This document shows positions 1 through 61,329 of a DNA stretch of 61,329 bases, in pieces; positions within the stretch are counted from its first letter, which is position 1; each line of letters begins with the position of its first letter. The stretch spans positions 1 through 61,329 of the forward strand of contig SCEJ01000015.1 in assembly GCA_004102785.1 (NCBI GenBank). The letters run 5' to 3'. The position numbers and the translations under genes were made by a program. The DNA comes from Muribaculaceae bacterium Isolate-013 (NCI) (GTDB lineage Bacteria; Bacteroidota; Bacteroidia; Bacteroidales; Muribaculaceae). The notes below the pieces were generated by a model. It saw only the letters and a program-made list of their open reading frames with translations, had not been told where the DNA came from and made no database searches.

Positions 1-51
1 AAATCTTATGATAAAGAAACACCGAAGGCGGTGCTTCGGCATCGCTATGTG

Positions 52-59
52 CAAAGGTA
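52..59 (-). promoter_or_regulatory. Bacteroidetes -7 box on the minus strand for a gene off the left edge
   Basis: On the minus strand this reads TACCTTTG, matching the Bacteroidetes -7 consensus TAnnTTTG. The first 50 bases would be the leader of a gene that starts beyond the left edge. No TTTG is visible at the usual -33 distance, so this is a weak call. Confidence 0.35.
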
Positions 60-109
60 GACATTTTCGCTATAAAATACCACTATTTTTGTAAACTTCG
101 GCCGATTTT

Positions 110-149
110 AAATGAAAGAGCCGTGTATATGGGCACGGCTCTTTCATTT
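110..149. terminator. Perfect 16-bp hairpin, half of it repeated at 296-311
   Basis: The arms 110-125 and 134-149 are perfectly complementary (AAATGAAAGAGCCGTG and its reverse complement) around an 8-nt loop. The left arm with a few more bases recurs at 296-311, followed by a run of T. Between 60 and 360 I see no gene; this hairpin and its half copy are the only structure. It may be a bidirectional terminator or a remnant of a small repeat. Confidence 0.5.
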
Positions 150-363
150 AACTTTGATGCTATAATGCGCCACTGTTAATCAGGTAGTTATATGTAGCAG
201 TTACGCAATGGCTGTATTAATCTCATTTTGGATAAAAGGGTTAATGGCTTTTAACTAACTATCAGTCATACACTTTGAAAATTCCAAGCATTTTTAAATG
301 AAAGAGCCGTGGTATATGGGGTTGTTTTTTTGCATAAGGTTAGGCTTTTTGACGGGGATTTGC

Positions 364-371
364 TAACTTTG
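364..371 (+). promoter_or_regulatory. -7 promoter box upstream of lysS
   Basis: TAACTTTG matches the Bacteroidetes -7 consensus exactly and lies 75 bases before the chosen lysS start. The nearest TTTG (348-351) is only 12 bp away, so the -33 element is not convincing. Confidence 0.5.
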
Positions 372-445
372 CGGTAATTTCCGGCAGTAGCGCCCGGCGC
401 CGCTGCATGGTGTTTTGTAACCTCAGACACAGAACTTCATATACG

Positions 446-2242
446 ATGAATATTCTTGAACTTAGCGAACAGGAGATAGTGCGCCGCGAATCTATGGCGC
501 GTATGCGCGAGATGGGTATCGAGCCTTATCCCGCAGCCGAATTCCCCGTGACGGGTTATACCGACGAAATCCGCGCGAATTTCACCGACCCCGCCCTCGA
601 CGGCGAGGGTAACCCTCTGCCCGGTCAGGAGATGCGCCGTGTGAGCATCGCCGGGCGCGTGATGTCGCGCCGCATCATGGGCAAAGCCTCCTTCATGGAG
701 CTGCAGGATTCACGCGGCCGCATACAGGTGTATGTGAACCGCGACGAGATATGCCCCGGCGACGACAAGGAGCTTTACAACACGGTGTTCAAGAAACTTC
801 TCGATATCGGTGACTTCGTTGGTGTGGAGGGATTCGTGTTCCGCACACAGACCGGCGAAATCTCCGTTCATGCCCAGAGCCTGAAAGTGCTCTCGAAATC
901 GCTACGCCCCCTGCCGGTGGTGAAGGTGAAGGACGGCGTGACCTACGATGCCTTCGATGACCCCGAGCTGCGTTACCGCCGCCGCTACGTGGACCTGGTG
1001 GTGAACGACGGCGTGAAGGAGACTTTCATCAAGCGCACAAAGGTGTTCAACGCCATGCGCCGCTATTTCAACGACCACGGCTACATGGAGGTGGAGACCC
1101 CGATTCTGCAGTCGATTCCCGGCGGCGCGTCGGCGCGTCCGTTCATCACTCACCACAACGCCCTTGACATACCGCTGTATCTCCGCATCGCCGACGAGCT
1201 TTACCTCAAGCGCCTCATCGTGGGCGGCTTCGAGGGGGTATATGAATTCTCGAAGAATTTCCGCAACGAGGGTATGGACCGCACCCACAACCCCGAGTTC
1301 ACCTGTATGGAAATCTATGTGGCCTACAAGGACTACAACTGGATGATGGCTTTCACCGAGAAGATGCTCGAGATGATCTGCCGCGAGGTCAACGGCACCG
1401 ACGAGGTGAAGGTGGGCGACAACCTGATATCGTTCCGTGCGCCGTTCCCGCGTGTGACAATGCGCCAGGCCATCCTCGACCACACCGGCTTCGACATCGA
1501 AGGGAAATCGGAAGAGGAGCTCCGCGCCGCCGCACGCTCCATGGGCATCGAAGTTGACGACACCATGGGCAAAGGGAAGCTCATCGACGAGATTTTCGGC
1601 GAGAAGGCCGAAGGGAAGTACATCCAGCCCACATTCATCACCGACTACCCCATAGAGATGTCGCCGCTCACCAAGCGCCACCGCTCCAATCCCGAACTTA
1701 CCGAGCGCTTCGAGCTGATGGTCAACGGCAAGGAGCTGGCCAACGCATACTCTGAGCTTAACGACCCGATTGACCAGTACGAGCGCTTCGTGGAGCAGAT
1801 GCGACTCTCGGAGAAGGGTGACGACGAGGCCATGATTATCGACCACGACTTTATCCGCGCGCTCGAATACGGCATGCCCCCCACCTCCGGCATGGGTATC
1901 GGCATGGACCGCCTGGTGATGCTCATGACCGGCCAGACCACCATACAGGAGGTGCTCTTCTTCCCGCAGATGCGCCCCGAGAAGGTGGCTCCCCGCGACA
2001 AGGACGAGGCTTTCGCCGCCGTGGGCGTAGAGGCCGACTGGATTGCGCCGGTGCGAAAGGCCGGATGCGCCACAGTGGCCGCTCTCGGCGCCGCCGTGCC
2101 CGGCAAACTCCTCCAGGAGCTTATCGGTATCAACAAGAAGTTCAAGCTCGGCCTGAAAGCTCCGCAGATGGAGCAGGTGGCTGCATGGGTGGAGGCTGCC
2201 GCAGCAGCCACTGCCGCCGCCGGAGCCGAAGAAAACAACTGA
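446..2242 (+). CDS. lysS: Lysyl-tRNA synthetase, class II
   Basis: Charges tRNA-Lys with lysine using ATP, in the cytoplasm. The protein has an N-terminal OB-fold anticodon-binding domain (about residues 50-165), then the class II catalytic core. Motif 2 is visible as [14 protein letters not shown] near residue 272 and motif 3 as [11 protein letters not shown] near 482-492. After the core comes a tail of about 90 residues rich in Ala, including a helix-hairpin-helix-like stretch; this tail is usual in Bacteroidetes LysRS and explains the 598-aa length. An in-frame ATG at 407 would add 13 residues, but the ATG at 446 gives the family-like start [10 protein letters not shown]. gpsA begins 4 bases after the stop, so the two are probably co-transcribed. 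Confidence 0.96.
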
Positions 2243-2246
2243 ATAT

Positions 2247-3257
2247 ATGGCTGCTGACACGAAATTTCCGGGGCGTGTGGCCGTGATGGGGGGTGGCTCA
2301 TGGGCCACCGCCCTGGCCAAACTGCTGCTGAAGAATTCCGAATCAATCCTGTGGTATATGCGCCGCGACGACCGCATCGAGGAGTTCAGGCGACTGGGGC
2401 ATAACCCGGCCTATCTCACCGATGTGTCTTTCGATGTTGACCGCATAGAGTTCTCGGCCGATATAAACTATGTGGCCTCGGAGGCCGACACGCTGCTGCT
2501 GGTGATGCCGTCGCCTTATTTCAAGAGCCACGTCGACAAGCTCTCGGTCGATATCTCGCAGAAGCATGTGGTTTCGGCCGTGAAAGGGATTGTGCCCGAC
2601 TGCAACCTGCTCGTCACAGACTATATGCGTGAGCGGTTCGGTGTGGCGCAGGAGCGTATGCTCGTGGTGTCGGGACCGTGCCACGCCGAGGAGGTGGCAC
2701 TGGAGCGTCCGTCGTATCTCACCATCGGCTGCCCCGACATCGAGGCCGCCACAGTCTTCGGCCAGCGTCTGTGCTCGGGGCGCAACTGCCACTTTATCCC
2801 CACCACCGACGTGGACGGAGTGGAGTATGCCGGAGTGATGAAAAACATCTACGCCATAGCCGCCGGAATAGTGCACGGCATGAAGAAGGGCGACAACTTC
2901 CTGGCCATGCTGGTGTCCAACGCCATACGCGAGATGGAGAGCTTCCTTGACGCCGTGAATCCGCGTCCGCGCCAGATTTGCGACTCGGTGTATCTCGGCG
3001 ACCTTCTGGTGACGGCCTACTCGCGCTTCTCGCGCAACCACAATTTCGGCTCCATGATCGGAAAGGGCTACTCTGTAAAGGCTGCCCGGATGGAGATGGA
3101 GCAGACGGCCGAGGGTTACTACGGAGCCAAGTGTATCCATGAAATCAACCTCGCCCACCAGGTGAACATGCCTATCGCCGAGGCTGTCTACGATATTCTC
3201 TACCGGCGCGTGCGCCCGGAATACGCAATATCGCGTATAGCCGACACGCTCACCTGA
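2247..3257 (+). CDS. gpsA: NAD(P)H-dependent glycerol-3-phosphate dehydrogenase
   Basis: Reduces dihydroxyacetone phosphate to sn-glycerol-3-phosphate, the backbone precursor for phospholipids. A dinucleotide-binding Rossmann motif ([11 protein letters not shown]) lies at about residues 13-23. The conserved lysines expected for catalysis are seen in SAVKGI (near 117) and in [14 protein letters not shown] (near 195). Length 336 aa is normal for the family. It follows lysS by 4 bases, and the lysS-gpsA order is common in Bacteroidales. The next gene starts 19 bases after the stop. Confidence 0.95.
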
Positions 3258-3276
3258 CGCTTACCGGATTACCGAC

Positions 3277-3960
3277 GTGATAACTTGCAGCGGCATACAC
3301 AAATCGTTCGGCTCACTGGAGGTAATCCGGGGGGTAGACCTCTCTGTGGGAACCTCAGAGGTGACTGCCATCGTGGGCCCCAGCGGTGCCGGAAAAACCA
3401 CACTGCTGCAGATTCTCGGCACTCTTGACCGCCCCGGAGCGGGCACGGTGCGTTACGGCGACGTCGACCCATTTGCGCTGCGCCCGGCGGCGCTGGCGCG
3501 CTTCCGCAACAGCAATATCGGCTTCGTGTTCCAGTTTCACCAGCTTCTGCCGGAGTTCACCCTCCTGGAGAATGTGGCGATGCCGGCGCTGATCGGCGGC
3601 ATCGCGCGCCGGGAGGCTTTCGCACGGGCGTCGGAGCTGGTGGCCATGCTGGGGCTTAAGGAGCGCGCGGCGCATCGCCCCGGCCAGTTGTCGGGAGGAG
3701 AGTGCCAGCGGGCCGCGGTGGCCCGCGCGCTGGTCAACACACCGCAGGTGGTGCTTGCCGACGAGCCTTCGGGTTCGCTCGATTCTGCAAACCGCGCCGA
3801 GCTGCACCGCATTTTCTTTGACCTGCGCGACAGGCTGGGGGCCACATTCGTAATCGTGACCCACGATGAGAGTCTTGCCGCCGACTGCGACCGCGTAATC
3901 CATATGCGCGACGGTCTTGTAACCTCAATCTCCTCCCGAAATGAAAAAAATCAGCTTTGA
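3277..3960 (+). CDS. ABC transporter ATP-binding protein, LolD-like
   Basis: A 227-aa stand-alone ABC ATPase. Walker A is [11 protein letters not shown] near residue 34, the signature is [15 protein letters not shown], and Walker B runs into [13 protein letters not shown]. These features and the length fit the LolD/MacB group, which powers extraction of lipoproteins or macrolide-type efflux from the inner membrane. No permease gene (LolC/E, FtsX-like) is adjacent, so the partner must lie elsewhere. The downstream lipoprotein gene overlaps the 3' end by 20 bases, which suggests translational coupling and fits a lipoprotein-trafficking role. Confidence 0.85.
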
Positions 3961-4621
3961 CACCATGATGGCTGCCTCCATGGCCGCCTGCGCGCTCCTG
4001 GCCGCTTGCTCCGGCAACGGCGACGATTCACCCCGCCTGCCGGTGGTGCAGAATATCGTGGAGTATGCCGGCACATCAGAGGGGTGTACTGCGTTCATAT
4101 ATTACGCTCCCGGCTCTGACAACGCCGAGGAGCTGCGTTCACGCGGCGGCTTTGCCGCCGATGACCTTGCGCAGGGTGACGCTCTGCTGCTTTCATACAC
4201 CTCCGACCCGGCCGATCCGGGATATATAACCGTGACCGGCGCACGCGGCATAAACAACATGGCTCTGCTGCAGACAGAGCCTGCCGGACTGGCCGGCTGG
4301 GATTCCGAAGGGGTATATCTCCTTTCGGCCTGGAGGGCAGGCCAGCGTCTGAATCTGCGCCTTAACCTGACCTACGACAGCGAGCCGCGCCGTTTCGCCA
4401 TAATCGTTGACAAAACCACCATCGACGACCCCTGGCCTGTGGCATACCTCTTTCACCGGCGGGGCACTGAGACACCTAATTTCTCACGCGAATATTATGT
4501 GAGCTGCCCGCTGACTCCGCTTTTCAGCCGCGACGGCATCGAGGGGCTGAAACTGCGCCTGATTGACACCAACACCTCGTCGGCGCTGCCGGAGGAGCGC
4601 ACCCTGACTTTCCCAAAATAA
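3941..4621 (+). CDS. NigD-like lipoprotein
   Basis: A 226-aa secreted lipoprotein. The N-terminus has a hydrophobic signal ending in a lipobox LAAC with Cys23 as the predicted lipidated residue. The mature part is beta-rich with repeated aromatic and charged patterns, and size and layout resemble the NigD-like family of Bacteroidetes lipoproteins, whose function is not established. It overlaps the upstream ABC ATPase gene by 20 bases. I assign the family by overall pattern only, not by a diagnostic motif. Confidence 0.65.
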
Positions 4622-4662
4622 ATTCACATATAGACCTAAAGCGCTTTAAACCAATAAAATCT

Positions 4663-5283
4663 ATGAAAAAACTATTGTTTTTCTTTGCGTTAATGGCAGG
4701 AGCCGCAGTTCAATATTGCGGCGCTCAGAATTACACCGTCTATGCCGGAGCAGTGCCCGGTGCTACCGAATACGTATTTGTGACCAATGGCTCGCACGCG
4801 GTCGGCTTCGTCACCGAAGATTTTCGGCCGTGCGAGAGTATGCCGCTGAAAGTCACGAACGTGACCCCGACATCGCTGGTGATGATGGCTGACGGGTTCG
4901 ATTCCTCGTGCAACGCCCGGGTTTCGGCGAACAATATCAAGATTGCCGATTTCGGAGAGTATGGCGTTTTTGCAAAAGGGACCCCTGCCGAATACTGTTT
5001 CTTTACAGACGGCGAGTTTGTGCTTCTTGGAAACAAGGAGGGAATGGAGGATGCCGACAGCAATCCCATTGGAATGGGAGTGCTCTACCGTGACGGGGAG
5101 ATGAGCGGGATGCCGGTGTGCATAGAGGGGCTTTCCGCTTCGGGCTTCACCTTGGTTGACAACAGCGACTGCATGGATGAAGGCCAAAGTTTTAAGTTTG
5201 TCAAGGAGGGCGATGAGATGGTTGGTACGGTTAAATTCGCCGACGGCGCGACGCGTACACTCCGCCTGAAAAAAATACTATAA
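4663..5283 (+). CDS. Secreted protein of unknown function
   Basis: A 206-aa protein with a clear type I signal peptide (MKKLLFFFALMAGAAVQYCGAQ). The mature domain is a single beta-rich module without recognised catalytic residues. I do not recognise the family. It stands alone: the preceding stop is 41 bases upstream and a strong terminator follows 16 bases after its own stop. Confidence 0.75.
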   Translation: MKKLLFFFALMAGAAVQYCGAQNYTVYAGAVPGATEYVFVTNGSHAVGFVTEDFRPCESMPLKVTNVTPTSLVMMADGFDSSCNARVSANNIKIADFGEYGVFAKGTPAEYCFFTDGEFVLLGNKEGMEDADSNPIGMGVLYRDGEMSGMPVCIEGLSASGFTLVDNSDCMDEGQSFKFVKEGDEMVGTVKFADGATRTLRLKKIL

Positions 5284-5299
5284 AAAGTTTTGGCTGAAA

Positions 5300-5356
5300 A
5301 CAGTCAGGTGTATCTGAACTGCAGGAAAGTGCAATTCAGATACACCTGACTGTTTT
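5300..5356 (+). terminator. Rho-independent terminator after the secreted-protein gene
   Basis: A perfect 19-bp stem (arms 5300-5318 and 5335-5353) with a 16-nt loop is followed by a T-rich tail. It closes the lysS-side cluster. The MITE-like element at 5359 begins immediately after it. Confidence 0.85.
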
Positions 5357-5358
5357 AT

Positions 5359-5543
5359 TAAGTAACTGGTCGAAATTATTTTAATGTTTATGCGGGTGAA
5401 ATTTTTAGAATATTTGTCTTGAAGAGGAAGGAGCGTAGCGAGCTACGTGACTGACGATGAGAGGTAAATATTCAAAAATTTCGCCGCAGAAACATTGAAA
5501 TAAGATGACCGGTTAGTATAAAATAATTTTGAACAGTTACTTA
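5359..5543. repeat. MITE-like foldback element, copy A (185 bp)
   Basis: The ends form imperfect terminal inverted repeats of about 25 bp (TAAGTAACTG... and ...CAGTTACTTA). A second inner inverted pair and a central hairpin CGTAGC-GA-GCTACG at 5434-5447 give a symmetrical foldback. A second copy of the same length lies at 54718-54902, with about six base differences by eye, and a partial end lies at 31541-31571. It sits between the terminator at 5356 and the 3' end of ahpF and encodes no protein. Confidence 0.85.
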
Positions 5544-5556
5544 TCTGCCGGGGGCG

Positions 5557-7107
5557 TCAGATTTCGCCGCGCATGGCATCCTCGAAAACGGAGAGTGCAG
5601 CCTTGCCCCCTTCGCCCATGGCGATTACAATCTGCTTGTAGGGCACATCGGTGACATCGCCGGCGGCATATACCCCTTTCACAGCGGTGCGGCAGCAACG
5701 GTCCACCTCGATTTCGCCGGTGCGGGTGAGGGGGAGCGAATCTTTGAACAGAGTGCTGTTGGGCACAAGTCCGATCTGCACGAACACCCCCTCCACGGGA
5801 TAGAGAGATTCCTCGCCCGTGACACGGTCCTTCACTTTTATGCCCGACACACTTTTGCCGTCGCCGACAATTTCGGTGACCATCGACGACAGGTGGATGT
5901 CAATGTTTGGTATCGAGGTGGCCTTGTCGCGCAGCACGCCGTCGGCCTTGAGGCTGTCCATGAATTCAAACACGTCAACATGCGGGCAGATGGCGGCCAG
6001 GTCGATGGCAGCCTCTATGCCGGAGTTGCCGCCTCCGGCCACGGCTACCCGTTTGCCGGCGTAGAAGGGGCCGTCGCAGTGTGTGCAGAATGCCACGCCG
6101 TGGCCTATGTGGTCGGCTTCGCCGGGCACCGAGAGACGCCGCCAGCCGGCTCCGGTGGCGATGATCAGCGCACGGCTGCGGAAGGTCTCGCCGGCGCACG
6201 ATATCTCTTTGATGTCGCCGGTGATGTCGGCGGCGGTCACCTTGCGGTTCTCAAACAGATCTATCGGATATGCGGCGAGGTGGGTCCTGAGGTCGGAAGC
6301 CAGCCGCGGGCCGGTGGTCTGCGGCACGGAAATGAGATTTTCAATACCCATGGTCTCGCGCACCTGGCCGCCGATGGCTTCGGCTATCACGGCGGTGTTG
6401 AACCCCTTGCGGGCACAGTATATCGCCGCAGCCGCGCCGGCTGGACCTCCTCCCAGCACCGTCACATCATATTCGCGCACGGTGGTGGCTGTGGTGCCTT
6501 CTGTGCCGTAGAGCGTCTCGAGTTTTGTCAGCAGGTCGCCCAGGGTGGAGCGGCCCACGCTCATGAGAGTGTCGCCGGCATATACGGCGGGCACTGACTG
6601 GATGTCAAGCTCCTTGACAGTCAGAGGCACCACGGCTCCGTCGGTCACGGTGTTCTCCACCGAGGGGTTCAGCAGCGCTATGAGATTAAGCGCCTGGGCC
6701 ACATCGGGGCAGTTGGTGCAGGTGAGCGACACGAAAGTGCGCAGCCGCACCGGACCTTTCAGTGCTGTGATTCGCGAGCGCAGGGTGTCGTCGGGCAGGT
6801 TCTTCCCCTGGCCGTCGGCATTGAGCACCGCCAGCAGAAGGGTTGAGAATTCATGGCCGTTGGGGATGCCGCGGAATCTCACCCCGGTGGGGGTGCCGTC
6901 GCGGATAATCTCGAAGACAGGTGCCTCCTCATCGGCCTCCGATGTCGCGACGGCCAGGTGTGGCGACGTGGAAGCCACCTCCTGAAGAAACTCCAGCATT
7001 TCAGGCGCTGTGGTGTCGGCGGGGCGTGCGCTCATTCTGAATGAGATATGGCCGCGCAGGCCGGCGAAAATGGTTCTGAGCTGTTCGATAATATTCTGGT
7101 CAAGCAT
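5557..7107 (-). CDS. ahpF: Alkyl hydroperoxide reductase subunit F
   Basis: A flavoprotein that passes electrons from NAD(P)H to AhpC so that AhpC can reduce peroxides. The N-terminal double thioredoxin-like part carries the CTNC redox pair near residue 130. A FAD-binding GGGPAGAAAA motif follows near 218, then the second redox centre CTHCDGP and a NAD-binding GGGNSG motif. Length (516 aa from this ATG) is normal. An in-frame TTG three codons upstream is possible, but ATG at 7107 gives the natural start MLDQNI. It lies downstream of ahpC on the same strand, 103 bases away, so the two likely form an operon. Confidence 0.95.
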   Translation of the reverse strand: MLDQNIIEQLRTIFAGLRGHISFRMSARPADTTAPEMLEFLQEVASTSPHLAVATSEADEEAPVFEIIRDGTPTGVRFRGIPNGHEFSTLLLAVLNADGQGKNLPDDTLRSRITALKGPVRLRTFVSLTCTNCPDVAQALNLIALLNPSVENTVTDGAVVPLTVKELDIQSVPAVYAGDTLMSVGRSTLGDLLTKLETLYGTEGTTATTVREYDVTVLGGGPAGAAAAIYCARKGFNTAVIAEAIGGQVRETMGIENLISVPQTTGPRLASDLRTHLAAYPIDLFENRKVTAADITGDIKEISCAGETFRSRALIIATGAGWRRLSVPGEADHIGHGVAFCTHCDGPFYAGKRVAVAGGGNSGIEAAIDLAAICPHVDVFEFMDSLKADGVLRDKATSIPNIDIHLSSMVTEIVGDGKSVSGIKVKDRVTGEESLYPVEGVFVQIGLVPNSTLFKDSLPLTRTGEIEVDRCCRTAVKGVYAAGDVTDVPYKQIVIAMGEGGKAALSVFEDAMRGEI

Positions 7108-7133
7108 GGCTGTCAAGGATTAGAAGAACAAGG

Positions 7134-7177
7134 GGGTATCAAAACCGCATCACCGGCAGGCGGCAGTCCTGATACCC
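7134..7177 (-). promoter_or_regulatory. Hairpin in the ahpC-ahpF gap
   Basis: Arms GGGTATCA (7134-7141) and TGATACCC (7170-7177) pair across a 28-nt loop between the two genes. It may adjust the AhpC:AhpF ratio by partial termination or by RNA processing. No T-run follows on the minus strand, so a simple terminator is unlikely. Confidence 0.4.
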
Positions 7178-7210
7178 TGTTGTTATTGTGTGTTATGCCG
7201 GGGCGATGTG

Positions 7211-7777
7211 TCAGATTTTGCCCACGAGGTCAATGCTGGGCTTGAGGGTTGCCTGCCCCTGTTTCCACTTGGCCGGGCATACCTCGCCGTCGTGAGTGGC
7301 CACAAATTGGGCGGCCTCGACTCTGCGCAGGAGCTCTTCGGCGTTGCGGCCGATGCTGTTATCCTGTATCTCAACAAGTTTGATGAGGCCTTCGGGGTTG
7401 CTGACGAATGTGCCGCGGTAGGCCATGCCGTCCTCCTCTATCATCACTCCGAATGCGCGGCTGAGCACTCCGGTGGGGTCGGCCAGCATGGGATACTGGA
7501 TTTTCTTGATGCTGTCGGAGGTGTCGTGCCATGCCTTGTGAACGAAATGCGAGTCGGTGCTTACCGAGTAAACTTCCACGCCGAGGCGTTTGAATTCCTC
7601 GTATTTCTCGGCCATATCCTCCAGCTCAGTGGGGCATACGAAAGTGAAGTCGGCGGGATAGAAGAAGAACACAGCCCATTTTCCGAGCACGTCCTTGTCG
7701 GTTACCGTCTTGAATTCACCGTTATGGTATGCCTGGACCTTGAATTCCGGGATGTGGGTATTGATTATCGATTCCAT
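7211..7777 (-). CDS. ahpC: Alkyl hydroperoxide reductase subunit C (peroxiredoxin)
   Basis: A 188-aa typical 2-Cys peroxiredoxin that reduces hydrogen peroxide and organic peroxides. The peroxidatic cysteine is in FTFVCPTELED near residue 48, and the resolving cysteine is in GEVCPAKW near residue 167. Length and both motifs match AhpC. It is the first gene of the ahpC-ahpF pair. I see no clear TAnnTTTG box or OxyR site in the 135 bases upstream. Confidence 0.97.
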   Translation of the reverse strand: MESIINTHIPEFKVQAYHNGEFKTVTDKDVLGKWAVFFFYPADFTFVCPTELEDMAEKYEEFKRLGVEVYSVSTDSHFVHKAWHDTSDSIKKIQYPMLADPTGVLSRAFGVMIEEDGMAYRGTFVSNPEGLIKLVEIQDNSIGRNAEELLRRVEAAQFVATHDGEVCPAKWKQGQATLKPSIDLVGKI

Positions 7778-7912
7778 GATTATTGTTGTTTTTTATGTTG
7801 TTCCGCTATTAGAACGAACTGCTCTCCGCCGTGGTTCACACCGCAGCGGTTCTTTAAGGAAATTTTGGAATCGACACACACCTCCGGCCGGAGCCGCGGC
7901 GTCCGGGGAGGG

Positions 7913-9574
7913 CTATACGAAGCAGATTATCAGCAACTGGGCGATAACCACGCGGGCGAACATCGACAGGGGGTAGGTGGTGGCATAGGCCACCGGGGCA
8001 TCGTCGCCGGGGGTGATTTCGTTGGCATAGGTCATCGACATGGGGTTGGCCATTGCCCCGCTCACCATGCCGGCGGCAGAGCCGAAATCGAGGTGCCACC
8101 AGCGCATGGCGGCCACGGTCATCGCCAACGACGGCAGAAGGGTGATGATGAAGCCCGCCGCAATCCATATCAGGCCGTCGGCCCGCATTATCGTCTCAAG
8201 GAACTTGCCGCCGGAGTCGAGCCCCAGGCAGGCCAGGAAGAGTGAAAGACCGATGCCGCGCAGCATCAGGTTGGCGCTGCGGGTGGTGTAGGTCACCATG
8301 TGGAAGTGCGGGCCGAAGCGCCCTATGAGTATCCCCACCACGATGGGGCCTCCGGCAAGTCCGAGCTTGATAGGCACCGAGATGCCGGGGATGGCGATAG
8401 GTATCGACCCCACGATGAGCGACAGCACCATGCCGATGAAGATGGCCGCCAGGTTGGGGTCCTTGAGGTCGGTGACGGAATTGCCCACAAGGCTTCCCAC
8501 CTTGTTTATTGCCTCGGGAGTGCCGACGATGGTAAGGCGGTCGCCAAGCTGAAGTATCAGGTCGGGGCGCGCAAGGAGTCGCACCCCCGAACGCGACACG
8601 CGCGAGATGTTGACCAAATAGTGTTTGCGGAGCCTCAGCGAGCCGAGTCTGCGGCCGTTGAGCTGCGGCTTGCTTATGGCGATTGTGCGCGACACAAGGT
8701 TCTTGTCGAGTGTATCCCAGTTTATATCGGGTTTGTTCCAGTCGCGGTCGCTTTTCTCGCCGAAGAGCACGCTAAGGCGTGTCACCTCGTCCTCGGTGGT
8801 GACTGCCAGCACACGGTCGCCGATGTGGAGCACATCGTCGGGACCGGGAATCGACACTTCGTCGCCGTGCCATATGCGCGACACCACGAAGTTGGTGGTG
8901 ACCAGCCGGTTGATTTCGCGCAGGGTAAGATTGTCGATGCCGGGATTCGTGACGTGGAACTCAACTACATACGTGTGGTCCGACTCGCCGTGATGGCGCG
9001 GTTCGTAGTCGGCCTTGCGTGCCACGAATCTCTTCACGATTATAAATGCCAGGATTACGCCCACCACCCCGAGCGGATAGGTCACTGCGCAGCTCAGGGC
9101 GGCCCCTTCGGCCGGGAGTCCGAGCTGGTTTATGGCCTGCTGTGCGGCGCCGAGCGAGGGGGTGTTGGTGGTTGCGCCACTGAGAATCCCCACCATGTCG
9201 GTCATCGGTATCGACAGGATATAGCTCAGGGCTATGGCGGTGGCCGTACCGGCCAGCACAAGCCCCAGCCCCAGCATGTTAAGCCGTATTCCCCCGGTGC
9301 GGAACGAACTGAAAAAGCCCGGCCCCACTTTCAGCCCGAGTTCGTAGACAAACAGCATCAGTCCGAAATTCTCGGCATACTTCAGTATCACCGGGTCGAT
9401 AGCCAGGCCGAGATGCCCCGCCATGATGCCGGTGAAGAACACGAAGGTGACGCCCAGCGATATGCCGCATATGCGCAGCTTGCCCAATCCCAGTCCTACT
9501 GCGATGATGACTGAAATCACGCACACGGCCTGCAACGCCGACTGCTCGAAAAACAAACTTTCAAACCAATTCAC
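7913..9574 (-). CDS. AspT/YidE-type membrane transporter with RCK domains
   Basis: A 553-aa inner-membrane protein. Two membrane bundles (about residues 1-190 and 375-553), each an AspT/YidE/YbjL duplication domain, flank two soluble TrkA-C (RCK) regulatory domains. The substrate cannot be read from the sequence; AspT itself is an aspartate:alanine exchanger and many relatives are uncharacterised. The start codon is GTG. It is favoured because the encoded MNWFESLFFEQSA matches the family N-terminus and the next Met is about 50 residues in. The -7 box ends only 4 bases upstream, so the mRNA may be leaderless. Confidence 0.85.
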   Translation of the reverse strand: MNWFESLFFEQSALQAVCVISVIIAVGLGLGKLRICGISLGVTFVFFTGIMAGHLGLAIDPVILKYAENFGLMLFVYELGLKVGPGFFSSFRTGGIRLNMLGLGLVLAGTATAIALSYILSIPMTDMVGILSGATTNTPSLGAAQQAINQLGLPAEGAALSCAVTYPLGVVGVILAFIIVKRFVARKADYEPRHHGESDHTYVVEFHVTNPGIDNLTLREINRLVTTNFVVSRIWHGDEVSIPGPDDVLHIGDRVLAVTTEDEVTRLSVLFGEKSDRDWNKPDINWDTLDKNLVSRTIAISKPQLNGRRLGSLRLRKHYLVNISRVSRSGVRLLARPDLILQLGDRLTIVGTPEAINKVGSLVGNSVTDLKDPNLAAIFIGMVLSLIVGSIPIAIPGISVPIKLGLAGGPIVVGILIGRFGPHFHMVTYTTRSANLMLRGIGLSLFLACLGLDSGGKFLETIMRADGLIWIAAGFIITLLPSLAMTVAAMRWWHLDFGSAAGMVSGAMANPMSMTYANEITPGDDAPVAYATTYPLSMFARVVIAQLLIICFV

Positions 9575-9578
9575 CCTG

Positions 9579-9586
9579 CAAAATTA
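9579..9586 (-). promoter_or_regulatory. -7 box for the AspT-like transporter
   Basis: Reads TAATTTTG on the minus strand, an exact TAnnTTTG match. Four bases (CAGG) separate it from the GTG start, which places the expected transcription start at or next to the start codon. No TTTG is visible at the -33 spacing. Confidence 0.5.
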
Positions 9587-9629
9587 CATATTCTCCCCCT
9601 TATTTCATCATCATCACCGCAAAAACTTC

Positions 9630-9726
9630 GGTAGGACCGGTAGGACGAGTAAGACCGGTAGGACCGGTAGGAGCAGTGGGAGCTCCCACAAGTCCCACAA
9701 GTCCTACCGGTCCTACTCGTCCCACC
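9630..9726. repeat. Inverted array of nonamers after metK
   Basis: Six 9-bp units of the type GTAGGACCG run left to right from 9630, then units of the reverse-complement type (CCTACCGGT, CCCACAAGT) follow. The symmetry centre is GGGAGCTCCC at 9677-9686. The whole could form one long hairpin between the metK 3' end and the aspT-like promoter. It may act as a terminator or RNA stabiliser. The units vary (GTAAGACCG, GTGGGAGCT). Confidence 0.8.
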
Positions 9727-9736
9727 CTGGCCGCTG

Positions 9737-11023
9737 TCAGAGGAAGAGGCGTCGCAGGGCGTCGGCGCGGTCGGTGCGCTCCCAGGTGAAGAGGTCGACC
9801 TCCATTGTCTTGTCGCCGTTGTAGGGGGAGCGGAAGGTTTTGGTGACACGGCAGGGGGTGCGGCCCACATGGCCGTAGGCTGCCGTCTCCTCGTAGATGG
9901 GCTGCCGCAGGCCGAGCTGCGATATGATTTCGGCCGGACGCAGGGGGAAGAGCCCCGATTCTACGATGCGTGCCGAAAGCTCGGCGTCGCTGATAGCCAG
10001 GCGCGATGTGCCGCGGGTGTCGATGTTGACGCTCACCGGCTCTGCCACGCCGATGGCATAGGCGAGCTGCACCAGTGCCTCGTCGGCCAGGCCGGCGGCC
10101 ACTATGTTCTTTGCTATATAGCGCGCGGCATATGCGGCCGAGCGGTCGACTTTCGAGGGGTCTTTGCCCGAGAAGGCGCCGCCGCCGTGGGCGCCGCGGC
10201 CGCCGTAGGTGTCAACGATAATCTTGCGGCCGGTCAGACCGGTGTCGCCGTGGGGGCCTCCGATCACGAATTTGCCTGTGGGGTTGACATGGAGGGTGTA
10301 GCTGCCGTCCATAAACCGGCGCAGGTCATCGGGCAGAGCGGCCTTCACGCGCGGCAGGAGCACCTGCTCCACGTCGCGGCGTATGGTGGCGAGCATCTCG
10401 GCGTCGGCGTCGGCCTGGGAGCGCCCCGGGGCGGGGAGCACGAATTCGTCGTGCTGGGTCGACACCACAATGGTGTCGATGCGCACCGGCCGGTTGTCGC
10501 TGTCATACTCCACAGTCACCTGGCTTTTGGAGTCGGGGCGCAGATAGGTCATCTCCTTCCCCTCGCGGCGTATGGCGGCCAGCTCCTTTACGATGGCATG
10601 GCTCAGCGAGAGGGTCAGGGGGAGATATTCGGGGGTCTCCGAACAGGCGTAGCCGAACATCATGCCCTGGTCGCCGGCGCCCTGCTCGGCAGGTTCGCCG
10701 CGCACCACGCCGCGCGATATGTCGGCCGACTGCTCGTGCACCGCCGACAGCACGCCGCACGACTCGCCGTCGAATTTCAGTTCCGAATTGTTATATCCGA
10801 TGCGGGTGATAACCCGGCGCGCCGTCTCCGGTATGTCGATATACGCCTCCGAGGCGATTTCGCCGGCGATAACCACCTGGCCGGTGGTCACAAGGGTCTC
10901 GCAGGCCACACGGCACTGAGGGTCGTAGGCCAGCAGTTTGTCAAGAATGGCATCGGAAATCTGGTCGGCTACCTTGTCGGGATGCCCCTCGGAGACCGAT
11001 TCTGACGTAAAAAGATAGTTCAT
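9737..11023 (-). CDS. metK: S-adenosylmethionine synthetase
   Basis: Makes S-adenosylmethionine from methionine and ATP. Conserved segments are [16 protein letters not shown] near residue 14, [12 protein letters not shown] near 122 and [19 protein letters not shown] near 290. At 428 aa it is longer than the E. coli enzyme; this is usual in Bacteroidetes. The start at 11023 (ATG) gives [17 protein letters not shown], the normal family N-terminus. A leader of about 130 bases separates it from the -7 box at 11160-11167 and holds a candidate SAM riboswitch. Confidence 0.97.
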
Positions 11024-11026
11024 ATT

Positions 11027-11075
11027 CTTTTTAGCATTTTTTCAAGTGGTTGCAAGCAATCAAATTTGTCCACAT
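11027..11075 (-). promoter_or_regulatory. Candidate SAM-II-like riboswitch in the metK leader
   Basis: On the minus strand a GUGG/CCAC stem (11070-11073 with 11046-11049) closes a 20-nt loop that ends in UUGCAA. An A-rich tail follows that contains UGCUAAAAAG directly before the ATG. Known SAM-II (metA-type) aptamers have a short stem, a loop of about 19 nt ending in UUGCAA, and a 3' tail with GCUAAAAAG that forms the pseudoknot and masks the ribosome binding site. Position, gene and motifs agree; the pairing was judged by eye only, and the stem is short. Confidence 0.5.
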
Positions 11076-11159
11076 CCGGCCGCGGCAACTCGCGCTGAAC
11101 GCGCCGGCAACGATATGTGAGGCCTGCCGGGATTGCTATATATCCGGCAAAAAGCGGTG

Positions 11160-11197
11160 CAAAGTTACGAAGACTTCGGCTAAATTCGCTACCTTTG
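11160..11197. promoter_or_regulatory. Divergent -7 boxes for metK and the ATP-grasp gene
   Basis: On the minus strand 11160-11167 reads TAACTTTG and drives metK. On the plus strand 11190-11197 reads TACCTTTG and drives the gene at 11220. The boxes are 22 bases apart, so the two promoters overlap and should compete for polymerase. Confidence 0.6.
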
Positions 11198-11219
11198 CAG
11201 AAAATTTCACCCGCGCCAA

Positions 11220-12113
11220 ATGAAATTTATAGAAAATTTACCATTATTCCTGCTCAGGCCCCTGGCAAAAGCCGTGGGCAACCCCTCCATGGCCCGGCAC
11301 ATACTGGCCCTGCGCTACCGCCGCTGGACCGGACGGACCATTGACTGGAACCACCCGGCCAACCTGCAGGAATATATCCTGGCGCAACTAATGGACGCCG
11401 CCGCCGACCCCGCCAGACTGGAGCTGTATGCCACCCTGGCCGATAAGGTGGCCGTGCGCCGGTATGCCGCCACGCGTGCCCCGGGGCTGCGCACCCCCGC
11501 CCTGCTGGGCTCATGGAGACGCCCTGAGGAAATCGGCTGGGAAAGCCTCCCGGAGAAATTCGCGATGAAAACCAACAACGGCTGCGGCACCAATCTCATT
11601 GTACGCGACAAATCCGCCATCGACACCGCGGCCGAAACGCGCCGCCTGCGCCGGTGGCTGCGGTTCCCCTACGGCGAACTCTCGGGGCAGATACACTACT
11701 CGCGCATAGAGCCGCTGATTTTCGCCGAAGAGCTTCTCGAGCCGGCGCCCGGCACCGACAAACTGCCGCTCGACTATAAGTTTTTCTGCTTCAACGGCCG
11801 GCCACGCTTCATATTATATTACGAGGAGCGCAAAGTCAACGGACACCTCACCCCCAACATGGCATTCGACCTTGACTGGCAGCCGATGGAAGTAGTGAAC
11901 CACCCCACCGGCCACATCGTGCCCCCCCCTGCATCGCTGCACGAAATGATACAGGCCGCCGGGAAGCTGAGCGCCGGGCTCCCCTTCGCCCGCGTGGACT
12001 TCTACGACGTCGACGGCCACGCCCTCCTTGGCGAGATAACAATGACACCCGATGTCTGGACCAACTTTACCCCCGAATTCCTCGTAAAGGCCCTCGGCTA
12101 CACCAGGCCCTGA
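11220..12113 (+). CDS. TupA-like ATP-grasp protein
   Basis: A 297-aa protein resembling the TupA-like ATP-grasp family, named after teichuronopeptide biosynthesis. These usually sit in surface polysaccharide loci and are thought to ligate amino acids or similar groups to glycans. Segments such as KFAMKTNNGCGTNLIVRDK, DYKFFCFNGRPRFIL and the late FARVDFYDVDGHALLGEITMTP follow the ATP-grasp order of lysine, nucleotide loop and metal-binding acid residues. It stands alone here, with its own promoter at 11190-11197, so the glycan target is unknown. Confidence 0.8.
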   Translation: MKFIENLPLFLLRPLAKAVGNPSMARHILALRYRRWTGRTIDWNHPANLQEYILAQLMDAAADPARLELYATLADKVAVRRYAATRAPGLRTPALLGSWRRPEEIGWESLPEKFAMKTNNGCGTNLIVRDKSAIDTAAETRRLRRWLRFPYGELSGQIHYSRIEPLIFAEELLEPAPGTDKLPLDYKFFCFNGRPRFILYYEERKVNGHLTPNMAFDLDWQPMEVVNHPTGHIVPPPASLHEMIQAAGKLSAGLPFARVDFYDVDGHALLGEITMTPDVWTNFTPEFLVKALGYTRP

Positions 12114-12213
12114 CTCCCGCCCCATGTAGACACTCCATGTATATCCCCGCTCCGAGTATAGTATATTCCCCGTATATTCCCCCATGTAGATTCCCGTCCT
12201 CCGCAAATTTTAT

Positions 12214-12244
12214 TTTGCAGAACGGATAAAAATCCCTACCTTTG
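12214..12244 (+). promoter_or_regulatory. Promoter of tRNA-Leu
   Basis: TTTG at 12214-12217 and TACCTTTG at 12237-12244 are separated by 19 bp, the standard Bacteroidetes arrangement. The tRNA starts 24 bases after the -7 box. Confidence 0.75.
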
Positions 12245-12268
12245 CCCCACAAACACAACCGCCACAAT

Positions 12269-12350
12269 GCCCGGATGGCGGAATCGGTAGACGCGACGGT
12301 CTCAAACACCGTTGGAGCAATCCATCCCGGTTCGAGCCCGGGTCCGGGTA
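12269..12350 (+). tRNA. tRNA-Leu (CAA anticodon)
   Basis: The acceptor stem pairs GCCCGGA (12269-12275) with TCCGGGT (12343-12349), with one G-U pair and A as the discriminator base. The anticodon stem ACGGT/ACCGT holds the loop CTCAAAC, giving anticodon CAA, which reads UUG. A long variable arm marks it as a class II tRNA, and the T arm is CCCGG-TTCGAGC-CCGGG. The 3' CCA is not encoded. Confidence 0.95.
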
Positions 12351-12358
12351 CTGAAACG

Positions 12359-12396
12359 GAGGATTCTCACTGCGAGAGTCCTCTTTTGTTTTCTTT
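12359..12396 (+). terminator. Terminator of tRNA-Leu
   Basis: A 10-bp stem (GAGGATTCTC with GAGAGTCCTC, one G-U pair) and a 5-nt loop are followed directly by TTTTGTTTTCTTT. Confidence 0.85.
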
Positions 12397-12467
12397 ACCG
12401 GCCATTCAGCCATCGCCTGAAGAACAAACTTCACGTTATAAAACAGCCTCATGAATAACCTCTAAGG

Positions 12468-12785
12468 TTGCGTAACCCAATTATAACCGTCAATTTCATA
12501 TTGGTATCTCAGCATGGAGGAAAACCTATTATAGTTGACGACACATGCTATCAGCTTGATTTCGACAATCCGACGGAGGCTGCTAAGGCATATGAGGCTC
12601 TTAACAGCACTGAGATACAATCATTATTGAAGGCATTGATGTTCAAGGATGCAAAGCGCGTTGTCACCAAGAATCTGTTGATGCGGCTGGATCTTACGCG
12701 GATATGCCGTGAAAAAGGGGCGACAGAGGCCAATCCTGCCACTAAAGATTGTCTCAATCCTCAATTATCCCTGTTTGAGAAGTGA
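12468..12785 (+). pseudogene. Probable 3' fragment of a larger gene
   Basis: An open frame of 105 codons with no ATG near its beginning; the only possible early start is TTG at 12468, and an in-frame stop lies just upstream. The C-terminal part (about residues 50-75, with KDAKRVVTKNLLMRLDL) reminds me of the end of some DNA methyltransferase-type proteins, but this is a weak recollection. It follows the tRNA-Leu terminator directly, a common site for element insertion and decay. I read it as a remnant; a short real gene is the alternative. Confidence 0.45.
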
Positions 12786-12830
12786 CCTGGCACTGAAGGA
12801 GGCTGTTTCAAATTTGCCAGATTCCATCAA

Positions 12831-12915
12831 GCAGTAGGGACGCTCCGTGGAGCGTCCGCAGAATCGACTTATTTTCAATCCTTTGTGCGGATACTCCACG
12901 GAGCGTCCCTACTGC
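12831..12915. repeat. REP-like palindromic unit 1
   Basis: Two 30-bp arms (12831-12860 and 12886-12915) are inverted copies with two mismatches. Each arm itself contains a palindrome built from GGACGCTCC and GGAGCGTCC. The stretch 12786-12968 holds no gene. Related units lie at 32044-32164 and 60952-61158. Confidence 0.85.
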
Positions 12916-12968
12916 AAGAGTGTTTCCGGCATTTTGACACACCCTCTTGGTTTGTTATGGGGAGGGGA

Positions 12969-14993
12969 TTATTCGAGGACGAGCATGGTCCAGTAGTCGA
13001 GGGAGGGGACGGTGACTTTCACCGAGCGCCCCTGCTGGGTGAAATCCAGAGGAAGCGGCACGCCGGCATGCCGGTCGGGGGTGGCTGCCCATACTTTCGA
13101 CACCATCCTGTCGGAGTCGATGTCGAGCGTGATGCTCTCATGGCGCTCCGGCGAGGGCATGTCGGCGTTGAGGTCGCGCCAGCTCATGGAGTTCACATTG
13201 CTGAAGTTGAGCAGATGGTAGACGGCGGCTCCCGAATCCGCTCGGCGCCCGTGAATCACGATTTTGCGCGGCGCCGGCCCTCGATGGGCGTTCCATACGG
13301 AGAGACTGTGGCCCGATAGGGAGGTGATGCTTTCGCCGAGCTCGGACGAGGTGTCGTAGATATAGTTCTCGTAGGCGGTGACAAAGTCGTAATAGCGGGT
13401 TATCGCCTCCACGAGGGTATCGTCCATATGGAGGTTGGTGTTGGGGAAGTATTCGTTGCAGAGCATATTGTAGCCGGTGCCCAGCTCCAGGTGCGCTCCG
13501 CCGAGGGCGAAAATGCACGCATCGGTCAGAAGCACCCCGGGGGTGTTGAAGTTCTTGCCCCGGTTATCCTTGCCGTAGTCATAGTTCATGTAGTTGGCAA
13601 AAACGGTTTTCATGGCGTTGCCGCCCGAGGCGCGGTTGGAAGCCACCACCTTGTAGAGGTCGTCGAAGCCGTCGCAGTCGGCCCACATCTCGTTATAGCA
13701 TACGTCAATTACCCCGGAAGAAGCGATTTCCTGTTCGCCATATCGCGACACAGAGTTCATTATCAGTGTTTTCGACGGATGGCGGGCTTTCAGGGCTTTC
13801 AGCAGCGAGGGGTAGTGCGAGGCAAGGTCGAAGCGGTTTCCCCAGTAATCGTAGACCCATCCGCCGTCGCCGCGCGAGCCGAGCTGGTCAACCTGGAAGC
13901 CGTCGAACCCGAGTGCCGAATAGACCTCTTCGTTGCGGTCGCAGAGATAGCTCTGCCAGCCGGCATTGCCCGGGTCGACCAGAAAGATGTCGCTTTTCCA
14001 TCCCGAGGGTAGCTGGTGCGAGTCCTTGCGGGTGCGCTCCGGATCAAGGAAATAGTACCACTCGGGGCTCACCCCGTCGGCAGCGGCGCCGGCCTGGTCA
14101 AGGGCGCCGAAACCGAGGTTGTAGAAAATCGATTTCATGTTATATCCGTGCTGCACGTCGATAAACATCTTCACCACATTGTGTGAAATCTCGCGCATGG
14201 ATATATCGGTGTAGAAATCATCGGCGCAGTATGGCCAGTGATGTTTCCAGTGCCAGTCCTGGAACTGCACGGCGTTGATGTGGCGGCGGTTGAGGAAAGC
14301 CACATCGCCCGGCACCCACTGCTCCTTTCCGCGTTCATACCAGGCGGTGTAGCCGTAGCGCGGGAAGCGCTTCCAGTCGGACGACACATCCACCCCTATC
14401 GAGCCTAGAATCTGCTCGGCGCCATCGGAGTCAAGGCGGTACACATCAATCATGTATCCCTTGAAATCCTCAGCCGGCGGAATCCACTCCCACCATTCCT
14501 GGCGCAGAGGTTCCTCTCTGAGCACCAGAGCGCCGTGACGGTAGCGCACCACGGCATCAGGATAGTCGGCGAATCTCGCGGCCTGAATCCATACCGGTTC
14601 GCCGGGGCTGTAACAGGCCTTGTCGGTCCAGAGGTCGAAATCCGACATCGGGAACGACCCCGCGGCCGACAGCCTCGAGGCAGCGGTGCCGTGCACCGAG
14701 TCGTCATCACCGATCTGATACACCCAGTTGCCGGCGCCGGCAATCTCCTTGTGCCCCTTGGGGCCGATCCGCTCCGGGGAGGAGGGGTCGCCGTAGTCGG
14801 CGAACACAAACCGCTCGCCGGGCGCAACCGTGGCGACAGCCACATGGAAATTGCCGTCGGGTAGCGCGGTCATGGCCTCGGTCGACGACGGCGGCCAGTC
14901 AACCGACCCCGTCCCGCGGGCTATATGTATATCCCCGGCAGATGCCGCCACAGCGGCCGCGCCTGCCAGCATTAGGATAAATCGTCTGTTCAT
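12969..14993 (-). CDS. Glycoside hydrolase family 66 dextranase
   Basis: A 674-aa secreted enzyme predicted to cut alpha-1,6 links in dextran. A signal peptide covers about residues 1-19. The GH66 core shows RYGYTAWYERGK near 212, NAVQFQDWHWKHHWP near 240 and GFDGFQVDQLG at 362-372. By analogy with streptococcal dextranase, Asp369 would be the nucleophile, and Glu435 in YNEMW the acid/base; their 66-residue spacing is close to that of the known enzyme. A C-terminal beta-sandwich follows. GH66 also contains cycloisomaltooligosaccharide glucanotransferases, but the inserted CBM35 module typical of those is not seen. Its start overlaps the upstream gene as ATGA. Confidence 0.85.
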   Translation of the reverse strand: MNRRFILMLAGAAAVAASAGDIHIARGTGSVDWPPSSTEAMTALPDGNFHVAVATVAPGERFVFADYGDPSSPERIGPKGHKEIAGAGNWVYQIGDDDSVHGTAASRLSAAGSFPMSDFDLWTDKACYSPGEPVWIQAARFADYPDAVVRYRHGALVLREEPLRQEWWEWIPPAEDFKGYMIDVYRLDSDGAEQILGSIGVDVSSDWKRFPRYGYTAWYERGKEQWVPGDVAFLNRRHINAVQFQDWHWKHHWPYCADDFYTDISMREISHNVVKMFIDVQHGYNMKSIFYNLGFGALDQAGAAADGVSPEWYYFLDPERTRKDSHQLPSGWKSDIFLVDPGNAGWQSYLCDRNEEVYSALGFDGFQVDQLGSRGDGGWVYDYWGNRFDLASHYPSLLKALKARHPSKTLIMNSVSRYGEQEIASSGVIDVCYNEMWADCDGFDDLYKVVASNRASGGNAMKTVFANYMNYDYGKDNRGKNFNTPGVLLTDACIFALGGAHLELGTGYNMLCNEYFPNTNLHMDDTLVEAITRYYDFVTAYENYIYDTSSELGESITSLSGHSLSVWNAHRGPAPRKIVIHGRRADSGAAVYHLLNFSNVNSMSWRDLNADMPSPERHESITLDIDSDRMVSKVWAATPDRHAGVPLPLDFTQQGRSVKVTVPSLDYWTMLVLE

Positions 14994-16336
14994 TTCACTG
15001 ATATTTTGAAGATGTTATTATCAACTTTCACCACATAGACACCGCGCGAAACACGGCAGGGAGCCGAAGACGCCACCATGCGCCCGGCCACATCGTAGAC
15101 CGCAAGGGCCCGGTATTCCCCCTCCACGGCAAGCACTCCGCCACGCACGCCCACACTCACTGCGGCACCCTCCGCGTCAGCGACAGCAGAGAGCTCATGG
15201 CGCCTTGCCGAAATGGCAGGAGCGGCGCCGCTGAAGTCAACCGACACGTCGTAATAGCCGTCGGCGGGCACGATATAGCTGAAGCCGTGCATCGGGGCAA
15301 GATTGGCCGTGGCGCCGGCCGTGAGGTCGGTGTCGGTGTCGGGCGATAGAGCGCAGTTGTCCCAGTCGGCGGGATCGGTGCTCAGCTTATAGTATTCACC
15401 CTGCCTGAGATATGCCACGGCAGAGAAGCTCTCGCCACTGGCGCCGGCGAGCTCCACGCATTCACTGCCGGATGTGCCGATATAGAGGCGCTGCGGCACC
15501 GCCGCCACATGCACCCGCCGCGCCCGGCGGTCAAGAGCCACCAGATAACGCCCCGGCGCTGCGGCGAACGCCCCGTCGAGCGACGGCTCGGCGCCCGTGG
15601 CCACATCCACGCCATAGAAACCGCCGCCCGACAGTTCCCCCTTGAATTTCAGGGTGTAGGTGCCGGCGCGGGGCACATTGTATTTGAAATCCACGAAAAC
15701 CCCATCCTTATAGTCCGAGGTGTTATATACCACGGCGTGGCCTCCGGCCGAGAGCACATCCCCCTCGAAAGGGGCATTGTAGCAGGGGACCCAGTCGCGG
15801 CATCCGTCGGCGAGAATCTTAAGCTCGCCGACGCGTAGCTGCCCGGTCCATTCCACATTTCCCTCATCGTCGGCAAAAATAGGTATCACCGTGCTCCCCA
15901 GCCCCCATCCCAGCGCCGCCGGGCCGGTAAGCCCCAGCGCCGGGCGCCGGAAATTCACACTCATATCCCTCATGTTCACAACCATTCTGAGCCATCCGGC
16001 CTCAGGATTGCGGAACGAGTTGGTGCCATAAGGCTGGCGGCTGATGCCCATCTGCTCCATCATACGGATTTCCACACTGTCGCCATCGGGCGCTATTCCT
16101 GCGCCCCAGTCACCACGGCTGTCAAGAAACTTGAAGTTGCCGGCTTCGAGATATCCGTCCCATAAAAAGCAACCGTTGCCGATATTGACCATCTCCTCCG
16201 GAAGCCATTCGTTCCATCCGGCCTCGGTGGCGTCGCCAAGCAGAAACAGCCGCGGCGACTCGCCCCGTGCTCCGGCAGGCACCGCCAGGATGCCTGCCTG
16301 AAGCAGAAGCATGAAAACAAGTTTTGAAATTCTCAT
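14990..16336 (-). CDS. SusE/SusF-like carbohydrate-binding secreted protein with T9SS-type tail
   Basis: A 448-aa protein with a signal peptide (about 1-24) and beta-sandwich modules of the SusE/SusF kind (for example FLLGDATEAGWNEW near 31 and LYIGTSGS near 285). Such proteins bind glucans at the cell surface. The last 70 residues (LAVYDVAGRMVASS...GVYVVKVDNNIFKISVK) match the type A sorting domain of the type IX secretion system. No lipobox cysteine follows the signal, unlike true SusE/F. It overlaps both neighbours as ATGA, so it is translated with the dextranase gene downstream, which suggests it helps to bind dextran. Confidence 0.75.
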   Translation of the reverse strand: MRISKLVFMLLLQAGILAVPAGARGESPRLFLLGDATEAGWNEWLPEEMVNIGNGCFLWDGYLEAGNFKFLDSRGDWGAGIAPDGDSVEIRMMEQMGISRQPYGTNSFRNPEAGWLRMVVNMRDMSVNFRRPALGLTGPAALGWGLGSTVIPIFADDEGNVEWTGQLRVGELKILADGCRDWVPCYNAPFEGDVLSAGGHAVVYNTSDYKDGVFVDFKYNVPRAGTYTLKFKGELSGGGFYGVDVATGAEPSLDGAFAAAPGRYLVALDRRARRVHVAAVPQRLYIGTSGSECVELAGASGESFSAVAYLRQGEYYKLSTDPADWDNCALSPDTDTDLTAGATANLAPMHGFSYIVPADGYYDVSVDFSGAAPAISARRHELSAVADAEGAAVSVGVRGGVLAVEGEYRALAVYDVAGRMVASSAPCRVSRGVYVVKVDNNIFKISVK

Positions 16337-19300
16337 CGTTTTATGAATCGTGCCGAGGCATTATTGTTTCTTGCGATATACACACCCGCGGGGAGAGCCG
16401 AAATATCCATCTGCCCTGCCGAGCCGTTGAGCTGCGCTTCGGCGACCTTCACGCCGCTCACAGAGAAAAGCATCAGCCGGCCGATTTCGCCCGAAGCGCT
16501 GAGGTCAAGGCGGCCGTCGGCTGTGGCGCCGGCCTTGAGCCAGTTGTCGGCGCCGGAGGCCATGCCCACCTCTTCGATTCCGGTAGGATCGTAATATTCA
16601 GCGGTTATGGGCACGATATTGGACTTGGCGGTCTGCCGGTGGCCGGGGGTATTGCGGCGTATGGTGGTAATCTGGTAGCGGTAACGCCCGGGGGTGAGCC
16701 GCTTCGGGTCAAGAACACCGGTGTACACGAAATCCTTGCGCGGCACATCGGTTTCTGCGCTCTCCACAAACACCGGGGCATCCTCCGAGCCGTCATCGTT
16801 GATTCGGATGCGGTGGATTTCATAATATATCACGTTGCCGAACTCCGCCTGCTCCGTCTCGTCCGACATGTTGTTGACAAGCGGGATATTGAACGAATAT
16901 TTCAGATGGTTGTCGTCGTGCTTCTCATTGGTGATGTTGGGGCCGCCCTTCTCCTGGTAGAAAAGGAGGAACGACGCGCCCTGGTCACCCTTGTAAGCGA
17001 AACCATGGTTGAGGTTGAACCATATCTCCACACGCTTGAAGAATTTCCGCTCCGGCTCGCCGCGATACTGCGGCAGAATCGACCCTTCGGCTGTCAGCTT
17101 CTCATTGTTCTCGCCCACGGCGCCGAAACCGATTCCGAAGTTGGCGGCATCCATATCCTCGAAAAGGGTGTACGCCATAATCTCGCCGGCCGAATAGAAG
17201 GCGGCGCGGTCATCACGCCAGGCGCCGTGGCCGGCGTTGGAGAGGAACCAGCGCGTGTGGGTGGTGCCGTTGTCGTCGTACTCGCAGTTTGTGGCCGAGC
17301 CTCCCCAGCCGCTCCACACCTTGAACATACCTTCCATCCATATGTCGTTGACCACAAAGCAGGCGCGGTCGGCGGCAGCAACGGTCATGCAGTCGTCAAG
17401 ATTCTGCACGGCAGGGATGTTGTTGCGCAGATAGCTCTCATCGGGGCAGTTGTAATATGTGCAGAGCACTTCGCGGCGAGTGAAATCATCCTCGGTCACA
17501 TCGATCTGTCCGAACTGGTCGGCGTGAGTGCGTTCCGGAGCATAGTTGAATGTTATGTTGTTCGAGGTATATTCAAAGTCGTCGCCGAAATTGAAATATG
17601 ACGGATGCGCCCTGAGCCAATCGCGGGTGAAGCTCGTCTGGTAGATATATTCGCCGAAAGCGTCGACATAAGGCTTGGCTTTGGCGTCATACTGAATCCA
17701 TGCCTCGCTCCAGCCGTTGCCGCTGTATCCCTGCTGATGATTGAGCGGAGAGGTCGACACGGCGTCGTCATACACCACTTTTGAATTCAGGATGCCGCCT
17801 CCGACAAGCGAGAAAGTGCGCAGACGCGCCACTTCCAGAGGCGTGGTGTTGAGACCGTTGAAAGCCAGATGCACCGGCTGTCCGTCGCCATCGGTCAGAA
17901 GGCGTATCTCCGTCACGCGCGACGGCATCGACTGTATATGCTCCTGGTCGCCGAAGCCCTGAGGGTCAAGCACATTGAGCGCATTGTTGGCAAGCTGCTC
18001 CCAGCCGCCGTGCTGGCGGTATGCGGCAGTGCGGAGAAGGTCATTGTAGCGTGTGCCTGTGAATTTGCCGTCGTTGCGGCCGTTTTCGCCGCCGGGGTAA
18101 ACCCTCGTCAGCGCAAACTCGCGGTTCGCATCCTCGCCCCCGTTGCGCGGGTCGACCACTGTGGGGGCGCCAGTGTCGGTGCAGGAATATGCCCGGTAGG
18201 TCTGTGTGATGTAATCCTCGTAATTGTCAACGGCTCCCACCATCACATATCCGTTGTAGAGCAGGCGGCCGGGGAGGGTATAGCTGCCGTCGGCGGCCGG
18301 TAGCAGCTCCCACTCAGGCTGGAGGCGCCATGCTCCCATGCGCTGTCCGACAATGAAATAATGCACGCGGCCATTCTCGAAATCGCTTTCGGTCAAAGGC
18401 ATATGCACCTCCACCGGGCCGGCAAGCGTAAGCCTCGGCCGGCCGTCGGCGTCAAGAGCGAGGGTTACATTGTAGAATCCCGAGGCGTTCACAGCCACCC
18501 CTTCGCCACGGCGGTCGCCTACCGTGGGGGTAAGAGTCTGGCCGCCATCGATATACATGTGGTTTCTGAGGAAGAAGCCGTCGGCGGCCTCATGAGGCTC
18601 CATCACCACGCGCCCGGCAGATTCCCCCTCTATCGCCGCCTCCCGGTAAGCCAGGTTATAGCTTACGCCGCCGTCACCGACGGTTACCGACGGCACATAC
18701 CAGCCGGCAGCGCCGGTCGACGGCGATGCCATCACATCGCCATCCACCTTGAAGTCGAACGGAGTGGATGCCGGGAGCCAGCTCAGGGAGCCGGTGGTGT
18801 TGCGATAGCTTCCGGAAGCCTCGTCGAACTCCATCATGCACACACCTTCTACCAACACTGACTCGGGAGCGCTCACCCACAGCGACAGAGTGCCGTCGCC
18901 GGCACTGCTCGGAGCCACCGCCACCGAGCGGAAGCCAGGCGAGGCAACCTTGAGGTCGGCGCCGTCGGCAACGGGACGCAGATATGTCAGGCTGCCGTCG
19001 GTCACGGTAGCTTTGTTCCATGTGTCGGAGCCGTAGTAATGGCCGTCGACAACAACCTTGAATTCGCCCGAGGGGGTAAAGAAAATATGCTTTGCCGAGA
19101 ACACCCCGTTGCCTTCGTGCGAGAGCGACGGATTGGTATCGACATCGGTCCACGAGGCAAGGGCGCCCGGGCCGGCGATACGCACCGACCCCGCCATGCG
19201 GAAGAACGCCACGGCCTTGGTGACGGCATTGACGCTTACGCGGAACAGTCCGGGAGTTATGTCGGGGTCGTTCGAGTGGTTGGCCATATCGGGCCATCCG

Positions 19301-19923
19301 ATTGTCCATTTTGAATCCCCTTCGGAGGAGGTGGTGAAAGCCGACTTGTCAGCTTTGAAAAGGAAGAAACGGTCATCGAACCCTTTTCCGTTCCCGGGGT
19401 CAACGGCTATCTTGAACTCTCCTGTCTCGAAGTCGACGAGGCCGGAATATACCGCCGATGCCTCCTCTCCTTCGTTTTCGATATGCAACGGCACGGAAGT
19501 GCCGACATCCCACACATGGTCTCTGATATTACCCACAGGGTAGATATCGGACATGCGGTTGATTTTCACCGAGCGGCTCCCCATATCGGCCTCTATGTAG
19601 TATATGCCGGGATATGCCACAGAGAAGAAGTTCGAGGACTGCACCACACCAGCCGGAGAGTTGTTCGATATCACGGCGCCGTCATCCTGCGGACCGTAGA
19701 AGCCGTAATCCGCTCCTTCCTGCACTCGGAAGGAGCGTCCGCCATTATTATCAAGATAACATACGGTTACATAGGTGTCACCCCCTATATCGGTCAGCTC
19801 TATCGGATTGCCGGTATTCATTCCGGCGGGTGCTCCGGGGCCTACCAGATACAGCGAAGCCATCGACGAGGCCGGAGCCGTCAGAAATAAAACTCCGGAG
19901 ATTACTTTTTGCAACTTGTGCAT
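16333..19923 (-). CDS. Large multi-domain secreted protein with SusE/F-like modules and T9SS-type tail
   Basis: A 1197-aa protein; the start at 19923 is preferred over an upstream frame start at 20064 because it begins directly with a signal peptide (MHKLQKVISGVLFLTAPASSMA). The N-terminal half repeats SusE/F-like modules (LYLVGPGAPAGMNTG near 25, VRIAGPGALASWTD near 248). The second half contains a large unrecognised domain rich in Trp, Tyr and Asp, then a fibronectin-like segment near 1020-1110 and a C-terminal T9SS sorting domain (LMLFSVSGVKVAEAQ...GVYIARNN). I do not recognise a catalytic site. It heads the dextranase operon, so surface glucan capture is the likely role. Confidence 0.7.
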   Translation of the reverse strand: MHKLQKVISGVLFLTAPASSMASLYLVGPGAPAGMNTGNPIELTDIGGDTYVTVCYLDNNGGRSFRVQEGADYGFYGPQDDGAVISNNSPAGVVQSSNFFSVAYPGIYYIEADMGSRSVKINRMSDIYPVGNIRDHVWDVGTSVPLHIENEGEEASAVYSGLVDFETGEFKIAVDPGNGKGFDDRFFLFKADKSAFTTSSEGDSKWTIGWPDMANHSNDPDITPGLFRVSVNAVTKAVAFFRMAGSVRIAGPGALASWTDVDTNPSLSHEGNGVFSAKHIFFTPSGEFKVVVDGHYYGSDTWNKATVTDGSLTYLRPVADGADLKVASPGFRSVAVAPSSAGDGTLSLWVSAPESVLVEGVCMMEFDEASGSYRNTTGSLSWLPASTPFDFKVDGDVMASPSTGAAGWYVPSVTVGDGGVSYNLAYREAAIEGESAGRVVMEPHEAADGFFLRNHMYIDGGQTLTPTVGDRRGEGVAVNASGFYNVTLALDADGRPRLTLAGPVEVHMPLTESDFENGRVHYFIVGQRMGAWRLQPEWELLPAADGSYTLPGRLLYNGYVMVGAVDNYEDYITQTYRAYSCTDTGAPTVVDPRNGGEDANREFALTRVYPGGENGRNDGKFTGTRYNDLLRTAAYRQHGGWEQLANNALNVLDPQGFGDQEHIQSMPSRVTEIRLLTDGDGQPVHLAFNGLNTTPLEVARLRTFSLVGGGILNSKVVYDDAVSTSPLNHQQGYSGNGWSEAWIQYDAKAKPYVDAFGEYIYQTSFTRDWLRAHPSYFNFGDDFEYTSNNITFNYAPERTHADQFGQIDVTEDDFTRREVLCTYYNCPDESYLRNNIPAVQNLDDCMTVAAADRACFVVNDIWMEGMFKVWSGWGGSATNCEYDDNGTTHTRWFLSNAGHGAWRDDRAAFYSAGEIMAYTLFEDMDAANFGIGFGAVGENNEKLTAEGSILPQYRGEPERKFFKRVEIWFNLNHGFAYKGDQGASFLLFYQEKGGPNITNEKHDDNHLKYSFNIPLVNNMSDETEQAEFGNVIYYEIHRIRINDDGSEDAPVFVESAETDVPRKDFVYTGVLDPKRLTPGRYRYQITTIRRNTPGHRQTAKSNIVPITAEYYDPTGIEEVGMASGADNWLKAGATADGRLDLSASGEIGRLMLFSVSGVKVAEAQLNGSAGQMDISALPAGVYIARNNNASARFIKR

Positions 19924-20163
19924 AATATCTGTTTTAACTAAGAAATTGGTTTTTAGGGTAAGATTATAGCGACAGAAAAGAAAGAATGCCGGCTGCTGCC
20001 GGCCCATGGTATCAGGTCTGTAGTTTTTCACAAAATTATACAGAACTGCGGCGGGTGTCAACACGATGTATTGAAAAAGTAGCTGAATCTGCGCCTAACG
20101 AATTGATAACCAACAATGACTACCGGATTCACGCTCCGGATAATGTAGCCTGTGTGATACGGC

Positions 20164-20197
20164 GGGAGCGCGATACCCGCCCGGGTACCGCGCTCCC
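20164..20197. terminator. Strong GC-rich hairpin after the TonB receptor gene
   Basis: Arms 20164-20179 and 20182-20197 pair over 16 bp with one mismatch and almost no loop. It lies 23 bases beyond the receptor stop on the minus strand. No T-run follows, so it may be an RNA-stabilising or factor-dependent structure rather than a simple terminator. The rest of 19924-20219 holds no gene. Confidence 0.5.
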
Positions 20198-20219
20198 TGC
20201 ACGTGTCAGACAGGCCGCG

Positions 20220-22526
20220 TCAGAGGCTTATCGACACTCCGGCGTTCACGCAGCGTGGCAGCGCCGGACCGTAGATATATCCCGAGTCGCGTGCCGGGCC
20301 GAGGTCAAAGTCTTTCTGATAGGAATTGAAAATGTTGCTGACTCCGGCCGAAACCTCGAGGTTCACACGGTTGAACAGCCGGAAGGTATAGGCCAGCTTC
20401 ACCGAGGCGTCGAAAAACGACTGTGTGCGCACCGCCAGGTCAACGTCGGTGCCCGAGCCTTCCATATGCTGCACGGTCATCGGGCCGGTGCCGGTGGCGT
20501 TGAGGGTGGCGCTCAGGTGGTGGGTAATCTCCCAGTTGGCAGTGAGGTAACCGTAGACATCAGGGGTGCGGAACATCTTTTTCACCGCCGGCACATCGGG
20601 GTTGTCGCTCCACTGCTCGGGCTTCTTGTAGCGGCTGCTCTGGATGGTCACCCCGCCCTGCATGTCGAAATGGCTTGAGAAGAATGCCTTGGCCTCCAGG
20701 TTGATGCCCATCACGCGGGCACCGCTGCCGTTGTAGCGCTCAAGCACCGCATTGCCCATGGCGTCGGTGCCGTCGAGTTGGCGCAGAGCGAAGACATCGC
20801 GCAGGTCGGTGAAGAACCCCTCCACCAGCAGGTTGGTCTGAACGTTGCCGAAGCGGTGATAGAGGTCGGCCGAAAGGCTCACACTCTGCGAGCTTTCCTG
20901 TTTCAGTCCGGGAGCGAGCACGGTGACCACACGCTCGCCCCCCACGATTGCCACGTGGAAATCCTCGTCGTAGGCCTGCGGCGAGCGGAATCCGGTGGAG
21001 TATGAAGCTCTGAGATTCACATTCTCGACCGGGTTGTAGCGGATATTGACGCGGGGCGACACTATCGGGCCGCTTATCATCGAGTGCTTGTCGACGCGCG
21101 CGCCGGCGAGAAAACCCCATCGCCTGTCGCGCCACTCGTTCTGCAGGTAGGCGCTGTAAATGCGCACACACTGCTTCACGTCATGGTCATACCCCACTGT
21201 CACATCATGGAGGCGATTGAACGAATACTCCAGTCCGGCTACCAGCTCGGCCGGCATGAACAGGAAACGGTCCATGGGGTGGGTCCACTGGCTTCCGGCC
21301 GTAATCACCACATCCGATGTGCGGCCATAGGCATCGGGGTCCATATCCGACCCGTAATAGCTCTGGCGTCGGGTGTTCTGGGTTGCGGCGAAGAGCGACA
21401 GATGGTCGCGGCGGTCGCGCAGCCAGAGGTCGTATGTGGCCTCGCCGGCATGTATGTTATGGTCGGTCTGCTCGGCAATCATGGCCATATGGGGCGGCAC
21501 GTTGAGGCGGTCGCCGCCGCGGCGGTATTCATGGGTGTTGTGGTATTCCACGGTGAGCTTGCTGATGTCGGAGGTGCGGAAAAAGCCTCTCGCGCCCAGG
21601 GTCTGGGTCTTCAGTTGCGGCACCTCGGTGAAGCCGTCGCCGTTATGGTCGTATCCGTCGCGGTAGCGGCTCTGGCCGTAGATGAACAGACCGGCCAGGC
21701 CGTTGTCGGTCACCACCGAGGCGTTGAGTGTGGTGTTGTTGTCGAATGCGCCGGAGGGGCCTATCGAAGTGAGGCGGTGTGCCACCTGCGCGGAGTTCAC
21801 CATAGGGTCCTTGGTGATGATGTTGATGGTGCCCCCCACGGCCGACGAGCCGAACAGAGCCGAGCCGCCGCCGCGCATAACCTCCACGCGGTCAATCATG
21901 TTCGCCGGAATCTGCTCCAGCCCGTAGACGCCGGTCAGCGCCGAGAACACCGGGCGTGAATTCATCAGAATCTGCGAGTAGTGTCCGTCGAGACCATTGA
22001 TGCGCACCTGCGTGAAGCCGCAGTTCTGGCAGTCGTTCTCCACGCGCACACCCGGCTGGAAGTCGAGTCCGTCGGCCAGCGAGCAGGCTCCGAGGCGCTG
22101 GAACGCCGCTCCGTTGAGCACATTCACCAGCGAGGGGCTCTCGCGGCGGCGTGTCTCGCTTTTCGACGAAGTGACCACAACCTGGTCGAGCATGAAGGCG
22201 TCGGGCTGCACGCTGAAATTCAGTTCCACAGTCTGTGCTGCCTTTACCGAGGTGTCAAGTTTCGTCGTAACGTAGCCGAGGCCGCGTGCTTCAAGAGTGT
22301 ACTCGCCGGGCCTGAGGTCGCGGAAAATATAGTGGCCCGAGGCGTCGGTCGATGTAGCCAGGCTTGTGCCGAGTATCTTTATCACGCATCCGGGCAGATG
22401 CTCGCCGGTCTCGGCATCGACCACATGGCCTCCGATATTGGCGTCGGTCACCTGCCGGGTCTGTGCATACATATATATTGAGCCGACGGCAAGAACCGTC
22501 AGCGCGAAAATAATCCGTCTGATCAT
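20220..22526 (-). CDS. TonB-dependent outer-membrane receptor, probably metal or metal-chelate uptake
   Basis: A 768-aa outer-membrane receptor. After a signal peptide (about 1-21) comes a carboxypeptidase-like regulatory domain (about 28-108), then the plug (VVVTSSKSETRRRESPSLVNVL onward, with NDCQNCGFTQVRINGLDG near 160) and a 22-strand barrel ending in Leu. It is much shorter than SusC proteins, and no SusD gene is next to it, so a polysaccharide role is unlikely. The upstream small His-rich protein gene, 62 bases away on the same strand, points to zinc, copper or another metal. The substrate is inference. Confidence 0.85.
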   Translation of the reverse strand: MIRRIIFALTVLAVGSIYMYAQTRQVTDANIGGHVVDAETGEHLPGCVIKILGTSLATSTDASGHYIFRDLRPGEYTLEARGLGYVTTKLDTSVKAAQTVELNFSVQPDAFMLDQVVVTSSKSETRRRESPSLVNVLNGAAFQRLGACSLADGLDFQPGVRVENDCQNCGFTQVRINGLDGHYSQILMNSRPVFSALTGVYGLEQIPANMIDRVEVMRGGGSALFGSSAVGGTINIITKDPMVNSAQVAHRLTSIGPSGAFDNNTTLNASVVTDNGLAGLFIYGQSRYRDGYDHNGDGFTEVPQLKTQTLGARGFFRTSDISKLTVEYHNTHEYRRGGDRLNVPPHMAMIAEQTDHNIHAGEATYDLWLRDRRDHLSLFAATQNTRRQSYYGSDMDPDAYGRTSDVVITAGSQWTHPMDRFLFMPAELVAGLEYSFNRLHDVTVGYDHDVKQCVRIYSAYLQNEWRDRRWGFLAGARVDKHSMISGPIVSPRVNIRYNPVENVNLRASYSTGFRSPQAYDEDFHVAIVGGERVVTVLAPGLKQESSQSVSLSADLYHRFGNVQTNLLVEGFFTDLRDVFALRQLDGTDAMGNAVLERYNGSGARVMGINLEAKAFFSSHFDMQGGVTIQSSRYKKPEQWSDNPDVPAVKKMFRTPDVYGYLTANWEITHHLSATLNATGTGPMTVQHMEGSGTDVDLAVRTQSFFDASVKLAYTFRLFNRVNLEVSAGVSNIFNSYQKDFDLGPARDSGYIYGPALPRCVNAGVSISL

Positions 22527-22588
22527 AGATGATTGTTAAAGGGTTGATATTGATAAGTCAGTGAGAGGCCGGCGTGCGGCCATACGTG

Positions 22589-22930
22589 TCAACCCTGCGG
22601 CGGCCCGCGAAGTCTGGCTGTCGGTGTGACGGCACATGTAAGGGAAAGCTCCCTGGGTGGCTCCATCACCACTACACACTGATGAGGTGCCGAAAGGGTG
22701 GGGGAGGCTGCGGCGTCGGCAGCGGAGGCTGCGCAGTTGAACGCCGAAATCAGGTCAATGCTCTGTGAGGTGTGGGTGTGGTGTGACGAGGGGAGATAGG
22801 GGTGCGAATGTGTGACAGTGCGCCCTCCGGCGAGGTGATGCGAGTGAATGAAAAGAGCGTTCGAGAACATGAAGTTCACGAACACAAGCAGCAGTGCGGC
22901 GCACAATATTCTCGCTACCTTTGAATTCAC
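22589..22930 (-). CDS. Small His-rich secreted or membrane-anchored protein
   Basis: A 113-aa protein with an N-terminal hydrophobic segment (about 7-27) followed by a His-rich stretch (HSHHLAGGRTVTHSHPY and SSHHTHTS). Similar small proteins occur upstream of TonB receptors in Bacteroidetes and may bind metal in the periplasm. It is probably the first gene of an operon with the receptor. The start is GTG at 22930, exactly 4 bases after a -7 box, so the mRNA may be leaderless; no ATG gives an equally good signal segment. Confidence 0.65.
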   Translation of the reverse strand: MNSKVARILCAALLLVFVNFMFSNALFIHSHHLAGGRTVTHSHPYLPSSHHTHTSQSIDLISAFNCAASAADAAASPTLSAPHQCVVVMEPPRELSLTCAVTPTARLRGPPQG

Positions 22931-22934
22931 GGTG

Positions 22935-22942
22935 CAAAGTTA
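22935..22942 (-). promoter_or_regulatory. -7 box of the His-rich protein/TonB receptor operon
   Basis: TAACTTTG on the minus strand, separated from the GTG start by CACC. A degenerate -33 (TTCG) lies 18 bp upstream at 22961-22964. Confidence 0.55.
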
Positions 22943-22972
22943 CGAGAATTACACGACATACGAAAGCGCGGG

Positions 22973-23890
22973 CTAATTGCGCATGTTGCGGGGATGATGC
23001 GCGAGAATCTCCTGCCGCAGACGCGTGCGGTCGATATGGAGGTAGATTTCGGTTGTGGTTATGGATTCGTGGCCGAGCATCTGCTGTATGGCGCGCAGAT
23101 TGGCACCCCCTTCGAGCAGATGGGTGGCGAAGCTGTGACGCAGCGTATGGGGTGATATGGTCTTTGTGATGCCGGCTGCCAGGGCCAGGCGGCGTATGAT
23201 TGTGAATATCATCTGGCGTGTGAGGCGCGCCCCGCGGTTGGAGAGGAAGAGAATGTTCTCCTCGCCGCGGCGGGGGGTGAGGTCGGCGCGGTAGCCATCG
23301 GCATATGCCGCGATAAGGTCGGCGCTCACCTCCGACATCGGCACCAGGCGCTCCTTCGCTCCCTTGCCCCGCACCATAAGGTAGCCCTCGTGGAGATATA
23401 GCTTCGACAATTCGAGATTCACCAGCTCCGACACCCGCAGCCCGCAGCCGTAGAGGGTCTCTACAATAGCCCTGTTGCGCAGCGCCTGCGGCCCGGGGGG
23501 TATGGCATTTATGAGGTCGTTGATTTCGTCGACAGAAAGCACCTCGGGCAGATGCGTCCCTACCCTTGGTTTCTGGAGCAGCAGCGCAGGGTCGTCGGCG
23601 ATGAAACGCTCCATGCGCAGATAGCGGAAAAACGACTTGACCCCCGACACAATCCGCGACGTTGATTTCAGCGAAATGCCGAGGTCGTTGAGGGTGGCGA
23701 GGAAATTCTCCAGCGCCGGGTATCCGGCATCGGCCAGGGGCACCGATTCGTCGTCAAGATATGAAAGGAGCTTGCGCACATCCTCGGTGTAGGCCAGGGA
23801 GGTGTTGTCGGCCAGGCCGCACTGCATCGTCAGGTATGCGCGGTAAAGATTGAGCAGCCGCTCGTTGTCGGGTATGGTGCGAAGGTTCAT
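22973..23890 (-). CDS. xerD: Tyrosine recombinase XerC/XerD
   Basis: A 305-aa site-specific recombinase. The N-terminal SAM-like DNA-binding domain covers about 1-95. The catalytic domain shows Arg in YGCGLRVSELVNL, HTLRHSFATHLLEGGANLRAIQQMLGHESITTTEIY with the HxLR box, the second His and the nucleophilic Tyr. Length and conservation fit the chromosomal Xer enzymes that resolve dimers at dif, rather than an element integrase. It is the last gene of a minus-strand run starting with the YfhO-type gene, 11 bases after the methyltransferase gene. XerC and XerD cannot be separated with certainty by eye. Confidence 0.88.
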   Translation of the reverse strand: MNLRTIPDNERLLNLYRAYLTMQCGLADNTSLAYTEDVRKLLSYLDDESVPLADAGYPALENFLATLNDLGISLKSTSRIVSGVKSFFRYLRMERFIADDPALLLQKPRVGTHLPEVLSVDEINDLINAIPPGPQALRNRAIVETLYGCGLRVSELVNLELSKLYLHEGYLMVRGKGAKERLVPMSEVSADLIAAYADGYRADLTPRRGEENILFLSNRGARLTRQMIFTIIRRLALAAGITKTISPHTLRHSFATHLLEGGANLRAIQQMLGHESITTTEIYLHIDRTRLRQEILAHHPRNMRN

Positions 23891-23901
23891 TGCTCCGTCG
23901 G

Positions 23902-24516
23902 TCAGAAATTAAGGGTATAGGACTGGCGGGGAAGACCCGGAAGGGCGCAGAGTATGCCGATATGGCCGTTGGAGAAATCCATCCCCCCCGGCGCCGACGC
24001 TATAAGGCGGCGCCACATGCGCCCCGTCGACTGATGGGCGCCGATGTTGCGCGCCACCACGACAACCCCTTCCGGGCGCTGCGACAGCGAGTGTATCATC
24101 ACCTCCACGGCCGCCGCCGATTCGTCGCCCACGATATTTACCAGCACGAATACAAGCCCGCAGGGCACCACAGGGATAACACGCGAGTCAACCCAGCACT
24201 CGCGGCGCGCACGCGGCACGGCGCGTTCCAGAATGGTGTTTGTCACCTCATGCCCGTTGCCTACATCGATCACCTGGGCCGGGTTGAAGTGGCACAGCAG
24301 CCTGAAGAGCAGCCGGGCGTCGGGTATGGCATAGTGGAACCCCGAGAAATTGTCGGTAAGCCCGGTGCGCCTCCCCTTGGGGCAGAGCGAGTCGATTTCA
24401 GCGTATGCGTAATAATGGGCCGAGGTCTGCCCGATCACTTTGGTTATAAGGTTGTAGGCAAAAGTGGAGTGCACTCCGTAGCCTCGCGTGGTGCGCCATC
24501 TCTTCAACCATCCCAT
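23902..24516 (-). CDS. SAM-dependent methyltransferase-like protein
   Basis: A 204-aa protein of a Bacteroidetes family whose N-terminus has the pattern RGYGVHSTFAYNLI. The central Rossmann-like segment (QVIDVGNGHEVTNTILERA) resembles motif I of class I methyltransferases, though the glycine-rich loop is degenerate. The substrate is unknown. It starts 5 bases after the stop of the YfhO-type gene and ends 11 bases before xerD, so the three are probably one transcript. Confidence 0.65.
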   Translation of the reverse strand: MGWLKRWRTTRGYGVHSTFAYNLITKVIGQTSAHYYAYAEIDSLCPKGRRTGLTDNFSGFHYAIPDARLLFRLLCHFNPAQVIDVGNGHEVTNTILERAVPRARRECWVDSRVIPVVPCGLVFVLVNIVGDESAAAVEVMIHSLSQRPEGVVVVARNIGAHQSTGRMWRRLIASAPGGMDFSNGHIGILCALPGLPRQSYTLNF

Positions 24517-24521
24517 AGCCG

Positions 24522-27146
24522 TCAGTCCTCCTTTGCAGGGCGCCGCATCAGCGATGCCGCCAGCGCCATGCCAAGCAATATATATATTATTGTCACCGCC
24601 ACCCGGGCCACCGCCACGGTCGATGTCACGGAGGCGGGGCGGAAAGTCATCTCAACGGTATGCTCACCGGCGGGGATATTTATGGCACGGAGCAGATAGT
24701 CTACGCGGCCGATTTCGACGGGTTTGCCGTCGACGGCAGCCTCCCATCCCCAGGGGAAGAACACTTCGGAGAATACCGCCACTCCGCCGTGCGCCGTGCG
24801 CGCATGGTAGGTGAGGCGGTCGGGGGCATAGGAGGTCTCGAAGATTGTATCGCCGGGAACGCTGGGGGCCGAAGCGCCGAGCGTGGCGGCGAAACGCCTG
24901 TCGGCCACGGCCTCGCGTGCGGGGTCAATCGTTGACAGAGCCTCCATTTCGGCGTCGGGGGTGTCGGTGTAGCGCACTGTGTCGACGAACCAGGCGTTGC
25001 CCATGGCGTCGGGATTCTGCGCCAGCGAGCCGTCGGGGGCTATGATATAGCGTGCGTTGAGCATATCAAGAACCCTCCAGTCGGCCTCGGAGGGCTTGCC
25101 GGAAAGGAAGTTGGAGAGGTGGCGGTCAATGAGGTCCTGATAGCGGGTGAGCTTTGCCGCGTGGTATCCCCCTATCATCTTGTGGTGGTAGGAGGGAGCG
25201 GCGGCCTGGAACTGCGGGATATCCATCACACGGTAGTTCATGGCCGTGTCGGAGAGTATGGCGCGGTCGTTGCCGGAGAGGGGGAACGGCTCGGAAGCGG
25301 TTATCTCCGGGGTGCAGAAGGATTCGTGCGAGAGATAGCGCTTGTTGACCGGCCAGAGGTCGGCCACAACGAGAATCCCGACAAGTGTCACCGCCATCCA
25401 GGGCTTGCCCTGGCGGTGGAGCGGCAGCATCACCGCGCCGAAGCCCAGGATGATGAATATCAGCGAGCGGAGCGAGTCGGCGCTCACCATGCCGCGCCTG
25501 ATTTCGGCAAGAGCCCCGGCTATGGCGGGGTTGTCGATTGAGAGGGAGCGTATGGCGTCGGCAGGGTAGCCCATGGCCTGGAGCTGGTAGCCGAGATATT
25601 GTGAGATCTGCACATCACCGTCGGAAATCGCCGGGCCGTAGAGCGAGGGGAAGAGCCAGCCTGCGAGGCACAGCGCCGCCGGCACGCCGAAACACCAGCA
25701 GATTGCCCGGCGGTAGCGTCTGAGGCCGTCGGGGGTGGTGTAGAGCTTGTGCAGAGCCATCACGGCAAGCACCGGCAGGGCGAACTCCACTATCACAAGA
25801 ATCGACTCTACGGTGCGGAACCGCGAGTACATCGGCACATAGTCGATAAACAGGTCGGTGAGCCACTGCAGGTTGCGTCCCAGCGCCAGCAGCACCGAGA
25901 GGGCGCCGGTGAGCATCAGCGCCCACTTCACCGGTCCGCGCACAATCACGCATCCCAGCAGCGCCAGGGCGAATATCAGCGCCCCGGCATATACCGGGCC
26001 GTTGGTCGATTCCGGCTCGCCGAAATACTGGCTCATATAGCCGAGAAACATCCATTCCTGCTCGTTGAGGCCGTATTTGTCGGCGATGTCGGTGGCGCCG
26101 GGCACGTCAATGGCCGACAGAGCCGTCATCTGCCCCTGCACGGGCTTGGCCGACGCACCACCCTTTACATTGGGAATCAGCAGTGTGAACGATTCGGCAC
26201 GGCCGTAGGAATACTGTGTGATATAGTCACGGTCGAGCCCGGAGGTTTTTTCCGAGGCTCCGGCGGGGTCGGCGGCGGCAAGCTCCGAGTGCGCCCCGCG
26301 CATCGATTCTTTGGAGTATTTGTAGGTGTTGTAGAGGTTGGGGAGGTTGGCGGCCACGGCCAGGAGGGCGGCCACGGCTAAGGCGGCGGTAGCCTTATAC
26401 CAGCGGGGGAGCCTGCCGGCACGCACCGCCTGGAAGAAATAGCCGATAACCAGGGCAAGAATCACAAAGAGGAAGTAGTAGGTCATCTGCACGTGGTTGC
26501 TCTGCACCTGCATCATGGCGAAGAGCGCCGCCAGCGCCGCACCGGTGAACCAGCGGCCGCGGTAGGCCATCACTATGCCGGCGATTGTGGGGGGGATGTA
26601 GGCCAGGGTGACGAACTTCCATATATGCCCGGCGCCGATGATTATTATGAAATAGGTGGAGAATCCCCAGGCGAGGGCTCCCACAAGGGCATAATACCAC
26701 CTCAGCCTCATGGCCATCAGCAGGATGAGCATCCCGGCCATCATCATGAACAGGAGATTCGACGGCGAGGGGAGTCCGGCGCCGTAAACCGTGGAAATCC
26801 AGTCGAAAAGGGAATTTGACGGATAGGTCGGTGAAATCTGGAAGGTAGGCATCCCGGAGAAGAGCGAGTTTGTCCACCGCGGCTGTTCGGCTCCGGGATG
26901 GTCCTCCATCCACTGCTGTGCCTCATGGCCTATGGCAGCACCCTGCTGCATGTCGTGCTGGCGCAGCTCGTTGCCCATGGGGGCGTCGGGGTAAAAGAAG
27001 GCCATCGCCACCACGGCAATCACCGCCAGCGACAGAAAGAAGCCCCACACCTGCGGGCGCTTCAGCGCCTCCACGGCGGCCGAGGGAATCCCGGCCAGGC
27101 GTTCCCTGAGCGACAGCGCGCCATTCATATCCTTATTATCGTCCAT
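24522..27146 (-). CDS. YfhO-family multi-spanning membrane protein
   Basis: An 874-aa inner-membrane protein with about a dozen hydrophobic segments (for example 33-50, 118-150, 165-215, 385-470) and large extracytoplasmic loops, including a late soluble region (about 620-840) before the last transmembrane helix. The layout matches YfhO-like proteins, which are related to GT-C glycosyltransferases and are involved in glycosylating lipoteichoic acid in Firmicutes. The role in Bacteroidetes is not known. The divergent gene at 27212 encodes another polytopic protein. Confidence 0.8.
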   Translation of the reverse strand: MDDNKDMNGALSLRERLAGIPSAAVEALKRPQVWGFFLSLAVIAVVAMAFFYPDAPMGNELRQHDMQQGAAIGHEAQQWMEDHPGAEQPRWTNSLFSGMPTFQISPTYPSNSLFDWISTVYGAGLPSPSNLLFMMMAGMLILLMAMRLRWYYALVGALAWGFSTYFIIIIGAGHIWKFVTLAYIPPTIAGIVMAYRGRWFTGAALAALFAMMQVQSNHVQMTYYFLFVILALVIGYFFQAVRAGRLPRWYKATAALAVAALLAVAANLPNLYNTYKYSKESMRGAHSELAAADPAGASEKTSGLDRDYITQYSYGRAESFTLLIPNVKGGASAKPVQGQMTALSAIDVPGATDIADKYGLNEQEWMFLGYMSQYFGEPESTNGPVYAGALIFALALLGCVIVRGPVKWALMLTGALSVLLALGRNLQWLTDLFIDYVPMYSRFRTVESILVIVEFALPVLAVMALHKLYTTPDGLRRYRRAICWCFGVPAALCLAGWLFPSLYGPAISDGDVQISQYLGYQLQAMGYPADAIRSLSIDNPAIAGALAEIRRGMVSADSLRSLIFIILGFGAVMLPLHRQGKPWMAVTLVGILVVADLWPVNKRYLSHESFCTPEITASEPFPLSGNDRAILSDTAMNYRVMDIPQFQAAAPSYHHKMIGGYHAAKLTRYQDLIDRHLSNFLSGKPSEADWRVLDMLNARYIIAPDGSLAQNPDAMGNAWFVDTVRYTDTPDAEMEALSTIDPAREAVADRRFAATLGASAPSVPGDTIFETSYAPDRLTYHARTAHGGVAVFSEVFFPWGWEAAVDGKPVEIGRVDYLLRAINIPAGEHTVEMTFRPASVTSTVAVARVAVTIIYILLGMALAASLMRRPAKED

Positions 27147-27171
27147 CTTGCTTTATATTTTTGTACAGTCT

Positions 27172-27200
27172 GCAAAATTAGCCATTTTTTCGTAAATTTG
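27172..27200. promoter_or_regulatory. Divergent -7 boxes between the YfhO-type and DUF6056 genes
   Basis: On the minus strand 27172-27179 reads TAATTTTG. On the plus strand 27193-27200 reads TAAATTTG, 11 bases before the DUF6056 start. The boxes are 13 bp apart. Confidence 0.55.
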
Positions 27201-27211
27201 CACATCTGACA

Positions 27212-28798
27212 ATGAAACATTCTGATACAACGGGCATAATCGACTGGAGGCGGTGGACGGCGCTGGCTGTCGCCGCTCTTTTTACCGGACTGTGGATGGC
27301 GTGGACGCCGCTGCAGGCCGACGATCTTGCCTTCGCGCATTTTCTGGATGAGTTCATAAGCCGCGGCTCCGGCCCCCTGGAGGGGTGGATGGACTATGCC
27401 GCCTGGTATCGCGCCGACTCCAACGGACGCCTGGCCAACTACCTGGCTCCGGTGGTGACGGGGTGCATGGCGCCATGGTTGTTCGCCGCGCTCACGGCGC
27501 TGGCTGCCGCCTGGATATTATATGCCGTGGCAAGGCTCGGCCTCGGCGGCGAATGGACCCTGTCGGGTGGCATCGCCCTGCTGTGGCTGTGGCCTCTGGC
27601 ACTGGTGCTGTGGCCCTGGCGCGACTACCTCTCATATCCGGACTACGCGCTCAACTATGTGTGGTCCACGGCCTTCGGCATTGCATTCATGTGGCTGTGG
27701 CTCAGCACCGGACGGCGCATCTCCGTCCGGCTCACGGCCGCCGGGTGCCTCTGCGGGCTGCTGGCGGGGATGATGCACGAGGGGATTGGGCTGCCGATGC
27801 TTGCCGGGTGCGGAGCCGTGGCGCTGGTGCGCCGGTTCAGGCTGCCGTGGCAGGTGTGGCTGATGGTGCTTTTTCTGGCGGCGGGAACCGCTGAATCGGC
27901 GCTGGCTCCGGGCATCATAGCGCGTGCGGGGCGTGAACATTCGGCGTTCTCGCCGATACTTAACGGCTTGATAATGCTGAAACACAGCACGCTCCTTATC
28001 GTGCTTGCCGGCGTGTGTGGTGTGATGTGTGTGCGGCGTGTGTGGCGCGCGATGCTGGCGGAGATTTTCCGCGATCCGGTTTTCGTTATGGCTGTGGGGA
28101 ACGCCTTGGGTGGCGCACTGATCTGTTTTCTGTTCGATTACGCTACGCCGCGCTACGGTTGGGTAACGCAGGTTTATTCTACGGTGGCACTGGGTGTTAT
28201 CGCCGCGAGGTGCGGGTGGTTCAAGGGGCGTAGGGGGATGTTTGCGGGCGGGGTTGCTTTCCTGGCCGGATGCATCCTGGCCTGTGGGGTAATAGTGTGG
28301 CAGAAAAAATTTTACGACGAGGAGACGCGCCTGCGCGCGGCAATGGAAGCATCGCCCTACGGCACGGTTTTCTCTTCGATTCTCACAAAGAAGAATATCC
28401 CGCTATGGCTGCTGCGCATCCCCACCGGAGGGATGTGGCAGAGCACCTTCCAGCACCGTTGCTACAATATGCGCTATCCCCGCCCCGACGGGCGCCCCTG
28501 GGCGGTGGTGCCTGCCGCGCCGGAGGGGTTCCGGCCGGAATCGGCGCCTGTGCCGGGCAATGCCGGAGCGATGCGTAATGGCGGATATCTGATCGGGAGC
28601 CGCGAACCGGAGTCGGTGGAGGGGCGCGAGTTCTGGGTGCCGCGGCTCGTGGCCACGCTGGCCGACGGCACATCCGTCACTCTTGGCTGCGAGGTGATAC
28701 CTTTCACCGCCGATGACGGCTGCCGTTACGTTTATTTCGGCGAGGTGGAACTCCCCGGAAATACTGTAAAAGTAGACTATGAAGAATATAATCAGTAG
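27212..28798 (+). CDS. DUF6056-type polytopic membrane protein
   Basis: A 528-aa protein with about ten hydrophobic helices up to residue 365 and a C-terminal soluble part of about 150 residues. It resembles the DUF6056/GtrII-like group, thought to be GT-C glycosyltransferases that modify surface glycans. The early QADDLAFAHFLDEF contains an acidic pair of the type used by GT-C enzymes. The next gene overlaps its 3' end by 20 bases. The assignment rests on topology and general pattern. Confidence 0.65.
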   Translation: MKHSDTTGIIDWRRWTALAVAALFTGLWMAWTPLQADDLAFAHFLDEFISRGSGPLEGWMDYAAWYRADSNGRLANYLAPVVTGCMAPWLFAALTALAAAWILYAVARLGLGGEWTLSGGIALLWLWPLALVLWPWRDYLSYPDYALNYVWSTAFGIAFMWLWLSTGRRISVRLTAAGCLCGLLAGMMHEGIGLPMLAGCGAVALVRRFRLPWQVWLMVLFLAAGTAESALAPGIIARAGREHSAFSPILNGLIMLKHSTLLIVLAGVCGVMCVRRVWRAMLAEIFRDPVFVMAVGNALGGALICFLFDYATPRYGWVTQVYSTVALGVIAARCGWFKGRRGMFAGGVAFLAGCILACGVIVWQKKFYDEETRLRAAMEASPYGTVFSSILTKKNIPLWLLRIPTGGMWQSTFQHRCYNMRYPRPDGRPWAVVPAAPEGFRPESAPVPGNAGAMRNGGYLIGSREPESVEGREFWVPRLVATLADGTSVTLGCEVIPFTADDGCRYVYFGEVELPGNTVKVDYEEYNQ

Positions 28799-30608
28799 AA
28801 CAGCGCGCGTGGCGGCCACCCCGCTCAGGGAGTGGCCCGGACTGGTGGCGGCACTGACGGTGATACTCGCCACCATACCGCTGACGGCCTTCGCCGTGCA
28901 TGGCCATCCGATGAAAAAACTGATTGCGGCGGCCCTCTGTCAGGGATTCGTCTATGCCTGGCTCGCGGGGTGGCTGGCCGTAGCGGCACGGCGGCGATGG
29001 GTGGCGGCCGCGATTGGCGGTGTGGTGGCGCTGGCGATGTGGCTGATGTGTCTGCCGGTGATTTTCGCCGACCGGATGATGAGCCCGGAGGTGTTGCTGC
29101 TGATGCTCGAGACCGATGCCCGCGAGGCCGGCAGCTTCCTGGGGATGGTGATGTCGGCACGGCCGGTGCTCATCGCCGCGGGGCTGCTTCTGGTTTTCGC
29201 GGCAATGATATGGGCCGCAATAAAATACGGCGGGCGCCTGCGTTGCTGTGTGGCCCGGCGGCCGTGGCTGCGCGGCGCCGCATGGGTGGTGTGTCTGTCC
29301 GCCGGAGCGGCAGGCACAGCCCACCTCATCTATATGTATTCCCGATTCATGACCGGCGACATAGCCCGCTTCGAGAACTGGACCATACGCCAGAGCCGCC
29401 TGGTGCCCACGCTGTTCAACTCCGACGAGGCGGTGCTCGGCGACGGCGTGACGGCGCTCCTCTTCACCGTGCGCGGCCTGAGGATAAATACCTCCGAACT
29501 GCCCCGGTGGGAGGACATACAGCGTCAGGTGCTCGCCACGGAGATGCCCCGCGCCGCCGAGGCCGACTCGGTAAATATCGTGGTTATCATCGGGGAATCG
29601 TTCATCAAACATCACTCCCCCCTCTATGGATACCCCCTGGCGACCACCCCGCGCATGAGCGCCGAAGCCGCAGCCGGGCGACTCGTGGCGATGACCGACT
29701 ATATCTCTCCGGCCAACATCACCTCGGCCTCGATGCGCAACATGATGAACCTCAACTCGGCGGGCGACGGCGAGCGCTGGGCCGACGCCGCTTTCTTCCC
29801 CCTGGTGGCAGCCCGCGCCGGCTGGCGGGTGCGTCTCTTCGACAACCAGCTCACGAAGGCACGCTACACCGTTGACGTGCAGCTTGCCGCCATGATGCGC
29901 AACCCGCTGCTCACCGGCCGGTGCTACTCCCTGGCCAATGACAGCATATGCCTTTACGACGGCGATTTCATCAGTCTTGTCGACAGCATAGCCCCTCCCG
30001 GCAATACAGTGGGACTCCTTGACATATACCACCTCTACGGCCAGCACTTCGCACCGGCCGACCGATACCCCGCCAACGCCGGATTTGACCGCTACAACGC
30101 CGACTCCATCCCCTACTCGCGCCCATGGCTTACTCCGGAAAAGAAACAGTATATAGCCGAATACGACAATGCTACCCGCTACAACGACTATGTGATCGGC
30201 CGCATCATCGACCGCTACGCCAACACCCCCACGGTGTTTCTATACTTCTCCGACCATGGCGAGGAGATGTACGACGCCTCGGACTGCGCCGTGCGCAACG
30301 AGCCTTCGGGCGACCTTGCCGGGTGGCTGCGGCGCCAGTTTGAAATCCCGTTCTTCGTTATCGCCAACGAACGCTACATAGCTCTCCGCCCCGGCCGATG
30401 GCACGACGTGCGCAATGCCGCCGACCGCCCGGGAATGCTCGACAACATAGGCCAGGCGGTGCTCGGTCTCGCCGCCACCGGCTCCCGCTACTACCGGCCG
30501 GAGCGCGATATCTTCTCACCCACCTACCGCTGCCCGCCGCGCCGCACCGTAACCCGCTCGCTCCTCTACGACTCTATCGTGGGGCATCGGCCTGAAAACA
30601 ACCGCTGA
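28779..30608 (+). CDS. Phosphoethanolamine transferase-like membrane sulfatase (EptA/CptA group)
   Basis: A 609-aa protein with about five N-terminal transmembrane helices (to about residue 185) and a periplasmic alkaline-phosphatase-fold domain. Visible family segments are VVIIGESFIKHHSPLYGYPLATTP (about 267-290), the region around ANITSASMRNMMN with the probable nucleophile Ser/Thr, and the metal-binding FLYFSDHGEEMYD near 490. Such enzymes move phosphoethanolamine from phosphatidylethanolamine to lipid A or glycans. It overlaps the upstream DUF6056 gene by 20 bases and is followed after 2 bases by a methyltransferase gene, so it belongs to an envelope-modification operon. Confidence 0.8.
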   Translation: MKNIISRTARVAATPLREWPGLVAALTVILATIPLTAFAVHGHPMKKLIAAALCQGFVYAWLAGWLAVAARRRWVAAAIGGVVALAMWLMCLPVIFADRMMSPEVLLLMLETDAREAGSFLGMVMSARPVLIAAGLLLVFAAMIWAAIKYGGRLRCCVARRPWLRGAAWVVCLSAGAAGTAHLIYMYSRFMTGDIARFENWTIRQSRLVPTLFNSDEAVLGDGVTALLFTVRGLRINTSELPRWEDIQRQVLATEMPRAAEADSVNIVVIIGESFIKHHSPLYGYPLATTPRMSAEAAAGRLVAMTDYISPANITSASMRNMMNLNSAGDGERWADAAFFPLVAARAGWRVRLFDNQLTKARYTVDVQLAAMMRNPLLTGRCYSLANDSICLYDGDFISLVDSIAPPGNTVGLLDIYHLYGQHFAPADRYPANAGFDRYNADSIPYSRPWLTPEKKQYIAEYDNATRYNDYVIGRIIDRYANTPTVFLYFSDHGEEMYDASDCAVRNEPSGDLAGWLRRQFEIPFFVIANERYIALRPGRWHDVRNAADRPGMLDNIGQAVLGLAATGSRYYRPERDIFSPTYRCPPRRTVTRSLLYDSIVGHRPENNR

Positions 30609-30610
30609 CA

Positions 30611-31507
30611 ATGGAGAATCAGTCGACAATACGAAAATGGATGCAAGGCATACCCTACGAGGTAGCCTTCTGGCGAAGCTACTACGCCAACCGGAAACGC
30701 CGGCGCCAGCTAATGGAATGGTCGCAGTATGGCCGAGAGTGCTCGCTCGACGGCTTCGACCTCGCCGCATTCGTCAGCACCTGTCCCTCGCCTGAGCCGC
30801 TGCTCCTCGACGTGGGGTGCGCCATGAGTTACGCCTTCGGCAATATTGTGGGAGGACGCCCCCAGAAGGTGCTCTACATCGACCCCCTCGCTCCATTCTA
30901 CAACCGCATACTGCGCCGCTACCGAATCGACCGCCCTGAGATAACTTTCGGAATGGTTGAATATCTATCGGCCACAAACGCCGGGGTGACGGCCGACTTC
31001 ATACACATACGCAACGCCCTCGACCACTGCGCCGACCCGATGGAGGGGATTCTCCAGGCCCTCGCCTGTCTGCGCACAGGCGGCGTGCTATATCTCAACC
31101 ACTTCGACAACGAGGCTCTGCGCGAGGCATACCGTGGATTCCACCAGTACAACATCACCGAGGAGGACGGCAAACTACTCATATGGGACCGCCATCTGCG
31201 AAAAACGTGGGTCGACGACACCGTGGCCCCTTTCGCATCCGTGAAAACCACCGTCACCCCGCAGGGACGCATTGTGGCCGTTATCACCAAAACGGCCGAT
31301 GTGCCCCTCTCCGTCGTCGACCCCGCCGCCACGGCGCGCCGCCTGGGGCGTCTCACCATCGAGATTGCCGACTGGCACCACTCACTGCCCCACGCCTTGC
31401 GCTACCAGTGGCTGCGCCTGTTCTGCACCGCAGGCCACCGCATAGTGCGACGCCTCCCCTTCTGGATGCAACGCCGCCTGAAATGGCTCTTCGGCCGCTT
31501 CATGTAG
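30611..31507 (+). CDS. Class I SAM-dependent methyltransferase
   Basis: A 298-aa protein. SAM-binding motif I is LLLDVGCAMSYAFGN near residue 63, followed by KVLYIDPLAP (acidic ribose-binding residue) and FIHIRNALDHCADPMEGI. The C-terminal part is basic and hydrophobic and may lie on the membrane. The substrate is unknown; starting 2 bases after the phosphoethanolamine transferase-like gene suggests a surface glycan or lipid. Confidence 0.8.
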   Translation: MENQSTIRKWMQGIPYEVAFWRSYYANRKRRRQLMEWSQYGRECSLDGFDLAAFVSTCPSPEPLLLDVGCAMSYAFGNIVGGRPQKVLYIDPLAPFYNRILRRYRIDRPEITFGMVEYLSATNAGVTADFIHIRNALDHCADPMEGILQALACLRTGGVLYLNHFDNEALREAYRGFHQYNITEEDGKLLIWDRHLRKTWVDDTVAPFASVKTTVTPQGRIVAVITKTADVPLSVVDPAATARRLGRLTIEIADWHHSLPHALRYQWLRLFCTAGHRIVRRLPFWMQRRLKWLFGRFM

Positions 31508-31540
31508 CCCCTCAAAAACTTCCCCCATACAATTTGGCAA

Positions 31541-31588
31541 GGTTAGTGTAAAATAATTTTGAACAGTAACTTTTTAATCCTATCTTTG
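31541..31588 (+). promoter_or_regulatory. Partial MITE end that supplies the -33 box of the lipoprotein promoter
   Basis: Positions 31541-31571 match the right end of the 185-bp foldback element (GGTTAGTGTAAAATAATTTT, then GAACAGTAAC). Its TTTG at 31558-31561 lies 19 bp before TATCTTTG at 31581-31588, an exact -7 match. Together they make a standard promoter for the lipoprotein gene at 31628. Confidence 0.65.
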
Positions 31589-31627
31589 CACAGACCAATC
31601 AAAAACTCACCAACTTAACACACATCT

Positions 31628-31912
31628 ATGAAAAAGATTGCCCGATTCGCCATCTGCGCCGCTGTCGCGCTTGCCTTCACCTCCTGCGGCCAGGACCCCA
31701 AGGATGCCGCAAAGGAAGCCTACGATATCATGATCGAGTCAAACGAACTCGCTTTAAGCGGTGACACCGAGGCTGCCGCAGCAAAGATGGCTTCCTACAA
31801 CAAAATCGCCAACAAGTATGCCGACAACGAGGAATTCTGCGTGGAACTCAGCCGCCTCACTTCCGAAGGCATACAGAAAGAAATCGAAAAAGCCACACAG
31901 AGCCCCGAATAA
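31628..31912 (+). CDS. Small lipoprotein of unknown function
   Basis: A 94-aa lipoprotein. The signal ends at the lipobox FTSC, with Cys20 the lipidated residue. The mature part is a helical, acidic and Lys-rich segment of about 70 residues (KDAAKEAYDIMIESNELALSG and following), probably a helical pair. The function is not recognised. The promoter overlaps a partial MITE copy and a hairpin follows the stop. Confidence 0.75.
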   Translation: MKKIARFAICAAVALAFTSCGQDPKDAAKEAYDIMIESNELALSGDTEAAAAKMASYNKIANKYADNEEFCVELSRLTSEGIQKEIEKATQSPE

Positions 31913-31928
31913 CCACCTCTTTTTTTAG

Positions 31929-31974
31929 GCATCACAGGGAGTGACACGTGTCAAAGCGTGTCACTCCCTGATGC
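31929..31974. terminator. Hairpin after the lipoprotein gene
   Basis: Arms 31929-31948 and 31957-31974 pair over about 18 bp with one bulged base. A T-run precedes it on the plus strand (31919-31926), so it is a better terminator when read on the minus strand, but it still closes the lipoprotein gene. Confidence 0.55.
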
Positions 31975-32043
31975 TTTCGGATAGATATTCGATTTTAAGC
32001 TATTTGTGCTGGAATGCATCAAAATTACCGGAAACAGTCTTGG

Positions 32044-32164
32044 AGTAGGGACGCTCCGCGGAGCGTCCGCATAATCGATTGGTTTGCGGTTGTTTGCGCG
32101 GACGCTCCACGCAGAATTAATTGATGCAACAGTTTGAGCGGACGCTCCACGGAGCGTCCCTACA
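32044..32164. repeat. REP-like palindromic unit 2
   Basis: Outer arms GTAGGGACGCTCC and GGAGCGTCCCTAC flank two inner copies, so three palindromic cores lie in about 120 bp. The first core, GGACGCTCCGCGGAGCGTCC, is a perfect 20-bp palindrome. From 31975 to 32397 I see no gene; this unit is the main content. Confidence 0.8.
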
Positions 32165-32397
32165 ACGTGGCGGCATATTTGATGCAAATACTGTCAGATT
32201 GCCGGGGAGTGGATAGTACTATGGGGTGATTTCATTCCTCCCCGTAATGATTGACACAAGGGAGTATGGCATCCAGGGGATGCAGTCAAACTGCACCTAT
32301 GTGGTGACCTTGTCGCTCCCCACGGCGGCTGAAAACACCCCTAAAAGCAGGGCTACAACGATGGCATTGAGCAGACCGATTATAACGGTTATTCCGG

Positions 32398-33636
32398 CTA
32401 CTTCTTGCGCCAGAGATAGAGGCGGTCGGAGGGTCGGATTTTCGACGGTACGGCGATAGAGAAGGAGTCGCCCTTGCGGGCCACTTCGACGGGCTTGAGG
32501 TTTACGCGTATCTCATCGAGGGTGAGCACCAGGGCGCCCGTGGTGGGACCGGTGATTACTATCTCGTCGCCGGGGCGCAGCTCGCCGTTCTCCAAATAGA
32601 ACTCCGCCACGCCGATTTTTGAGAAATAGCGCACCCCTTTGGCGCGGTACTCCTTTACGCGGGTGGCCGATGAGCCGTATTTGGCCGACCATTCGCCAAG
32701 GCGCTGGCCGAGGTAATAGCCGTCCCAGAATCCGCGGTTGAATATCTTTGACAGTTCGGTATCCCAGCGGGAGATTTTCTCTTCGGAGTAGGTGCCGTCG
32801 CAGAGAGCGCGCAGCGCCTCGTCGTAGCAGCGCACGGCCAGCGACACATACTCCGGGCCGCGGGCGCGTCCTTCGATTTTGAACACACGCACTCCGGCAT
32901 CGACCATCTTGTTGAGGAAATGAATGGTTTTCAAGTCCTTGGGCGACATGATATACTGGTTCTCCACATCGAGGCTGTCGCCGGTCTCGCGGTCGGTCAC
33001 GGTGTATGAGCGGCGGCAGATCTGTGTGCAGGCCCCGCGGTTGGCCGATGAATTCATCTGGTGCAGGCTCAGATAGCATTTGCCCGACACGGCCATGCAG
33101 AGGGCGCCGTGGCAGAACATCTCGATTTTCACCAGCTCGCCCCGCGGGCCGCGGATATCCTCGGCCTCGATGGCATCGCGGATGGCGCGCACACGCTCCA
33201 GCGAGAGCTCGCGCGCAAGCACCACCACATCGGCATACTGTGAAAGGAAACGCACCGTGGCCGTGTTCGACACGCTCAACTGCGTGGAAATGTGCACTTC
33301 CACCCCCACGGAGCGCGCATAGAGTATCGCCGCCATATCCGAGGCTATGATGGCGGTGATGCCGGCCTGCCGGGCGGCGTCAATGATGCCGCGGCATTTC
33401 TCCATCTCATCGTCGTAGATGATGGTGTTGACGGTGAGATAGGTCTTCACCCCGGCTTCGTTGCAGATCGATGCTATGCGGCGGAGGTCGTCGAGCGTGA
33501 AATTGACCGACGAGCGGGCACGCATGTTCAGCCCCTCCACTCCGAAATACACGGCATCGGCCCCGGCGGCGATTGCCGCCGAAAGTGACTCATAGCTCCC
33601 CACCGGAGCCATTATCTCAAAATCTTTCCTTTCCAT
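32398..33636 (-). CDS. Peptidase U32 family protein (TrhP/RlhA-like)
   Basis: A 413-aa protein. Despite the name, relatives TrhP and RlhA help hydroxylate tRNA or 23S rRNA using prephenate. The N-terminal TIM-barrel starts with FEIMAPVGSYESLSAAIAAGADAVYFG. The U32 signature with four cysteines is visible as EMFCHGALCMAVSGKCYLS and NRGACTQICRR near residues 160-200; such cysteines can bind an iron-sulfur cluster. An open frame extends 176 codons further upstream but crosses the divergent promoters; ATG at 33636 gives the family start MERKDFEIMAPVG. The -7 box is 5 bases upstream. Confidence 0.88.
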   Translation of the reverse strand: MERKDFEIMAPVGSYESLSAAIAAGADAVYFGVEGLNMRARSSVNFTLDDLRRIASICNEAGVKTYLTVNTIIYDDEMEKCRGIIDAARQAGITAIIASDMAAILYARSVGVEVHISTQLSVSNTATVRFLSQYADVVVLARELSLERVRAIRDAIEAEDIRGPRGELVKIEMFCHGALCMAVSGKCYLSLHQMNSSANRGACTQICRRSYTVTDRETGDSLDVENQYIMSPKDLKTIHFLNKMVDAGVRVFKIEGRARGPEYVSLAVRCYDEALRALCDGTYSEEKISRWDTELSKIFNRGFWDGYYLGQRLGEWSAKYGSSATRVKEYRAKGVRYFSKIGVAEFYLENGELRPGDEIVITGPTTGALVLTLDEIRVNLKPVEVARKGDSFSIAVPSKIRPSDRLYLWRKK

Positions 33637-33641
33637 AGGGG

Positions 33642-33668
33642 CAAAGTTACGAAATTTTCTTATTTTTG
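33642..33668. promoter_or_regulatory. Overlapping divergent promoters of the U32 and LOG genes
   Basis: On the minus strand 33642-33649 reads TAACTTTG and ends 5 bases before the U32 ATG. On the plus strand 33661-33668 reads TATTTTTG, 19 bases before the LOG ATG. Both fit TAnnTTTG exactly and are 11 bp apart. Confidence 0.65.
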
Positions 33669-33687
33669 CGCATAAAATACCAACACT

Positions 33688-34248
33688 ATGAGAATTGCCG
33701 TTTACTGCTCGGCCAAGGACGGCCTGCCGCAGGAAGTGATTGATGACGCCCGCACTCTCGGGCAATGGATAGGCCGGAACGGCCATCAGCTCGTGTATGG
33801 CGGCCTCTCGCGCGGCCTTATGCACGAAGTGGCCCATGCCGCCCGCCAGGCCGGAGCCATTGTGATGGGCGTGGTGCCGCAGAACCGTATCGACTCCATG
33901 CACCCCGACAACACCGTGAACCTCTTCTGCGCCACCCTCCACGAGCGCAAGCAGATGATGGAGGAGAACGCCGACGTGTTCGTGGCGCTCGACGGCGGCC
34001 TGGGCACTATCGACGAGGTGATGTCGGCCCTGGCCTCGATGACCTTCTTCCGCGAGCCGAAGCCGATAATGCTCCTCAACCGCAACGACCTGTACTCCCC
34101 CCTGCGCGAACTGATGGGCCATATGGTGACACGTTCGCTCGCCTCCCCTCCGGCCACACGCCACCTGCAGTTCTGCCCCACAATCGGCGAACTTACCGAA
34201 GCACTGGCACGCGCCGGCGAAGAACTACTCCAGAACCCCGACCGATAA
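33688..34248 (+). CDS. LOG-family protein (cytokinin riboside 5'-monophosphate phosphoribohydrolase-like)
   Basis: A 186-aa Rossmann-like protein that probably releases free base from nucleoside 5'-monophosphates. The signature GGLGTIDEV near residue 109 matches PGGxGTxxE, with Pro replaced by Asp in this protein (LDGGLGTIDE). An early VYGGLSRGLMHEVA segment and LHERKQMMEENADVFVAL also match the family. It is followed after 20 bases by the cobalamin adenosyltransferase gene. Confidence 0.88.
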   Translation: MRIAVYCSAKDGLPQEVIDDARTLGQWIGRNGHQLVYGGLSRGLMHEVAHAARQAGAIVMGVVPQNRIDSMHPDNTVNLFCATLHERKQMMEENADVFVALDGGLGTIDEVMSALASMTFFREPKPIMLLNRNDLYSPLRELMGHMVTRSLASPPATRHLQFCPTIGELTEALARAGEELLQNPDR

Positions 34249-34268
34249 CCATCACCCCTATAACGGCC

Positions 34269-34835
34269 ATGAAAATCTATACCCGCACCGGCGACGCCGG
34301 CACCACATCGCTCGTAGGCGGCCGACGCACCTCCAAAGCTTCGCCACGCCTCGACGCCTACGGCACTATCGACGAACTCAATTCCCACCTGGGACTCCTA
34401 AGGGCCCTGGGCCGGCAGCAGCTCACGGCCGAAGACGACGCCGCGCTGCTGACGGTGCAGAACCGGCTGTTCAACATCGGAGCATACCTGGCAACCGACA
34501 CCGCCGACCTCCCCATGGGGCCCGACACCCCGCCGCAGGGTCTTCTTGATTCCGACATCGAAGCCCTGGAGCAGCGCATCGACGCCCTCGACCCGATACT
34601 CCCCCCCCTTAACTCCTTCATACTCCCCGGAGGCACCACCGCCGCCGCCCAGGCCAACGTGGCACGAACCGTATGCCGCCGGGCCGAGCGACACATTGCA
34701 TCGCTCCAGGCCGCACGCACCCCCGTGCATCCGCTGGTGCCGACATTCGTCAACCGCCTCAGCGACTACCTCTTCATTCTCGGACGCGCCCTCAACGCCG
34801 CAGCCTCCTGCCCCGACATCCCCTGGAGCAAATAG
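34269..34835 (+). CDS. Cob(I)alamin adenosyltransferase, PduO type
   Basis: A 188-aa enzyme that makes adenosylcobalamin from cob(I)alamin and ATP. The N-terminal TRTGDAGTTSLVGGRR (about 4-19) is the ATP-binding motif of the PduO/MMAB family. YGTIDELNSHLG near 36 and the late VPTFVNRLSDYLFILGRALN helix are also diagnostic. The chosen ATG at 34269 removes a long non-homologous extension of the open frame. It is likely co-transcribed with the LOG-family gene. Confidence 0.92.
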   Translation: MKIYTRTGDAGTTSLVGGRRTSKASPRLDAYGTIDELNSHLGLLRALGRQQLTAEDDAALLTVQNRLFNIGAYLATDTADLPMGPDTPPQGLLDSDIEALEQRIDALDPILPPLNSFILPGGTTAAAQANVARTVCRRAERHIASLQAARTPVHPLVPTFVNRLSDYLFILGRALNAAASCPDIPWSK

Positions 34836-34949
34836 CCGCATCCGGCCCCCTTTCGGCAAAAAAATACCCCGCACATAATATTTCCCGCCGCACGCGCGTT
34901 TATAGTAACAGAAAATATAAACATCCTCAAAAACAATACATTTACGAAT

Positions 34950-35171
34950 ATGTACTGGACACTTGAATTAGCATCAAAACTCGAGGACGCGCCCTGGCCC
35001 GCAACCCGCGAAGAACTCATAGACTACGCCCAGCGTTCGGGCGCTCCCCTGGAAGTTATCGAGAACCTCCAGGAAATCGAAGACGAAGGCGAGGCCTACG
35101 AATCCATCGAAGACATCTGGCCCGACTACCCCTCCAAAGAAGACTTCTTCTTCAACGAAGAGGAATATTGA
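34950..35171 (+). CDS. DUF2795 small acidic protein
   Basis: A 73-aa acidic protein with the pattern WTLELASKLEDAPWPATREELIDYAQRSGAPLEVIENLQE, matching the conserved Bacteroidetes DUF2795 proteins. The function is unknown. It is the last backbone gene before the island; a terminator follows at 35215. Confidence 0.85.
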   Translation: MYWTLELASKLEDAPWPATREELIDYAQRSGAPLEVIENLQEIEDEGEAYESIEDIWPDYPSKEDFFFNEEEY

Positions 35172-35214
35172 TCGAAAATTAGCCCCAAATTAGAGCATAA
35201 GTAATTGAAATACT

Positions 35215-35256
35215 AACGATTGGCAAGTGATAAAATAAACTTACCAATCGTTTTTT
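35215..35256 (+). terminator. Terminator after DUF2795
   Basis: A 9-bp stem AACGATTGG/CCAATCGTT with a 20-nt loop is followed by TTTT. It marks the left side of the AT-rich island. Confidence 0.75.
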
Positions 35257-35313
35257 ATGATGTTTTACCGCAAAATAAACTTCTCTATTTTCAAGTACTT
35301 AGCTCGCCCAAAA

Positions 35314-35345
35314 TTTGTTAACTTGCCTATATTTTAGTAAATTCG
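35314..35345 (+). promoter_or_regulatory. Probable integrase promoter
   Basis: TTTG at 35314-35317 and TAAATTCG at 35338-35345 (one mismatch to TAnnTTTG) are 20 bp apart, upstream of the integrase ATG at 35387. No other signal is seen in the 215-base gap. Confidence 0.45.
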
Positions 35346-35386
35346 CATCATATTCCGACCTTGGTGAATATTAAAAGCAAAAGAAT

Positions 35387-36748
35387 ATGGGCAGACAAAA
35401 GAGACCGTTCCCCTTGGGGCGTTTCAGACTTCGTTATCCGAAGAATTACGATAAGTGTAAGGCATATCCGATTGAAATCATCTATATCTTCGGCGGAAGG
35501 ACTTTGCGCCGCAACATGAATATTTCTGTCGCAGTTGCCGACTGGAATCCGAACGGGAATAACGGCAGGGGCGAGATTCGCGCATCCATGCCTGACAGCG
35601 CAAGATTCAACAACTTGTTGCTGGCGAAAGTCAATAAGGTTGATGCAGGGCTTAACGAGTATAACCAGAAATTCCCCGGTCAGGTCAACGAGGACGTCAT
35701 ATCCTCTTTTCTCGATGACAAACCGATAACGCGGAAAGACAAGGGAGAGGATTTCGTGGAGTTCGTCTTGAAACGTCTTGACTCAGAGTATAGCCGAAAC
35801 AAGATCGGTTATAGCCGATACAAGAATGGCCAGAGCGGAATGAATATCTTCCGGCAATTCCTGAAAGCCACCAATAGCGGGACATATAAGCCGGATGGCT
35901 TATATATAGGAGAGGTCTCAACAGAAATCATAGACAAGTATATCAAGTGGAGGCGTGATTTCAAGAATAACTCTGATGCCACGATCAACCATTCGCTGAC
36001 ACCGATTCTGAAAGGTTGCGAGGCAGCCTGCAAGATGGGACTGATTGATCAGGAGATCAACGCCCTGCTTCAGGATATGCGTATTCAGGAGAAGGCGTCG
36101 TTGGAAGCAGAGGGCGAGAAAGAGTTCGACGGCCACAATCTCAGCAAAGAACAGCTTGCCCAACTTGTGGAATTCTACAATAAAGATAAGGAGCCGCGCC
36201 GGAAAGAGTTTATCGAAATGTTTCTGTTTGCCTTTCATGCCTGTGGACTGCGGATTGTTGATGTCATGACCCTGCAGTGGAGTCATATCGACTTCGAGAA
36301 AAAGGAACTGAGCAAGGTGCTTATCAAGACAAGCAAGCGGCACAAAATACCTCTGACCGTTCCGGCTTTGCGAATCCTGTACAAATGGCAGTCTATGGGA
36401 CGCCGGAAGAAATATGTGTTCGATCTGGCGAAAGACGATCTGAGCCTCAATGATGCCGATTCGCTTTACCGGGCCCGCAACTCCGCCACAAAATGCGTGA
36501 ATCAATCACTGCATGTCGTCGGTGAGAAACTAGGATTTCCTTTCCCGTTATCTTTTCATACCGCGCGGCATACATTCGCGGTTCTTGCCATCAACGACGG
36601 CCTGACCATGACTGTTGTCAGCCGATTGCTCGGCCACAGTTCCACCGACATCACCGAAAAGGTCTATGCCCGACTTCTCCCGCAGACCCTGACAGCCGAG
36701 GTCGAGAAGCTGAACTATCAGTTTGTCCCCGACGAATTGTCTAACTGA
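35387..36748 (+). CDS. Tyrosine recombinase/integrase of a mobile element
   Basis: A 453-aa integrase of the Bacteroidetes mobile-element type. About 1-110 is an arm-type DNA-binding domain, 120-225 the SAM-like core-binding domain, and 240-440 the catalytic domain. The catalytic residues are visible: Arg289 in CGLRIVDVMTLQW, His391 and Arg394 in HTARHTFAVL, His in RLLGHSSTDITE, and nucleophile Tyr427 in KVYARLLP. All are intact, so the enzyme is probably active. It is the first gene of the island and likely made its insertion. No attachment repeats were found. Confidence 0.93.
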   Translation: MGRQKRPFPLGRFRLRYPKNYDKCKAYPIEIIYIFGGRTLRRNMNISVAVADWNPNGNNGRGEIRASMPDSARFNNLLLAKVNKVDAGLNEYNQKFPGQVNEDVISSFLDDKPITRKDKGEDFVEFVLKRLDSEYSRNKIGYSRYKNGQSGMNIFRQFLKATNSGTYKPDGLYIGEVSTEIIDKYIKWRRDFKNNSDATINHSLTPILKGCEAACKMGLIDQEINALLQDMRIQEKASLEAEGEKEFDGHNLSKEQLAQLVEFYNKDKEPRRKEFIEMFLFAFHACGLRIVDVMTLQWSHIDFEKKELSKVLIKTSKRHKIPLTVPALRILYKWQSMGRRKKYVFDLAKDDLSLNDADSLYRARNSATKCVNQSLHVVGEKLGFPFPLSFHTARHTFAVLAINDGLTMTVVSRLLGHSSTDITEKVYARLLPQTLTAEVEKLNYQFVPDELSN

Positions 36749-36781
36749 TGTGTCAATCGAAGTGTGCCGGAGGCGTTGAAA

Positions 36782-36874
36782 TGGATTCCCGACTTCGGAG
36801 GGAATCTTCATCCATGAGCAAGGGTTGGGAGGCACTATTTTCATTTTGAGTGCCTTCCAACATACCTTGCTCAT
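36782..36874 (+). ncRNA. Strong double hairpin after the integrase; possible structured RNA
   Basis: A small stem GATTCCC/GGGAATC (36784-36806) is followed by a long stem whose arms are 36814-36836 and 36849-36874 (ATGAGCAAGG... with ...CCTTGCTCAT). This long stem pairs over about 22 bp with one 3-nt bulge and a mismatch around a 12-nt loop. No long T-run follows. It may be a terminator-like structure, an attachment-site feature, or an RNA serving the element. The stretch 36749-37031 contains no gene. Confidence 0.35.
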
Positions 36875-36994
36875 CCATGTGGATGCGCTGTTTCTACTCT
36901 TTGAAATGATATTTTGCTTGTATCTTTTGCGCGTTTTATAGAACGCGGCAGTCTGAGGCAATGCGAGGCAACCGAGTACCGAAACCGCTAATCA

Positions 36995-37027
36995 TTTGGA
37001 TATGCACATTGTCACATGTTAACTTTG
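36995..37027 (+). promoter_or_regulatory. Promoter upstream of the small HTH gene
   Basis: TTTG at 36995-36998 and TAACTTTG at 37020-37027 are 21 bp apart, a full consensus promoter. The transcript would start near 37032 and run into the HTH gene at 37313. Confidence 0.6.
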
Positions 37028-37031
37028 CAAT

Positions 37032-37316
37032 GTGGATAAGGAATTTGATAAACGTTCTCATGCAACAATTTTAGTGCTTACATTAGTACTCCTACTTTGG
37101 CACAAAAGCATATTAATAACCACTTATACTAACGACAGTATGGATGGTTATAAGCAGAAGAACATTTTAACACAATTATTCATCCATACATATAAGTACT
37201 TAAGTACATTTGGATACAAAGCCGCATATCCAAGCTTATCAAATTCCGAGACTACCTTCCTCCTCAGAACATGTCATCGGCAAGACAGCCGTGACGTATA
37301 CCTTTTAATCTCATGA
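37032..37316 (+). CDS. Doubtful small ORF, possibly a leader of the HTH gene
   Basis: A 94-codon frame starting with GTG 4 bases after a perfect -7 box, the spacing seen at other leaderless starts in this window. Its stop overlaps the next ATG as ATGA, which would couple translation. It has one hydrophobic segment (about 12-30). The C-terminal composition does not look like a conserved protein, and no family is recognised. It may be an untranslated leader of about 280 bases. Confidence 0.3.
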   Translation: MDKEFDKRSHATILVLTLVLLLWHKSILITTYTNDSMDGYKQKNILTQLFIHTYKYLSTFGYKAAYPSLSNSETTFLLRTCHRQDSRDVYLLIS

Positions 37317-37588
37317 TCGATAATGAAAAATCCATTACCGAAACTCTGAATCAAATCCTGCTCTTGCTGCAAAGTCAAGAGGAAAGGATTGCCGCACTCT
37401 GCTCCTCTCCACTTTACGACAACAAAGCCCTAATGGCCCTCCTCGGCATCAAAGACCGCTACCTGAAACGCCTCCGCGACAACGGCCTTCTCGGCTACTC
37501 CCGCCACGGCGACAAATACTGGTACACCCAAGCCGACGTCGACCGCTTCCTCGCCCACTGCCACTTCGCACCATTCGGGGCAAAATAA
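37313..37588 (+). CDS. Helix-turn-helix DNA-binding protein, excisionase-like
   Basis: A 91-aa protein. An N-terminal helical stretch (TETLNQILLLLQSQEERIAALC) is followed by a MerR/excisionase-type winged helix (YDNKALMALLGIKDRYLKRLRDNGLLGYSRHGDKYWYTQADVDRFLAH). Such proteins are common next to integrases in Bacteroidetes elements and often control excision. A perfect terminator follows 11 bases after the stop. Confidence 0.8.
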   Translation: MIDNEKSITETLNQILLLLQSQEERIAALCSSPLYDNKALMALLGIKDRYLKRLRDNGLLGYSRHGDKYWYTQADVDRFLAHCHFAPFGAK

Positions 37589-37599
37589 AAACCGTCGTT

Positions 37600-37655
37600 A
37601 AAGATTCGCTCCTATGAACCAAAATTGTCGTATCATAGGAGCGAATCTTTTTCTG
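37600..37655 (+). terminator. Perfect 18-bp terminator
   Basis: Arms 37600-37617 and 37633-37650 pair over 18 bp without mismatch around a 15-nt loop, with T residues at the end. It separates the excisionase-like gene from the XRE gene and the large operon. Confidence 0.9.
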
Positions 37656-37702
37656 CATCCGAGGACATCTTGCTATCTTATGCTCAAAAACATATTGTCA
37701 AA

Positions 37703-37734
37703 TTTGTTCGTACCATAGATATGAACTAAATTTG
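37703..37734 (+). promoter_or_regulatory. Promoter with an operator in its spacer
   Basis: TTTG at 37703-37706 and TAAATTTG at 37727-37734 are 20 bp apart. The spacer holds an inverted repeat GTTCGTA-N7-TATGAAC (37706-37726). This is where the XRE protein made from 37759 could bind to repress its own promoter, and perhaps the defence-like operon that follows. Confidence 0.6.
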
Positions 37735-37758
37735 CGTTCAAATTTAATAAATCAATCA

Positions 37759-37974
37759 ATGGAGACAAAAACAGAACGACAAAAGCTAAATAGAATAAAA
37801 GCAGTATTAGCCGAAACCGGCCACACCGGCAAATGGCTCGCCGAACAATTAGGCAAAGACCCTGTCACGGTCTCCAAGTGGTGCACTAATACCTCCCAGC
37901 CGGATTTGTATACACTATCTCAGATATCTCGTATAATTGGTGTGAATTCACGTGAATTACTTGCATCTGATTAA
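37759..37974 (+). CDS. XRE-family transcriptional regulator
   Basis: A 71-aa protein made almost entirely of one Cro/C1-type helix-turn-helix (GKWLAEQLGKDPVTVSKWCTNTSQPDLYTLSQISRIIGVNSRELL). The open frame extends nine codons upstream only by a TTG; ATG at 37759 gives METKTERQKL. It sits 83 bases before the 2368-aa ATPase gene, and no terminator lies between, so it may regulate that operon. An operator-like palindrome is in its promoter. Confidence 0.85.
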   Translation: METKTERQKLNRIKAVLAETGHTGKWLAEQLGKDPVTVSKWCTNTSQPDLYTLSQISRIIGVNSRELLASD

Positions 37975-38057
37975 AAGTAAATTTTTGCAATAATAAATTT
38001 AATGATGTCGCTTTCATCGAATCAATGATCTAACCCCTGAAAACAGAGAAGTAATCA

Positions 38058-41000
38058 ATGGCGAAATTCGTCAGTAAAGCTCAACTTAAATTAGCTGATA
38101 TCGAGGAAATTGATAAATTCTTCGAGGACAACATATTCCAAGGAGTGTTCTCTAAGGAAATTAAAAGCAAGCATCCGGAATGGTTCAAGGGAAGCGTATC
38201 TAACATTCGTTTAGATGGTGCTACTACAGATATTTTGGGTTCATATATAAATGTTCCAGCATCTTCAAACATAATTAAAGAAGGCCCATGTCAATTTAAA
38301 TGCCGATTAAAATCTCATTCGCCATTTCAAATTTCATTGATTCCAAATTCTCTTGAAAATATTGATAATTTTACTGAGACATCTCTGACTGATGTAGCAG
38401 AAAATGCTACTGAAACTGATCTTTTCCAGCTATGGGGAGTCGATAGCACTGAATGTATAGGGTTTTATCATCATGACGAAGAAAAAGAGATCTACGTCAT
38501 CGATGATATTAGAAAACCCAATTTTGATCACATCCCTTATTATCCGACTGATTCCGATAAAAGACCCATACGTTTAACGTATCATAAACATATATATGGG
38601 ATAAAGGAAAACGACTACTACCTTTTTAATTGGAAATTATCTCATAGGAATATCTTAAATCCGTATGATATATATATAGATTTTAATACTCCTCCAAGAA
38701 AAATTCAGCCTAAATGGTTTATCGATAAACTCTTCAAGGATCGGCATGACGATAAATCAAAGAACTTTAGTTCAGCGACTAACTTTCTTGATACGCTGAG
38801 TAAACAACTCAGCGCAAATGACTCTACATTTATTTATGAACTTTTACAGAATGCCAATGACTATCCCGTAGAAGGCAAGATGGTAGATGTAGTCTTTCAT
38901 ATCACAGATAATTACTTGCTTTTTCTTCATTCGGGAGATGCGTTTAATGTCCGCAATATTTCTGGAATTTGTGGAATTAATGAGAAGGAAAAGGTTGCTA
39001 ATAAGCGTACTATTGGCTATAAGGGTATTGGCTTTAAAACGGTGTTCTTAAACAATCACTATGTCTATATACAGACTGGAGATTATTCATTTAGATTCGA
39101 TGAAGGAGAAACACCTGAGAAAAAACCAGGAGGTAAGATTAGACGACTTGAAGCTCCTTTCCAAATATTGCCTATTTGGACTCCTGCTAATGAAGTAGCT
39201 CCTGAAGTCAGAAATGTATTTAGACAATCGGGGGAAGAGTTCAGAGTTCGTATTGCACTTCGCCCCGATAATAAGGACTTGTTACATGTTGGCCGCAACA
39301 ACTACGAGTCGCTATTTAAGTCCGTTTTCTCAGATTCAAATATCATTCTTTTTATCCCAAACATCAACTCTGTTAGGGTAATTATAAATGGAGTCGAGGA
39401 ACGTGTTTGTTTACGTAACAATAAAGAATGGGTTGTTTCTGACTATGAAGTTGAAATCCAAGAATCACTTCAACTTGCAATAAATAAAACTATCGACAAA
39501 GGCAATACTCGCATTCCGGAAAAATATAAGGATTTTGATTATACTAAAGTCTCATTTGCCTGCAAACGTATAGGTGCTACAATCCAACCTATTGAACACG
39601 CCACTGTCTATTGTTATCTTCCGACAAGTGCATCATGGGGATTTCATTTCCTATTGAATACAGATATGATACCTAAGGGGGATCGTAATGATATCGAGAA
39701 AGAGGTTGTACTTGCCGATGGGCAGGAAACAAACTTTAACGAAGAACTTGCCTCTATTGCTGGCGATAAGTTCTTTGATTGGATTCGGGATTTGTTAACA
39801 AGTAGAGAATATCAGTTAGCTTCGGTATTCTCATTAATACCCGATTTCAAAAAATGCAAAAAAGAACATGACTTTTACGATTCTTTCATTGCTAAGTTTG
39901 AATCGGCATTTGAATCCAGATTAGATTCAGATCATATTGTCCCTGTATCTAAGGGTATCTCTTTGATTAAGAGTGTCATCCTCGACACAACGGGGTTGTC
40001 TTCGAGTGACATTATGACAGATGATGAGTTTCGTAAGTTTACCGATATGGAAGACTTATATCTTCCACTCCATATCTTACGTAAGGATAAGAATTTTAAT
40101 TCATTTTTGAAAAGATATGCATCAGACTCTCAAGTATTCGACAAGGATGAGATTTACAATCTAATCAGTCATACATCCTTTCAAGAATGGCTAAAAAATC
40201 AAGAAAACAACAACCGTTTCCTTAATTTCTTGCTTGAAAAGAAATATCTTCAAGATTTCCTTGATGAGAAGATTTTCCTTGAGGCCGATGGAGGGCTTTA
40301 TCGTGCTTGTGAATTATACTACGACATTGATAAGTATCTTGCCGACCTCGATGCATTCACTGACTATCTTTACTATCTGAGTCCTCAAACCCGTGAATAC
40401 TTTGCTGAGAACTCGCAATGGGATGATGCTATCTCTGGGTCCTTTGCAAAATTTGACGAAGACAAGTTCGTAAATGATATACTTCTTGACGAGGACAATA
40501 TCGAGGCAACTAAGGAAAGATTGAAGAATTTCGACACCTCTGTTCATTTCTTCAACTTCCTTGCCATATATGTTGGCTATACAGACAACTACAAGCAACT
40601 GCCATTTTATGACGCAAATGGGGAGGTTGTTGAAAGCTTCGAAGGTAAGTTCGTTTTCTTCCACAGTATTGAGGGAGAAACACTTTGCGCATCTAAATGG
40701 CTTGAAAACGTTGTTATATCTTTTATCAGTGACTCTTATTCGGAAGTTGCAAAATCTTACTTTAAGAAATTTGACGTTCAGGATTACTCAGACGATATAA
40801 TCGTTAAGGATATTATATTATCAGAAGACTATACCGGAGATATATCTTCTGCAATTGACGAAGACATAGATTTGTCAGTTGATTTCATAAACTTTTGTTT
40901 CAAAAACAAAGATATTATACCTCCGTTAGGTCTTAAATCATATACCTTGAACGTATATGATTGTAATGGTGATTCCGACTGGTATATCAATGATAATGTT

Positions 41001-44000
41001 GTTTATTTCCCATCATCGCAATTTGACTACTATTCCCAGAAGGAATGGATAGATTCTTCTTGGCTAACTTGCCTGAATGTAGCCTATATTCCTGATAAAT
41101 TTGCGGAAGAAGAGTACAAGAAATTCTTTACCGACGCATTTGGCATAGAAGAACTAACCGATGTTTATTTCTATAAGAATGTTGTCAGGAAGAATCTTAC
41201 GAATCTTTTTAGCAAAATCAAAGGGCAAGAAGACAAGGACGGACATAAGAATATTGACTTCGTCAATTATCTTGATGAGAATTATAACCTTATTTTCGAA
41301 GAAGAAAATGATGCCAAATTATTCTCGGCTCTTGTAATCGCATCCGAAGGTGGATTTGATGTCAACCTTAATGATGCAAGTCTTTACATCTATAGTAAGG
41401 ATCTCGCTGATATTATAGGTTTGCCTTGGTTCCCCGATAAAGTCGTCACAATGACACATAATGGATATGGGTCGTCCAAAGCATTAGAGAAATTAGGTAT
41501 TGCTCGCTATACTTTTTCAGATTTCTACGATAAAGTATTGGTCGGCAACCTTGTCTCGATTAACAATAAAATTTCAACGATTGATAATAGCGTTGCATTC
41601 CACAATTTTATTATTGAACATAAGAAGAGCCTCTTAGACGAGCAACTCGCTAAAATGAAAAACGCCAAAGTATTCCTATATGGCGTTGCTACACCGGTTT
41701 CAAAAGCTACCGGGCACAATATATTAAGTCAAAAAGCCACTGAACTGTTTAAACTCGGTTTAGTGAATGGCTCATCTCTTGACTTGATTGCGGCTGAATA
41801 TAATCCAGATGCGAACACAGATTATTGGGAAACCCGCCTTGAAAACTCAAAATTCACTTTGAGCCATTTTGCAGCCTGGTTAAAATCCCATCGCAGCGAG
41901 TTTAATATCACATTAAAGGACAAAACCAAGAACATCGCTTTCTGGCGTTGGCTTAAGGAAAATCAAAATGAGACCTTGCTGAAAGAAGTTGTCGGAATGA
42001 CTATTCTTTTATCCGACGGAAGCTATGCTCAATCAGAAGCAATTTTCTTCTCTGATGCCTACTTGGGAGATTCGAAGATTGAATCCACCGTTCAACGCTT
42101 TAATAAGGCAGCTCATTTCTTAAGCCCATCTTATATGAAGGACGGAGAAGAAATCTCAGAATGGAAAAGTTTTTTCTCCAAGGTTGGTGTCAAATTTGAG
42201 ATTGTTGACATTCTTATAGAAACTATTGATAACTCTCTTTCGAGCGCAGACGACACTAATCTGATTAGACTCATAACGGATAATCGAGAAGCACTTGAGA
42301 ACCATTACGGAGATGATTTGATTGGTCATCTTCATGATTTGAGAGTAAAAGCTAAAGATGACAATTTTTACTCAATAAGTGATACCATCCTCATAAACTG
42401 CGAATCAGACGAACCGTTTGGGTATATAACTATCCCCAATCAAATTTCATTTTCTTATCCAAAGGAAAATCGACTTATTGACGATTTAATGCAGGATATT
42501 AAGGGTAGGAGAATACAAAATCTCACGGAATGGAAACAGCTTAAACTTGACCATTACCTCGCGTTGCAAGAAAAAGATGACGAAAGAATTCGCCCGATTC
42601 ACTTCCAGTTTGTTGAAGATTTATCCAAAATAAGAAATAGCAGTACAGACTCACTTGCAGCTCTACTATGTATCGATAAAATTAAGGTGCTTGATAGAAA
42701 AGGTGCCTTTCAGCAGGCAACGTCGCTGACTATAAGCAGTGTCTATAATCCGTTCTTCGACTTCGAAAAATGCGGAGTTGTAGAACTAGATTATGTGAGT
42801 GATGAATATAGCAAAAAATGCTCGGAGTACGTAGGTAGGTTCTTCCGAAGTCTGAATATGCATCGCGACTTTATTGAGTCTGATATTAAATACCTTGCCA
42901 ATCGTTCTTGCTCAATATATTTTTGGACGGAATATCTTGAAAAACAAACAGAGGCCGACACCAAAACTAAAATTGCGTCAATTCAGAAAATGATTACCGA
43001 ACATAAGTTCGATGATGTTTCATGTATTCCCACAAAGGATTATATGAAACGTCCTTCTGAATTGTACTATGGCAAAGAAGTCGACAAGTTTATAGAAAAA
43101 CTTGAAGATTGGGAGAACAAGACTCCTCTTGTAAATTTACCAGAAGTACGAGTTAGCGAGTCTGGATTATCGTTATTCGGTTCGTTGCCATTCAAGAAAT
43201 CCCTTGATTTCCTTGATGCTCTCTACGCACTTTTTAATGTACACAATAAAGAGAATAGACCTCAGATCTTGCGGTGGTTAATTGACGGATATGATCCTTC
43301 ATTCATGCCTAAAATAAATGAATATCGAGATGATGAGCTTGCACTTTGGAAAAATTCTCAAGGAGAGAAAGTTCAAATACAAGAACTATATGCACTTGAA
43401 TATGGAAACAGAAAACTTGAGCAATATTTCGGCTCAAATCCCAAAATCATAAATAAGGATTATCTTCCCGCAGGTGATGCTTTTAGAGAAGCTTGCGATA
43501 TCCTTCAGATAAGGACCATTGCCGACTCTGATTTCAGCATGGATCCCGTTAATGACACTCTTTGCCGTCGTTATAATTCTGACTTAAAGCTGTTCGCACT
43601 CATTATTGCCGGTATCATTAGTTCGGAAGATTGGAAAGACCTCTATAATGGCTTCTGCTCGAAGCTTGACACACTTATATTACACCGTTGTGATTCTATC
43701 CTCATAAAGTGTAATTTTGATTCTTCGATTAATCAAAGCTTCAAACAGTTCTATCATCAAGATCATGGAACAGATTTCTATTTTGTTGATGATATATATG
43801 AATCGTTGGTATTCCTTGATTTCGTCAATGAATATATTTCATATCTTGAGATTGAAGGCATAGAGAATGACTTGGTTAAGCTCATTATGCATAGCCGCGA
43901 GAATGCACTAAAAATAGTTCAAACATATCATTCCCTTATTTCCAATGAAGGATTTAAGGAAGCATTAATTACATTAGCTCCTCAATTGAGAGATAAACTG

Positions 44001-45164
44001 ATTTCAAAGAAAGAGGATGAAGATGATGATGTTTCATCAATCTCAAGACCTGAGTTTACCACCACAAGCACACCAACGCAAAGCGATAGTAATTATTCAG
44101 ATTCAGAAGGAGACAATGGCGTTTCATCAAGTGATGGTGAGGGTAATGATGAATATACTTCTTCTTCAGTTAACGTAATGCAAAATGGGAATATTGGAAC
44201 AGGCACATCAGAATCATCTGATAATCCAAATTCAAATGCTCCTATGACCGCTCCGACCGTCCCAGATGTATCAGGAGATATTCCAGAATGCGGAGAAGAA
44301 AAAGGAAATACCCCCAAATATACCAGCCCATCAGATCCTATCTGTACTCACTCTCAAAAAGAAGTTGATGTCCCTTCAAGTTCTGAAACGCCGGCAGATT
44401 ATGTTTACGATGGAGAAGATGATGAACTTATTGGCAGTGTCGACAATGACTCTGATTATGACAATCTTGATGACGCGCCTACTAAACCGCGCGGCTCTAA
44501 GACTACACGTCGACATCCGAAACCTTACACAAAAGCGGAAGTTAATCGTTTGCGAAGCAATCCATCTCCGCTTGCGCTTGAATCTCTACCACCAACAAAA
44601 GAAGAACTTGAGATTCTTGGTCAAATGAATATAACTCCTGAACAAATTGCTGATACAAATTATTTGGCTCAGCTGCGGTTATATCAGAATCTCATTGAAA
44701 GAGGCGATATGCCTGAAGAAACACGCGAAGACTTCGTGCGTAATGCGGCAGACGTAACAACCCATAAGCTAACAAACGGCAAATACATACACACATGTAG
44801 TGCTGCTCGTGGTGTTATGTATATCTCTCCCTCTGTATGGGATAAAATGCTTGATGACCGATGGGAGATATGTGTTTACTTGGATGGTAAAGGAAGTAAA
44901 TTCCATTATATCAAAGATCGAAATGAGTTCTTGCAACTTGTAGAGAAAGATGATGTCGTAATAAAAATTACGGGTAAGGAAAAGGTTGATGTGGTCAACC
45001 AACTATACTCTGACATACTTAATGGTGTCAAGGGCACAGCTTACACATTAATAAGAGTTGCCTCCACAACAAATATGGATGCCGTTTTCGCTCATTATGT
45101 TGGGAGCATGGCTGAGAGAAATGACGGCAATGAAATTCAAGATGAAAATTTAGATGACTATTGA
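38058..45164 (+). CDS. Giant GHKL (sacsin-like) ATPase, first gene of the RT operon
   Basis: A 2368-aa protein. A GHKL-type ATP-binding domain lies at about 240-400: the N-box ELLQNANDY at 261-269, an ATP-lid Asp/Gly segment SGDAF near 293, and GYKGIGFK at 320-327. This resembles the N-terminal domain of sacsin and NO VEIN-type proteins. About 420-1950 is a long, poorly recognised alpha/beta region. About 1975-2140 is a Ser/Asp/Glu-rich flexible linker, followed by a C-terminal globular domain (about 2190-2368) without a recognised family. It may act as a scaffold or sensor whose shape changes with ATP. The base composition is AT-rich compared with the backbone. The next gene overlaps it by 11 bases. 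Confidence 0.85.
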   Translation: MAKFVSKAQLKLADIEEIDKFFEDNIFQGVFSKEIKSKHPEWFKGSVSNIRLDGATTDILGSYINVPASSNIIKEGPCQFKCRLKSHSPFQISLIPNSLENIDNFTETSLTDVAENATETDLFQLWGVDSTECIGFYHHDEEKEIYVIDDIRKPNFDHIPYYPTDSDKRPIRLTYHKHIYGIKENDYYLFNWKLSHRNILNPYDIYIDFNTPPRKIQPKWFIDKLFKDRHDDKSKNFSSATNFLDTLSKQLSANDSTFIYELLQNANDYPVEGKMVDVVFHITDNYLLFLHSGDAFNVRNISGICGINEKEKVANKRTIGYKGIGFKTVFLNNHYVYIQTGDYSFRFDEGETPEKKPGGKIRRLEAPFQILPIWTPANEVAPEVRNVFRQSGEEFRVRIALRPDNKDLLHVGRNNYESLFKSVFSDSNIILFIPNINSVRVIINGVEERVCLRNNKEWVVSDYEVEIQESLQLAINKTIDKGNTRIPEKYKDFDYTKVSFACKRIGATIQPIEHATVYCYLPTSASWGFHFLLNTDMIPKGDRNDIEKEVVLADGQETNFNEELASIAGDKFFDWIRDLLTSREYQLASVFSLIPDFKKCKKEHDFYDSFIAKFESAFESRLDSDHIVPVSKGISLIKSVILDTTGLSSSDIMTDDEFRKFTDMEDLYLPLHILRKDKNFNSFLKRYASDSQVFDKDEIYNLISHTSFQEWLKNQENNNRFLNFLLEKKYLQDFLDEKIFLEADGGLYRACELYYDIDKYLADLDAFTDYLYYLSPQTREYFAENSQWDDAISGSFAKFDEDKFVNDILLDEDNIEATKERLKNFDTSVHFFNFLAIYVGYTDNYKQLPFYDANGEVVESFEGKFVFFHSIEGETLCASKWLENVVISFISDSYSEVAKSYFKKFDVQDYSDDIIVKDIILSEDYTGDISSAIDEDIDLSVDFINFCFKNKDIIPPLGLKSYTLNVYDCNGDSDWYINDNVVYFPSSQFDYYSQKEWIDSSWLTCLNVAYIPDKFAEEEYKKFFTDAFGIEELTDVYFYKNVVRKNLTNLFSKIKGQEDKDGHKNIDFVNYLDENYNLIFEEENDAKLFSALVIASEGGFDVNLNDASLYIYSKDLADIIGLPWFPDKVVTMTHNGYGSSKALEKLGIARYTFSDFYDKVLVGNLVSINNKISTIDNSVAFHNFIIEHKKSLLDEQLAKMKNAKVFLYGVATPVSKATGHNILSQKATELFKLGLVNGSSLDLIAAEYNPDANTDYWETRLENSKFTLSHFAAWLKSHRSEFNITLKDKTKNIAFWRWLKENQNETLLKEVVGMTILLSDGSYAQSEAIFFSDAYLGDSKIESTVQRFNKAAHFLSPSYMKDGEEISEWKSFFSKVGVKFEIVDILIETIDNSLSSADDTNLIRLITDNREALENHYGDDLIGHLHDLRVKAKDDNFYSISDTILINCESDEPFGYITIPNQISFSYPKENRLIDDLMQDIKGRRIQNLTEWKQLKLDHYLALQEKDDERIRPIHFQFVEDLSKIRNSSTDSLAALLCIDKIKVLDRKGAFQQATSLTISSVYNPFFDFEKCGVVELDYVSDEYSKKCSEYVGRFFRSLNMHRDFIESDIKYLANRSCSIYFWTEYLEKQTEADTKTKIASIQKMITEHKFDDVSCIPTKDYMKRPSELYYGKEVDKFIEKLEDWENKTPLVNLPEVRVSESGLSLFGSLPFKKSLDFLDALYALFNVHNKENRPQILRWLIDGYDPSFMPKINEYRDDELALWKNSQGEKVQIQELYALEYGNRKLEQYFGSNPKIINKDYLPAGDAFREACDILQIRTIADSDFSMDPVNDTLCRRYNSDLKLFALIIAGIISSEDWKDLYNGFCSKLDTLILHRCDSILIKCNFDSSINQSFKQFYHQDHGTDFYFVDDIYESLVFLDFVNEYISYLEIEGIENDLVKLIMHSRENALKIVQTYHSLISNEGFKEALITLAPQLRDKLISKKEDEDDDVSSISRPEFTTTSTPTQSDSNYSDSEGDNGVSSSDGEGNDEYTSSSVNVMQNGNIGTGTSESSDNPNSNAPMTAPTVPDVSGDIPECGEEKGNTPKYTSPSDPICTHSQKEVDVPSSSETPADYVYDGEDDELIGSVDNDSDYDNLDDAPTKPRGSKTTRRHPKPYTKAEVNRLRSNPSPLALESLPPTKEELEILGQMNITPEQIADTNYLAQLRLYQNLIERGDMPEETREDFVRNAADVTTHKLTNGKYIHTCSAARGVMYISPSVWDKMLDDRWEICVYLDGKGSKFHYIKDRNEFLQLVEKDDVVIKITGKEKVDVVNQLYSDILNGVKGTAYTLIRVASTTNMDAVFAHYVGSMAERNDGNEIQDENLDDY

Positions 45165-47487
45165 TAAAGATAAAAAGCTCGACAACTATAAACGCTTCTT
45201 TGCTGATCAAGTAAAGGAAGCAATAGCTGAACAGCAAAAAGTAAACAAAAGTGCTATGAGATCGCTATTCAAGACTGGCGACCTCGCACTTGCTTACATA
45301 GATTCTGTTCAGAACGAAACTGGATACGTCATTATAAAATGCCCTCGTGGTATGGCTCCTCGACTTAAAGTTCAAAAATGTATAACTGTCATCAAAAAAG
45401 GTGCTTTCCAACGATATGGTTCGCATCCCTTAGAATGGGATTGTAAATGGGAAACCTTTTGCGCAGACTCAGATCTCCATTCATCGGGTTCTGACTTCAC
45501 TCCAATGTTTTATATAAACAAGAGTGAGTCTACCTATGATTATATTGCTTGTACCGGATTAAGCTCAAATCTTTACGACCTTTTCAAAAAATCGTGTGAG
45601 AATGGTAAATCACTGTCTGTCATAATATATAACCCCTTCCCTCCAACAGAATATTATAAAAACCTATCTTCTTATATAGATGGTAATCGTGATAACACAG
45701 AGCTACTGATGGAGCCGACTATAAGTTATGAAGATTGGCAACCTGAAGAATTGGCTTTTGATGCAGCGAAACCCAATGCCATCTCTGATACAATTCTCGA
45801 TACGCTTAACAATAATAAAATTTGCATTCTACAAGGACCTCCAGGATCTGGAAAAAGTTATAATATCGCCTCCATCATTGCGCAATACCTCTCAAACGGC
45901 ATGAGGGTATGTGTGACAACAATGGCGAATAAAGGACTTATCGAGCTTATTAAACAATCTCCTCTAAAAGACTACTTATCAGCTGGGAAAATTGCCAAAA
46001 CAAATCTTTCGGCTGATGAACGAAAACAAGTCGTTGGATTAAAAGCAGCACCCTCCAATCTACAAATTGGGGAAGGTGAACTTTTATGCGCAACAAATTA
46101 TGTGCTTTCAAGCGCATTTAATCCTGAAAAAATAGTGCTAAATGGCATCCCTCAATACGATCTTATTGTAATTGAAGAGGCTTCGCAGGTTTTTCTCACA
46201 GCTATTGTCGCTTTCAAAAGTTTGGGTAAACACTGCTTAATTGTTGGAGACCCAATGCAGTTGCCGCCTATAGTAAAGTTGAACAATCCCCTTTATAATT
46301 CATGGAATGTTTATTCTCAGATTGAAGGTCTTAAAACAATCGCATTAGGCTCAAGCTTTAAATCATATAGGATTGTTACGACCTTTCGATTGACAAAGAA
46401 GTCAGCTGACCTAACGAAGTATTTTTACGACAATCGATTTGTGTCTGTAAAATCCGAGTATAAAAATTTCAGCAAGATAGATGATGCGTTATTCCCCGCC
46501 GAAGGTGGCGTGATTTATATTTGTACCGATGACCTTAGAAATGGCTTTTATTCGGATTCTTGCAATGCTATCCTACATAGGGTAGTTCGTAATCTTGATG
46601 AGCAATATCCAGATTATCATGTAGCTCTCATTTCTCCATATAGAGATACGGTTCGAGAAATGCAAAAGTATTTCTCTACACCAGACTACAATCTTGATAT
46701 AACTATAGAAACGATAGATAGGATACAGGGGGCAACTGTAGATTATGCGATATTGTATCTTCCTGGGAGAAACCCTGGATTTGCACTCGAGGATCGGCGA
46801 TTTAATGTGGCTACGAGTCGTTCGCTTAGCACGACTTTGATTATATCTGATATGCCGGTGGAGAATATTCATTCCGTCTCTCCAGTTGTGAAGCAATTTA
46901 TTGCCCATTGCGATAGGCTGAGTACAAATGGAACTTTTATAGAATCACCAACAAAAAATATTTCAGAAACACCTTTAACTATTACACCATCGGCTACGGA
47001 TAAGGCATATCAACTTCCTGGAGTCAAAGTTGTGGGACACGTCGACTTGTCGAAGTTCGAGCGTAAAAAGGTTGAAATTCAACCGGAGAAGAAGAACTAC
47101 TACATTATTGACACTAACGTGTTCATCAATTGTCCTGACATTCTGAGTAAAATTGATACCAAGTATCCTATCATCCTCTCAGCTAAGGTAATCGATGAAC
47201 TTGATAAATTTAAGATTCGTTCCGAACAAGAGAAGAAGAACGCAGAAACCGCATTGCGGCTTCTCAATCGTGAATCTACACGCGAAATTAAGTTTGAAAC
47301 AGCAGAAGCTTCGCTTCTGCCACCCGACTATGATAGGCGTTCTCCCGATAATCTCATTTTATCAGTAGCTCTGAAATATAAAAAAGATCATCCGATAATG
47401 CTTACCTCTGATAATGGACTGCAATTAAAATGCAAAGCTTTGGGGATTACAACAATCTCTTTAAAAGTTTTCCTCAAGAAACGCTAA
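45154..47487 (+). CDS. Upf1-like SF1 helicase fused to a PIN nuclease
   Basis: A 777-aa protein. The helicase core has Walker A GPPGSGKS at 228-235, Walker B VIEEASQ at 339-345, GDPMQLPP at 365-372, and later motifs DRIQGATVDYAI and FNVATSRS. This is the Upf1/DNA2-like SF1B group. A C-terminal PIN domain begins near residue 647 with YYIIDTNVF, then DELDKFK, RSPDNLILS and LTSDNGLQLK, giving the usual four acidic residues. It should unwind nucleic acid and cut RNA, or single-stranded nucleic acid. It overlaps the ATPase gene by 11 bases and is followed after 3 bases by the reverse transcriptase. Confidence 0.88.
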   Translation: MTIDKDKKLDNYKRFFADQVKEAIAEQQKVNKSAMRSLFKTGDLALAYIDSVQNETGYVIIKCPRGMAPRLKVQKCITVIKKGAFQRYGSHPLEWDCKWETFCADSDLHSSGSDFTPMFYINKSESTYDYIACTGLSSNLYDLFKKSCENGKSLSVIIYNPFPPTEYYKNLSSYIDGNRDNTELLMEPTISYEDWQPEELAFDAAKPNAISDTILDTLNNNKICILQGPPGSGKSYNIASIIAQYLSNGMRVCVTTMANKGLIELIKQSPLKDYLSAGKIAKTNLSADERKQVVGLKAAPSNLQIGEGELLCATNYVLSSAFNPEKIVLNGIPQYDLIVIEEASQVFLTAIVAFKSLGKHCLIVGDPMQLPPIVKLNNPLYNSWNVYSQIEGLKTIALGSSFKSYRIVTTFRLTKKSADLTKYFYDNRFVSVKSEYKNFSKIDDALFPAEGGVIYICTDDLRNGFYSDSCNAILHRVVRNLDEQYPDYHVALISPYRDTVREMQKYFSTPDYNLDITIETIDRIQGATVDYAILYLPGRNPGFALEDRRFNVATSRSLSTTLIISDMPVENIHSVSPVVKQFIAHCDRLSTNGTFIESPTKNISETPLTITPSATDKAYQLPGVKVVGHVDLSKFERKKVEIQPEKKNYYIIDTNVFINCPDILSKIDTKYPIILSAKVIDELDKFKIRSEQEKKNAETALRLLNRESTREIKFETAEASLLPPDYDRRSPDNLILSVALKYKKDHPIMLTSDNGLQLKCKALGITTISLKVFLKKR

Positions 47488-47490
47488 GAT

Positions 47491-49206
47491 ATGGATTATA
47501 GAAAACAGGAAAATACGAAGAAGAAATCAGTTCGCATCATTGAGCTTTCAGACAAGGAGGCTCTTTATGCTCTGATGAACAATGATTTCTATTGCACAAC
47601 CGAGCTGCCGGAATATTTTGATTTTTCGGGAGTGTTGAAATATGCGGTTGATAGCATAGGCAACAAATCTCTGGATGAATGTGTCAATGACGATTGTCTG
47701 CCGGAATCCGTGCATGGTGTCAATCTTGATGTCATTACAAATAAGGATGGACGATATGCTGTCCGACCATTGACGCTTGCTAATCCTTTCCTATACTATA
47801 TGCTCGCCCGTGATATCTGTAACGAAAATGCCTGGACGAGGATTAAGGAGTGTTTCAAGCTATACTCGCACGAGCATATCACAGCTTGTGCCATTCCTAT
47901 GGTTAAAGTTGATGACAAGCCGGAGCCATTTAAAGGAGCCACAACAATACTCAATTGGTGGAATTCGATGGAGCAGCGTTCGATTGAGTTGTCATTGAAG
48001 TATGGTTATATGTTCATGACCGACATTACTAATTGCTTTGGTCAAATCAATCCCGAATCCATAGGTTGGGCTTTGGCAAGAAAAGACACGCCGCATGAAA
48101 CTATCGAAAATTCTGAGCTTGCATCTGTCATACAGCGTTATCTCAGAGCTATGCAAGAGGGAAAGAATATTGGCATCCCGCAGGGCAGCTCTCTTTTCTC
48201 ATTGATTGCAGAGATTATTCTCGGATATACCGATATGCTTCTTGCTCAGGATATAGCCAATGAACAAGAGTCCGGTAAATTGCCGAAAGACTTGGAATAC
48301 GAAATCCTCAGGTATGTAGATGACTACCGTATATTCTGCAACGACCGTGATGCGTTGGACAGGATATCATATATGCTTCAGCATATACTTGAACGATTCA
48401 ATTTCCGCATGAACCCGTCAAAAACTCGCACTTCAAGTGAATTGATTACGGATTCAATCAAGCCGGACAAGGCGTTCTATATCTTCAACACTCCGATAGA
48501 AAGCAAGCAAATATATAAAGATGAAGAGGGCCATGAACGCAAGGAGCGCGGATATGATTTTGACGGATTCCAAAAACATCTTCTGTTTATATATGAGTTT
48601 TCTAAACGCTTTCCTAATTCGGGTCAACTCATTTCACAACTTGAAGCGTTTAGCAAGCGAGTCGAAGAGCAGTTGTCTACAAAGACTATAGTTTACGAAG
48701 AAAAAACTACTGATATAGAGACCGGAGTCGTTACGAAGGAGAAAAAGTCAAAGGAACGGAAAGGACATCTTTGGGAAAATATCTCAACGATGGTCGCGAT
48801 TTCTGTTGAGATTGCAGCAAATAATCTTCGCGCCGCTAATAATGCTCTTAAGGTGGCAAGTCAGTTATTGGCTGATATGCGGAAGGATGTTGCACAGCAG
48901 AAGAAAGATATTATAGACCTTATTTACAGGAAACTCATCCGCATACCAAATTCCGCTTTCCTACAGGTGTGGGTTCAGAACATCACTCACACTACAGATG
49001 ACTGGTCGGCAGGCGACATCTACGATATGCCGCTATGTAAAGTAGTAGCCACGCAGCCCGTGACGCTATGGAATAACAGTTGGCTTAATCCGGACATAGC
49101 GATTGCCTTCCCCCAAGACAGCATTGTAGACAGAGAAGTCTTGGCTAAGACAGGACAAGTCATCACATTCAAGGCCAAACGTCAATATGATGAGATGGAA
49201 TACTAA
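47491..49206 (+). CDS. Reverse transcriptase, probably defence-associated (UG/Abi-like)
   Basis: A 571-aa protein. The RT fingers and palm span about 85-330. The early segment is AVRPLTLANPFLYYML, motif A is FMTDITNCFGQI with catalytic Asp178, motif B is GIPQGSSLFSLIAEIILGYTD, and motif C is RYVDDYRIF with Asp277 and Asp278. The catalytic triad is intact. A C-terminal helical domain of about 220 residues follows, longer than in retron enzymes. No group II intron maturase X/HNH domain and no CRISPR Cas1 partner is present. The palm motifs and the long helical tail resemble the unknown-group (UG) RTs behind DRT defence systems; the exact class is not determined. Confidence 0.88.
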   Translation: MDYRKQENTKKKSVRIIELSDKEALYALMNNDFYCTTELPEYFDFSGVLKYAVDSIGNKSLDECVNDDCLPESVHGVNLDVITNKDGRYAVRPLTLANPFLYYMLARDICNENAWTRIKECFKLYSHEHITACAIPMVKVDDKPEPFKGATTILNWWNSMEQRSIELSLKYGYMFMTDITNCFGQINPESIGWALARKDTPHETIENSELASVIQRYLRAMQEGKNIGIPQGSSLFSLIAEIILGYTDMLLAQDIANEQESGKLPKDLEYEILRYVDDYRIFCNDRDALDRISYMLQHILERFNFRMNPSKTRTSSELITDSIKPDKAFYIFNTPIESKQIYKDEEGHERKERGYDFDGFQKHLLFIYEFSKRFPNSGQLISQLEAFSKRVEEQLSTKTIVYEEKTTDIETGVVTKEKKSKERKGHLWENISTMVAISVEIAANNLRAANNALKVASQLLADMRKDVAQQKKDIIDLIYRKLIRIPNSAFLQVWVQNITHTTDDWSAGDIYDMPLCKVVATQPVTLWNNSWLNPDIAIAFPQDSIVDREVLAKTGQVITFKAKRQYDEMEY

Positions 49207-49218
49207 GGATAAATCGAA

Positions 49219-50310
49219 ATGGCAAAGTCAACAGATAAAATACAAATAACTTTGGATTCCGGGGTCAAAGCAGAGGCTCAGGCTCCCATTATTGTGTCGG
49301 CAAGCAGGAGCACAGACATTCCGGCTTTCTATGCAGATTGGTTCTTTGAACGGTTGAAACGAGGATACTCGGCTTGGACTAATCCGTTTAATGGTGTCAC
49401 CTCGTATGTAGCTTATAGTAATACAAGATTTATTGTGTTTTGGTCGAAGAACCCAAAGCCGCTTCTGGAACATCTTGATTATCTGGCTGAGGCAAATATA
49501 GGATGCTATATACAATACACCCTGAACGATTACGAAGCGGAGAGTCTTGAGAAGGGTGTGCCGCCATTGAGTCAGCGTATTGAAACTTTCAAGATGTTGG
49601 TTGATAAATTAGGTAAAGGACGTGTTGTCTGGAGATTTGATCCGATGATTCTGACTGACAAAATCAGCATTGATGATTTGCTTGGTAAAGTCAGAAACAT
49701 AGGAGACCAGCTTAAGGATTATACAGAGAAACTTGTATTCAGTTTTGCTGACATTGCGTCATATCGCAAGGTCAAGTCCAACCTTGAAAAGAACGGTATC
49801 AACTACATTGAGTGGAATGAGGCATCAATGAATGAATTTGCCTCAAATCTGTCAGAAATGAACAGGGAGCGCGGATGGAACTTTAAGCTTGCCACTTGCG
49901 GTGAGAAAATTGATATTGAGCAATATGGCATCAAGCACAACCGTTGCGTGGATGATGATCTTATGGTTCGATTTGCATACCGCGATAAGAAGTTAATGGA
50001 ATTTCTGGATGTGGATGTAAAGAATGTTCAGCCATCTGTTCCATCTATATTTGAAGAATTCGAAGACAGTCCACAGATTCCGGAAGGAGCCATAATGGCA
50101 GCATCCGATACCTATGCCATAAAGCAAAAGAATAACAAGGATAAGGGTCAGCGACAGTTCTGCGGATGCATTGTCAGCAAAGACATAGGGCAGTACAATA
50201 CTTGCCCGCATCTTTGCGAATACTGCTATGCAAATACAAGCAAAGATGTAGCGGTTACCAATTGGAAGCGTCATAAATCAAATCCAAACGGAGATAAAAT
50301 TATTGGATAA
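49219..50310 (+). CDS. DUF1848 protein with a Cys-rich cluster
   Basis: A 363-aa protein matching DUF1848. The N-terminus IIVSASRSTDIPAFYADWF and later WRFDPMIL fit the TIM-barrel-like fold related to radical-SAM proteins. The C-terminal cluster has Cys315, Cys317, Cys329, Cys333 and Cys336 in the order CGC...TCPHLCEYCYAN. That could hold an iron-sulfur cluster. The biochemical role is unknown. It lies 12 bases after the RT gene and 2 before the next, so it is part of the operon. Confidence 0.85.
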   Translation: MAKSTDKIQITLDSGVKAEAQAPIIVSASRSTDIPAFYADWFFERLKRGYSAWTNPFNGVTSYVAYSNTRFIVFWSKNPKPLLEHLDYLAEANIGCYIQYTLNDYEAESLEKGVPPLSQRIETFKMLVDKLGKGRVVWRFDPMILTDKISIDDLLGKVRNIGDQLKDYTEKLVFSFADIASYRKVKSNLEKNGINYIEWNEASMNEFASNLSEMNRERGWNFKLATCGEKIDIEQYGIKHNRCVDDDLMVRFAYRDKKLMEFLDVDVKNVQPSVPSIFEEFEDSPQIPEGAIMAASDTYAIKQKNNKDKGQRQFCGCIVSKDIGQYNTCPHLCEYCYANTSKDVAVTNWKRHKSNPNGDKIIG

Positions 50311-50312
50311 CT

Positions 50313-52964
50313 ATGAATGTAGATAGACTGGTTGAGACATGTTATAATGCAATCCCATTCCATTGGAAGCAACGGCCTTGGGAATATCTAAATCATGGCA
50401 AGGCTGTTCTTGACACAGAGGTACAACTAAATGCATATATGGCAGCATACGGAGAAATGCATGTTGTAAAATGTAGGATGGCTATGCAAAATTTTCCGTT
50501 TGAAGAATTGATGCTTACAAGAAATGATATTGGAGAAATTACCCATCTTAGAAATTTTGAATTATATGATTGGGGATGTGGGCAAGGAATAGGCAGTCTT
50601 GTTTTACTACAGATGCTTCATGAACGTGATATGCTCCATGGGCTTCGCTGTGTAACACTAATCGAACCATCCGAAACTGCAATATCAAGAGCGGAACGTT
50701 GGGTAAGACAGGCTGTACATGCGTCTACTGACATTAGGATAATAAATCGTTATATACCGAAAAATGAGGACAAAATATGGGATGACATTGAATGTCACGC
50801 TCCGATAGCCATACATATATGTTCTAACATACTGGATATTGCAGAGGTTGGATTAAAATGGCTTGCATATACAACATCACACATATCGGGTAACAATATT
50901 TATGTTTGTGTGGGGCCACAATATGGACGAGGTATTTCACGAATCTCGGATTTTCATAACTATCTTGGCAATCCGGATTGCTTTGCGAATTTCTCAAAGT
51001 ATCCATGTGCGTATACCTCACGAACAAGACATCCATTTGGAATTGAAGCCAAATGTTTTATTCTTAAATCATCCATAGGATTTAATGCTGATTATATCGA
51101 ACAATCAGAGCAGTACCATATTGATGAATACCGTAATGGAGATGAGTGCCTAACTGGTGTCTTGCCAGATTCTGTAATATCAGCATATCATTGTCTATGT
51201 GATGCCGCTAATGCTAACTCGTTTGAACTATATCTACGTCCATCAATAGGTATAGAAAGGCCAGATTTTGTTTTGGCAAATATGAATCGTGGAATTGTGA
51301 TTGTAAATATTTGTGAAGATATCTCTAAATTGGGGGAAGAATATGAACGCGTAGATGCTATTAAACAGGCATTAATCGATACATATATTAAAAGCCTTAA
51401 AATAGGAACTATTTTAACACCAGCGACATATAATGTGATTAAAGTTGGTCTGTATTTCCCTTCTGCAACACCTGAAAATGTTGAGGCACAGTGTATGCTT
51501 TATTATCAAGGCTTATTACAACGATGGAGAGAGAATAATATACAGGAGAAAGAGTACAAAGAGCCTAAAGATCTTACTCAGTTCATAGTTAAGCTTTATA
51601 AAGAAAACAGTAGTAGTGAAATCAAAGCAATCAATTGCTGTGGATTTAGATATGATTTCTTCAATGAGATTAAAAATGTCATCATCGGCAACTGGCATAC
51701 TTATTCACAAGGTGACAGAACATTGTGCTTAACCAAGCGGCAAAATGAATTGGTGGAGAATGATACGCCTCGACTGAGAATTAAGGGTGTCGCTGGATGT
51801 GGTAAAACTCAAATTGTAGCGCATAAGGCCGTAAAGGAACATATAAGAACTAGCACGAAAGTATTGATTGTAACATATAATATTTCACTCATATGTTATA
51901 TTAGAATGCGTATCAATCAAGTGCCAGCAGATTTCTGTACTGATGCGTTTGAGATAATCAATTATCATCAGTTTTTTATATCCAAAGCAAGAAGATACCA
52001 TGGAAATCATATTCCTTTTGGGGCATCAGATAACGCGAATTTCTTTGATTCCTATCTTGATAAGATAAAGGCAAACAATGATCAATATGATACTATAATT
52101 GTTGATGAAGCCCAGGATTACACTACGGCATGGTTTGATTGTCTGAGAAAATATTTTCTTACAGAACGCGGCAAAATTATTTTATGCGGAGACGGAGAAC
52201 AGAATATATACGGGCGCGAAGTAGAATCTGAAAGTCGTATGCCGATGGTTCGTGGATTTGGTTCTAAAAACCCATGGAGAAATGTTAGCCAGCGTGTTTC
52301 AATGCGAATGTTGAACCCCAAGATAGCCATTCTGTCATCTCAATTCGCTCATAAATTCAATATTTCAACAGAAGCTTTAAGAATACAAGATGATTTAAAC
52401 CTCTTTGATTATAGAATGGGGTATTGGAATGTAACCATTACAGCGACACCTAATTCTATTGCAAGTAACATCGAATGGATTTTGAGGCAGTATAATCTTA
52501 ATACTAAAGATGTTGTCGTGTTAGGTCAGTCAATTAACTTACTGAGGGAAGTGGACTATAATATGCGCACTATTTTTTCTCGTTGCACTATGACCACTTT
52601 TGAATCAAGAGAGGAGTATGAGCAGGTTAAAGCCAAGACTAATAGCACTAGCAAATTAGAACTTGATTTAAAAGCAATTCGCCGAGTTGCTAAAGTCCAT
52701 TTTACCACCGATACTGATAAGCTAAAGTTGGCGACAATCCAAAGTTTCAAAGGGTGGGAATCCAAAAGCATTATTCTTATAATACAACCTGAAAAGGACA
52801 CGTCAAGTAATTTGAATGAAGAAGAGTTTGTTATTCAAACAAGACAAAATATACCAGCCCATATTTACACGGCAATTACCCGTGCGCGAGAAAATCTTTT
52901 CATCTTAAACGTTGGGAATCCGAAATTTCATGATTTCTTCAAAAATAAAATACAAAATGATTGA
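50313..52964 (+). CDS. Methyltransferase-like domain fused to a UvrD-like helicase
   Basis: An 883-aa fusion. The N-terminal part (about 1-290) has a SAM-binding-like motif DWGCGQGIG at 86-94, an acidic residue in CVTLIEPSETAISRAERW and a HICSNILDIAEV segment, as in class I methyltransferases. The C-terminal part is an SF1A helicase/ATPase: Walker A GVAGCGKT at 492-499, Walker B VDEAQD at 597-602, GDGEQNIYGRE, and TIQSFKGWESKSIIL with AITRARENLFIL at the end. The middle (about 300-480) is unrecognised. It may both methylate and move along nucleic acid. Confidence 0.82.
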   Translation: MNVDRLVETCYNAIPFHWKQRPWEYLNHGKAVLDTEVQLNAYMAAYGEMHVVKCRMAMQNFPFEELMLTRNDIGEITHLRNFELYDWGCGQGIGSLVLLQMLHERDMLHGLRCVTLIEPSETAISRAERWVRQAVHASTDIRIINRYIPKNEDKIWDDIECHAPIAIHICSNILDIAEVGLKWLAYTTSHISGNNIYVCVGPQYGRGISRISDFHNYLGNPDCFANFSKYPCAYTSRTRHPFGIEAKCFILKSSIGFNADYIEQSEQYHIDEYRNGDECLTGVLPDSVISAYHCLCDAANANSFELYLRPSIGIERPDFVLANMNRGIVIVNICEDISKLGEEYERVDAIKQALIDTYIKSLKIGTILTPATYNVIKVGLYFPSATPENVEAQCMLYYQGLLQRWRENNIQEKEYKEPKDLTQFIVKLYKENSSSEIKAINCCGFRYDFFNEIKNVIIGNWHTYSQGDRTLCLTKRQNELVENDTPRLRIKGVAGCGKTQIVAHKAVKEHIRTSTKVLIVTYNISLICYIRMRINQVPADFCTDAFEIINYHQFFISKARRYHGNHIPFGASDNANFFDSYLDKIKANNDQYDTIIVDEAQDYTTAWFDCLRKYFLTERGKIILCGDGEQNIYGREVESESRMPMVRGFGSKNPWRNVSQRVSMRMLNPKIAILSSQFAHKFNISTEALRIQDDLNLFDYRMGYWNVTITATPNSIASNIEWILRQYNLNTKDVVVLGQSINLLREVDYNMRTIFSRCTMTTFESREEYEQVKAKTNSTSKLELDLKAIRRVAKVHFTTDTDKLKLATIQSFKGWESKSIILIIQPEKDTSSNLNEEEFVIQTRQNIPAHIYTAITRARENLFILNVGNPKFHDFFKNKIQND

Positions 52965-53262
52965 ATTTAATATAGACGAGAAGCGAATAATAATAGCTAT
53001 TCTCATAACCATCATGGAAGCTGATGGCATAATTGACCCTCACGAAATAGACTATCTTGATAGCATAATATTGTCATTTGGTATGTCAGAATTAGAACTC
53101 GATACCATTGACGAACTCGACTTCAATCACATTCTCTCCGTGTTTAAAAATTTTGATGCGTCTAAAAAAGACAAAGCATCATTGCTTTTTCAAGAAATGG
53201 CTAAATGCGACGGATATGCTGATCCACGAGAACTGGAGATTATAAGTAAATTATGCAGTTGA
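52957..53262 (+). CDS. TerB-like small protein
   Basis: A 101-aa protein with the helical, acidic pattern of TerB/YebE-type proteins: ILITIMEADGIIDPHEIDYLDSII in the N-terminal half and a second EMAKCDGYADPRELEIISKL in the C-terminal half. The two Asp/Glu-rich repeats could bind metal. An in-frame ATG at 52912 is possible, but 52957 overlaps the upstream gene by only 8 bases and gives a normal size. TerB proteins often appear near defence and stress genes. Confidence 0.75.
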   Translation: MIEFNIDEKRIIIAILITIMEADGIIDPHEIDYLDSIILSFGMSELELDTIDELDFNHILSVFKNFDASKKDKASLLFQEMAKCDGYADPRELEIISKLCS

Positions 53263-53277
53263 TTAATCACGAACTTT

Positions 53278-54273
53278 ATGGACGACAACAATCAGATAAT
53301 CATATATCAGAGCGAGGATGGCGAAACTCGCATTGAAGTAAAGTTTACTGGGGAGACTGTGTGGCTTTCCCAGCAGCAGCTTTGCGAACTTTATAATACG
53401 AGCAAGGCCAATGTGAGTGAGCATATCAAGCATATTTTTGAGGATGGCGAACTTGATGAGGAGTCAGTTGTTCGGAAATTCCGAACAACTGCCGCTGATG
53501 GTAAATCCTACAATGTGACTTACTATAATCTTGATATGATTATCTCGCTGGGGTATCGAATTCGGTCGGTGATAGCCACACACTTCCGCAGGTGGGCTAC
53601 TGAACGACTGAAGGAGTATATCATCAAGGGATTCACGATTGACGACGAGCGGTTGAAGGGTAACGGCGGCGGTGCATACTGGCGTGAGCTGCTCGATCGT
53701 ATCCGTGATATCCGTTCGTCGGAGAAAGTGATGTACCGACAGGTACTCGATCTTTATGCCACGGCTGTCGATTATGATCCTCGTTCTGGAATTTCGGTCG
53801 AGTTCTTCAAAATTGTGCAGAATAAGCTTCATTTTGCTGCGCATGGCAACACTGCTGCCGAGGTGATTTTTAAGCGAGCCAATGCGGATGCTCCGATGAT
53901 GGGTCTGACTTCATTCAAAGGTGATCATCCAACACTTCGAGACGCACAGATTGCCAAGAATTATCTGAGCGAAAATGAACTGAAGATTCTCAACAATCTT
54001 GTCTCCGGATACTTTGATTTTGCCGAGATTCAGGCGATGAAACGTCGCCCTATGTATATGGATGACTATGTGCGACAACTTGACATGATTCTTTCCTCAA
54101 CAGGCGAAGCATTGCTCAATGGTCCCGGCTCGGTCAGCCATCAGCAGGCGATGGATAAAGCCCGCGAAGAGTACCGCAAATTCCAGGTAAGAGAGTTGTC
54201 CCCAGTTGAACGTGCCTATCTCGATACTATCAAAGCCCTCAATGCCAAAGCCAAGAACAAAGGGAAAGACTAA
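53278..54273 (+). CDS. RhuM-family protein
   Basis: A 331-aa protein matching the RhuM group. The N-terminal part IIIYQSEDGETRIEVKFTGETVWLSQQQLCELYNTSKANVSEHI resembles a DNA-binding module, and YNLDMIISLGYRIRS... RRWATERLKEYI is the family signature. RhuM-like genes are found on many mobile islands; the function is not established. It follows the TerB-like gene by 15 bases but is less AT-rich by eye, so it may be a separate cassette. Confidence 0.85.
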   Translation: MDDNNQIIIYQSEDGETRIEVKFTGETVWLSQQQLCELYNTSKANVSEHIKHIFEDGELDEESVVRKFRTTAADGKSYNVTYYNLDMIISLGYRIRSVIATHFRRWATERLKEYIIKGFTIDDERLKGNGGGAYWRELLDRIRDIRSSEKVMYRQVLDLYATAVDYDPRSGISVEFFKIVQNKLHFAAHGNTAAEVIFKRANADAPMMGLTSFKGDHPTLRDAQIAKNYLSENELKILNNLVSGYFDFAEIQAMKRRPMYMDDYVRQLDMILSSTGEALLNGPGSVSHQQAMDKAREEYRKFQVRELSPVERAYLDTIKALNAKAKNKGKD

Positions 54274-54717
54274 TGATCCTTTCGTGATTTCAAATCGTGA
54301 TGACGTGGTGCATTCATTGTCTTTCATCGCCTGATTCACTTGTCTATTGAAGTTAAAAATATTGTAAAATTCTGATTTAGTGCTATCTGAAATTTCTTCA
54401 ACGAGGAGGAATACTGAGCAATATATTTTACATAAACACCTAATAATCAATGGCTAAGAAATAAATAATTTTCTTGGCCATTGCTGTTTTATCCCATTTT
54501 ACCCCATAGTTTTCTTTGCTAAAGACAAAGCTCCAAAGCGATGACTTGGCTAAATTGCGTTTTCTTGGCCAACTTCAGCGATATTCTTGGCTAAATTCAA
54601 ACGCTCCTCAGAGGTTTGTGAGTATCGCAAGAAACAAAGTGCGCAACCAAAATTGATTGATTTTAAATACAGCAACCTAATATAGTTGCACATATTAGAA
54701 TTTATTCTTAACTTTGC
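54274..54717 (+). other. Non-coding gap with short repeats and a promoter
   Basis: No gene is seen. Short variants of CTTGGCTAAATT recur (for example near 54547 and 54587). At the right end GTTG (54685-54688) and TAACTTTG (54709-54716), 20 bp apart, form a promoter that points to satD but is separated from it by the inserted foldback element. Confidence 0.5.
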
Positions 54718-54902
54718 TAAGTAACTGGTCGAAATTATTTTAATGTTTCTGCGGATGAAATTTTTAGGATATTTGTCTTGAAGAGGAAGGAGCGTAGCGA
54801 GCTACGTGACTGACGATGAGAGGCAAAGATTCAAAAATTTAGCCGCAGAAACATTGAAATAAGATGACCGGTTAGTATAAAATAATTTTGAACAGTTACT
54901 TA
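54718..54902. repeat. MITE-like foldback element, copy B (185 bp)
   Basis: The same length and layout as the element at 5359-5543, with about six differences. The central hairpin CGTAGC-GA-GCTACG is at 54793-54806. The right end contains TAATTTTG at 54883-54890, an exact -7 match, 14 bases before the satD ATG. It lies between an older promoter (54709-54716) and satD. Confidence 0.85.
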
Positions 54903-54904
54903 TC

Positions 54905-55558
54905 ATGAAAAACGTAGCGATAATTACAGGTGATATTGTGGATTCCACAAAGATGACAAAGACTGAACGCACTTCAATGTTACAATTGTTGCAGTCTCTG
55001 CCAGAATGGCTGTCTCCATTGTGTAAAACGAATATTGAGATTTTTAGAGGAGATAGTTTCCAACTAAAAGTTACCGAGCCAACCAAAGCACTGCAGATAG
55101 CACTGGCGATACGTGCTATTATCCGTGCCAATAAATTTGCAGGGAATAATGAACAATGGGATGCTCGTTTGGCTATCGGTATCGGCACATTGGATTATGA
55201 GACAGATTCTCTTTCCACAAGTGACGGTGAGGCGTACCGGCTATCGGGTAGAGGACTTGACCTAATCGGCAGAGCACGACTGCATATAGAGACTCCTTGG
55301 GAGGAAGTGAATAATGAATTAATAGTTTCCACTCTATTTGCTGATGACATAGTGACACGATGGACTCCAAGTCAAAGCCGGATAATGTTTGAGAAACTTG
55401 TCAAGAATAATAGTCAGGAAGATATCGGCAACATCCTGGGTGTGTCTCGACAGATGGTCAGCAAGACTTTGAAAGTAGCCAAGGATGCTTTGATTTCTGT
55501 ATATATCAAAAGATTTAAAGAACTGATTAACGAAAGAACGGTATGGGAACGGCAATAA
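54905..55558 (+). CDS. SatD-family protein
   Basis: A 217-aa protein. The N-terminal domain (NVAIITGDIVDSTKMTKTER... FRGDSFQL ... LAIRAIIRAN) follows the SatD family. The C-terminus (NSQEDIGNILGVSRQMVSKTLKVAKDALIS) is a sigma-4/LuxR-like helix-turn-helix. The function is unknown; the domain pair suggests a sensor-regulator. It overlaps the next gene by 16 bases. Its promoter may lie in the foldback element. Confidence 0.8.
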   Translation: MKNVAIITGDIVDSTKMTKTERTSMLQLLQSLPEWLSPLCKTNIEIFRGDSFQLKVTEPTKALQIALAIRAIIRANKFAGNNEQWDARLAIGIGTLDYETDSLSTSDGEAYRLSGRGLDLIGRARLHIETPWEEVNNELIVSTLFADDIVTRWTPSQSRIMFEKLVKNNSQEDIGNILGVSRQMVSKTLKVAKDALISVYIKRFKELINERTVWERQ

Positions 55559-56277
55559 TTCTGATTAAATTGATTGCGGCACATCTTGTCGGAGATTTCA
55601 TATTGCAGACAGACAAGCTATGTGCGGATAAATTCTCTAACAATAAGGCATTCAGATATAGTGCTTTATCGGTGCATGCCCTTGTTCATGCTGCATTGGC
55701 TTACCTGTTTGTCGCGCAATGGAACAACTGGGCTGTGCCGCTAGTAATCGGAGCCAGTCATTTCCTGATAGACCTGGTGAAAACACACTTCAAACGTAAA
55801 GATCTTGTGGGCTTTCTTTGCGACCAGTTAGCTCATTATTGTGTCATCGTTGTGTTATGGCTTATTGTATTCGCAAATCATGACTACAATCAGGCTGCAG
55901 AAATCCTCTCGGCAAACTTTTGGCTTATAGCCACAACTTATATTGCCGTACTCTCCCCCACATCAGTTTTGATAAAATCATTCATTGAGTATGAGAAATG
56001 GCTCCCGACGGATGCATCTTTGAAAGGTCTGCCAAACGCGGGTAAATGGATAGGGTATCTTGAGAGGATACTCATATTGACCTTTATTTTTACCGGCAAT
56101 ATTGAGGGAGTTGGTTTTCTATTGGCTGCCAAATCCGTATTTCGTTTCGGCGAGCTAAACAGGGCAAAAGATATAAAGACTACAGAGTATGTACTAATCG
56201 GCACATTCACCAGTTTTACAATCGCCATAATGCTCGGCTTTGGCGTTGACTGGCTTATGGAACTAAATTTTGAATGA
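55543..56277 (+). CDS. DUF3307 membrane protein
   Basis: A 244-aa inner-membrane protein with about six hydrophobic helices. The start AHLVGDFILQTDKL and SHFLIDLVKTHF are typical of DUF3307. The function is unknown. SatD-type and DUF3307 genes are often paired, and here they overlap by 16 bases. Confidence 0.82.
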   Translation: MGTAIILIKLIAAHLVGDFILQTDKLCADKFSNNKAFRYSALSVHALVHAALAYLFVAQWNNWAVPLVIGASHFLIDLVKTHFKRKDLVGFLCDQLAHYCVIVVLWLIVFANHDYNQAAEILSANFWLIATTYIAVLSPTSVLIKSFIEYEKWLPTDASLKGLPNAGKWIGYLERILILTFIFTGNIEGVGFLLAAKSVFRFGELNRAKDIKTTEYVLIGTFTSFTIAIMLGFGVDWLMELNFE

Positions 56278-56634
56278 CATTATGACAATAAATTATAATA
56301 ACTTCGGCTTGATGAGTTAAGCGATAAAGTTGAGGAGTACAAAAACGGCAGTTGGACGTAAGAGAACAATTCGGGTAATCTTACATAGATGCTTCAGAGG
56401 AAAATTTCGATTTGGATTTGATATAGATTGTTGGTTGGGTAAAATCATTTGTTTGTCCAAATTACACTACACGAAATCATCCTCCGGAATATTTACCTTA
56501 CATATAACAGATGGGTATTCCGGAGGAGGTTTCAGAGTATGTTTGATTTTATCTTCATAGGTTCTTCTCTTATTGGTTACTTTGTGGGTGTAATAAGTCT
56601 CGCCTGTTGAGTGTTAGATGATTAAGGTTTAACT
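56278..56634 (+). other. Non-coding gap with one hairpin
   Basis: No convincing gene. A perfect 12-bp inverted repeat TCCTCCGGAATA/TATTCCGGAGGA lies at 56480-56491 and 56516-56527 with a 24-nt loop. No T-run follows directly. Confidence 0.4.
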
Positions 56635-56661
56635 TATCACAATTTGAGATAAATTGCGATA
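56635..56661. promoter_or_regulatory. Operator-like palindrome downstream of fic
   Basis: TATCACAA-N11-TTGCGATA. The same design, TATCGCAA-N11-TTGCGATA, lies in the fic promoter at 58011-58037. This copy is 15 bases beyond the fic stop. It may be a second binding site for the Fic protein's winged helix. Confidence 0.5.
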
Positions 56662-56676
56662 AGTTACGATAATGCT

Positions 56677-57978
56677 CTAACGGATTTTTCCTATCAGTTG
56701 TTCGAAATTTTCAGAGCGAACATAGCCTTTTGTCCTGCCATTTAAACTGATTTCTTTCATGTAGCCTTTTTCTGTCAGTTTACGTAGGTCAGATTTTGCT
56801 GTGTTGGGAGTTACTCCGAATTTACCGACAATATCGGTAGAAACAAGCACGATATCTGGATTTTCGATACACATACTCAAGATTTGAGACTGGCGTTCTG
56901 TAATGTTGCCAAGATGCAAAAGCTTCCCGGCTTTCTTTTTTTCATTGTTCTTTCGTTTGATATAGAGGCTTAGTGCATCAAACGATTTAAGGAGCACATC
57001 CAGATTATATTGTATGAAATATCCTATGTCATTTCCGTCGGCTTCAGAATAAAGAAATGCCTTTTCATAAGATTTCTTCGAGCCTTTTATGATACGGGAG
57101 ATAGACAGATACTGCACAAGCCAGTAGTTTGATTTCATCATGTACCAGTAAAACAGGGCTCTTGCAGTACGGCCATTGCCATCGGCAAAGGGATGGTAAT
57201 AGCCGACAAGGAAATGTATTGTTATGGCCCGGATTATCGGATGAACGAAAATCTCAGTATTCTCGTCGTTGAAAAACGCACATAGGTGATCCAAGAACTC
57301 ATTCAGACATTCAGCAGATGGTGGTGTATGCACGATTTCGCCTGTTATGCCGTTGCCGACTACAATATTTTCATCATCACGCCTTAGGCGACCGGCTGCA
57401 TCAGGAACGTCAAGCGCATTTTCAGTCATCATACCATGTATCTGCATTACCAATGCCGGAGTCAACTTTTCTTTGGCATGGTCGCGAATAAAATTGATAG
57501 TATTGTAGTTGTTGTGGATCATACGCTGGCTCTTATCTTTGGGAGAGACTTTTTTACGGAGCATCTCTTTTGCAGCCTCACGTGTTGTGGCTGCGCCCTC
57601 CATCTGGCTTGAGGCGATGGCTTCCTCCATTATAGAACTGATAAGATACAATTCTTGTGTTGTCTTGTCGTCGGGAAATATCTTGGATGCACCCCAAGAG
57701 CCGCCAAAATTCATATCAAACTCATGGCATAACCTCTGCATTGAGTTTGTCAGAGAGAAATGAATATTGTTTTGAGACCAAATCTTGACATCAGTTAGAT
57801 TTCTTACAGATTTGACCTTGCTCCATAATTCTACGCCCGTCATGTCTGAAGGCATACGATATTTGACATCACTCCAATAAAGATAGCGGCTATTGATTGA
57901 GGAAATAAGATTCTTCAATTCTTCATTATCCAGTGTGGCGTCTATATTCTGAGTTATAAATGGGGGCCGTTCAATCAT
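56677..57978 (-). CDS. Fic-family protein with winged-helix tail
   Basis: A 433-aa protein. The Fic active site HPFADGNGRTAR begins at His262 and has all key residues, so it probably transfers AMP or a similar group to a target protein. An inhibitory-type motif SSQMEGAATT lies earlier (near 133) on the N-terminal side, as in class II Fic proteins that keep themselves inactive. The C-terminus (TERQSQILSMCIENPDIVLVSTDIVGKFGVTPNTAKSDLRKLTEKGYM) is a winged helix likely to bind its own operator. It stands alone at the right end of the island. Confidence 0.88.
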   Translation of the reverse strand: MIERPPFITQNIDATLDNEELKNLISSINSRYLYWSDVKYRMPSDMTGVELWSKVKSVRNLTDVKIWSQNNIHFSLTNSMQRLCHEFDMNFGGSWGASKIFPDDKTTQELYLISSIMEEAIASSQMEGAATTREAAKEMLRKKVSPKDKSQRMIHNNYNTINFIRDHAKEKLTPALVMQIHGMMTENALDVPDAAGRLRRDDENIVVGNGITGEIVHTPPSAECLNEFLDHLCAFFNDENTEIFVHPIIRAITIHFLVGYYHPFADGNGRTARALFYWYMMKSNYWLVQYLSISRIIKGSKKSYEKAFLYSEADGNDIGYFIQYNLDVLLKSFDALSLYIKRKNNEKKKAGKLLHLGNITERQSQILSMCIENPDIVLVSTDIVGKFGVTPNTAKSDLRKLTEKGYMKEISLNGRTKGYVRSENFEQLIGKIR

Positions 57979-57996
57979 ATCATTTTATTTAGAATG

Positions 57997-58037
57997 CAAA
58001 TATAGTAATTTATCGCAATTTATCCAAATTTGCGATA
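57997..58037 (-). promoter_or_regulatory. fic promoter with operator
   Basis: On the minus strand TTTG (58025-58028) and TATATTTG (57997-58004) are 20 bp apart. The palindrome TATCGCAA-N11-TTGCGATA (58011-58037) covers the -33 box and most of the spacer, ideal for repression. Confidence 0.65.
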
Positions 58038-58232
58038 AACATAGAATATATATAGATGTATTGCGTTGATAATTAGATTATAACACAAACCGCCGACACA
58101 GGAGCCGAAGTAACTGCAACAACCAATCTGACTGCGGTTTAAAATGACAACAACCGCACATTGGTTGAGTGAACCTAATTGCTTCTGAGAAAGAAAAACC
58201 GGGGGATTTTAGGGCGATTTGTCGGAATTTTG

Positions 58233-58240
58233 TAATTTTG
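58233..58240 (+). promoter_or_regulatory. -7 box of rsmI
   Basis: TAATTTTG, exact consensus, with TGAT then the ATG: a 4-base gap, suggesting a leaderless mRNA. The -33 is only TTTA at 58208-58211. From 58038 to here no gene is seen. Confidence 0.5.
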
Positions 58241-58244
58241 TGAT

Positions 58245-58961
58245 ATGAATTCATCAGCCGGTACCCTTTATCTGCTTCCTGTGCCCCTGAGCGACGGGGC
58301 TGCACCCCGGTCGTGCCTCACCGAGGCCGAAATCGGGCGCATAGCCGGGTTGCGCCATTTCATAGTGGAGAATGTGCGCTCGGCGCGCCGTTTCCTGCGC
58401 AAGGTGCACCCCGGTTTCCCTATCGACGAGTGCACTTTCACTGTGCTCGACGAGCATTCGCGCCAGGCCGATGTGCCCGCCATGCTCGCCCCCCTGGAGG
58501 CGGGCGAGGATATGGGGGTGATTTCAGAGGCGGGGTGCCCGGCCGTGGCCGATCCCGGCGCCGACGCCGTGGCTGTGGCGCAGAGCCGCGGCTACCGGGT
58601 GGTGCCGATGGTGGGTCCGTCGTCGCTGCTTCTGGCGCTGATGGCCTCGGGATTCAACGGCCAGTGTTTCGCCTTCGCCGGCTACCTCCCGGTGGACTCC
58701 GCCGCCCGCCAGCGCCGTCTGCGCGACATGGAGGGGTGCATACGCCGCATGGGGCAGACACAGATATTCATCGAGACCCCCTACCGCAACAACCGGCTCA
58801 TCCCCGAGCTGTGCCGCGCGCTCCCCGGCTCGCTGAAACTCTGCGTGGCCTCCGACATCACCGGCCCGCGCGAAAGCATCGTCACCCGCGAGCTCTCGCA
58901 GTGGGCAAAGGCCACCTACGATTACGACAAGATACCCACGATTTTTCTACTGGGCCGGTAG
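58245..58961 (+). CDS. rsmI: 16S rRNA (cytidine-2'-O)-methyltransferase, RsmI family
   Basis: A 238-aa tetrapyrrole-methylase-fold enzyme that methylates C1402 of 16S rRNA. Family segments are GTLYLLPVPLSD, VISEAGCPAVADPGADAVAVAQSRGYRVVPMVGPSSLLLALMASGF and QIFIETPYRNNRLI. It is shorter than E. coli RsmI, as in many Bacteroidetes. This is the first backbone gene right of the island. The following gene starts 10 bases after its stop. Confidence 0.88.
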   Translation: MNSSAGTLYLLPVPLSDGAAPRSCLTEAEIGRIAGLRHFIVENVRSARRFLRKVHPGFPIDECTFTVLDEHSRQADVPAMLAPLEAGEDMGVISEAGCPAVADPGADAVAVAQSRGYRVVPMVGPSSLLLALMASGFNGQCFAFAGYLPVDSAARQRRLRDMEGCIRRMGQTQIFIETPYRNNRLIPELCRALPGSLKLCVASDITGPRESIVTRELSQWAKATYDYDKIPTIFLLGR

Positions 58962-58971
58962 CCCTACCTCT

Positions 58972-60072
58972 ATGGCACGCAACCGCAAACGCACCGCATA
59001 CAACAGCTCCATGCAGCCCGGACTGTTTGACGATTTCGACACCCCGGCACCGCTCGCCGGGGGGCGCCGCGCCGTGCCGCCGGTGTTTCCCGGCAACGGC
59101 GCCGGCATACTGCCCCCTATCCCCGAGATAGAGGAGGCCGCAACGCGTTTCCGCATGGAGGCCAGGCAGCGCCGCCCCGACACCATTTTCGCCGACGGCG
59201 ACGACATCACACCCCTCGAAGCCCCCGCTCCCGCCGACAGGCTAAGTTTCATATCGTTCGGTTCCGGCTCTTCGGGCAACTGCGCCTATATCGGCGACCG
59301 CGACAACGGCATACTAATCGACGCCGGCGTGGCCGCCGACGCCGTGGAGGGGGAGCTGCGCCGCTACGGCATATCGATGGCGTCGATACGCGGCATACTC
59401 CTTACGCACGACCACTCCGACCACGTGCGCTTCATCTACCCCCTGGTGCGCAAGCGTCCGCACATCGGCATCTACTGCACCCCCAAGGTGCTCAACGGCA
59501 TGCTCCGCCGCCACAACATCTCGCGGAGAATAAAAGACTACCATCATCCTATATATAAGGAGCATCCCTTCGAGGTGGGGGGATTCGAGGCCACAGCCTT
59601 CGAGGTGCCGCACGACGGCACCGACAACGCCGGCTTTTTCCTGCGCCGCGGCCGCCACGCCGTGGCCGTGGCCACCGACCTGGGCGCCATCACCGAGCGC
59701 GCCGACCACTACCTCCGCCAGGCCAACTACATGATGATCGAGGCCAACTACGACGATGCCATGCTATCGGCCGGCGCATACCCCGAATACCTCAAGGCGC
59801 GAATCCGCTCGGCCAACGGGCATCTTTGCAACGACGTCACGGCCTCATATCTCGCATCCATAGCCTCGCCGCAGCTACGCCACGTGTTTCTATGCCATCT
59901 GAGCAAGGACAACAACACCCCGGCGCTCGCCCTCCGCGCCGTGGAGCAGGCCCTCCATCAGGCCGGCATCACCGTGGGCGACGGCTCCGGCACCCCATAT
60001 TCGCTCCGTGCCGACCTTCAGCTCATGGCCCTGCCGCGCTTCGACTCCACCGGCCTGATAACCCTCCGCTGA
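58972..60072 (+). CDS. MBL-fold metallohydrolase, YycJ-like
   Basis: A 366-aa protein. The metal-binding motif LLTHDHSDH is near residue 143, after an early SFGSGSSGNCAYIG (about 89-102). This matches the YycJ/WalJ group, linked to DNA exonuclease activity. Usual members have about 265 aa; the first 85 residues here are extra, low-complexity and Pro/Ala-rich, so a later start (MEARQRRP at residue 62) is possible. Confidence 0.82.
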   Translation: MARNRKRTAYNSSMQPGLFDDFDTPAPLAGGRRAVPPVFPGNGAGILPPIPEIEEAATRFRMEARQRRPDTIFADGDDITPLEAPAPADRLSFISFGSGSSGNCAYIGDRDNGILIDAGVAADAVEGELRRYGISMASIRGILLTHDHSDHVRFIYPLVRKRPHIGIYCTPKVLNGMLRRHNISRRIKDYHHPIYKEHPFEVGGFEATAFEVPHDGTDNAGFFLRRGRHAVAVATDLGAITERADHYLRQANYMMIEANYDDAMLSAGAYPEYLKARIRSANGHLCNDVTASYLASIASPQLRHVFLCHLSKDNNTPALALRAVEQALHQAGITVGDGSGTPYSLRADLQLMALPRFDSTGLITLR

Positions 60073-60092
60073 AAAAATCATGGCCGAAATGT

Positions 60093-60123
60093 TTTGCAGT
60101 CTCGGCCTAAATGCTTAACTTTG
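60093..60123 (+). promoter_or_regulatory. Promoter of rplU-rpmA
   Basis: TTTG at 60093-60096 and TAACTTTG at 60116-60123 are 19 bp apart. A leader of about 80 bases follows. Confidence 0.75.
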
Positions 60124-60208
60124 TGGGCTTTTTGGCCGTAACGGGCTCAGGTATAAGCGGCCGTAAGGTCCGCCCGGCGGTATAACATTTTAAAAATCAT
60201 ACGATTAA

Positions 60209-60529
60209 ATGTACGCTATCGTAGAAATCCAGGGACAGCAGTTCCGCGCTGAGGCCGGCAAGTTCCTGTACGTTCATTATCTCGGCGACGAGCGCAAGGA
60301 AGGCGAAACCATTGAGTTTGACCGCGTTCTCCTCGTTGACGCCGACGGTGCCGTTAAAGTAGGCGCGCCCACCGTAGAAGGGGCAAAAATCGTTTGCGAG
60401 GTGAAACGTCCCCTCGTGAAAGGCGACAAAGTCATCGTTTTCAAGAAAAAACGCCGCAATGACTATGTTCGCAAGAACGGACATCGCCAGATGTTCTCTC
60501 AGATTGTGATTAAAGACGTAATTGCATAA
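60209..60529 (+). CDS. rplU: 50S ribosomal protein L21
   Basis: A 106-aa ribosomal protein. The start [19 protein letters not shown] and the late [21 protein letters not shown] are family hallmarks; the last binds 23S rRNA. The rpmA gene follows 24 bases later, the usual order. Confidence 0.97.
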
Positions 60530-60553
60530 CCCCTAAAATCCTGACTACTCGAA

Positions 60554-60817
60554 ATGGCACATAAGAAAGGTGTAGGTTCGTCGAAGAACGGCCGTGAGTC
60601 GGAAAGCAAACGACTCGGTGTTAAGATTTTTGGCGGTCAATTCGCCAAGGCAGGCAACATTATCAAACGTCAGCGCGGCACAGTGCATCACCCCGGTCTC
60701 AACGTAGGCATGGGCAAGGATCACACCATCTACGCTCTCGTTGACGGCACAGTTGTGTTCACCAGCGGTAAAGAAGGCCGCCGTTACATCAACGTGCAGC
60801 CCGTGGCAGAGGCATAA
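60554..60817 (+). CDS. rpmA: 50S ribosomal protein L27
   Basis: An 87-aa ribosomal protein that reaches the peptidyl-transferase centre. The N-terminus [24 protein letters not shown] and the central [23 protein letters not shown] are characteristic. No cleavable N-terminal extension is present. A strong terminator follows. Confidence 0.97.
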
Positions 60818-60851
60818 ACCCCTCTCCCGCGAAGCCATAACAACAACATAG

Positions 60852-60891
60852 CGGCCGGCGCCCACACGGGGCGCCGGCCGTTCGTTTTTTT
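60852..60891 (+). terminator. Terminator of rplU-rpmA
   Basis: An 11-bp GC-rich stem (CGGCCGGCGCC with GGCGCCGGCCG), 7-nt loop, then TTCGTTTTTTT. Confidence 0.9.
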
Positions 60892-60951
60892 CAAGGCGGG
60901 TGGGGTGATAATAAAATATGGTCTGTCAGGATTGCCAGCTTCTATCAGTCC

Positions 60952-61158
60952 GCAGGGACGCTCCGCGGAGTATTTGGGAAATCGGGTGGTCTGCGGTTGT
61001 TTTTGTCGGACGCTTCGTGGAGCGTCCTTACTGCGAGGATGTCACCGGCAGCGAGGTTTTTGCCAACCCCGGCCAGGGTGTAGGGGCGCTCTGTGGAGCG
61101 TCCGGGGAACAGATTGGTTCTCAGTTGTTTGCGTGGACACTCCGTGGAGCGTCCCAAT
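60952..61158. repeat. REP-like palindromic unit 3 (two tandem units)
   Basis: Four degenerate copies of the GGACGCTCC/GGAGCGTCC palindrome in inverted pairs, at about 60952-61033 and 61080-61158. The cores are more worn than in the units at 12831 and 32044. No gene is seen between 60818 and 61236. Confidence 0.75.
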
Positions 61159-61181
61159 GCTGTTTACTTAATAAAAAAGCG

Positions 61182-61243
61182 GACATGGCCGCTTGATTGT
61201 TATATTATTTTATCAGCAGTAATAAACAACAGAGCCATGTCCG
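61182..61243. repeat. Inverted repeat around the start of the last gene
   Basis: CGGACATGGC (61180-61189) and GCCATGTCCG (61234-61243) are perfect inverted copies, and the second contains the ATG of the partial gene. A small inner hairpin AAGCGG/CCGCTT (61177-61194) is nested with the first. It could hide the start codon in RNA or be part of an element end. Confidence 0.5.
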
Positions 61244-61329
61244 AACTAAGTACAATATTAAACAGCGTAAGCGATGTAATTGTTAAATACGGTAAAGCGG
61301 AAACCATTAAAAAATTTATCAATTCGGAT
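61237..61329 (+). CDS. Start of an unidentified gene, cut by the window edge
   Basis: Only 31 codons are visible (MSELSTILNSVSDVIV...KFINSD). The codon use is AT-rich, unlike the ribosomal genes just before. It follows REP-like repeats and an inverted repeat, so a transposase or other mobile gene is possible. The family cannot be told. Confidence 0.5.
   Translation, partial: MSELSTILNSVSDVIVKYGKAETIKKFINSD

Follow-up and report, generated by a model that had tools for sequence, protein, structure and literature searches.

A candidate composite anti-phage locus built around an Abi-P2-type reverse transcriptase on a Muribaculaceae genomic island

Abi-P2, the abortive infection reverse transcriptase (RT) of P2-like prophages, is a single phage-borne gene that stands alone in P2-like coliphages, and RTs of its family form trimers and carry out template-independent, protein-primed DNA synthesis. 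Tiamat, the system to which we take the PADLOC gene name TmtA to refer, is a single-gene system as well. Among other described systems, a PADLOC DRT model, RTasDUF1848, represents RT-associated DUF1848 proteins, and Mokosh contains a Upf1-type SF1 helicase core. The priming tyrosine of Abi-P2 is Y61, and a tyrosine is also found at position 46 (PMC9508834). DRT1, as presented in PMC13275509, is a template-free, protein-primed RT that regulates a nitrilase effector, and the model proposed there has a random DNA adduct serve as a safety catch, and possibly a phage sensor, that gates this effector. The same paper states that protein-primed synthesis suffices for immunity in abortive infection polymerases, unlike in DRT1, which cuts against transferring the DRT1 model to them (PMC13275509).

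The locus described here lies in the window, that is, the whole 61,329-nucleotide stretch of DNA analysed, which comes from a gut-type bacterium. Six genes on the + strand (38058–53262) follow each other with successive gaps of −11, 3, 12, 2 and −8 bases; this arrangement, reported in an earlier note on the same DNA, was re-derived from the open reading frames. They encode, in this order, a GHKL ATPase, a Upf1-like helicase-PIN protein (HelPIN), an RT, a DUF1848 protein, a methyltransferase-helicase (MTHel) and a TerB-like protein. As that note had also proposed, the operon sits on an AT-rich island, its GC content being about 0.36–0.42 as opposed to 0.53–0.64 beyond the island, with a tyrosine integrase upstream. 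The features are as follows; the first two genes of the operon are referred to below as module A and the last three as module B.

35387..36748, + strand: tyrosine integrase of the island (sequence, GC step); context, outside the system
37732..37974, + strand: HTH (Cro-like) protein, probable operon regulator (91% identity over 80 aa to its L001 counterpart)
38058..45164, + strand: giant GHKL/sacsin-type ATPase with Tiamat-like N-terminal half; module A (PADLOC TmtA, NCBIfam P_loop_sacsin)
45154..47487, + strand: SF1 helicase of the Upf1-like type, with a PIN nuclease domain at its C-terminus; module A (Pfam AAA_11/AAA_12, PIN_4)
47491..49206, + strand: Abi-P2 family RT by sequence; hub (PADLOC AbiP2, PDB 7r08, conserved D178, YVDD, Y42)
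49219..50310, + strand: DUF1848, predicted circularly permuted radical-SAM enzyme; module B (Pfam DUF1848, invariant Cys, structure model)
50313..52964, + strand: fusion of methyltransferase, apparently degenerate NERD-like region and UvrD-type helicase; module B (weak methyltransferase match, PADLOC NERD+UvrD)
52957 (ATG)..53262, + strand: TerB-like small protein; module B (Pfam TerB, 2.3e-6)

The RT, together with its C-terminal domain, aligns with Abi-P2 over most of its length: residues 11–568 match the PADLOC AbiP2 profile (2.5e-152; positions 2–485 of 489), and PDB 7r08 is matched at 5.4e-51, with 15–334 as the best stretch. These strong matches rule out a new type of RT, and judged by sequence the protein is a member of the known Abi-P2 family. 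The catalytic aspartates D178, D277 and D278 are invariant across 18 aligned rows, with YVDD intact, and Y42 is nearly so, the single row that lacks it missing that stretch. Y42 aligns with chain position 61 of 7r08, which we take to be the priming Y61 of Abi-P2 because the chain also has a tyrosine at 46, in agreement with the paper (PMC9508834). What sets this RT apart from Abi-P2 is its position inside a six-gene operon. An ncRNA between the RT and its neighbours, of the kind that accompanies retron, DRT2 and DRT9 RTs, was considered and rejected: the gaps of 3 and 12 bases leave no room for one, and positions 34800–58300 gave no credible match in Rfam, which covers known ncRNA families.

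Recurrence was assessed in 46 mapped RT loci, obtained after removing L017, L074, L075, L078 and L086 (duplicate places) and L072 (below score). They still include near-identical viral contigs (L061/L062, L063/L064, L068/L069/L070), and part of them was gathered by peptide-pattern scans and not by an unbiased survey; adjacency counts are a lower bound, because several loci end near the RT (e.g. L005, L011, L082, L084, L087). The complete set is found in just one of the 46, the window itself. On this count a conserved six-gene system was rejected, and the earlier suggestion of a single recurring system is not supported: the rarity elsewhere that the note itself had named as counter-evidence is observed for the full set. 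Parts of the set do co-occur elsewhere: GHKL plus Upf1-PIN adjoins the RT in at least six loci (the window, L001, L002, L006, L008 and L009), and DUF1848 plus a methyltransferase-helicase stands beside it in at least two, the helicase being of the UvrD type in the window and of the DEAD type in L083. The GHKL and Upf1-PIN genes are themselves neighbours in all six loci, overlapping by 11 bases in the window and lying 469 bases apart in L009. The pair is upstream of the RT in three loci and downstream in the other three, giving two gene orders, both co-directional. In a quick RT tree of 38 rows with 15 open forks, for which L015 (broken RT), L062, L064, L069, L070, L071, L082 and L087 were also removed, the pair is joined with the RT in three separate parts; parsimony requires 5 changes, which could be gains or losses alike. 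By raw count, 15–16 of the 26 RTs in one clade of this tree have a helicase or GHKL/NO-VEIN ATPase in their co-directional gene run (gaps of up to about 300, the L009 HelPIN at 469 being the exception), and 10 members have no such partner. Pfam scanning of neighbours was limited to relevant-looking ones, leaving out a 582-aa neighbour in L007 and a 1668-aa one in L029. The six genes are thus modules around an RT rather than a conserved set, and it is this hub pattern that is of interest. No description of the gene set was found in the open-licence literature, in line with the earlier note; the RT family is already known, and PADLOC includes a model for RT-associated DUF1848.

In module A, residues 219–925 of the GHKL protein match TmtA at 1.7e-96, covering positions 4–653 of 1302 and hence the N-terminal half of the model only. 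At 2368 aa the protein is much longer than the 1302-aa model, and it differs from Tiamat further in having a Upf1-PIN partner and an RT. It also matches NCBIfam P_loop_sacsin, gave no match among PDB sequences, and retains the ATP-binding motifs ELLQNAND and GYKGIGFK in the alignment. HelPIN combines the Upf1-like AAA_11/AAA_12 domains with PIN_4 (1.1e-21); Walker A (GPPGSGKS), EEASQ and the acidic D..E..D of the PIN domain are intact in the alignment, SMUBP-2 and Sen1 are its relatives in the PDB, and no HelPIN was found in IMG/VR or plasmids. The comparison with Mokosh that the earlier note had recommended yielded a likeness in the SF1 helicase core (MkoA, 1.1e-23), but MkoA and MkoC matches are confined to the surroundings of this core, the partners here are PIN and GHKL, and none of the remaining operon proteins has a Mokosh model among the PADLOC matches listed; the comparison with DRT systems did produce a match, to RTasDUF1848.

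Alleles of module A appear to have been exchanged between loci. Identity between the window and L001, where the HTH gene also lies directly 5′ of GHKL-HelPIN-RT, is 91% for HTH, 23–41% for GHKL, 41% for the helicase, 87% for PIN and 86% for the RT, while DNA identity with L002 is 97% in the HelPIN region and 78% in the RT. Divergence of the GHKL C-terminus tracks that of the helicase (r 0.83, a value reached in 6 of 720 label permutations), whereas the N-terminus follows it much more weakly (0.38; 152 of 720). To judge from these sequences, the GHKL-helicase block has been exchanged among RT-bearing loci, with breakpoints lying at helicase|PIN and HelPIN|RT and the order HTH-GHKL-HelPIN-RT kept, and such breakpoints would predict which parts sense and which act.

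In module B, the DUF1848 product matches its Pfam family at 2.9e-89 and RTasDUF1848 at 3.5e-37, although the window adds to that model the methyltransferase-NERD-UvrD fusion, TerB, GHKL and helicase-PIN. C329, C333 and C336 of its CxxxCxxC motif, which sits at the C-terminus, are invariant in 16 and in 19 rows; no PDB sequence matched it credibly (best E 0.56). In VIA-align, the best 21 rows for its structure model (pLDDT 90) are all radical-SAM enzymes, and we predict a circularly permuted radical-SAM enzyme, so that a domain of unknown function gains a predicted activity, that of a radical-SAM enzyme whose cluster motif has moved to the other end of the chain and whose partner is a methyltransferase. 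The methyltransferase part of MTHel matches the PDB only weakly (best 1im8, YecO, 0.0011); its modelled fold, nearest to mitoribosome assembly factors in VIA-align, is possibly like Rsm22/METTL17. The NERD-like region, recognized by its matches to PADLOC NERD+UvrD and to NERD proteins of plasmids and modelled too poorly to be read, has N-x-C in all four aligned sequences (window and three homologues) in place of E-x-K, presumably the catalytic motif expected there in NERD nucleases, and it is probably degenerate. The earlier statement that all checkable catalytic motifs are intact holds for GHKL, helicase, PIN and RT but not for this region.

We favour, with slightly better than even confidence, the view that an integrated island here carries a composite anti-phage locus centred on an Abi-P2 RT, which is the hub for exchangeable partners; the earlier reading of an RT-containing, probably anti-phage operon is supported. 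Defence would probably be of the abortive infection type. Like Abi-P2 and AbiK, the RT would oligomerize and add random-sequence single-stranded DNA, template-free, to its own Y42. Its main partner would be the GHKL/sacsin ATPase with the helicase-PIN protein: the giant ATPase together with the helicase may detect infection, or a disturbance of the RT-DNA adduct, and gate the PIN RNase; the helicase would translocate along the nucleic acid, and the PIN domain would then cut RNA, arrest the cell and stop phage growth. In DRT1, by comparison, the RT protein itself contains the effector, a nitrilase domain, in place of a GHKL/helicase-PIN pair (PMC13275509). DUF1848, the methyltransferase-helicase and TerB could form another arm on the same transcript, an effector or modifier that moves separately. 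More speculatively, and with much less confidence, Bacteroidales Abi-P2-type RTs at large may be docking hubs, the random DNA adduct being a common trigger or safety catch for exchangeable helicase/ATPase effectors, and the window a two-armed version with one RT serving two effectors. Effectors named for such a hub are GHKL-Upf1-PIN, Upf1-DarT, TOTE helicases, GHKL-NO-VEIN and DUF1848-MT-helicase. This would address the question why some immune RTs make self-attached random DNA: if different helicase-effectors have joined an Abi-P2 RT time and again, the partners likely read the adduct.

Falling only a little short of an even chance is a three-gene core, GHKL-HelPIN-RT, to which module B is an unrelated neighbour; this overlaps with the RT-hub explanation, and the two probabilities do not add up. 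Indeed, L001 and L002 carry GHKL-HelPIN-RT followed by SLFN_AlbA_2 (Schlafen-type) genes at the place of module B, homology between the window and L002 stops where the RT gene ends, and module B is mostly RT-free. However, the window's order RT-DUF1848-MT-helicase recurs in L083 (gaps of 68 and 1 bases), an RT-associated DUF1848 model exists and matches, and in the window the corresponding gaps are only 12 and 2 bases. Rather unlikely, in our view, is a stack of independent systems (Abi-P2 RT, Tiamat-like GHKL with Upf1-PIN, DUF1848-MT) that are merely co-transcribed at an island hotspot. Each module does occur alone (A in L022, L024 and L026; B in L032, L033, L042 and others, with TerB directly after MT-helicase in L032 and L033 too), Abi-P2 works as a single gene, and the full set is confined to one of the 46 RT loci. 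Moreover, the insertion hotspot beside the pduO-like gene is occupied by module B in L042 and L046 as well, and in L029 a Upf1-type helicase is 1.2 kb away from a pduO-like gene, so stacking could bring unrelated systems together. Against this stand the repeated co-directional joining of GHKL-Upf1-PIN with the RT in three tree parts and two orders, recombination that seems to swap alleles yet preserves gene order, and the presence of PIN in all six RT-linked helicases and its absence from those of L024, L026 and L029, loci where no RT was found; yet PIN is also present in RT-free L022, L031 and, partly, L028. A non-defence operon for RNA/ribosome or DNA repair (radical SAM, Rsm22-like methyltransferase, helicases, RT) is improbable despite the methyltransferase fold nearest to mitoribosome assembly factors and despite DUF1848 genes that stand alone on phage-like contigs or occur in 8 phage records, given the integrase island, the PADLOC defence-model matches in or near the operon (Abi-P2, Tiamat-like, RhuM, Fic) and the patchy distribution of the RT, which 5 of the 324 genomes sampled from the order carry.

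HelPIN matches occur in 8 of these 324 genomes, partial ones included (G128, PIN only; G265, helicase part only), and none of the seven other HelPIN-matching genomes in this sample has the RT. The six tightly packed genes are probably co-transcribed. Promoter-like matches (51) are no commoner than after shuffling of the sequence, where the mean is 57.4, and terminator-like ones (22) exceed their shuffled mean of 11.0, although several lie within genes, and nothing firm is drawn from either; a direct-repeat search gave no convincing att pair. The RhuM gene begins only 15 bases past TerB, so the transcript may exceed six genes, and the longest + strand terminator-like stem (54448–54483) lies after RhuM.

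The operon runs from 38058 to 53262 on the forward strand, and ORF mapping bore out the layout given in the earlier note: a GHKL ATPase, an Upf1-like helicase with a C-terminal PIN domain (HelPIN), the RT, a DUF1848 protein, a methyltransferase-helicase fusion (MTHel) and a TerB protein, all on one strand with gaps of -11, 3, 12, 2 and -8 bases. TerB starts at an ATG at 52957, overlapping the preceding gene by 8 bases. The six ORFs, together with a tyrosine integrase and HTH genes, occupy an island with a GC content of about 0.36-0.42, versus 0.53-0.64 outside, in a host genome of 3.3 Mb and 385 contigs. Other genes were seen in the island:

53278-54273: RhuM, 15 bases downstream of TerB (PADLOC PDC-S05 match, 4.2e-162)
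54905-56277: SatD-like and DUF3307 genes that share 16 bases
56677-57978: Fic protein, SoFic-like (7.6e-45)

Among the loci compared from other genomes or contigs, L059 has a RhuM-like gene close to its RT and L099 has one close to DUF1848.

Judged by its sequence, the window RT belongs to the Abi-P2 family: PADLOC's AbiP2 model spans its residues 11-568 (2.5e-152), the second-best model being Drt6 (3.7e-30), and a chain of PDB entry 7r08 matches it at 5.4e-51. We take 7r08 as Abi-P2 because its six chains and its tyrosines at positions 46 and 61 fit PMC9508834, which describes the Abi-P2 structure, its trimer, template-independent synthesis and the loss of activity caused by Y61F. Window residue Y42 (LPEY) aligns with position 61 of the 7r08 chain (LPAY) and is nearly invariant across 18 RTs, the single exception being without that region; D178, D277 and D278 are invariant in the same alignment. 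Relatives of the RT are found in six phage records, four from E. coli (including P2-EC30 and P2-EC58) and two from Listeria. Plasmid records with relatives number 121, of which Enterococcus accounts for 93. The RT family is already known, and the operon would be a variant of it that we did not find described. A literature search of partial coverage, with many relevant papers outside it, on Abi-P2, on Tiamat, sacsin and GHKL, and on RT-helicase operons revealed no described system with this gene set, and neither did passages of PMC8934634 and PMC3710099. For DUF1848 and permuted radical SAM, the partial search found nothing.

RT loci were collected from genome contigs (16) and IMG/VR (15), and from samples at the level of the order (5 of 324 genomes) and of the family (16 of 372); some were the same places, and 46 were mapped once duplicates were dropped. 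The survey gave no support to the six genes recurring as one system, a reading raised in the earlier note: the complete set is present in 1 of the 46 loci, the window itself. GHKL and Upf1-PIN genes adjoin the RT co-directionally in six (window, L001, L002, L006, L008 and L009), upstream of it in three and downstream in three; the GHKL gene of L006 is broken into two frames, and 469 bases separate GHKL from HelPIN in L009. On a 38-row RT tree, a quick one whose forks are weak, these carriers fall into three separate parts (the window clade; L006; L008/L009), implying no fewer than five changes. Few genomes (8 of 324) have a HelPIN match, and among these eight only the window's genome also has the RT; L022, L024 and L026 hold a GHKL-helicase pair without RT; the pair can therefore exist on its own. 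Comparison of raw counts suggests that it is more frequent beside the RTs of this clade than its rarity implies. Among the 26 RTs of the clade holding the window RT, 15-16 share a co-directional run with a gene for a helicase or a GHKL/NO-VEIN ATPase; for the remaining 10, no such neighbour was seen or the contig is cut.

Partners of RTs in the 26-RT clade
GHKL-Upf1-PIN: 6 RTs
Upf1 helicase and giant DarT-domain protein: L058, L073
TOTE helicases with DUF7017: L005, L014
DEAD+UvrD: L004
UvrD: L076
SNF2: L018
GHKL-NO-VEIN: L012, and L013 by a sub-threshold NO-VEIN match only
DUF1848 and methyltransferase-DEAD helicase: L083

L058:9989-21657 and L073:1-11390 represent a second recurrent RT operon, in which the Abi-P2-type RT is accompanied by S1 or NusG-like genes, by an Upf1-type helicase and by a giant protein whose DarT domain is a ssDNA thymidine ADP-ribosyltransferase.

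Between the window and L001, identity is 91% for HTH, 23-41% for GHKL, 41% for the helicase, 87% for PIN and 86% for the RT, and DNA likeness restarts at ~47011, close to the helicase/PIN boundary. At the DNA level the window and L002 are 97% identical in the HelPIN region and 78% in the RT, with homology stopping where the RT gene ends, and L008 and L009 are 84% identical in the RT, 30% in the helicase and 23% in the GHKL N-terminus. GHKL-helicase alleles have thus been exchanged with gene order kept. Across six loci, a small set of five RT-linked ones plus the RT-free L022, helicase divergence is tracked by that of the GHKL C-terminus (r 0.83; 6 of 720 permutations as high), against r values of 0.61 for the GHKL middle (117 of 720), 0.38 for the GHKL N-terminus (152 of 720) and 0.12 for PIN (223 of 720). 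We read these patterns as pointing to contact between the GHKL C-terminus and the helicase, with GHKL-helicase as the probable fast-changing sensing part and PIN-RT as the stable one; the exception is L002, where PIN travelled with the helicase and not with the RT.

On the other side of the RT, DUF1848 relatives were found in 54 of 324 genomes and MTHel relatives in 17, matches being confined to the helicase part in 3 of the 17. In 12 of the 14 that cover the methyltransferase part, DUF1848 lies within about 5 kb on the same contig (in the other two the genes are on different contigs), and DUF1848-methyltransferase is therefore a module in its own right, mostly RT-free. An association of DUF1848 with RTs is already catalogued, since PADLOC has an RTasDUF1848 model.

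Parts fused to or coupled with the methyltransferase
NERD-UvrD: window, L032, L033, L088
DEAD helicase: L083
Sel1 or LRR repeats: L044, L049
Separate UvrD-like helicase and ADP-ribosyltransferase/glycohydrolase gene: L042

L032 and L033 resemble the window in having TerB after the fusion, and L033 has a YhcG-type nuclease gene between DUF1848 and the fusion. L083 is an independent RT-DUF1848-methyltransferase-helicase operon; its RT shares about half of its residues with the window's, and there is no TerB match at the corresponding place. Domain scanning of L042:203-5506 gave an operon of DUF1848, helicase, ADP-ribosyltransferase/glycohydrolase and methyltransferase; L043, L047 and L054 are similar in layout.

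The main argument for rival readings of the operon comes from the flanks common to the window, L042 and L046. A pduO-like gene borders the DUF1848 modules of L042 and L046 (53% and 50% identical), as it does the window's island, and the 73-aa host gene beside it (window 34950-35171) flanks both modules too (93% and 92% identical); in L029 the distance between a pduO-like gene and the Upf1-type helicase is about 1.2 kb. This shared hotspot favours stacking at the island as the route by which the modules met. A precedent for module sharing is the nuclease-protease pair acquired repeatedly by several defence systems, including DRT, according to PMC12799240.

What was observed is anatomy, and the mechanism offered here is a proposal. 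By analogy with Abi-P2/AbiK (PMC9508834) and DRT1, an RT-DNA adduct would be the part disturbed by phage enzymes; GHKL-helicase would read the disturbance, PIN would then cleave RNA, and the DUF1848-methyltransferase-helicase arm would add modifications to nucleic acid or ribosomes, or remove them. PMC13275509 reports that the random DNA adducts of DRT1 pre-activate its effector and at the same time keep it in check, and that activity requires a phage ssDNA helicase. It also reports that synthesis by itself suffices for immunity in abortive infection polymerases, which would favour a stand-alone RT.

L077:13702-15426 contains DUF1848 and broken-looking methyltransferase pieces, with an RT on the other strand of the contig ~7 kb off. 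In the IMG/VR loci L090 and L094-L098, DUF1848 lies amid small phage-like genes and without the methyltransferase; phages may therefore use DUF1848 too.
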